From a virus: a stretch of 22,640 nt of DNA. Shown piece by piece: positions 1 through 22,640 of this stretch (within the stretch, counting starts at the first letter, position 1; every line of letters starts with the position of its first letter). The notes beneath the pieces are model-generated. The model was given only the letters and a program-made list of their open reading frames with translations, was not told the origin of the DNA and did no database searches. The position numbers and the translations under genes are program-made. Location of the stretch: positions 1 through 22,640 of the IMG/VR virus record IMGVR_UViG_3300034374_006773; one strand, 5' to 3'.

Positions 1-77
1 CTAAAACTTTCTACTCTACTTTCCAGAACAGCAAGTTTAGAATCTTGTTCAGCATCCTTATTCGTCAGGTCGCTCAT
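1..77 (-). CDS. Partial coiled-coil protein, N-terminus only
   Basis: This is the beginning of a gene that runs off the left edge of the window. From ATG at 77 it reads MSDLTNKDAEQDSKLAVLESR followed by VESF. The Lys/Leu/Val/Leu/Val spacing is heptad-like, so a coiled coil is likely. Its start lies inside the last codons of the preceding 52-aa gene (stop at 58), giving a 20-nt overlap in another frame, as is common in compact phage genomes. The codon use looks coding. The N-terminus resembles the coiled-coil part of XhlA-type haemolysin/lysis accessory proteins, and small membrane proteins lie directly upstream, but that is inference from a short stretch. No function is assigned. Confidence 0.6.
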   Translation of the reverse strand, partial: MSDLTNKDAEQDSKLAVLESRVESF

Positions 78-216
78 CACTCATTTCAGAGAAAGACATA
101 CGAAGTATATAGACGACACAGTACAATGTGAATACAAGTCCACATCCCAATAGTATAATTACAGACCAAACAGGATCATTGAGATTCGTGTGAGGTTTTA
201 TGATTGTTGTGAACAT
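58..216 (-). CDS. Small single-helix membrane protein (52 aa)
   Basis: The protein has a short polar N-terminus (MFTTIIKPHTNLNDP), one hydrophobic helix (about residues 15-38, VWSVIILLGCGLVFTLYCVV) and an acidic tail ending DERPDE. I chose ATG at 216 over the in-frame TTG at 240 because GGGGA lies six bases upstream of the ATG. The eight residues before it are read in another frame by the upstream 44-aa ORF. It overlaps that ORF by 41 nt and the downstream coiled-coil gene by 20 nt. Function is not recognised. The run of tiny overlapping membrane proteins could be a lysis cassette (holin or spanin-like), but nothing in the sequence proves it. Confidence 0.6.
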   Translation of the reverse strand: MFTTIIKPHTNLNDPVWSVIILLGCGLVFTLYCVVYILRMSFSEMSDERPDE

Positions 217-310
217 ACCATATCCCCATGATTGGTACAACGATTAGGAGATAACATATAAATCCCAGCGATACTGGGGTTTCAAGAACTTGACGTGCAA
301 TGTGACCCAT
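176..310 (-). CDS. Small single-helix membrane protein (44 aa)
   Basis: From ATG at 310 this reads MGHIARQVLETPVSLGF, then a hydrophobic helix (about residues 15-33, ending MGIWYV), then a His/Asn/Lys/Ser-rich tail. The positive-inside pattern would place the N-terminus in the cytoplasm. There is no good Shine-Dalgarno sequence at normal spacing: an AAGGA lies about 25 nt upstream. It overlaps the next gene by 41 nt in another frame. Its size and single helix recall small photosystem subunits and small phage lysis proteins alike. I cannot match it to a named family. It is supported by the clean start-to-stop frame, the helix and its position filling the space before the next gene. Confidence 0.5.
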   Translation of the reverse strand: MGHIARQVLETPVSLGFICYLLIVVPIMGIWYVHNNHKTSHESQ

Positions 311-322
311 GGTTTTAAATGT

Positions 323-356
323 TAGTGTGCGGTTCCTTATGTTTTTTTACACACTA
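323..356 (-). other. Inverted repeat in the leader before the 44-aa gene
   Basis: TAGTGTG (323-329) and CACACTA (350-356) are perfect 7-bp inverted repeats separated by 20 nt. They lie in the 109-nt spacer between the 205-aa gene (stop at 420) and the 44-aa gene (start at 310). An A/T-rich stretch lies in the loop. There is no T tract after the stem on the minus strand, so this is not a standard terminator. It may be a leader structure. I see no consensus promoter in this spacer. Confidence 0.3.
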
Positions 357-419
357 CACTATCTATCATCCAATAAGTCTTTATACCTAATTATGTTTTG
401 AATTCCTTACATCCATGGA

Positions 420-1037
420 TCAACAATCGTTGAAAACCTTTCCGACTTCAGATCCAATGTCAGAACCTACTTTTCCTCCGAGCAGTGTAACCCAACCAGC
501 AGCTAACCATCCAACATAAGGTATATTAACAACAGCAGGAACTATAGCACCTGCAGCAATACTAGTTCCTGCCATCGCACCTTGAGACCGTGCTCCAGCG
601 TCCGCCCTGATGCACTCTTCGCTTGTCGCACCTAACTTTCCCTCGGGGTCAACTGCCCCGCCTCCTAGGTTACGAGAACCATCCATTGTATATTCGTCAC
701 GACGATACTCATCACGACTTACAACACCACCTCCTCCAAATAATCCACCTCTCTTCTCATCCAGTGTTAGTTGTCTTTCGGAGTTCAGGATAGCAGGATC
801 GTTTGCTTTGTATTCAATTTTATATCCATCTCTGGTTGCCTCTACTGTATAAGAAGAGTAATCTCCTGATGGGAAGTTAATTACAGGTGGTCGAACCGCA
901 TTCAGCAAATGACCCAGAACACCAATGTGTGCAATACCAAAGACAACCCCCAGTCCAATAGCAATGTTCTTAACTGGGGATTTCTTTGGGGTTGGTGTTA
1001 CTACTTCTGGAGCTTCAGTCTGTTTGCTGAGTTTCAT
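420..1037 (-). CDS. Phage membrane-associated protein with Gly-rich C-terminus (205 aa)
   Basis: The protein has a Pro/Lys-rich N-terminus, one hydrophobic helix at about residues 24-46 (IAIGLGVVFGIAHIGVLGHLL), a charged middle with a GLFGGGG patch near residue 98, and a hydrophobic Gly/Ala-rich C-terminal segment (about 150-190). That last segment could insert into a membrane and has the GxxxG-type spacing seen in glycine-zipper proteins. It starts four bases after the stop of the 155-aa gene, so the two are probably one late transcript. Function is unknown. The layout would suit a virion or membrane protein made late in infection. No catalytic motif is visible. Confidence 0.85.
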   Translation of the reverse strand: MKLSKQTEAPEVVTPTPKKSPVKNIAIGLGVVFGIAHIGVLGHLLNAVRPPVINFPSGDYSSYTVEATRDGYKIEYKANDPAILNSERQLTLDEKRGGLFGGGGVVSRDEYRRDEYTMDGSRNLGGGAVDPEGKLGATSEECIRADAGARSQGAMAGTSIAAGAIVPAVVNIPYVGWLAAGWVTLLGGKVGSDIGSEVGKVFNDC

Positions 1038-1041
1038 GGTT

Positions 1042-1509
1042 TTATACCGTAGGCATTACAGGTGGCTCACCATCTTTCTTGGGAGCAACAGAAGCAATCT
1101 GAATAGGTGCCTGTTCAATACGAATCGTTTGAGCTGGAGCAGTCTGTGCTGCTGCGGCAATCAGTTTCTCAAGATCTGCCTTAGTGATACCACCACCAGC
1201 AGCACCCATCTTCATCGTTCCATCACCAGACTTCTTAGCAGTCTGAACACCAAATGTTGCTAGAACCCCAGTGAAGACCGATGCGATAAAAGTAGGATCA
1301 AGTTTCTGCTCAGGAATACCAAGTGCGGCAGGAAGTTTAATATAAGCAAGAGTCAAAATACCACCAGACCAGATAAGAATACCAAGTCTGACCATAGTGC
1401 TGATTGCTTCCAACTGACCTTCGTGGTCATCGGCAGCTTCTTTTATTTTACCAAATAAACCTTTCTTTTTTTCTTCTTGTTTAGAAACTTCTTTTACTTC
1501 TTCCGACAT
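1042..1509 (-). CDS. Two-helix membrane protein, holin-like layout (155 aa)
   Basis: A charged N-terminus (Glu/Lys-rich, about residues 1-38) is followed by two hydrophobic helices: about 41-60 (RLGILIWSGGILTLAYIKL) and 72-90 (FIASVFTGVLATFGVQ). A Gly/Ala-rich and then Pro-rich soluble tail follows. Two helices separated by a short turn is a holin-like arrangement, but the protein is longer than most holins, so a structural or scaffold role is equally possible. It starts about 20 nt after a perfect late promoter octamer (1530-1537) and a small hairpin, so it is likely a late gene. The next gene follows after four bases. No specific family is recognised with certainty. Confidence 0.85.
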   Translation of the reverse strand: MSEEVKEVSKQEEKKKGLFGKIKEAADDHEGQLEAISTMVRLGILIWSGGILTLAYIKLPAALGIPEQKLDPTFIASVFTGVLATFGVQTAKKSGDGTMKMGAAGGGITKADLEKLIAAAAQTAPAQTIRIEQAPIQIASVAPKKDGEPPVMPTV

Positions 1510-1529
1510 AAGTCTCAGATAACTCTGAG

Positions 1530-1537
1530 TATTTATT
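1530..1537 (-). promoter_or_regulatory. T4-type late promoter (AATAAATA)
   Basis: The minus strand reads AATAAATA, matching the T4 late -10 octamer TATAAATA at seven of eight positions. It abuts the T tract of the preceding terminator and lies about 20 nt from the ATG at 1509. A hairpin with 6-bp arms (CTCAGA 1514-1519, TCTGAG 1524-1529) lies between promoter and start codon and would sit at the 5' end of the transcript. The same octamer occurs at 17583-17590 and 20898-20905. Confidence 0.6.
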
Positions 1538-1560
1538 AAAAAAGGGGGTTCTAAACCCCC
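1538..1560 (-). terminator. Intrinsic terminator with a stop codon in its loop
   Basis: On the minus strand a GC-rich stem GGGGGTT/AACCCCC (1560-1554 with 1550-1544) is followed by six T residues (1543-1538). The three-base loop TAG (1553-1551) is the stop codon of the 46-aa gene, so translation ends inside the terminator hairpin. It closes the hli-ferredoxin-peroxiredoxin operon. Confidence 0.85.
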
Positions 1561-1691
1561 TGATATACAGGACTCATGATACCTTTATCTGGTCCATCAT
1601 GATCATCGTCATCTTCATTAGTAAAAATTGAGACAACGATCAACATTGTTGTAACTATCAAAAACACATTTTTAAGTGTTTCGATAGTCAT
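1551..1691 (-). CDS. Small membrane protein with acidic tail (46 aa)
   Basis: From ATG at 1691 the protein has one hydrophobic helix (about residues 5-23, LKNVFLIVTTMLIVVSIFT), an acidic stretch NEDDDDHDGPDKG and a short tail. I chose this start because the ATG overlaps the stop of the mini-hli gene by one base (TGATG), a translational-coupling arrangement. The longer in-frame reading upstream merely reads the mini-hli gene out of frame. It is the last gene of the redox operon, and its stop codon lies in the terminator loop. No family is recognised. Its operon position suggests a thylakoid or cytoplasmic-membrane partner of the Hli or ferredoxin proteins, which is inference. Confidence 0.65.
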   Translation of the reverse strand: MTIETLKNVFLIVTTMLIVVSIFTNEDDDDHDGPDKGIMSPVYQGV

Positions 1692-1798
1692 CACCAGATG
1701 CCGGGAATGATTTGTCCAGTTACTGCGTATGAACCCATGGCTGCGATAACACCGATCATTGCGGCCCAACCATTAATACGTTCTGCTTTTTCGTTCAT
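1691..1798 (-). CDS. hli: Mini high-light-inducible protein (35 aa)
   Basis: This very short gene encodes a protein beginning MNEKAERINGWAAMIG and ending TGQIIPGIW. It carries the Hli/chlorophyll-binding helix signature: a Glu-Arg-x-Asn-Gly-x-x-Ala-Met core (residues 6-14) and the TGQIIPG ending typical of cyanobacterial Hli proteins. Such one-helix proteins sit in the thylakoid membrane, bind pigment and quench excess light energy. At 35 residues it is close to the bare helix, with no N-terminal extension. The start is supported by CAGGA about nine bases upstream. Its ATG overlaps the preceding stop (ATGA), and its stop overlaps the next ATG. It is the second hli gene in the operon. Confidence 0.88.
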   Translation of the reverse strand: MNEKAERINGWAAMIGVIAAMGSYAVTGQIIPGIW

Positions 1799-1947
1799 TG
1801 TTCTTTTTCCTGTTTTGTTTTGTTGTAAATGATAACTTCTTCACCATCATGAGTGAAGACTAATTCGTCATCGTGATCCCAACACAACTCTTCATAGAGA
1901 GCATTGAGTTTTTCCATGTCTTCGTAAAGAGCATTCGGATTTGACAT
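1795..1947 (-). CDS. Small acidic soluble protein (50 aa)
   Basis: From ATG at 1947 this reads [20 protein letters not shown] and then a segment with WDHDDELVFTHDGEEV. It has no membrane helix and is strongly acidic in the middle, with a Lys/Gln/Glu-rich end. A strong Shine-Dalgarno sequence (AGGAG, seven bases before the ATG) and one-base overlap with the peroxiredoxin stop (TAATG) support it. Its end overlaps the mini-hli start by four bases (ATGA). It looks like a conserved small cyanophage ORF, but I know of no function. The repeated ALYE(D/E) pattern suggests a short helical hairpin at the N-terminus. Confidence 0.78.
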   Translation of the reverse strand: MSNPNALYEDMEKLNALYEELCWDHDDELVFTHDGEEVIIYNKTKQEKEQ

Positions 1948-2468
1948 TACTTGACTCCTGTTTTGATCCATCCCAAGACTGTATCAGGATCACTCATTTC
2001 ATAAGGGTCAATAGGACAGTTACCAACCTTTCCAGGTTCAGAGAAAATTATCTCAATCTCACCATCATTTACCACCATAGCATAACGCCATGAACGGACA
2101 CCAAAGCCAAGATTTGCTTTATTGACAGACATTCCCATAGCGTCGGTGAATTCACCATTACCATCAGGAATCGCTTTGACTTTTTCAATACCTTGATCCT
2201 TGAACCAAGCATTCATGACGAAAGAATCATTGACAGAGATACAATAGATCTCATCAATACCAGCATTGATAAAGTCATCATACTTCTCTTCATAACCAGG
2301 AAGTTGGAATGAAGAACAAGTAGGAGTAAATGCACCAGGAAGAGAGAAGACAACCACTCTCTTACCAGAGAAGAGATCTTTAGTGGTCACATCTTTCCAG
2401 GTGTATTCTCCGACCCATTTGGGATCTTTCTGACGGACTTTGAACGTTACTTCTGGGATAGTACTCAC
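1947..2468 (-). CDS. Peroxiredoxin, Prx5/AhpC-TSA type (173 aa)
   Basis: This is a thiol peroxidase that reduces hydrogen peroxide and organic or lipid peroxides. The catalytic motif PGAFTPTC ends in the peroxidatic Cys51, with Thr48 before it and the conserved Arg in RSWRYAMVV (about residues 125-133), as in Prx5-type enzymes. Other cysteines are at about 76 and 151, possible resolving residues. Full family length is present. The start is GTG at 2468, overlapping the ferredoxin stop by four bases (GTGA) and preceded by AGGAGG, a near-perfect ribosome site inside the ferredoxin gene. Placed between ferredoxin and Hli genes, it probably detoxifies peroxide generated by photosynthesis during infection. 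Its electron donor is not evident from the sequence. Confidence 0.93.
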
Positions 2469-2755
2469 AGATTTTCCTCCTGTTCAGAAAGAATAACAAC
2501 ATCACTGGTAGGATATGCAACACAGGTGAGAATGTATCCTTCTTCAATTTGATCATCATCAAGGAAGGATTGCTCATCGTTGTCTACAGTACCACTGATG
2601 AGTTTACCAGCACATGCAGAACATGCACCAGCTTTACATGAGTAAGGAAGGTCAATACCTGCCTCTTCAGCTGCTTCGAGAATGTACTGATCATCAGCAC
2701 ACTCAAAGGTAGATTCGGTACCGTCAGGGCTTTGGATAGTGACGTTATAAGTCAT
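2465..2755 (-). CDS. petF: Plant-type [2Fe-2S] ferredoxin (96 aa)
   Basis: This is a soluble one-electron carrier of the photosynthetic type, accepting electrons from photosystem I and passing them to reductases. The cluster ligands are visible as Cys40-x4-Cys45-x2-Cys48 ([13 protein letters not shown]) and Cys78 (ILTCVAYP). Length and acidic composition match cyanobacterial PetF. The start ATG overlaps the stop of a 28-aa membrane peptide gene by one base (TAATG), and the end overlaps the peroxiredoxin start. Cyanophages are known to carry petF, where it can feed reductases such as those for phycobilin synthesis. No such reductase is in this window. Confidence 0.95.
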
Positions 2756-2841
2756 TAGTAAGTCTCAGATAGTTTTTCTACAGAATACGCCAACAGTACG
2801 AAGAAGGCGATAGATGTAATTGTAAACAATGTTGAAGTCAT
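2755..2841 (-). CDS. 28-aa single-helix membrane peptide
   Basis: From ATG at 2841 this reads [20 protein letters not shown] then VEKLSETY: one hydrophobic helix and a short charged end. It starts nine bases after the hli stop, with GAGG six bases before the ATG, and its stop overlaps the ferredoxin ATG by one base (TAATG). The size matches the tiny subunits of photosystems and the cytochrome b6f complex, and it sits between an hli and a ferredoxin gene, so a thylakoid location is plausible. I cannot align it with any named Psb or Pet subunit. It is supported by ribosome site, coupling and helix only. Confidence 0.6.
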
Positions 2842-2849
2842 TGTCAACC

Positions 2850-3068
2850 TCAGAATCCAAATGCACCAAAGAAGAAGACACTACCTGAAGTTACATAGGA
2901 AACAACAGCAGCGACAAAACCGAGCATGGCAACACGACCATTCAGTTTCTCAGCCCGCTCATTGTGAGACTCCATACCATACTTAAGACGGTCCTCATCA
3001 GTCATATACATTGCGGGTTCGACTGCCCACATGTTTTGTTGCCCACGATCATTAGTTGTTACGGTCAT
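2850..3068 (-). CDS. hli: High-light-inducible protein (72 aa)
   Basis: This is a one-helix chlorophyll a/b-binding-like protein of the thylakoid membrane that protects photosystems from excess light. A soluble N-terminal region (residues 1-36) is followed by the signature ERAEKLNGRVAMLGF (residues 37-51), with Glu40, Asn43 and Arg45 in the pigment-binding pattern. A hydrophobic helix runs to a Phe/Gly-rich end. The start ATG at 3068 has AGGA about six bases upstream. It is the first gene after a consensus promoter (3098-3126) and therefore leads the redox operon. Hli genes are a standard cyanophage photosynthesis gene. Confidence 0.95.
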   Translation of the reverse strand: MTVTTNDRGQQNMWAVEPAMYMTDEDRLKYGMESHNERAEKLNGRVAMLGFVAAVVSYVTSGSVFFFGAFGF

Positions 3069-3097
3069 TTTACATCCTGTTGTAAAGATATGTTACT

Positions 3098-3126
3098 ACT
3101 ATATAGAATTTCTTTATATTTGTCAA
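3098..3126 (-). promoter_or_regulatory. Strong sigma70-type promoter for the hli/petF/prx operon
   Basis: The minus strand has TTGACA (3126-3121), a 17-nt spacer and TATAGT (3103-3098). The -35 box is perfect and the -10 matches five of six. The expected start is near 3090, about 20 nt before the hli ATG. It directly follows the T tract of a terminator, isolating the operon from upstream transcription. This is most likely an early promoter read by host RNA polymerase. Confidence 0.85.
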
Positions 3127-3127
3127 C

Positions 3128-3154
3128 AAAAAAGGACAGTTTTTTGACCGTCCT
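3128..3154 (-). terminator. Intrinsic terminator upstream of the redox operon
   Basis: On the minus strand an 8-bp stem (3154-3147 with 3040s partner at 3040 excluded; arms 3147-3154 and 3033-3040 are not used) is formed by AGGACGGT at 3154-3147 and ACTGTCCT at 3140-3133, with one G-T pair, loop CAAAAA and a following T run (3132-3128). It lies 35 nt after the 67-aa gene and ends just before the -35 box at 3126. Confidence 0.85.
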
Positions 3155-3189
3155 CTGTTAGTGTATCATAACAAACTAAGTATGAATAC

Positions 3190-3393
3190 TCAATTAAATT
3201 TTTTTAAAAATTCTCTATTCTTTTTTATAAATCCAGTGCAGTAAGAATTAACATCAATTTGCATTTCATAATGAGCATGAAGATGAATACTTTCAATAAT
3301 GATTAAAGATACTAACAAAAGGGTTGGAATCAACCACATTTCATTTGCTAATTTTTTAATACTTAACTTACTTTTAGGAATTAGTCTACTCAT
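3190..3393 (-). CDS. Small single-helix membrane protein (67 aa)
   Basis: A basic N-terminus (Lys/Arg-rich, residues 1-16) precedes a hydrophobic helix (about residues 19-35, MWLIPTLLLVSLIIIES) and a soluble tail rich in His, Asn and Lys. The start ATG is only a few bases after the T tract of the upstream terminator, and there is no Shine-Dalgarno sequence, so translation must start on a nearly leaderless readthrough RNA or from an unseen promoter. A second terminator closes it 35 nt downstream. Composition is AT-rich like the neighbours. Function is unknown. Confidence 0.65.
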   Translation of the reverse strand: MSRLIPKSKLSIKKLANEMWLIPTLLLVSLIIIESIHLHAHYEMQIDVNSYCTGFIKKNREFLKKFN

Positions 3394-3395
3394 AG

Positions 3396-3423
3396 AAAAA
3401 AAGGACCCCTGTTAGGGGGTCCT
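3396..3423 (-). terminator. Intrinsic terminator of the beta-barrel-like gene
   Basis: On the minus strand AGGACCCC (3423-3416) pairs perfectly with GGGGTCCT (3409-3402), with a six-base loop and a T run at 3401-3396. It follows the stop at 3445 by about 20 nt. Confidence 0.92.
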
Positions 3424-3444
3424 GATTTTTATCTGATTAGATTA

Positions 3445-3816
3445 TCAGAAAGTGAACTTCAGACCAGCTTTGGTGCCGTAAGAACGGTCAACACCATCAA
3501 CGCCAGAACCAACGAAGGAGACTTCACCGTAAGCGGAGAGATCTTCGGTCAGAGCAACGCCCAGACCTGCCTTACCAGAAGGAACCCAGTCAGAAGCACC
3601 ACTATCGGGGAGCTGGACGGTAGCACCTGCTTGGACGTACCAGGAAGCATCAGTACCCAGAGCACCTTCGTAACCGACATGGTTGTCGATCGAAGTGCCA
3701 GTGTAGTTCGAACCAGTGAAACCACTGTTTGCTTCTACATTAACGTAGGGTCCTGCCATTGCAGCACCAGCGAAAAGGGGAGCAGCAGCGAGTACTGCGA
3801 ATGCGGATTTAATCAT
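3445..3816 (-). CDS. Secreted outer-membrane beta-barrel-like protein (123 aa)
   Basis: The N-terminus MIKSAFAVLAAAPLFAGAAMA is a classic signal peptide with a probable cut after Ala21. The mature part alternates polar and hydrophobic residues with many Gly, Tyr and Ser and ends in Phe (LKFTF), the usual terminal residue of outer-membrane barrels. At about 102 mature residues it is small, enough for perhaps six to eight strands. The start ATG has GAGG eight bases upstream. The gene stands alone: a dual promoter and long structured leader precede it, and a strong terminator follows. It appears richer in G and C than the genes around it, which may mean acquisition from a cyanobacterium. Similar short proteins exist in marine cyanobacteria and their phages. 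A role in altering the host envelope is inference. Confidence 0.85.
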   Translation of the reverse strand: MIKSAFAVLAAAPLFAGAAMAGPYVNVEANSGFTGSNYTGTSIDNHVGYEGALGTDASWYVQAGATVQLPDSGASDWVPSGKAGLGVALTEDLSAYGEVSFVGSGVDGVDRSYGTKAGLKFTF

Positions 3817-3865
3817 TTTTGATACCTCGTTATTTTCTCGCAGAGTTTTATACCTGCGGATGGAA

Positions 3866-3956
3866 AGAGACTCGACAAGTCTCTGTTAACACAAAACATA
3901 GGCGAGTAATTGAGGCTTCTGTTTTGTTACAGTTCATGAAGTTTGTACCTCATGAA
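3866..3956 (-). other. Structured 5' leader of the beta-barrel-like gene
   Basis: The roughly 145-nt leader contains two perfect inverted repeats: TTCATGA/TCATGAA (3933-3939 and 3950-3956) and AGAGACT/AGTCTCT (3866-3872 and 3878-3884, loop of five). Neither is followed by a T tract, so they are not terminators. They would fold in the untranslated RNA about 50-140 nt ahead of the start codon. The function is unknown; RNA stability or translational control is possible. Confidence 0.45.
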
Positions 3957-3960
3957 TGTT

Positions 3961-3994
3961 TATTTATACTAACACAGAGTCTTTACCCTGTCAA
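3961..3994 (-). promoter_or_regulatory. Overlapping early and late promoters
   Basis: On the minus strand TTGACA (3994-3989) is followed after 17 nt by TAGTAT (3971-3966), a good sigma70-type promoter. A perfect T4 late octamer TATAAATA lies at 3968-3961 and overlaps the -10 box. The -35 box contains the TGA stop of the preceding glycosyltransferase. The single gene downstream could be read in both phases of infection. Confidence 0.75.
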
Positions 3995-4791
3995 CCCTCT
4001 TGTGGGGGTTGTACGTTAGAGGGATCGGATACCCGACCCAGATAAGGATTGAAGTCCATCAATTCCTCAATACTCATTTGAGCTCCAGACTGTGACCAGA
4101 AGTTAAACTGAGCATTATAATTACTCTTGTGGAATACCTCCACATGGTCTTGGTGAATACTAGAGCCCAAATCAGTTTTATATAACAAAAGTGGAATGGC
4201 GTAAGTGTTACCTGAATTGTAGATAAGATCATCTGCAACAGGACGTGGTCTTACATCATTATCAAGTTTGTACTGGTCACCTCTACAGTGAAGTCGAATG
4301 AGTTTCTCTGCGTGATGACGAGTGATAATATAACATGCGGTAGAGAATTCATTCACAAAACGTTTATGAATCTTGATGTTAATATCACCAGTACAAATGA
4401 TTGAGATCTGAGTTACATCCCAGTCATATGGAATCTTACTAAAAAAGTCCTTCCATGTAAAGTTCCAGAATCTAACCAGATCAAGTTCACAATCATCTTC
4501 CATCATGATTGCATATGGTTCACCACTATCATAGAACTCTTTGATAGCCTTGAGGTGAGATGTGACACAACCGATCTCCCCAGGAGAACACATGTCAGGG
4601 TATCTCCCCTTCAGAATGTGTCCCAGATCGTCATCACGACCGTCGTAAGCAGACACACGAGTATAGTTCTCGATCTCCCAGTACTTGAACTGGTTTTCCA
4701 TATACTTCCATCTCTCTGGTTGACCATCGAGATTAATACAATAGATCTTCGGAAGACCTTTAAGTTTGAATACTGATTTGTTTCTATCCAT
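3991..4791 (-). CDS. GT25-family glycosyltransferase (266 aa)
   Basis: This is an LPS-type glycosyltransferase of family 25. It has the family N-terminus KIYCINLDGQPERW (residues 15-28), the GEIGCVTSHL block (71-80) and the acidic metal/donor motif MEDD (97-100). I moved the start to ATG at 4791: it overlaps the preceding stop by one base (TAATG) and has GGGAG eight bases upstream, whereas the in-frame TTG at 4806 lies inside the upstream gene. GT25 enzymes commonly add galactose or related sugars to LPS or glycoproteins. The actual acceptor here is unknown. It is the last gene of the glycan cluster, and its stop lies in the -35 box of the next promoter. Confidence 0.88.
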   Translation of the reverse strand: MDRNKSVFKLKGLPKIYCINLDGQPERWKYMENQFKYWEIENYTRVSAYDGRDDDLGHILKGRYPDMCSPGEIGCVTSHLKAIKEFYDSGEPYAIMMEDDCELDLVRFWNFTWKDFFSKIPYDWDVTQISIICTGDINIKIHKRFVNEFSTACYIITRHHAEKLIRLHCRGDQYKLDNDVRPRPVADDLIYNSGNTYAIPLLLYKTDLGSSIHQDHVEVFHKSNYNAQFNFWSQSGAQMSIEELMDFNPYLGRVSDPSNVQPPQEG

Positions 4792-5585
4792 TATATGATC
4801 TCCCAATTACTGGGGTATAAATCTTTCGTATTTAAGTGAGCGTTGTTTGGTCCGAACCACTTAGAAGGAGCGATAACTCTACCTGTGTTTGCTAACCATG
4901 CACCCCACCATGAGAAGGTGGAGTTAGCGATAATGAAATCACTACATTGTGTCATCAAATATAGATCATGATAGGAACTATTTCCCTCTGAGAGAAGGAA
5001 CCTATCAGGTTTAAAGAGATCTTGAGAACAAGCCCAGAATGGATCATCAGTAAATAAAACCACTTCCCTGTCTGGATCAAACTTACTCAAAGCCTCTTCG
5101 TACCACTCAAGAGAAAGATTGTGGTGATTACCACTGTTGATCAGAAAGTCACCCCTACGAACATGTAAAGCGATGGGACTTTGATCAAACACCTCTTCAA
5201 CGATTGATTTACACTCACTCTGGATCTTAGAGTTGAATGTGAATTCCTTTCGAATAGTATCTTCAATATGTTTGAAGTACTTTTCCGATTGGAAGAATCC
5301 ATACAGACTTACATTGTCAGGACAATGGTTGAATAGATTATCGTCGAAGTGAAATCCTTCTTCTTGAATGACCTTACCCCTAATCATACCCCGTGTGGAA
5401 TTGATTGTAAAGGGTTTGTCCAATTCAATATGAAGAAGATTCCCCAGACCATCGTTGAATACATCATCGTGATCAGGGATACACATATCATAACCCAAGT
5501 TTGCTGCGATTCCTTTGGTCGCAGCATACTGAAACATTTGGTTTCCTAATTGACCAGCCTTACCAAGATAATCAAATCCAATCAT
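4791..5585 (-). CDS. GT11-family fucosyltransferase-like (264 aa)
   Basis: This is an alpha-1,2-fucosyltransferase-type enzyme using a GDP-sugar donor. Family marks are the N-terminal GQLGNQMFQYA (residues 11-21), the donor-binding HVRRGD motif (141-146) and SDFIIANSTFSWWGAWL (215-231). Length matches bacterial GT11 enzymes. All key residues are present, in contrast to its paralogue at 8891-9697. It starts inside the last 14 nt of the upstream SDR gene and ends in a one-base overlap with the GT25 gene. The true donor could be GDP-L-fucose, GDP-colitose or GDP-L-galactose. A GDP-mannose 3,5-epimerase in the same cluster makes the last worth testing. Confidence 0.92.
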   Translation of the reverse strand: MIGFDYLGKAGQLGNQMFQYAATKGIAANLGYDMCIPDHDDVFNDGLGNLLHIELDKPFTINSTRGMIRGKVIQEEGFHFDDNLFNHCPDNVSLYGFFQSEKYFKHIEDTIRKEFTFNSKIQSECKSIVEEVFDQSPIALHVRRGDFLINSGNHHNLSLEWYEEALSKFDPDREVVLFTDDPFWACSQDLFKPDRFLLSEGNSSYHDLYLMTQCSDFIIANSTFSWWGAWLANTGRVIAPSKWFGPNNAHLNTKDLYPSNWEII

Positions 5586-6423
5586 TCTTCATCTCATCAA
5601 ATACTTTATGAATACCTGCTTCTATTCCAGTTTTAGGTAACCACCAACCCATGATATATGAGTCTGCTTCGTTTCTTTTGTCAAGTTGAACACTGTCTTT
5701 TGCAAGACCAGGTTTGATCTTAACATCATACCTTTCAATTCTATTGAAACATCCCTGAATAATTTCAGCAACTTCTTTAATTGAAGTAGATCTGAAGGAA
5801 GTGATATGAAGAGGATCTTCTGGTTTGAAGTCTGTGTAGTTCTCCATGATAGTCTCAAGAGCTTCACAACAATCCTCAGCATACAGGAACTGACGTTCTT
5901 CTGTACCATCGGTCATCATCTCAAACTCACCTTCCTCAAATCCTCTACGAATAAAGTCAGTAATGACGTGAGACTTTTCGTGATCTTTCTCAATACCATA
6001 TACATTCCAGAACTTAACCGTAAGTCCTTTCAGTGCAGTGGTATAAAGTTCACCGACTCTCTTCATCACACCATAAGGAGAGTAACTCATGTTACTCATC
6101 TGAGATGATGCGAAGACAAATCTCTTATTATACTTCTCAAGAAGACCAAAAACATTGGCCATCAAACGAGTATTGTTATTGATGAAGTCAAAGGTGTGTT
6201 GGTACTTCTTAAGGTAACGTGATCCACCCACATCAAATGCAAGGAAGAAAACAAAGTCTGCTGTCTCAATTGCATTCTCAAGATATTGATTTGGGATTAC
6301 GCTCAAATCATGATTAGGTGTTTCAACCTTATCAAAATCAATAACTACATGACCCTTCTTACGAAGATACTCTGAAAGGTAGGCACCTATCTGCCCACTA
6401 GAACCAAGGTTAAGAACCTTCAT
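5572..6423 (-). CDS. NAD-dependent epimerase/reductase, extended SDR (283 aa)
   Basis: This is a nucleotide-sugar-modifying enzyme of the extended short-chain dehydrogenase family. The Rossmann motif is NLGSSGQIGAYL (GxxGxxG, residues 7-13), the active-site Ser is in ASSQMS (105-110) and the Tyr-x3-Lys pair is Tyr117/Lys121 in SPYGVMKR. The C-terminal half would bind the sugar nucleotide. Specificity cannot be read: it could be a 4-epimerase, a 4-ketoreductase or a fucose-synthase-like enzyme. It starts within the last 14 nt of the upstream glycosyltransferase and overlaps the GT11 gene by 14 nt. The N-terminal residue after the core motif (GSSGQIG rather than TGGAGFIG) marks it as divergent from the other SDRs here. 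Confidence 0.88.
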   Translation of the reverse strand: MKVLNLGSSGQIGAYLSEYLRKKGHVVIDFDKVETPNHDLSVIPNQYLENAIETADFVFFLAFDVGGSRYLKKYQHTFDFINNNTRLMANVFGLLEKYNKRFVFASSQMSNMSYSPYGVMKRVGELYTTALKGLTVKFWNVYGIEKDHEKSHVITDFIRRGFEEGEFEMMTDGTEERQFLYAEDCCEALETIMENYTDFKPEDPLHITSFRSTSIKEVAEIIQGCFNRIERYDVKIKPGLAKDSVQLDKRNEADSYIMGWWLPKTGIEAGIHKVFDEMKNDWI

Positions 6424-7225
6424 AATATTTCCTCAAATAATTTTGACCTGAATAGTATTCGATAAGTTGTTCTTTATTCATTCTCTGGATCTTTTCCCAT
6501 TCCTGCATGTTGGATTGCATGTGAGGATTATTGAACCAAGAGTTCTCTCCACGAGAGTGTTCAAGGTGATAAATGTAATCGGTTATCCTTCCTACTTTAT
6601 AACCAAGTGTAGTGTATCTATAATACCTTTCTTTATCCTCTGGAGCATAGGCTTTGAAATTTTCATTCTCCATTCCTCCATTGATATAAACAGATTTCTT
6701 AAAGAACTGAACCCATCCATACTCCGAGTCATGAATCTTTGAGTGAGATCTCAAGACACCATAGTCATTTTCTTCAAGGAAATTGGAGACAATTTCATCA
6801 GTCGCATTGACCTGATATTGATACATACCCTGACCATAGGGATATACAACATCGTAGATACCATTTCTTATACCTTTATATGCAATTTCATACGAGTCAA
6901 TCGGGAGAATGACATCACAATCGTAGTTGATGACAATCTCCGTTTTAGTCTCCATGATCATTTCATTGAGAACTTTCTGTCTATGAAACAGTGGTTCATC
7001 ACTCTGAACAAAAATATGTTTGACATCAATAGGTACTTCACATATTTCTTTCAAAATAGGAAGAGCATCTCTTCTGAAGACAGACTCCGAATCAACCTCT
7101 TTGATGATGATGTTAGTGTCAAAGTTCTCCAGAAGAAATGCTACAGTGGTAATTACATTTCTAAGTCTATCAGAAGATTCAATTCTAATAGGAATAATGA
7201 ATGTTGCCTGTCCAAGATCTCTCAT
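6410..7225 (-). CDS. GT-A glycosyltransferase, galactosyltransferase-like (271 aa)
   Basis: This is a predicted nucleotide-sugar transferase with a GT-A fold. It shows FIIPIRIESSDR at the start (residues 9-20), a DxD metal site as NYDCDV (100-105), and the C-terminal GGMENENFKAYAPEDKER block (183-200). That block resembles the G-x-x-x-E-D region of GT2 and GT7 galactosyl- or GalNAc-transferases. The gene shares four bases with the preceding SDR (ATGA) and 14 nt with the following one. Acceptor and linkage are unknown. Confidence 0.82.
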   Translation of the reverse strand: MRDLGQATFIIPIRIESSDRLRNVITTVAFLLENFDTNIIIKEVDSESVFRRDALPILKEICEVPIDVKHIFVQSDEPLFHRQKVLNEMIMETKTEIVINYDCDVILPIDSYEIAYKGIRNGIYDVVYPYGQGMYQYQVNATDEIVSNFLEENDYGVLRSHSKIHDSEYGWVQFFKKSVYINGGMENENFKAYAPEDKERYYRYTTLGYKVGRITDYIYHLEHSRGENSWFNNPHMQSNMQEWEKIQRMNKEQLIEYYSGQNYLRKYYEGS

Positions 7226-8118
7226 AGTTGAGTTTTAATCCAATCGAGAATATTTACTTTGGGTTTCCAAGTCAGTTCAGACTTTGCCTTTCTAATATCA
7301 GCAAGGGTTTCTCTCATCTCACCAGGTCTGCCAGACAAGAACAGTTGATTATCATCAATTGCATCTGCGATCTGTTTGATACTCCAGTTTTCACCGTATC
7401 CAATATTATAGACCTCACCCCAAGTATCAAGTTCAGTAAAACTAATCAAACAATTAGCTGCAACAACATCAGATACGTGAATAAAATCACGACGTTGATG
7501 ACCATCACCGTAGATAGTGAGTGGTTGACCATCTTTTTTCATCTTCAAAAACTTACTGACGGCAGGAGCATATGTTCCTACGTGTCTTGCTCTTTCACCA
7601 TATACATTGGTGTATCTGAATGCAACAGTCTTCATACCATAGAGACCATAGTATGACTTGACTAACTGTTCTCCAGATAGTTTTCCAATAGCATATGCAT
7701 TGAGAGGGTCTTCTCTCATGATCTCATTATTGGGAAGAGGATTGTTATTACCGTATGCAGCAGAAGTGGAAGAATAGATAAACCTTTCTACGCCATGTTT
7801 ACGTGCAGCCTCAAGACAGTTAATAGTTCCCATTACCTGAGTCTCAATAGTAGGAATAGGATTATCTACAGATGCTTGGACACTTGCCTTTGCGGCCAAG
7901 TGGTAAACGTAATCTACATTCTCAAAGACTTTTTCAATCTCACTGTATCTTCTTATATCGAGATGATAATTTCTAGTCCTTGAATTCCAATAATATTTGT
8001 CATGACCATCGGACGATTCATTGTCGATCACAATAACTTGATGACCCAACTTAAGTAGACCGTCAACTAGATGACTACCAATAAATCCAGCTCCACCAGT
8101 AACAAGTGATGTTTTCAT
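7222..8118 (-). CDS. UDP-glucose 4-epimerase-like SDR (298 aa)
   Basis: This is an extended SDR of the GalE/WbpP type that would interconvert UDP-sugars at C4, for example UDP-Glc/UDP-Gal or the uronic or N-acetyl forms. The NAD motif is TGGAGFIGSH (residues 7-16), followed by HLAAKASV (73-80), the Ser/Thr site YSSTSAAYG (115-123) and Tyr142-x3-Lys146 (YAIGK). The substrate-side motifs RYTNVYG and YGDGHQRRDFIHV are also typical. It is somewhat shorter than classical GalE (about 340 aa). It shares four-base overlaps with both neighbours, so it is translationally coupled. Exact substrate is not determined. Confidence 0.9.
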   Translation of the reverse strand: MKTSLVTGGAGFIGSHLVDGLLKLGHQVIVIDNESSDGHDKYYWNSRTRNYHLDIRRYSEIEKVFENVDYVYHLAAKASVQASVDNPIPTIETQVMGTINCLEAARKHGVERFIYSSTSAAYGNNNPLPNNEIMREDPLNAYAIGKLSGEQLVKSYYGLYGMKTVAFRYTNVYGERARHVGTYAPAVSKFLKMKKDGQPLTIYGDGHQRRDFIHVSDVVAANCLISFTELDTWGEVYNIGYGENWSIKQIADAIDDNQLFLSGRPGEMRETLADIRKAKSELTWKPKVNILDWIKTQL

Positions 8119-8894
8119 AACTTTTCAAAAATTCTATTCTTAAAAGACTCTTCCACGTTTGGAGGTTCTGGAATAATGATCCTAGGTTTACAATCACCCA
8201 ACCACCATGCCACCTCAGCGAATGTTGAGGCATACGTACCTACAATTGTACCACACCGTGACAATAACATCAAGTCAATCATTGCATCTACATTTGCTTG
8301 TAAGGAGTTATTATGTCCAGACTCTGCTTGATGTGGATGATTGAACTTATCTTGAGTATGAGTGATAATACGATCACCAAACTCATCCTCAATTTGTTTC
8401 AATACATCTTTATTATCACCACACAAGAAGATCTTTTGACTCTCGTCCAGTCTATCAATCGCATCAATGAATAATTGATTGTCATGCCAACGATGTCTAT
8501 CACAATACCATGATCTAATGTGGAGTCCTATGGTATCTCCCCAATCTTTGGTGAAGTCATCAACATAATCAACGATGTCTTGATTTATCTTCAGGTAAGA
8601 AAAAGCCTTTTTATATTTGTCAATGAAATACTGTGGAGTCTTTTCATAAAGTAAGTCAATATATTTGTACTCCTCACAGTGAGTCCTTTCATAATTTTGA
8701 ATATCAAATCTCCAGTGATCATATCCAGGATATGTTCTCACCTGTTCCTCAGTTGCTAAATCAATACTATCGAAGATATAAGTATCTGCTTCCTTGACAG
8801 TCAAAGCTTGTTTATATGTGGTCAAAATAGACACATAAGTTTTAATTCTATTTGCAAGACCAGGTGAACCTACATTTACAGCAACTTCAATCAT
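8115..8894 (-). CDS. Fucosyltransferase-superfamily enzyme (259 aa)
   Basis: This is a GT-B type glycosyltransferase related to the alpha-1,6/O-fucosyltransferase group rather than to GT11. The donor-binding motif is GLHIRSW (residues 123-129), with His and Arg spaced as in HxR. The C-terminal DLMLLSRCGTIVGTYASTFAEVAWW (207-231) matches the SxF(S/A)ExAW pattern of these enzymes. The N-terminus VNVGSPGLANRIKTYVS resembles the GxxNR donor-region start of the superfamily. It overlaps neighbours by four bases on each side. A GDP-sugar donor is likely from family knowledge; acceptor unknown. Confidence 0.78.
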   Translation of the reverse strand: MIEVAVNVGSPGLANRIKTYVSILTTYKQALTVKEADTYIFDSIDLATEEQVRTYPGYDHWRFDIQNYERTHCEEYKYIDLLYEKTPQYFIDKYKKAFSYLKINQDIVDYVDDFTKDWGDTIGLHIRSWYCDRHRWHDNQLFIDAIDRLDESQKIFLCGDNKDVLKQIEDEFGDRIITHTQDKFNHPHQAESGHNNSLQANVDAMIDLMLLSRCGTIVGTYASTFAEVAWWLGDCKPRIIIPEPPNVEESFKNRIFEKL

Positions 8895-9697
8895 GCTTCA
8901 ATGACCTCCCAAGACTCAGGATACAAACCATCCGTACTGATATGTTGAAGTCCAGGACCATACCAAGGAGTAGGAGCAATAACTCTCTTTACAGGGTTCT
9001 GTGAAAGATATGCACCCCACCATGAGAAGGTGGAGTTGGAGACAATAAAATCAGCACAACTAGAGATAAGACACAAATCAAAATGAGACTTCTCTACACG
9101 AGTAGAGATGTCATTGAAATGGAAGTTTTTACCTTTAAAGATCTTTTGTTTCTTACATAATTCAATATTATTTGAACAGATGATGTACTGACGATGTTCA
9201 CCCATCATCTCAATTGCCTTCTCAAAATAATTCCATGGAAGATTTCGATGATTATTGTGACTTCCAGGATAGTCAAAGTGATCATTAAACTCTCTAACTA
9301 CGATAGAGACAGGCATCTGATCTAGGAGACTTCCATAAATCTGATTTACCTCAGAGACAATTTCATCCTTGAACTTAAAGTCCCACTTCAATGCTCTCCA
9401 AGCATGTTTGAAGTATTTGTCATTTTGAAAGTAACCATTTAGATGGATGTGATTTGGACATTCATCAAATAATTCCTGACAGAACTCATGAGAGTCATGA
9501 AGTTCTACTTCATCACCTTGAATGGTTCCGTATCTACCACCACAGTGAAGCATCTTAAAACACTTACTGAGTTCTTGATTCTCGGGGATTACAAAATCAT
9601 ATCCCTTATTCTTTGCAATACCTACAAGTGCTGCATACTGAAAGAGTTGGTTACCAATTCTACCATTTCTTCCAAGGTTGTTCATTCCAATAGTCAT
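8891..9697 (-). CDS. GT11-like protein with altered donor motif (268 aa)
   Basis: This is a paralogue of the GT11 gene at 4791-5585. The N-terminus (GRIGNQLFQYAAL, residues 12-24), the mid-region NGYFQNDKYFKH and the C-terminal ADFIVSNSTFSWWGAYL (215-231) are all conserved. The expected HxRRxD motif, however, reads VSIVVREFNDHF (130-141): the His is replaced by Val, the second Arg by Glu and the Asp is shifted. In characterised GT11 enzymes this motif is important for GDP-fucose use, so the protein may be inactive, may use a different donor, or may be an accessory subunit. The reading frame is intact and overlaps both neighbours by four bases, which argues against simple decay. Confidence 0.85.
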   Translation of the reverse strand: MTIGMNNLGRNGRIGNQLFQYAALVGIAKNKGYDFVIPENQELSKCFKMLHCGGRYGTIQGDEVELHDSHEFCQELFDECPNHIHLNGYFQNDKYFKHAWRALKWDFKFKDEIVSEVNQIYGSLLDQMPVSIVVREFNDHFDYPGSHNNHRNLPWNYFEKAIEMMGEHRQYIICSNNIELCKKQKIFKGKNFHFNDISTRVEKSHFDLCLISSCADFIVSNSTFSWWGAYLSQNPVKRVIAPTPWYGPGLQHISTDGLYPESWEVIEA

Positions 9698-10521
9698 AAT
9701 TCAATCTCCTTGTTTTGTTCAGCCAGTACAGTGTCAGTGATATCTCCTACGTCAAGAGAATAGTAAGTATGCCAACCTCTTGCATTTGCTGCGTACCAGT
9801 TATTTAACGCACCTCGTGTCATCTTGACTTTCTCCCAGAACTCACGAGATTGGATCTGATAATGGTTGTTTAGAATCTCGGGGTCATCTGGTCTACCTAC
9901 AAATGAAAGGTTGATTGTAGGTCCACCTGTGGGGATCTTGTGAATGTTGAAAGACTGAACACCAAACTTGGTATTAGCAATCTGTTTAGGAGCCCAAAGG
10001 TTAAACCACTCTGGTTCTTCCTGACCACTGGTTGCACTCTTGGATCTATGAGTCATCCAGACCCTATCCCCGAATTCTGCACGAGATGTAAAATTCTTAA
10101 CCAAACCACCGTAAGGGTGATAAAGATGATCATTGCTATTAAACCATACCCAGTTGGTTTCGACGGCTCCATAATTCTCATACTTACGAAGAATTTCCTT
10201 AAGATCTATACACTTAGGACTGTAGAGAAATTCATCGAGATCAACTTGAGCAATCCATTGTGTCTCACTACAGATTGGTAAGAAGAATCGATTATTCACA
10301 TCAGTCTGTCTACCAGTATACCTCTCAGTGATATTATTTTGGAAGAGTGTAACGAAACCTTCATTAATAAAAGGTTCAAGGATTGGAAGATACTCATCAT
10401 CACTAAAGTCATTGACCAAATAGATATGGTCAACACCATGATGTTTGTAATGAAGAACCCATTCCTTTAGATTCCAACTCTCATTTTTAAATACCGATGC
10501 AACTGATAGGTAGTGTTTCAT
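9694..10521 (-). CDS. GT92/DUF23-type glycosyltransferase (275 aa)
   Basis: This is a GT-A fold transferase of the GT92-like group. The signature blocks are visible in order: SVFKNESWNLKEWVLHYKHHGVD in pieces (FKNE at 11-14, EWVLHY at 20-25, GVDHIYLVND at 29-38), the metal site QVDLDEFL (92-99), and the C-terminal NHYQIQSREFWEKVKMTRG pattern. GT92 enzymes of eukaryotes add beta-1,4-galactose to fucose, which is suggestive beside the fucosyltransferase-like genes here, but the family is broad and the match is by motif only. It overlaps both neighbours by four bases. Confidence 0.85.
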   Translation of the reverse strand: MKHYLSVASVFKNESWNLKEWVLHYKHHGVDHIYLVNDFSDDEYLPILEPFINEGFVTLFQNNITERYTGRQTDVNNRFFLPICSETQWIAQVDLDEFLYSPKCIDLKEILRKYENYGAVETNWVWFNSNDHLYHPYGGLVKNFTSRAEFGDRVWMTHRSKSATSGQEEPEWFNLWAPKQIANTKFGVQSFNIHKIPTGGPTINLSFVGRPDDPEILNNHYQIQSREFWEKVKMTRGALNNWYAANARGWHTYYSLDVGDITDTVLAEQNKEIEL

Positions 10522-11231
10522 AATGTAATACCGTGTTTCTTCCTACAATACTCAAACTCTTTCTGTACGTCTTCATCACTGATTGTCGATGATAATGCAT
10601 CTTTGTTTACTCTTTGCGTAATCAAACACTCATTAAGATATACACAGTCACCATACTTTGATCTCAAGGAATAGTAGAAATCAACATCCAATAGCATGAT
10701 GGTATTTGAGTCCCACCTGACATCCATGTTTTTGTTTTTATAAGAGATAACAGATACACCACTCATAGTGTTGTTACCTCTTGACCTCAACATATTATCA
10801 TTCCAACGAGGCATCAGATAGGTATCAAATGTTTTACCATTATCTCTAGTGTGATTAGTTCCACAAACCAACCACATCTTATCAGAGTCCATCAATGCAT
10901 TATAAGTTTTCTCTAATGCATCTTTGGTAAAGAAGTAGTCATCCATATACATCATCTTGACAACCTGACCCTTGGCGAGATTCATTCCAAGATTTTTATT
11001 GGATGCTACATCACCTCTCTTATCAGCGTTTCTATAGTAAACAATATTAAGATCAAAGATATTGTCATGACAGAAATCCATAATCTCTGTATCAACACTG
11101 TGATCAGTAACTATTACTTCTACTTCTTTCAGTGTTTGTTGTGAAATGGTACGGAACATATCAGAAAGATATCTGACACCCTTACCACCATACTCATAAC
11201 AAGGGATGACTACAGATACCTTTACTTCCAT
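10518..11231 (-). CDS. GT2-family glycosyltransferase (237 aa)
   Basis: This is an inverting GT-A glycosyltransferase. It begins VKVSVVIPCYEYGGKGVRYL, the canonical GT2 start with the nucleotide-binding first strand. It continues with VIVTDHSVD (39-47), NLGMNLAKGQVVKMMYMDDY (metal-binding Met-Asp-Asp at 96-98) and a C-terminal LDVDFYYSLR segment where the catalytic base usually lies. At 237 aa it is a single compact domain with no membrane anchor. The donor sugar cannot be read. It overlaps the methyltransferase upstream by 10 nt and GT92 downstream by 4. Confidence 0.9.
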   Translation of the reverse strand: MEVKVSVVIPCYEYGGKGVRYLSDMFRTISQQTLKEVEVIVTDHSVDTEIMDFCHDNIFDLNIVYYRNADKRGDVASNKNLGMNLAKGQVVKMMYMDDYFFTKDALEKTYNALMDSDKMWLVCGTNHTRDNGKTFDTYLMPRWNDNMLRSRGNNTMSGVSVISYKNKNMDVRWDSNTIMLLDVDFYYSLRSKYGDCVYLNECLITQRVNKDALSSTISDEDVQKEFEYCRKKHGITL

Positions 11232-11905
11232 ACCTTGACACCAGCACTGATACCATCTTCAAAAATTTCAAACTTGTATCCGTGTTTAGTCAACCATTCT
11301 CGGAACGCCTTTCTTTCATGGTGATCGTAATCGGGTTCATGTCCATGCCAGTCATCAAATCGGAAGTAGAGTTCATCCCACTCACACTTATCAATGAATT
11401 TGAATGCTGATACCGTGGGTTCATAGATGTCCAGGTCAATGTGAACTGCACCAATCTTACCGATACCAAAATCAGATGGTTCTTTCTCTACCATCTCATG
11501 GACATCTTCAACAAAGATCTTGATATTGGGAGATGCCGCACACTTTCTCTTTACATCTTCTACGGTTTTAGGAATCCAAACATACTGGGGATCGCCAATA
11601 CGAAATGCACCTTCAGCCCAACCAGCATAAGCAGGAGTGGGTTGTTGTGTAACTTCTAAACCTTTAAAGTGATCGAAACCAAAAACTTTACGTGATGGAT
11701 TTTTCTGTCCGATGGGTAGGATTGTACCACCACTACACACACCGAATTCTAGAATATCTCCTTCTCCACCCATCTCTTCAATACGTTCTGCAAAGGTAAC
11801 GTGATTGAGGGTGTATGATGCTGTGTTATTGTCAGTTCTTTTTGGACCTTCAGGAAACACATTATCGACCTCCACAAAGGAAGGTGCATTATAAACAAAT
11901 GACAT
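11222..11905 (-). CDS. TylF/macrocin-type SAM methyltransferase (227 aa)
   Basis: This is a class I methyltransferase, probably an O-methyltransferase acting on a sugar hydroxyl. Motif I is DILEFGVCSGGTI (residues 50-62), followed by VFGFDHFKGL (74-83). The metal-binding TylF-like elements are VHIDLDIYEPT (154-164) and RFDDWHGHE near 191. Sugar O-methylation is common in cyanobacterial and phage glycans. Its start ATG has no ribosome site but lies 20 nt after a late-promoter octamer (11925-11932), so part of the cluster may be boosted late. It is separated from the upstream gene by 22 nt, the largest gap inside the cluster after the promoter at 17583. Confidence 0.85.
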   Translation of the reverse strand: MSFVYNAPSFVEVDNVFPEGPKRTDNNTASYTLNHVTFAERIEEMGGEGDILEFGVCSGGTILPIGQKNPSRKVFGFDHFKGLEVTQQPTPAYAGWAEGAFRIGDPQYVWIPKTVEDVKRKCAASPNIKIFVEDVHEMVEKEPSDFGIGKIGAVHIDLDIYEPTVSAFKFIDKCEWDELYFRFDDWHGHEPDYDHHERKAFREWLTKHGYKFEIFEDGISAGVKVWK

Positions 11906-11924
11906 AGTAATAATGAATCTGGAA

Positions 11925-11932
11925 TATTTATC
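11925..11932 (-). promoter_or_regulatory. Late promoter candidate inside the glycan cluster (GATAAATA)
   Basis: The octamer GATAAATA differs from the T4 late consensus only at the first base. It overlaps the stop codon of the DUF5672 gene and sits 20 nt before the methyltransferase ATG at 11905, the spacing seen at the other late promoters here. It would allow separate late transcription of the last eleven glycan genes. Confidence 0.45.
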
Positions 11933-12650
11933 TGGGGTTGTAACCCTCTACCTCCACACCTGGTGGGAGATTATTGTGGAACCCGAAAGGAATTATACCA
12001 CGATTCTCAGGAACTGGGGACTCATATGAGAAGAACTTTGCAACTTCAACACCAGCAATTTTACACCCAGCTGCTTCATATAGGTGTTTGTTATGTACAG
12101 TGATGTTACCGTCTTCATTTGTATTGTTTCCTCCAAACATCTTGTAGAAGTCAGGTGCAACTTCTGCAACCCTAAAAGGAATCCAAGTGTGTTTAGGAAC
12201 CTCTAACAGTTTCTTTGACCTAAATGAAAATCCACCATTACCTACTCTTTGATGTTCTCCAAAAGGGGTAATGTATGCTCTTTCTCGAATGGGCCAAGGG
12301 GCACCAATATAATCATAGTCATAAAAGTTATCCATCCAAGCATCTGGATTTATAATAAAAGCATGATCTTGGATGAGAAGAACATAATCAGTATCGATAT
12401 GTTTGTGAAGATGGTACAAAATATAATAATTGTACTCATCAATATTGGTCAATGGTCTGACTTGTTCTTCTACTAAAATACCATCAGAGGACAGTTCGTC
12501 CTTGTATTTGGTAACATACTGAGGGGTGGTAACTAACTTGACCTCCCCAAAGTTTGCAACACTCTTACAAGTATGAAGTGCCTTGATGGTCTCTTCTATT
12601 CTATTTGTATTATCAATCGCAAAGCATGTTACTCTGGAAAGATCAAGCAT
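11928..12650 (-). CDS. DUF5672-family protein, probable glycosyltransferase (240 aa)
   Basis: The protein matches the DUF5672 pattern, found next to glycosyltransferases and thought to have a GT-A-like fold. It begins with a strand and DNTNRIEETIKAL. It shows YVLLIQDHAFI (residues 89-99) where a DxD-type motif is expected, then YIGAPWP (114-120), RVGNGGFSFRSK (135-146), an NEDGNI acidic site and PFGFHNN near the end. The order is diagnostic of the family. The acidic pair is replaced by Gln-Asp-His at 94-96, so metal use may differ. It overlaps the dehydratase upstream by eight bases. The sugar donor is unknown. Confidence 0.82.
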   Translation of the reverse strand: MLDLSRVTCFAIDNTNRIEETIKALHTCKSVANFGEVKLVTTPQYVTKYKDELSSDGILVEEQVRPLTNIDEYNYYILYHLHKHIDTDYVLLIQDHAFIINPDAWMDNFYDYDYIGAPWPIRERAYITPFGEHQRVGNGGFSFRSKKLLEVPKHTWIPFRVAEVAPDFYKMFGGNNTNEDGNITVHNKHLYEAAGCKIAGVEVAKFFSYESPVPENRGIIPFGFHNNLPPGVEVEGYNPR

Positions 12651-13938
12651 TTTTGAATTCCTCTACCACCTTTTCAATGTAGTCAATCATATCACCATTG
12701 ATTGTAGGAGAACAACCAAGGAAGAATACTTTGTTAAGAACCTGATTGGCTTCGGGATATTTAGAGGCGTCATCCAAGTGTGAGTAACCAGGATGTAGAA
12801 GAATATTACCAGCGAAATAATTACGAGTTTGAACCTTACTAGCTTCTAGGTGAGCGACCAGACTATGCTTTAGTTGTGGGGTATCACAAACAATAGGAAC
12901 ACCAAACCAACTGGTCTCACTGTCTTGTCTTTCACGAACAACTCGACAACCAGGAATAGTCTCAATGATATTCTGAATTCTTTCCTTATTACTTCTACGC
13001 ATTTGGTGAATCTCCTCAAACTTAAGAAGTTGAACAGAACCAACTGCACCTTGCATATCCAGGGGTTTCAGATTGTAACCCATCTGTGAGAACACATACT
13101 TGTGATCAACAACATCATCATAATTATCTAACCAAGTATCAAATCTCTTACCACAAACACCATTTGGAAGAAGGTTTTGTTGTCCAACACAGTAACAACC
13201 ACGACCCCACCAAGCATAACTACGAGCCAGGTCTACAATACCTTTGATATTGGAAGAGACCATACCACCTTCGATAGTACACAGGTGGTGTGCAGGGTAG
13301 AAAGAACAAGATGCAGCAACTGCATGTTTGGTCAGATAATCACCTTTGTACTTACTACCAAGACTGTCACAATTATCGGAGATCAGTTTGATATCTTTCT
13401 TCTCACAGAGATCAAGAATACGATCGATATCATATGCATTACCAAGTACAGGTGAAGAGAACACTGCAACAGTTCTATCCGTAACTTTCTCCTCAACCTG
13501 ATCCATGTTCCAGTTGAGATCATCCCATGTAATATCAACAAAGACTGGTTTCAGACCATTCTGAACAATAGGTGCAATGGTGGTTGCAAACCCACATGAA
13601 CAAACAATGATCTCATCTCCATCTTTCCATCCGAAGTATTTCTTAAGTGCAGCAACCATCACAAGGTTTGCGGATGAACCAGAGTTCACCATCACAGAAT
13701 GACCAAACCCAAACTTGTTAGAGAACTCTTTCTCAAACTTGTTCACCTTCTCACCAGAGGATAACCACTTACCCTTCATCACTGCATAGATGAGTTCCTG
13801 TGCCTCCATATCATTCCAGTATGGACCAGAATAGTAAACAGGGTTACCAGGTTTCCAATCTTTATTAGCAATAAAGGGGAAGATATTATCGTCAATCTCT
13901 TTCGCAGACTGAATAAAATTTTCAATCAGTTGATACAT
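12643..13938 (-). CDS. RfbH-like PLP-dependent sugar 3-dehydratase (431 aa)
   Basis: This DegT/DnrJ/EryC1-fold enzyme most resembles RfbH (CDP-6-deoxy-4-keto-glucose 3-dehydrase, E1), which removes the C3 hydroxyl on the way to 3,6-dideoxyhexoses. Supporting marks are SGPYWNDMEAQ (37-47), SGSSANLVM (86-94), the Asp of ISDNCDSLGS, and SFYPAHHLCTIEGG (212-225). In that last block His217-His218 replace the Lys that would make it an aminotransferase, which is the hallmark of the dehydratases. A CxC...CGKRF stretch (Cys248, Cys250, Cys262) corresponds to the [2Fe-2S] region of RfbH, but one of the four expected cysteines is absent. ColD (GDP-4-keto-6-deoxymannose 3-dehydratase) is the alternative. 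The start lies 9 nt after the upstream stop, without a clear ribosome site. Confidence 0.88.
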   Translation of the reverse strand: MYQLIENFIQSAKEIDDNIFPFIANKDWKPGNPVYYSGPYWNDMEAQELIYAVMKGKWLSSGEKVNKFEKEFSNKFGFGHSVMVNSGSSANLVMVAALKKYFGWKDGDEIIVCSCGFATTIAPIVQNGLKPVFVDITWDDLNWNMDQVEEKVTDRTVAVFSSPVLGNAYDIDRILDLCEKKDIKLISDNCDSLGSKYKGDYLTKHAVAASCSFYPAHHLCTIEGGMVSSNIKGIVDLARSYAWWGRGCYCVGQQNLLPNGVCGKRFDTWLDNYDDVVDHKYVFSQMGYNLKPLDMQGAVGSVQLLKFEEIHQMRRSNKERIQNIIETIPGCRVVRERQDSETSWFGVPIVCDTPQLKHSLVAHLEASKVQTRNYFAGNILLHPGYSHLDDASKYPEANQVLNKVFFLGCSPTINGDMIDYIEKVVEEFKNA

Positions 13939-13947
13939 GGGGATCTA

Positions 13948-14913
13948 TTATCTAATGGTATTATAGTAGGGTCTGGACCCTTTGTAAAGGTCATATTCAG
14001 TTTGACACTCAGAGCCAGTATTCAGAACACCCTGAGTATCAAGGTATTTCCATTCAGGAACAATCATATCGTCACCTCTCCACCATCCGTCAGAGGTCTT
14101 ATAATCAAACCAATACTTTGGTGCAATTACATTCTCTACAACTTTACTTGTCCATACAGGCCAGAAAGAGAAAGTAGATGCCGACATGATTACGTGTCTA
14201 GCATTATGTAGGATAGACCAATCCACCCCAATATTACCACCTTTGTACTTAAAGAATCCTGTTCCTTGTTCAATATCTTCTTGTTCTTCTAGTGTTGTTG
14301 CACCTACGACCTTTGCCCATGGAATGAATTTGTTTGCATTCTCAGGATCGTCGGTCACAACAACAAAGTTCATGTTGGGATTTATTTCCAACATCTTGTC
14401 ACGTGCATTCTCATAGAACTCAGGAGGACACCATGATGCAGTAATTAGATACTCACCACCACGGAAGTGAATCACACAAGTATCTTCATCAGAATAGGTT
14501 TGAACATCTACATTGTGAGACAACCATTTACGAATGTCATCTTTGTATTCATTAATGTATGTCAGACACTGAAATAGACCATCCAGTTTTGAATTGTCTG
14601 GAAGATTGTTCCAAAGATTATCGTCAAAAAAGATACCACTATGTCCACACTGGGGAAGTGGATCATTCCTTTCTCGTATATAATTTGTAATACCAACTGG
14701 AAGAGAGGCAGGAGGTTGACCTTCTCTTGGTGTATTGCCACCAATTACTTCTTCACCAAAGTAGAAGTTTGGCATGAAGTTCTTGGCTTTAAAAGGTGTG
14801 GACTTCTTAACACCCCACTTATATCCATGTCTTTGTGCAAGGATTCGTGATACGACAAGGTTCCAGATCTGGTTTCCCAACCCAGAACCCCGATAAATTT
14901 CAGTTACAATCAT
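13948..14913 (-). CDS. Divergent GT11-like fucosyltransferase (321 aa)
   Basis: The N-terminus EIYRGSGLGNQIWNLVVSRI (residues 5-24) is the GxLGNQxxN start of GT11 enzymes. The donor motif is CVIHFRGGEY (146-155), with His149 and Arg151 kept and Gly-Gly-Glu in place of Arg-Gly-Asp. The C-terminal block HVIMSASTFSFWPVW corresponds to the STFSWWGAW element. It is longer than the other two GT11-like proteins, with an insertion after residue 60. It shares four bases with GT17 upstream (ATGA). A GDP-linked L-sugar donor is the likely substrate by family; acceptor unknown. Confidence 0.82.
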   Translation of the reverse strand: MIVTEIYRGSGLGNQIWNLVVSRILAQRHGYKWGVKKSTPFKAKNFMPNFYFGEEVIGGNTPREGQPPASLPVGITNYIRERNDPLPQCGHSGIFFDDNLWNNLPDNSKLDGLFQCLTYINEYKDDIRKWLSHNVDVQTYSDEDTCVIHFRGGEYLITASWCPPEFYENARDKMLEINPNMNFVVVTDDPENANKFIPWAKVVGATTLEEQEDIEQGTGFFKYKGGNIGVDWSILHNARHVIMSASTFSFWPVWTSKVVENVIAPKYWFDYKTSDGWWRGDDMIVPEWKYLDTQGVLNTGSECQTEYDLYKGSRPYYNTIR

Positions 14914-15794
14914 TTGATCAGATAAGAATATTTTTCTTGATTCTTCAGTAGATACTCAGGGAATCTATCCTCATCAAAATGTACAACACAGTATGAGGCA
15001 TTGTCTTGTCCCAAAGGAGAACGACCATCCTTCAACCGTTCTTCCAGTTCACCAATAAGTCTCTCATTATTGAGTTCAGTATGTGCAGAGGACTTGATCT
15101 TTTTTAGAACTCTATCATACATCGTACCCTTTTCATTACTTCCAACAGTGCTCCAGTGCCAACCACCAGGGTAAATACGAAGATTATTTTCTTTAGGAAG
15201 TTCACGACGAATGTCAGTCAAGGTGTACTTCTTGAGTGTTGCAAAGTCACACATCTTAGTACCAATCCAACGTGGACCTTCATCCTCATAAGAAAAGTCT
15301 TTAGTTTGAGATGTAATGGTAGAAGAAGTTTCGAACCAGTTCAATGCTGCCTGATAATTATCTTGTGCAAAATTATAGACAGTTCCAGGTTGATAGAAGT
15401 CACTGATATTCTCAATCACTTCAGGATTTGGAACTTCATCCAAATCACTCCAGATGATAACATCCTCATCAGAACAATGTTCATTGAGAACATTCATGAT
15501 ACTGTCTTTATAGAAAGTATCTCTCATGAAGGATTCTCTTTTTACATTATATCTAATACCTTGAGATTGAAGTTGTTCCGAAGTTGGCTCCTCAATCTGT
15601 GTATAGATGATTTTACTTCTAAATTTCTCAAACCTTTCATCTTCAATGTCAAAGATAAAACCTTTATCTTCTCCCGAAAAGGTTTTTCTTCCTTCACTAA
15701 AAACAAAATAATCAACGAATGGATCTAAGAGATTCATACGAATCTCCAAAAGATCTAATTCATAACCAAACAGAAAAACATCAAATACTTTCAT
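14910..15794 (-). CDS. GT17-family glycosyltransferase (294 aa)
   Basis: This resembles beta-1,4-N-acetylglucosaminyltransferase III-type (GT17) enzymes. The N-terminus VFDVFLFGYELDLLEIRMN (residues 3-21), the VDYFVFSEGRKTFSG block (27-41), the metal site VIIWSDLDEVPNP (112-124) and the GGWHWSTVG segment occur in family order. Length matches bacterial and phage members. The start is preceded by GAGG at suitable spacing and lies one base after the stop of the FkbM gene. It would transfer a hexose or HexNAc onto the growing glycan. The linkage is inferred from the family only. Confidence 0.9.
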   Translation of the reverse strand: MKVFDVFLFGYELDLLEIRMNLLDPFVDYFVFSEGRKTFSGEDKGFIFDIEDERFEKFRSKIIYTQIEEPTSEQLQSQGIRYNVKRESFMRDTFYKDSIMNVLNEHCSDEDVIIWSDLDEVPNPEVIENISDFYQPGTVYNFAQDNYQAALNWFETSSTITSQTKDFSYEDEGPRWIGTKMCDFATLKKYTLTDIRRELPKENNLRIYPGGWHWSTVGSNEKGTMYDRVLKKIKSSAHTELNNERLIGELEERLKDGRSPLGQDNASYCVVHFDEDRFPEYLLKNQEKYSYLIK

Positions 15795-15795
15795 A

Positions 15796-16509
15796 TCATC
15801 CTCTCAATTTAAACAGTACATCTCCACCTTCGACATCATTGTATGTCCAGTTCTGTTCCAGATCATAACCTGTCAGAAGATCTTTGATTGTCTGAAGATT
15901 AGTTGCACCCTCATACATTTCTTCTTCATGATATTCGGTATAGATGTAATCAATCTTTCCTAACATGTTCTTTGCACCAAGGAAGACTTCCTTTTCTGCA
16001 CCCTGAACATCCATCCACAAAAAGTCAATGTGGTCAATAGAATTCTCTTCACAGAATGAGTCAAGACTACGTGTCTCAACTTCAATCTTTTCATCATACT
16101 TAATCATTGGCCAACGATTACCGTACTTAGGACTGTTTACGATAGTCTTAGGTTCGTAAATTGATCCCGAGTATCGTCCCCAATCAACTCCACCACCTGG
16201 TCCATTGACGTTTCTAGAACGAGTAAATACGGTTCGTCCATCTTGAGCTGCAATTGCAACAGGAGTGAAAGTATGACGAGCATCGGTTCTAAGTTTGTGA
16301 TTAGGATTTCCTTTTACATCAACACCATCTTGACTTGACATTGCTTTAATGTTAGTCGGATCTGGATCAAAGGTATAGATCTTAAGATTAGATCCAAACT
16401 TACTCAAGAATTGACGAGTATCAGTACCATCAGCACTACCTACTTCAAAGATAACAACTTGTTCTCTATTACCAACCAATTCATGAATCTTATCAATCGA
16501 GATTCCCAT
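15796..16509 (-). CDS. FkbM-family SAM methyltransferase (237 aa)
   Basis: This is a class I methyltransferase of the FkbM type, usually a sugar or polyketide O-methyltransferase. Motif I is VVIFEVGSADGTDTRQFL (residues 18-35), YTFDPDP follows as the acidic motif II region, and the family marker HIDFLWMDVQGAEKEVF sits in the C-terminal third. I chose ATG at 16509: AAGGAG lies seven bases upstream, and the 77 extra in-frame residues further upstream come from reading the epimerase gene out of frame. It overlaps the epimerase end by 17 nt. Together with the TylF-like enzyme it gives the cluster two methyltransferases of different families. Confidence 0.92.
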   Translation of the reverse strand: MGISIDKIHELVGNREQVVIFEVGSADGTDTRQFLSKFGSNLKIYTFDPDPTNIKAMSSQDGVDVKGNPNHKLRTDARHTFTPVAIAAQDGRTVFTRSRNVNGPGGGVDWGRYSGSIYEPKTIVNSPKYGNRWPMIKYDEKIEVETRSLDSFCEENSIDHIDFLWMDVQGAEKEVFLGAKNMLGKIDYIYTEYHEEEMYEGATNLQTIKDLLTGYDLEQNWTYNDVEGGDVLFKLRG

Positions 16510-17560
16510 CTTTTTGCTCCTTAATTTGTGTTTGAATCCATTCGTATGTCTTACGGATACCCTCTTCAAGACTCTGAGAGTAATCCCAATCCAGTTTTTC
16601 ACGGATAAGATCGTTGTTCGAGTTACGACCACGAACTCCAGTAGGTGCGTCCAGTTTATAGATCTTCTGAACAACCTTACCAGAAACTTTTGCTGCAGTA
16701 TCAACCAATTGATTGATGGTAACCATCTCTTCCGAACCAATGTTTACAGGACCCATGAAGTCACTGTCCATCAGACGACGTGTAGCCTCAATACATTCAT
16801 CAATGAAGAGGAATGAACGAGTCTGTAGACCATCACCCCAGACTTCGATTGCACCACCAGTGTCAGGAAGATATGCTACCTTACGACTGATTGCTGCTGG
16901 AGCCTTTTCACGTCCGCCATCCCAGGTTCCCTCAGGACCAAAGATGTTGTGATACCGAGCAACACGAACAGGAATCCCGTGATTCCGATTATAAGCAAAA
17001 TACAATCTTTCTGAGAAAAGTTTTTCCCATCCATATTCGCTATCTGGATTAGCGGGGTATGCAGATTCTTCACGACAGTCAGGATTATCGGGGTCAAGTT
17101 GATTGTGTTCTGGATACATACAGGCTGATCCAGAATAGAAGATCTTAGTCTGATTCAGATCATGATACTTATTAAGTTTTCTTTGTTCATCAAGAACATT
17201 CAAGTTAATAGTAACTGAATTATGCATGATGTCTGCATCGTTCTCTCCAGTGAAAACGAAACCTGCACCACCCATGTCAGCAGCAAACTGATAGATCTCG
17301 TCAAAAGGTTTAAGAAACTGTTCCGAAATTTGTGCATAGAAACTAGCACTATAACCACCGAATCGAATTGCTCGACGAACGATGTTTACATCACGGAGAT
17401 CACCAATGATAAACTCATTCGCTTCGGTTTGAGTATACTCGGGTCGTTTTAAATCAACACCACGAACCCAGTATCCCTCAGATCTCAGTCTTTTCACCAT
17501 GTGAGAACCAATGAATCCACCTGCACCCAATACCAGTGCAGTTTTCTTATAATCAGACAT
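16493..17560 (-). CDS. GDP-mannose 3,5-epimerase-like SDR (355 aa)
   Basis: This is very close in motif order to plant GDP-D-mannose 3',5'-epimerase, which makes GDP-L-galactose (and GDP-L-gulose). It has the NAD motif LGAGGFIGSH (residues 11-20), FAADMGGAGFVF (92-103), the active-site YSGSACMYPEHNQL (142-155), Tyr176-x3-Lys180 (YGWEK), RYHNIFGPEGTWDGGREKAP (202-221), WGDGLQTRSFLFIDE and GVRGRNSNNDLI. Cys147 and Lys219 fit the two acid/base residues of the plant enzyme. It begins a transcription unit: a consensus promoter and late octamer lie just upstream, with AGGA ten bases before the ATG. It may feed the four fucosyltransferase-like enzymes downstream, since GDP-L-galactose is the 6-hydroxy analogue of GDP-L-fucose. 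Confidence 0.92.
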   Translation of the reverse strand: MSDYKKTALVLGAGGFIGSHMVKRLRSEGYWVRGVDLKRPEYTQTEANEFIIGDLRDVNIVRRAIRFGGYSASFYAQISEQFLKPFDEIYQFAADMGGAGFVFTGENDADIMHNSVTINLNVLDEQRKLNKYHDLNQTKIFYSGSACMYPEHNQLDPDNPDCREESAYPANPDSEYGWEKLFSERLYFAYNRNHGIPVRVARYHNIFGPEGTWDGGREKAPAAISRKVAYLPDTGGAIEVWGDGLQTRSFLFIDECIEATRRLMDSDFMGPVNIGSEEMVTINQLVDTAAKVSGKVVQKIYKLDAPTGVRGRNSNNDLIREKLDWDYSQSLEEGIRKTYEWIQTQIKEQKDGNLD

Positions 17561-17582
17561 TAAAAATTCATCCTGTTACTAA

Positions 17583-17615
17583 TATTTATTATAGGGTACC
17601 AAGGGTATATGTCAA
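17583..17615 (-). promoter_or_regulatory. Consensus sigma70-type promoter fused to a late octamer
   Basis: On the minus strand TTGACA (17615-17610), a 16-nt spacer and TATAAT (17593-17588) form a promoter with both boxes perfect. The late-type octamer AATAAATA (17590-17583) overlaps the end of the -10 box. The -35 box contains the TGA stop (17614-17612) of the preceding gene. It drives the GDP-mannose epimerase and the sixteen-gene run that follows. Confidence 0.88.
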
Positions 17616-18433
17616 TAGATATCACACATAATATCTAGACCCTGGTCAAGTAACATCCTAGGAACAAAACCATAAGACTCAAGTCTATCAACATTCACTG
17701 TCATATTCTTTATTTGTAAGAATTCTTGATCTTTGGGGAAAGGAACATCTATGATGTCACTTTTACTTCCCACCAGCTCCTTACAGTATTCAATAATTTC
17801 CTTGAATGATTGAGAAACACCAGAACCAATGTTATAAATTTTATTAGTTTCTCCAAAGACCATTAATGTATCTAATGCCCTACAAACGTCCTCAACATGC
17901 ATGTAGTCCTTAAGATAGTAACCACCATCATAAAGATTAATGGGTTCATTGTTCCTCAAACGACGAATCAAATAACCTAAGACGTTCTTTCCCTTGGAAA
18001 CTGTAGGATCGATACCGAATACATTAGCAATTCTAAAGATACGATATTCAATACCAAAAGTTTTACAGTAAGAGATTACCAAAGACTCGGCACATCTTTT
18101 TGTGATTGAGTAGAAACCTGTGGGATTACAGGGATCACCCTCTTGAGCATCAATCACATTGTTACCATAAACAAAACTAGAACTAACAAAATTAAATACG
18201 GTATCTGTTCTCTTACAATGTGAGAGGACTTCTGTAAGAATCTTTAGGTTAACGTCAATATCAATCTGAAGATCATTAAAAACATTTTGATTGGTAGTGG
18301 TACTAATAAGATATAAAATATTTCTTGAATCGGGATGTCTTTGACCACGAGGAATAATAAAATTATTTGGATACAATCTCATGTAATTACTACCGATGTA
18401 TCCTGTACCACCAAAGATAGAAAGATTAATCAT
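17612..18433 (-). CDS. dTDP-sugar SDR: probable 4-ketoreductase or epimerase (273 aa)
   Basis: This is an extended SDR with NAD(P) motif IFGGTGYIGSNYM (residues 6-18), active-site VSSSFVYG (83-90) and Tyr108-x3-Lys112 (YSITK). It follows rmlB and rmlC, so it probably reduces or epimerises the 4-keto sugar made by them. It is not RmlD-like in its motifs, so the product need not be dTDP-L-rhamnose; 6-deoxy-talose, fucose or similar is possible. I chose ATG at 18433, which overlaps the rmlC stop by eight bases. The 25 upstream in-frame codons are the rmlC gene read out of frame. Its stop lies in the -35 box of the next promoter. Confidence 0.82.
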   Translation of the reverse strand: MINLSIFGGTGYIGSNYMRLYPNNFIIPRGQRHPDSRNILYLISTTTNQNVFNDLQIDIDVNLKILTEVLSHCKRTDTVFNFVSSSFVYGNNVIDAQEGDPCNPTGFYSITKRCAESLVISYCKTFGIEYRIFRIANVFGIDPTVSKGKNVLGYLIRRLRNNEPINLYDGGYYLKDYMHVEDVCRALDTLMVFGETNKIYNIGSGVSQSFKEIIEYCKELVGSKSDIIDVPFPKDQEFLQIKNMTVNVDRLESYGFVPRMLLDQGLDIMCDIY

Positions 18434-18959
18434 ACTTGTCACACTCGTGTAAGGGTTTACCTTTCTGATCTTTTTCGGAAAGGATGGGACTAAAAGATTC
18501 CCATTCAATATTTAAGTCTGGATCATTCCACAAAAGAGTACGATCGTATTCTTTGTAATAATAATCAGTGGTTTTGTATGATACATGAGCATTACCAGTC
18601 TTAGTGTAAAACCCATGAGCAAAACCAGGAGGTACCCATAACATAACTTCTGGACTGTTAAGTTGAACTACAACGTGTTCACCGAAGTTGGGTGATGATT
18701 GTCTCAAATCAACAACCACGTCAGTTATCCAACCATCCATACACCTCACCAGTTTACCTTGAGGTTTCACTACTTGATAGTGTAGACCACGAAGAACATT
18801 GATTGTAGAACAAGAATGATTATCTTGAACGAACTCTACATCCAGTACTGACTCAAGATCTCTCTTATTATAAGACTCAATAAAGAATCCACGATCATCC
18901 AAAAACTTTGTCTGTTCAATAATGATAACTCCTTCTAGAGTTGTCTCAGTGATTTTCAT
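18426..18959 (-). CDS. rmlC: dTDP-4-dehydrorhamnose 3,5-epimerase (177 aa)
   Basis: This is a cupin-fold epimerase converting dTDP-4-keto-6-deoxy-D-glucose to the L-lyxo sugar in L-rhamnose-type pathways. The family motifs are complete: FLDDRGFFIE (19-28), QDNHSCSTINVLRGLHYQ with catalytic His60, PQGKLVRC (66-73), DVVVDLRQSSPNFG (80-93), WVPPGFAHGF (108-117) and YKTTDYYY (128-135). Length is normal (about 180 aa). It overlaps rmlB upstream by 14 nt and the SDR gene downstream by eight. No rmlA or clear rmlD is in the window, so the precursor must come from the host or from phage genes outside it. Confidence 0.95.
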   Translation of the reverse strand: MKITETTLEGVIIIEQTKFLDDRGFFIESYNKRDLESVLDVEFVQDNHSCSTINVLRGLHYQVVKPQGKLVRCMDGWITDVVVDLRQSSPNFGEHVVVQLNSPEVMLWVPPGFAHGFYTKTGNAHVSYKTTDYYYKEYDRTLLWNDPDLNIEWESFSPILSEKDQKGKPLHECDKYD

Positions 18960-19860
18960 AATACTCTATAGTTTTTCTAAGTCCTTCCGTAATGTCTGTG
19001 GTTGGTTTCCAATCTGTCTCTGAACAGATCTTATCATTTGACGTTGAGTATCTTCGATCGTGTCCCAGTCGATCAGTAATGAAATTGATTGGATGTTCTG
19101 GCTTACCCATCAAATTGGTAATCTTTTGGATAAGTTCGAGGTTTGTAAGTTCACACTCACCACCAATGTTGTACCTCTCTCCAAGTTTACCATTCTTGTG
19201 GAGATTAATCAAGGCATCACAATGATCCTCAACATAAATCCAATCCCTCACATTTTGACCGTCTCCGTAAACTGGGATAGGAGAATCATTCTTTATGTTG
19301 TTAATGATTGTTGGAATCAACTTCTCACCAAACTGTCTAGGTCCATAATTATTTGAACAGTTAGTGATGATTGTTGGAAGACCATATGTTTTATTATAAG
19401 CATAGACAAAATGATCACTAGATGCCTTTGATGCTGAATAAGGATTTCTTGGAATATACCTTGAACCTTCAAAAAATGATCCTTCTTCGATAGAACCAAA
19501 TACCTCATCAGTAGAGATATGCATAAACTTTTCTACTTCATTCTCTAATGCACATTGAAGAAGATTTACTGTTCCAATAATATTAGACTCAATAAATGGT
19601 TTACAATTTTTAATTGAGTTGTCTACATGAGTTTCAGCAGCAAGGTGAAAGATTGAAGTAATCTTTTCCTTTTCGAAGACATGTCTTACCGAATCTTCAT
19701 GCCAAAGGTCTACCTCATATAATTTAACGTAGAGTGGAACATTACTTTTATTTCCTGCATAGGTAATTTTGTCGATACAAATAATTTCTTCGTCAACTTT
19801 TAACTGTCTAAGAAGACTACTTCCGATAAAACCTGCACCACCAGTTACTAGAATACTCAT
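18946..19860 (-). CDS. rmlB: dTDP-glucose 4,6-dehydratase (304 aa)
   Basis: This is an extended SDR that oxidises C4, removes water across C5-C6 and gives dTDP-4-keto-6-deoxyglucose. It has the NAD motif VTGGAGFIGSS (residues 5-15) and HLAAETHVDNSI (72-83). The dehydratase triad is HISTDEVFG (114-122, Thr117-Asp118-Glu119), with Tyr141-x3-Lys145 (YSASK), CSNNYGPRQF and DRLGHDRRY near the C-terminus. The last motif is specific for dTDP-glucose dehydratases. It is about 40 residues shorter than many RmlB proteins but keeps all motifs. AGGAAAA precedes the ATG. It overlaps the cytidylyltransferase gene by four bases (ATGA). Confidence 0.93.
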   Translation of the reverse strand: MSILVTGGAGFIGSSLLRQLKVDEEIICIDKITYAGNKSNVPLYVKLYEVDLWHEDSVRHVFEKEKITSIFHLAAETHVDNSIKNCKPFIESNIIGTVNLLQCALENEVEKFMHISTDEVFGSIEEGSFFEGSRYIPRNPYSASKASSDHFVYAYNKTYGLPTIITNCSNNYGPRQFGEKLIPTIINNIKNDSPIPVYGDGQNVRDWIYVEDHCDALINLHKNGKLGERYNIGGECELTNLELIQKITNLMGKPEHPINFITDRLGHDRRYSTSNDKICSETDWKPTTDITEGLRKTIEYYENH

Positions 19861-20351
19861 TTTTCCTCGTACTTTTCCAGAATTATTGGAGAATATTGTT
19901 CAGGAATATCACCCTGAATTTTTTCATTTCTTTTTTTCTCTTCTAACATATGAACTCTATTCCTAAGTTCCGTAGAAGAATACTTATGTTGTCTTTTGTG
20001 ATAATGAATTTCTATTCCATTATCAATACAATATTGTTTACCTGTGAAATTTCTATCCTTATACTCCTCACTCAGAAATCTAATATCAATTCTCTGTGTC
20101 TTAATCATATTCAACAGATCTTCCTCTGTCTCATATACAAGAATTTCATCAACGTACTTACAACCTTGTATTTGAACATATCTCTCATACACACTCTGTG
20201 TGGGTTTGTTCTTAATACCAGGTCTGTCGATGGTTGGATCAACCTGAAGTGCAACGATTAACCAATCACACAAATCTTTTTCCATCTTCAACATTGTCAC
20301 ATGTCCTGCATGAAACAAGTCAAAGGAACTACAATTAAAACCGATCTTCAT
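19857..20351 (-). CDS. Cytidylyltransferase-like nucleotidyltransferase (164 aa)
   Basis: This is a nucleotidyltransferase of the glycerol-3-phosphate cytidylyltransferase/HldE C-domain type. The N-terminus IGFNCSSFDLFHAGHVTML (residues 3-21) holds the nucleotide-binding HxGH motif (14-17). The C-terminal KYSSTELRNRV corresponds to the RxSST motif. A variable tail of about 30 residues follows that motif. It would activate a small phosphorylated sugar or polyol with CTP (or ATP); the exact substrate cannot be read. It is the first gene of the glycan block, about 22 nt after the predicted start of the promoter at 20380-20408, and it has no clear ribosome site. Confidence 0.87.
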   Translation of the reverse strand: MKIGFNCSSFDLFHAGHVTMLKMEKDLCDWLIVALQVDPTIDRPGIKNKPTQSVYERYVQIQGCKYVDEILVYETEEDLLNMIKTQRIDIRFLSEEYKDRNFTGKQYCIDNGIEIHYHKRQHKYSSTELRNRVHMLEEKKRNEKIQGDIPEQYSPIILEKYEEK

Positions 20352-20379
20352 TATGTCAGATCATAACGACATGATATGT

Positions 20380-20408
20380 ATTGTATAAAAAAAGGAGGTC
20401 TATGTCAA
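20380..20408 (-). promoter_or_regulatory. Promoter with its -35 box inside a terminator loop
   Basis: On the minus strand TTGACA (20408-20403), a 17-nt spacer and TACAAT (20385-20380) make a near-consensus sigma70-type promoter. The -35 box occupies the loop and the first base of the downstream arm of the terminator at 20393-20416, and the spacer contains the arm and the T tract. It would start transcription of the glycan block near 20373, immediately past the termination site. Confidence 0.78.
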
Positions 20409-20416
20409 GACCTCCT
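20387..20416 (-). terminator. Strong intrinsic terminator overlapping a promoter
   Basis: AGGAGGTCT (20416-20408) pairs perfectly with AGACCTCCT (20401-20393) over nine bases with a six-base loop. Seven T residues follow (20393-20387, the first shared with the stem). It ends transcripts coming from the coiled-coil gene and the candidate RNA before the glycan block. Confidence 0.93.
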
Positions 20417-20630
20417 GGGATTCCATGCACGCCAAGTTATTTTTTTCACTGAGTAATAACTAAATCTCAGGCGGGAGATTATCCCATCCGCACCATCTAA
20501 TCTTTGGAGAATTAGAAAACTCAGTTGGGTCCATTGACTCCACCACTTAGTTTTACGAACCAAGAAACGCGGGAAGAAGGGGACCTTCTAATACCGACCA
20601 GGGCAAGTTTTGAGTCGTTCCGTGACTTAA
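20417..20630 (-). ncRNA. Possible structured RNA, or remnant of a frameshifted gene
   Basis: This is a 214-nt stretch without a normal gene. The minus strand shows successive inverted repeats: AGAAGG/CCTTCT (20575-20580, 20584-20589), TCTAAT/ATTAGA (20496-20501, 20511-20516), GGGA/TCCC (20473-20476, 20482-20485) and AGTTATT/AATAACT (20435-20441, 20455-20461). The loop of the last repeat (ACTGAGT on the plus strand, 20448-20454) is the exact complement of 20519-20525, which allows a 7-bp pseudoknot. A strong terminator follows directly, as expected at the end of a small RNA. Alternatively, three short frames joined by two one-base shifts read like one Trp-rich protein. Neither view is proven; short repeats arise by chance. 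Confidence 0.3.
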
Positions 20631-20873
20631 TTAAAGTTGACCTTTAGAAAGCTTATCTATATTAAGAGGAGCATGTCTTTTAAGGATAGAGATAAGGAGA
20701 TCAAGTTTTCCCGAATCAGATGATTGAGCAGCTGGTGCGGGAGCCTTTTTCAGATCTTCAAGTTCTTTTTTAAGATCGGAGATCTGTGACTTGAGTGCTT
20801 TGATTTCCTTTTCTACTTCCAAATCATACTGAGACATAAATGCCCCCGACTCAGATGTTCTTCTCGATGCCAT
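20631..20873 (-). CDS. Coiled-coil phage protein (80 aa)
   Basis: From ATG at 20873 (MASRRTSESG) the protein has a long heptad region at about residues 18-45 (VEKEIKALKSQISDLKKELED), an Ala/Pro linker (KAPAPAAQSS) and a short C-terminal helix. I preferred this ATG to the TTG three codons upstream. A coiled coil plus flexible linker suggests an oligomerising structural or assembly protein, but no family is recognised. A late-type octamer (20898-20905) lies about 25 nt before the ATG, so late expression is likely. There is no clear Shine-Dalgarno sequence. Confidence 0.8.
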   Translation of the reverse strand: MASRRTSESGAFMSQYDLEVEKEIKALKSQISDLKKELEDLKKAPAPAAQSSDSGKLDLLISILKRHAPLNIDKLSKGQL

Positions 20874-20897
20874 GTCTGTCAAATAAAATCTCTGTGT

Positions 20898-20905
20898 TAT
20901 TTATT
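20898..20905 (-). promoter_or_regulatory. Late promoter candidate (AATAAATA)
   Basis: The minus strand reads AATAAATA, identical to the octamers at 1530-1537 and 17583-17590. It lies between the stop of the 74-aa gene (20909) and the ATG of the coiled-coil gene (20873), at the spacing expected for a short leader. Confidence 0.5.
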
Positions 20906-20908
20906 TGA

Positions 20909-21133
20909 TTAGTCATCTTTGATGTAACAAGGTACACGATCTGGATCTAACCATTTCGTATATTCGAAATCATCAATAGCGGTAAGAAGTTGCATCTGAT
21001 TGTCAAGCAGATACATGTCTCGGTAACGTTTGGTGTAACTATCAGCCTTCTGAATACGGTAATCTGGTTTACCATTCTCAAGGGTTCCCGTCTCAACATA
21101 TCGATAGGGGAACCGTTCAAGAATAATCTTCAT
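20909..21133 (-). CDS. Small phage protein of unknown function (74 aa)
   Basis: This soluble protein is rich in Tyr, Asp and Arg, starts MKIILERFPYRYVETG and ends DPDRVPCYIKDD. There is no membrane segment, signal or known motif. Its ATG overlaps the stop of the upstream 71-aa gene by one base (TAATG), so the two are translationally coupled and read from the promoter at 21371-21399. Early expression with host-takeover-type small proteins is a reasonable guess. The function is not known. Confidence 0.8.
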   Translation of the reverse strand: MKIILERFPYRYVETGTLENGKPDYRIQKADSYTKRYRDMYLLDNQMQLLTAIDDFEYTKWLDPDRVPCYIKDD

Positions 21134-21348
21134 TAGGCAACCTCAACTTGTTCAAGATCCTCTGCAAGACAGTCAATCAAGATATCATAATCATCGAGGG
21201 GATCTCCAGAAAAAGTAACTCCACCATTTTCATAAAACTTACGAACCTTTTTGAAAAGTTTCGGATTCTTAACGTCAAGGAAGAAGTCTCCGTTAACTGC
21301 GGAACGAAGAGTGGTGATGTCTTTTTTGAACTTAGAAGTGATTGTCAT
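21133..21348 (-). CDS. Small phage protein of unknown function (71 aa)
   Basis: From ATG at 21348 the protein reads MTITSKFKKDITTLRSAVNG and ends in an acidic helix LIDCLAEDLEQVEVA. I rejected the longer reading from TTG at 21399 because that TTG is the first part of the -35 box of a good promoter and the transcript would begin downstream of it. It contains the pattern FFLDVKNPKLFKKVRKFYEN and GDPLDDYDILID, with no known motif. It is coupled to the 74-aa gene by a one-base overlap. It is probably an early gene of unknown role. Confidence 0.8.
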   Translation of the reverse strand: MTITSKFKKDITTLRSAVNGDFFLDVKNPKLFKKVRKFYENGGVTFSGDPLDDYDILIDCLAEDLEQVEVA

Positions 21349-21370
21349 TGTCTTTGTTGTTGACCTTAGA

Positions 21371-21399
21371 AGTATAAGGGTTTTTGACTTGATAGTCAA
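21371..21399 (-). promoter_or_regulatory. Sigma70-type promoter for the 71-aa/74-aa pair
   Basis: On the minus strand TTGACT (21399-21394), a 17-nt spacer and TATACT (21376-21371) each match the consensus at five of six positions. It lies two bases after a GC-rich hairpin that follows the CAT tRNA, and about 20 nt before the ATG at 21348 after the expected start. Confidence 0.78.
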
Positions 21400-21401
21400 G
21401 A

Positions 21402-21421
21402 GGACAGTTGGGGAACTGTCC
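21402..21421 (-). terminator. Hairpin after the tRNA cluster, terminator-like but without a T run
   Basis: GGACAGTT (21421-21414) pairs perfectly with AACTGTCC (21409-21402) around a CCCC loop, three bases after the tRNA 3' end. No T tract follows (TCTTGACT), so it may stop polymerase weakly or protect and process the tRNA 3' end. Confidence 0.5.
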
Positions 21422-21423
21422 GA

Positions 21424-21496
21424 TGGGGGTTGTGGGGATCGAACCCACCTTTCTCCTGTTATGAGCAGGGTGCTTTCACCAGAGAGCTAAACCCCC
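21424..21496 (-). tRNA. tRNA with CAT anticodon (Met or Ile2)
   Basis: The cloverleaf is readable: acceptor GGGGGTT/AACCCCC with discriminator A, T arm GTGGG-TTCGATC-CCCAC, and anticodon loop CTCATAA giving CAT. The D stem is short (three pairs) and the anticodon stem has a C-A mismatch at the top. CCA is not encoded. Whether it is elongator Met or a lysidine-modified Ile tRNA cannot be told from sequence alone. Confidence 0.88.
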
Positions 21497-21500
21497 CAAG

Positions 21501-21572
21501 TGCTTCTGTCGGGAATTGAACCCGATTCAGCCGCTTATAAGGCGACGGCCTTAACCAATAGGCGACAGAAGC
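21501..21572 (-). tRNA. tRNA-Ile (anticodon TAT)
   Basis: Acceptor GCTTCTG/CAGAAGC is perfect with discriminator A. D stem is GCC/GGC, anticodon stem GTCGC/GCGGC with loop CTTATAA, and T arm TCGGG-TTCAATT-CCCGA. The anticodon UAU reads AUA, a codon that is rare in many hosts but more used by AT-rich phages. It starts five bases after the CAT tRNA end in genome order. Confidence 0.92.
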
Positions 21573-21579
21573 AAATGAA

Positions 21580-21753
21580 TTATTGAGCTTCGTTGTTGTT
21601 CTCAGTGTATATCTTATACAATGGATCGTTCACTGACATTATGACACTGGACTTTCCATCTTCATTTACTATCCCAAACGTTTCTCCTTCTTCCACACGT
21701 GTTATCAACTCGTCCCATCTTTCTTGAAATTCTTGCACCGTGAAGATTTCCAT
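21580..21753 (-). CDS. Phd/YefM-like antitoxin, no toxin partner visible (57 aa)
   Basis: From ATG at 21753 the protein begins MEIFTVQEFQERWDELITRV, continues with EEGETFGIVNEDGKSSVIMS and ends in a polar tail. This follows the Phd/YefM (prevent-host-death) layout: a short strand, a helix starting T-x-x-E-F, a helix ending in V-E-x-G-E, then a beta hairpin x-I-x-N-x-x-G-K. These N-terminal folds bind DNA and, through the C-terminus, the toxin. The C-terminal toxin-binding part is very short here. No toxin-like gene is next to it: it sits between tRNA-Pro and tRNA-Ile. A CTAAATA sequence (21763-21769) lies about ten bases before the ATG, but there is no ribosome site. Confidence 0.65.
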   Translation of the reverse strand: MEIFTVQEFQERWDELITRVEEGETFGIVNEDGKSSVIMSVNDPLYKIYTENNNEAQ

Positions 21754-21788
21754 AATTGATAATATTTAGTGGGGGATTGTTTACCCAA

Positions 21789-21862
21789 TCGGGTATGCAG
21801 GATTCGAACCTGCGACTTCTGCTTCCCAAAAGCAGCGCTCTACCAAGCTGAGCTAATACCCG
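21789..21862 (-). tRNA. tRNA-Pro (anticodon TGG)
   Basis: Acceptor CGGGTAT/ATACCCG with discriminator A, D arm GCTC...GAGC, anticodon stem CTGCT/AGCAG with loop TTTGGGA, and T arm GCAGG-TTCGAAT-CCTGC are all well paired. It follows the Ser tRNA after only three bases. Confidence 0.95.
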
Positions 21863-21865
21863 TGG

Positions 21866-21952
21866 CGGAAGGTGGCGGAGTCGAACCCCCAAGGACTTTA
21901 ACATCTCGACGCTTTTCAAGAGCGCTGCAGTCACCTATCTGCTTGACCTTCC
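21866..21952 (-). tRNA. tRNA-Ser (anticodon TGA), long variable arm
   Basis: This is a class II tRNA of 87 nt. Acceptor GGAAGGT/ACCTTCC with discriminator G, anticodon stem GCGCT/AGCGT (one G-T pair) with loop CTTGAAA, and an extended variable arm are typical of Ser. The T stem GGGGG/CCGCC contains a G-G mismatch at its third pair. It is separated from tRNA-Pro by three bases. Confidence 0.92.
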
Positions 21953-21958
21953 ATTTTT

Positions 21959-22207
21959 TTATCGGACTTCAAAGTCCAATCTTCTGACCTTACGTTTTCT
22001 CCTCTCTTCTTGAAAGGAAAGATCAGATTGTGATAGGAAACTCTTAGGTATCGTTTCCTTGTTTGATTCTACCATAACAACCTTTGAAAGGTCAACAGCA
22101 GTCACTTTGTTCTCAATCACGGTCATCATGTTAGGACAACCACAACAATGTGTGTGATGGTCACTACGGATTTCCTTATTACATTGTTTGCATCTTACGG
22201 TAATCAT
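21959..22207 (-). CDS. Zinc-ribbon-like small protein (82 aa)
   Basis: The N-terminus MITVRCKQCNKEIRSDHH then THCCGCPN has two metal-ligand groups: Cys6-x2-Cys9 and Cys21/Cys22-x-Cys24, with His residues between. This is a short zinc ribbon. The rest is charged, with a basic patch EERRKRKVRR before the C-terminus that could bind nucleic acid. The start is ATG at 22207, with no strong ribosome site. The gene is lodged between tRNA-Val and tRNA-Ser with only six bases after its stop. Small ribbon proteins are widespread in T4-like phages as transcription or translation modulators, but no specific role can be given. Confidence 0.82.
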   Translation of the reverse strand: MITVRCKQCNKEIRSDHHTHCCGCPNMMTVIENKVTAVDLSKVVMVESNKETIPKSFLSQSDLSFQEERRKRKVRRLDFEVR

Positions 22208-22230
22208 TGTTCATGTTTGTGATTGAGACA

Positions 22231-22303
22231 TGCTCGAAGAGGGATTCGAACCCCCGACATCCTCCGTGTAAAGGAGACGCTACTACCGCTGAGCTATTCG
22301 AGC
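22231..22303 (-). tRNA. tRNA-Val (anticodon TAC)
   Basis: Acceptor GCTCGAA/TTCGAGC with discriminator A, anticodon stem TCTCC/GGAGG with loop TTTACAC, and T arm GGGGG-TTCGAAT-CCCTC (one G-T pair) are visible. It lies three bases after tRNA-Asn, so the two are certainly co-transcribed and processed. Confidence 0.93.
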
Positions 22304-22306
22304 AGG

Positions 22307-22378
22307 CTGGCGTGGCAAGACTCGAACTTGCAACCAGAGAGTTAACAGCTCCCTGCTCTGCCATTGAGCTACACGCCA
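22307..22378 (-). tRNA. tRNA-Asn (anticodon GTT)
   Basis: Acceptor TGGCGTG/CACGCCA with discriminator G, D arm GCTC...GAGC, anticodon stem GGGAG/CTCTC (one G-T pair) with loop CTGTTAA, and T arm GCAAG-TTCGAGT-CTTGC are readable. Its 5' end is 12 bases after the stop of the 56-aa gene. Confidence 0.95.
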
Positions 22379-22390
22379 TTGTGAGACTAT

Positions 22391-22561
22391 TTAAGTATCA
22401 TCCTCAACGACCTTAAGACCAGACTTGATTGCAGTCAACCAAGTGTTGATATTCTCAATAAGAGTATCCTTATCTGGTTTTTCGAAATTCATACGAATGT
22501 CCTTTAAGGTGTTATGACTCTCATCACGGAGAGAATAACCTAGATCATAAGAAGAATTCAT
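22391..22561 (-). CDS. Small phage protein of unknown function (56 aa)
   Basis: From ATG at 22561 this reads MNSSYDLGYSLRDESHNTLK, continues with a helix NFEKPDKDTLIENINTWLTAI and ends GLKVVEDDT. It is soluble and amphipathic, probably two or three short helices. The codon use looks coding and the stop is followed closely by tRNA-Asn. There is no clear ribosome site and no recognised motif. It is one of the short ORFs placed between tRNA genes. Confidence 0.6.
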   Translation of the reverse strand: MNSSYDLGYSLRDESHNTLKDIRMNFEKPDKDTLIENINTWLTAIKSGLKVVEDDT

Positions 22562-22584
22562 ACAGATTTCAAATAGTGTTGAAG

Positions 22585-22602
22585 TTGAGACTTAAGTCTC
22601 AA
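22585..22602. repeat. 18-bp perfect palindrome after tRNA-Gly
   Basis: TTGAGACTTAAGTCTCAA is identical to its own reverse complement and lies exactly at the 3' end of the partial tRNA-Gly, sharing its discriminator base. In RNA it would fold as a 7-bp stem with a TTAA loop. It has no T run. It may guide 3' processing, protect the RNA or bind a dimeric protein. Confidence 0.7.
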
Positions 22603-22640
22603 GCGGAATAGGGGATTCGAACCCCTGACGTTCAGCTTGG
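22602..22640 (-). tRNA. Partial tRNA-Gly (anticodon NCC), cut by the window edge
   Basis: The 3' half is present: the last bases of the anticodon loop (CCAA), the anticodon stem GCTG, variable loop, T arm AGGGG-TTCGAAT-CCCCT, acceptor ATTCCGC and discriminator T. The two C residues next to AA are anticodon positions two and three, and U73 with a GC-rich acceptor end fits Gly. The first anticodon base is outside the window. Confidence 0.8.

Follow-up and report, generated by a model that had tools for sequence, protein, structure and literature searches.

What fills the gap between a stop codon and an intrinsic terminator on the minus strand of a 22,640-nt viral sequence (IMG/VR record IMGVR_UViG_3300034374_006773, hereafter the window)? 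On its upstream side the gap is bounded by a coiled-coil gene (20631–20882, with its TAA at 20633–20631), and on its downstream side by a predicted intrinsic terminator with a 9-bp stem (20393–20416), whose loop contains the TTGACA of an overlapping predicted sigma-70-type promoter (20380–20408; TTGACA at 20408–20403 and TACAAT at 20385–20380, 17 nt apart). An earlier reading of the letters, called here the sequence-only reading, had noted inverted repeats on this strand with a strong terminator next to them and no intact gene, and all of this holds: four stem-loops lie between the stop codon and the terminator at 20416–20393. An open reading frame can be dismissed as the cause of the repeats, as the only frames of at least 40 aa listed inside the stretch are one of 52 aa with a TTG start (20405–20563, minus strand) and one of 40 aa on the opposite strand. 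Judged from its sequence and those of its relatives, the stretch consists of four small RNA pseudoknots in a chain, the last two of which make up the wcaG RNA. Our leading interpretation, to which we assign a probability a little below one half, is that this chain serves as a 3′-UTR structural element that caps or insulates the upstream transcript.

The core of the stretch is already known, because positions 20421–20524 (minus strand) are a full-length member of the Rfam family RF01761, wcaG RNA (cmscan, 72.3 bits against a cut-off of 42, model positions 1–98 of 98). A second, sub-threshold wcaG-like match covers 20531–20630 (23.9 bits, E 0.038), and the 5′ half at first resembled a diverged second wcaG copy. 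Model R1 gave no match to these upstream units of the window, and the 5′ half was resolved as two more pseudoknot units of the chain. The sequence-only reading had included neither the identity of the 3′ half with a known Rfam family nor the continuation of the same modular chain through the 5′ half.

To compare this locus with its relatives, we scanned IMG/VR with a wcaG core pattern and obtained at least 120 stretches (L003–L122), all with a match to R1; collapsing near-identical copies of the pattern-selected matches listed gave 111 distinct loci including the window, and a simple script assigned their ORFs longest first. With the window as query, BLAST against named phages returned 31 records, and a metagenomic wcaG query at a looser limit returned 101, all of them cyanophages. 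The pattern scan of genome contigs yielded at least 119 loci, and among the matches listed only one was strong (L170:6273-6400, from a Rhodobacteraceae MAG contig, at 74.8 bits; the rest scored at most 25.7). We therefore set aside a role in bacteria, the more so as this contig is probably phage sequence in a bacterial bin because its score equals that of the phage contig L098 (74.8 bits). Weak R1 matches at ~57 kb in phages S-SM1 and S-SSM5 resemble coding sequence by eye.

The window's chain opens, 4 nt past the stop codon, with pseudoknot a (20601–20627), an A-type unit whose first stem (S1) pairs AGTC (20627–20624) with GACT (20616–20613) and which probably has a short second stem, GG/CC; model R2 matches 20594–20627 at 46.8 bits, the window sequence being part of the R2 training set. 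The K linker TGGTCGG...CCCGC (20569–20600) follows, with a hairpin GAAGG/CCTTC (20588–20584 with 20580–20576), and leads to pseudoknot b (20546–20569), a U-type unit in which the second stem (S2) pairs CTTGGTT (20564–20558) with AACTAAG (20552–20546) and S1 is weak, at 2 bp only. The next linker, G (TGGTGGAGTCAATGGACCC, 20527–20545), can form a hairpin GTC/GAC with GG/CC on its flanks, and shows little covariation because it is mostly invariant among relatives. The wcaG RNA then begins with pseudoknot c, its P1 (20496–20522), in which S1 pairs GAG (20522–20520) with CTC (20509–20507) and S2 pairs 20516–20510 with 20502–20496. The core TGGTGCGGA with the P2 hairpin TGGGA/TCCCG (20472–20495) separates it from pseudoknot d, the wcaG P3 (20435–20470), where S1 pairs CTGAG (20470–20466) with CTCAG (20453–20449) and S2 pairs AGTTATT (20461–20455) with AATAACT (20441–20435). 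All of these features lie on the minus strand, as does the end linker TGGCG (20430–20434), which is followed by the terminator stem 13 nt further on.

The sequence-only reading had proposed a structured RNA with a possible pseudoknot, to be checked by compensatory changes in homologues, and such changes are present both in the wcaG helices and in S1 of the A-type units, in addition to the Rfam match. All three consensus helices of wcaG are conserved with covariation. Across 70 aligned relatives, the three hairpins and the pseudoknot helix (23 pairs) are paired in 97.4% of cells, with a covariation score of 0.564; shuffles score 0.234, none of the 500 being as high as the alignment, and slid controls 0.119 or less. 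Both outer wcaG hairpins are H-type pseudoknots, each with the two helices of that type. S1 of pseudoknot d is 97.1% paired, with three of four pairs changed on both sides, and it covaries within the window's own subtype (CTGAG/CTCAG, CTGGG/CCCAG in L053 and CTAGG/CCTAG in L072), while the closing pair of pseudoknot c is T-A in the window and A-T in phage S-H68. For the U-type, we collected 193 units by stem 2 and TTT alone, leaving S1 unused in the search; S1 of at least 3 bp occurs in 144 of the 193, a few of which are spurious, whereas 500 swaps average 63.7 and never exceed 81. There are 117 distinct A-type units upstream of wcaG, and in 32 aligned ones S1 and one further pair covary (score 0.557 versus 0.163), that one pair being the support for the A-type second stem. 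The K linkers have inverted repeats of at least 4 in 41 of 70 cases versus 15.9 in shuffles. Plain folding, also suggested as a check, revealed no unusual stability (261 nt, z = -1.25, with 24 of 200 shuffles as stable or more).

The particular pseudoknot proposed from the letters was a long-range one of 7 bp, between ACTCAGT (20454–20448) and ACTGAGT (20525–20519). The complementarity is exact as claimed, but it is not conserved across loci, being common only to the window and its close relatives S-H68 and S-B05, and it uses the 5′ arm of stem 1 of pseudoknot c. Among the 78 loci that could be compared, kept from up to 125 candidates, 19 have a long-range pairing of at least 5 bp versus 21.3 expected from swaps, which is no excess. 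A local partner of at least 4 bp upstream of the same stem (20470–20466 in the window) is found in 73 of the 78 versus 28.0 in swaps (maximum 37). The long-range pseudoknot is thus rejected as a conserved element, and the local 5-bp partner is what is conserved.

Across the relatives, wcaG is the 3′ portion of a modular chain in which "UGG" hairpin linkers connect the H-type pseudoknots. In the 94 of 111 loci that our chain parser could read (17 stayed unparsed), the chain has 2–5 units: two in 29 loci, three in 26, four in 35 and five in 4. Upstream units are of A-type or U-type, and after each comes UGG with a short hairpin linker; the code of the window, A-K-U-G-U-C-U-E, is shared by eight other loci.

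Of the 79 loci with a same-strand upstream ORF, 65 have the chain start at or inside the upstream stop (-27 to +13 nt), compared with 11.8% for random positions; the stop falls inside the first knot in 36 of the 65 and within -3 to +13 nt in 29, and in the other 14 of 79 the chain does not start near a called stop. A terminator comes within 160 nt after the RNA in 82 of 111 loci, its stem 12–25 nt past TGGCG in 73 loci. Of 78 strict wcaG terminators, 52 have an exact TATAAT no more than 24 nt past the stem, versus 6 of 45 others on the same contigs (2.2% of random 24-mers), and loops with TTGCAT, TTGACA or TTTACA occur in 58 of 78 versus 10 of 45. Because TTGCAT matches a -35 element poorly, the -10 element is the stronger promoter signal, and a TTGACA/TATAAT scan at 10 or more of 12 positions picks out only 26 of 111 loci. 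Exact TATAAT occurs within 140 nt upstream of the chain in 3 of 85 loci, rarer than the 12.5% expected at random, versus 46 of 85 downstream of it. Given these downstream signals and the start of chains at upstream stops, the second of two options offered in the sequence-only reading, a long 3′ regulatory region belonging to the coiled-coil gene, is the better fit, ahead of a discrete small RNA. The literature searched yielded no published transcript starts for such phages.

Not every locus follows this arrangement. In at least 11 (L017, L032, L034, L054, L065, L066, L069, L098, L117, L118 and L121), inspection by eye shows no terminator and a start codon a short way past the RNA, so that the RNA there must be a 5′ leader or intercistronic.

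The genes on the two sides of the chain differ in constancy. The first conserved gene upstream of the RNA in the window is a GC250-like small core gene (20909–21133, phrog_481), preceded by a GC249-like one (21133–21348, phrog_552), both on the minus strand and of unassigned function, with labels taken from phage records. Among the 99 loci with at least 700 nt upstream, a GC250-like gene lies upstream on the same strand in 78, a GC249-like gene in 76 and one or the other in 88; neither lies downstream in any. A first downstream gene was identified in 93 of 111 loci, and these genes match 35 Pfam families, led by sugar-nucleotide dehydratases/epimerases (GDP_Man_Dehyd/Epimerase, 31), cytidylyltransferases (12) and 2OG oxygenases (9). 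In the window the first cargo gene is cytidylyltransferase-like (19857–20351, minus strand, PF01467) and opens a sugar-nucleotide and LPS-type cluster, the long run of sugar-nucleotide and glycosyltransferase-like genes behind the promoter extending over 3991–20351 (minus strand). On the other side, a Phd-like antitoxin gene (21580–21753, phrog_375) sits amid six tRNA genes.

The RNA is present exactly once per record, as an R1 match, in 14 of 14 phage records selected for having wcaG. GC250 itself is present in 461 phage records, and of nine phages chosen by GC250 alone, three have an R1 match at the island (S-PM2, S-RIM2, and ACG-2014a at 27 bits). A variant knot, R3, occurs once per genome in six of the nine, on which its model was trained, and two of these also have R1; seven of nine thus have R1 or R3. 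Inspection by eye reveals an A-type-like knot in ACG-2014f and no such RNA at the site in P-HM2, which has GC250. The R3 knot starts at the stop codon and reads AGTC TTTGCCAAT AGACT ... TGG. This knot, AGTC-TTTGCCAAT-AGACT...GATGG, was observed at that island in 9 of 23 phage records, with a single copy in each genome (loci L261–L266, L131, L132, L135, L040:850-889 and L112:6094-6133), and it is absent from the Rfam matches there. In S-PM2 the array follows a halogenase gene, ~1.8 kb past GC250. Where records were found without the search pattern (S-CAM1, Syn1, Bellamy and S-H68), the wcaG core varies.

Comparison of the loci thus shows a fold, a modular chain, a position at the stop codon, terminator and promoter signals, and fixed upstream but variable downstream genes, from which we infer that the RNA is transcribed within the upstream mRNA. 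The stretch would then be the 3′-terminal untranslated domain of a GC249–GC250–coiled-coil transcript, with four H-type pseudoknots and UGG-hairpin linkers filling the gap from stop codon to intrinsic terminator, and the promoter on the terminator would give rise to a separate LPS-cargo transcript that leaves the RNA out. A role in cis is suggested by the fixed upstream gene, the stop position, the terminator with a promoter behind it and the exchangeable modules. This role is most likely structural, which fits better than a ligand-specific one because the modules are interchangeable: the compact chain may stabilise the upstream mRNA by blocking its 3′-to-5′ decay, or insulate it by separating it from the interchangeable cargo behind. 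The highly conserved wcaG core counts against this explanation in that it suggests a specific partner, although its conservation is partly built into the search pattern. So do the loci with an early start codon and no terminator, the arrays that adjoin tRNA genes, the 14 of 79 chains that start away from a called stop, and P-HM2, in which GC250 is present and no such RNA was seen.

One alternative, the catalogued one, is that of a metabolite-sensing riboswitch candidate, a cis-regulatory 5′-UTR that controls terminator read-through into LPS, hli and other cargo. Rfam types the family as Cis-reg, Weinberg 2010 (PMC2864571), in the part available to us, presents it as a candidate linked to exopolysaccharide and high-light genes, and the conserved core, the frequency of sugar-nucleotide enzymes downstream (31/93 GDP_Man_Dehyd/Epimerase) and the 11 or more loci that by eye have an early start codon and no terminator would all suit it. 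Yet the upstream gene is the fixed one and the downstream genes vary, the RNA is single copy per genome (14/14 records), related phages lack the core and have other modules, and most loci have a promoter behind the terminator; in the window both separate the RNA from the cargo gene. Complementarity between the RNA and the terminator arm is also not conserved: the longest complement is 4.63 versus 4.65 when swapped (n = 78), with no conserved antiterminator. Antitermination by such pairing was rejected for lack of excess complementarity, and the conserved alternative pairing with the terminator expected of a riboswitch expression platform was not found in these 78 loci. We consider the riboswitch unlikely on balance. 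It is doubtful, too, that the 3′-UTR is processed to a stable trans-acting RNA of ~200 nt that ends at the terminator and has a host or phage target. This would match the small RNA option of the sequence-only reading and agrees with the conserved core, the RNA's own terminator at its end and its fixed single copy in each of the 14 genome records, all selected as wcaG carriers, but the upstream promoter signal was not found (TATAAT in 3/85), chain length and composition differ widely, and several relatives lack the core.

The RNAs put and EAR are processive antitermination RNAs, and an RNA of this class, modifying RNA polymerase so that upstream transcription passes the terminator into the cargo, would explain a place directly before the terminator at the head of long sugar-gene clusters. 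However, most loci show a separate promoter signal for the cargo, the RNA is present also where tRNAs or a single short cargo follow, and nothing ties it to RNA polymerase, making this very unlikely. Finally, fixed upstream and variable downstream genes are what one would expect of a DNA-level docking site at the left edge of a hypervariable island, used in recombination between phages for cargo exchange. We regard that as highly improbable, since compensatory changes imply selection on pairing rather than letters, and the placement after stop codons is strand-specific.

If the reading as a structural 3′-UTR element is extended beyond the window, it is possible, and we propose it only tentatively, that T4-like cyanophages keep at one fixed locus a modular 3′-UTR string of interchangeable pseudoknot cartridges in which shape rather than ligand matters, wcaG being one common set. 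The cartridges would be the U-type, the A-type and a TTTGCCA variant, with or without the wcaG core, in a string running from the stop codon (often inside the first knot) to the terminator, with the cargo promoter on or behind the latter. The wcaG RNA is an orphan whose name and supposed role derive from downstream genes; if its fixed partner is the upstream transcript, with variable cargo as the genes downstream, then efforts to find a sugar or light ligand have looked on the wrong side. A modular pseudoknot-chain 3′-UTR would then be a feature of phages that infect abundant marine cyanobacteria, and the array would mark the site where they swap metabolic cargo.

The locus resembles wcaG as catalogued (RF01761) in that the whole 98-position model is matched, the context is cyanophage and sugar-gene cargo lies downstream. 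It differs in that wcaG makes up no more than the 3′ half of the four-pseudoknot chain, which stands after a stop codon and before a terminator-promoter and has the upstream gene as its fixed partner; comparison of many marine cyanophage sequences suggests a place for the array at the end of a transcript, not at the start of the next gene as catalogued. The assignment to the family rests on sequence and fold and is unaffected by that placement. An exopolysaccharide role is given or repeated in the available parts of PMC2864571, PMC9602691, PMC9964418, PMC10665884 and PMC12197685, and the accessible part of PMC10976474 holds no ncRNA information. In the open-licence literature, as far as its text was available, we found no description of the chain, its stop-codon position or its terminator-promoter; other journals may have one. 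Among other structured RNAs, the pseudoknot domain of tobamoviruses adjoins a tRNA-like end. This upstream pseudoknot domain (PMC4683447) is similar in having consecutive pseudoknots in a viral 3′-UTR, but it belongs to a plant RNA virus, whereas the window is from a DNA phage with an intrinsic terminator, and no homology is implied. The STAXI motif (PMC2864571) also repeats a pseudoknot two or three times, but has other associated genes and was proposed as possibly a single-stranded DNA structure; the Rfam scan, which may hold no STAXI model, gave no STAXI match in the window. Like wcaG, manA RNA (RF01745) is an orphan structured RNA of cyanophages, but its model and length are different and the window has no match to it in the Rfam scan. 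In S-CREM1 (L127:2968-3182), manA RNA occupies the interval that separates a tRNA-Leu from a tRNA-Asn gene, near wcaG.

Several minor features were seen in individual genomes. The deposited 'hypothetical protein' genes SSM2_190 and SRSM4_042 overlap the RNA (L125:2449-2643 and L129:2490-2603) and may be spurious. Several arrays adjoin tRNA genes, and two loci (L040:850-1193 and L112:5808-6133) have a tandem pair of arrays, the second of which runs directly into a tRNA-Leu gene. In S-RIM8, S-IOM18, S-RIM50 and S-RIM2 (L256:1946, L257:1954, L258:1491 and L271:379), single A-type units also follow tRNA-Leu by a few nt within a tRNA cluster that is distant from the wcaG locus.
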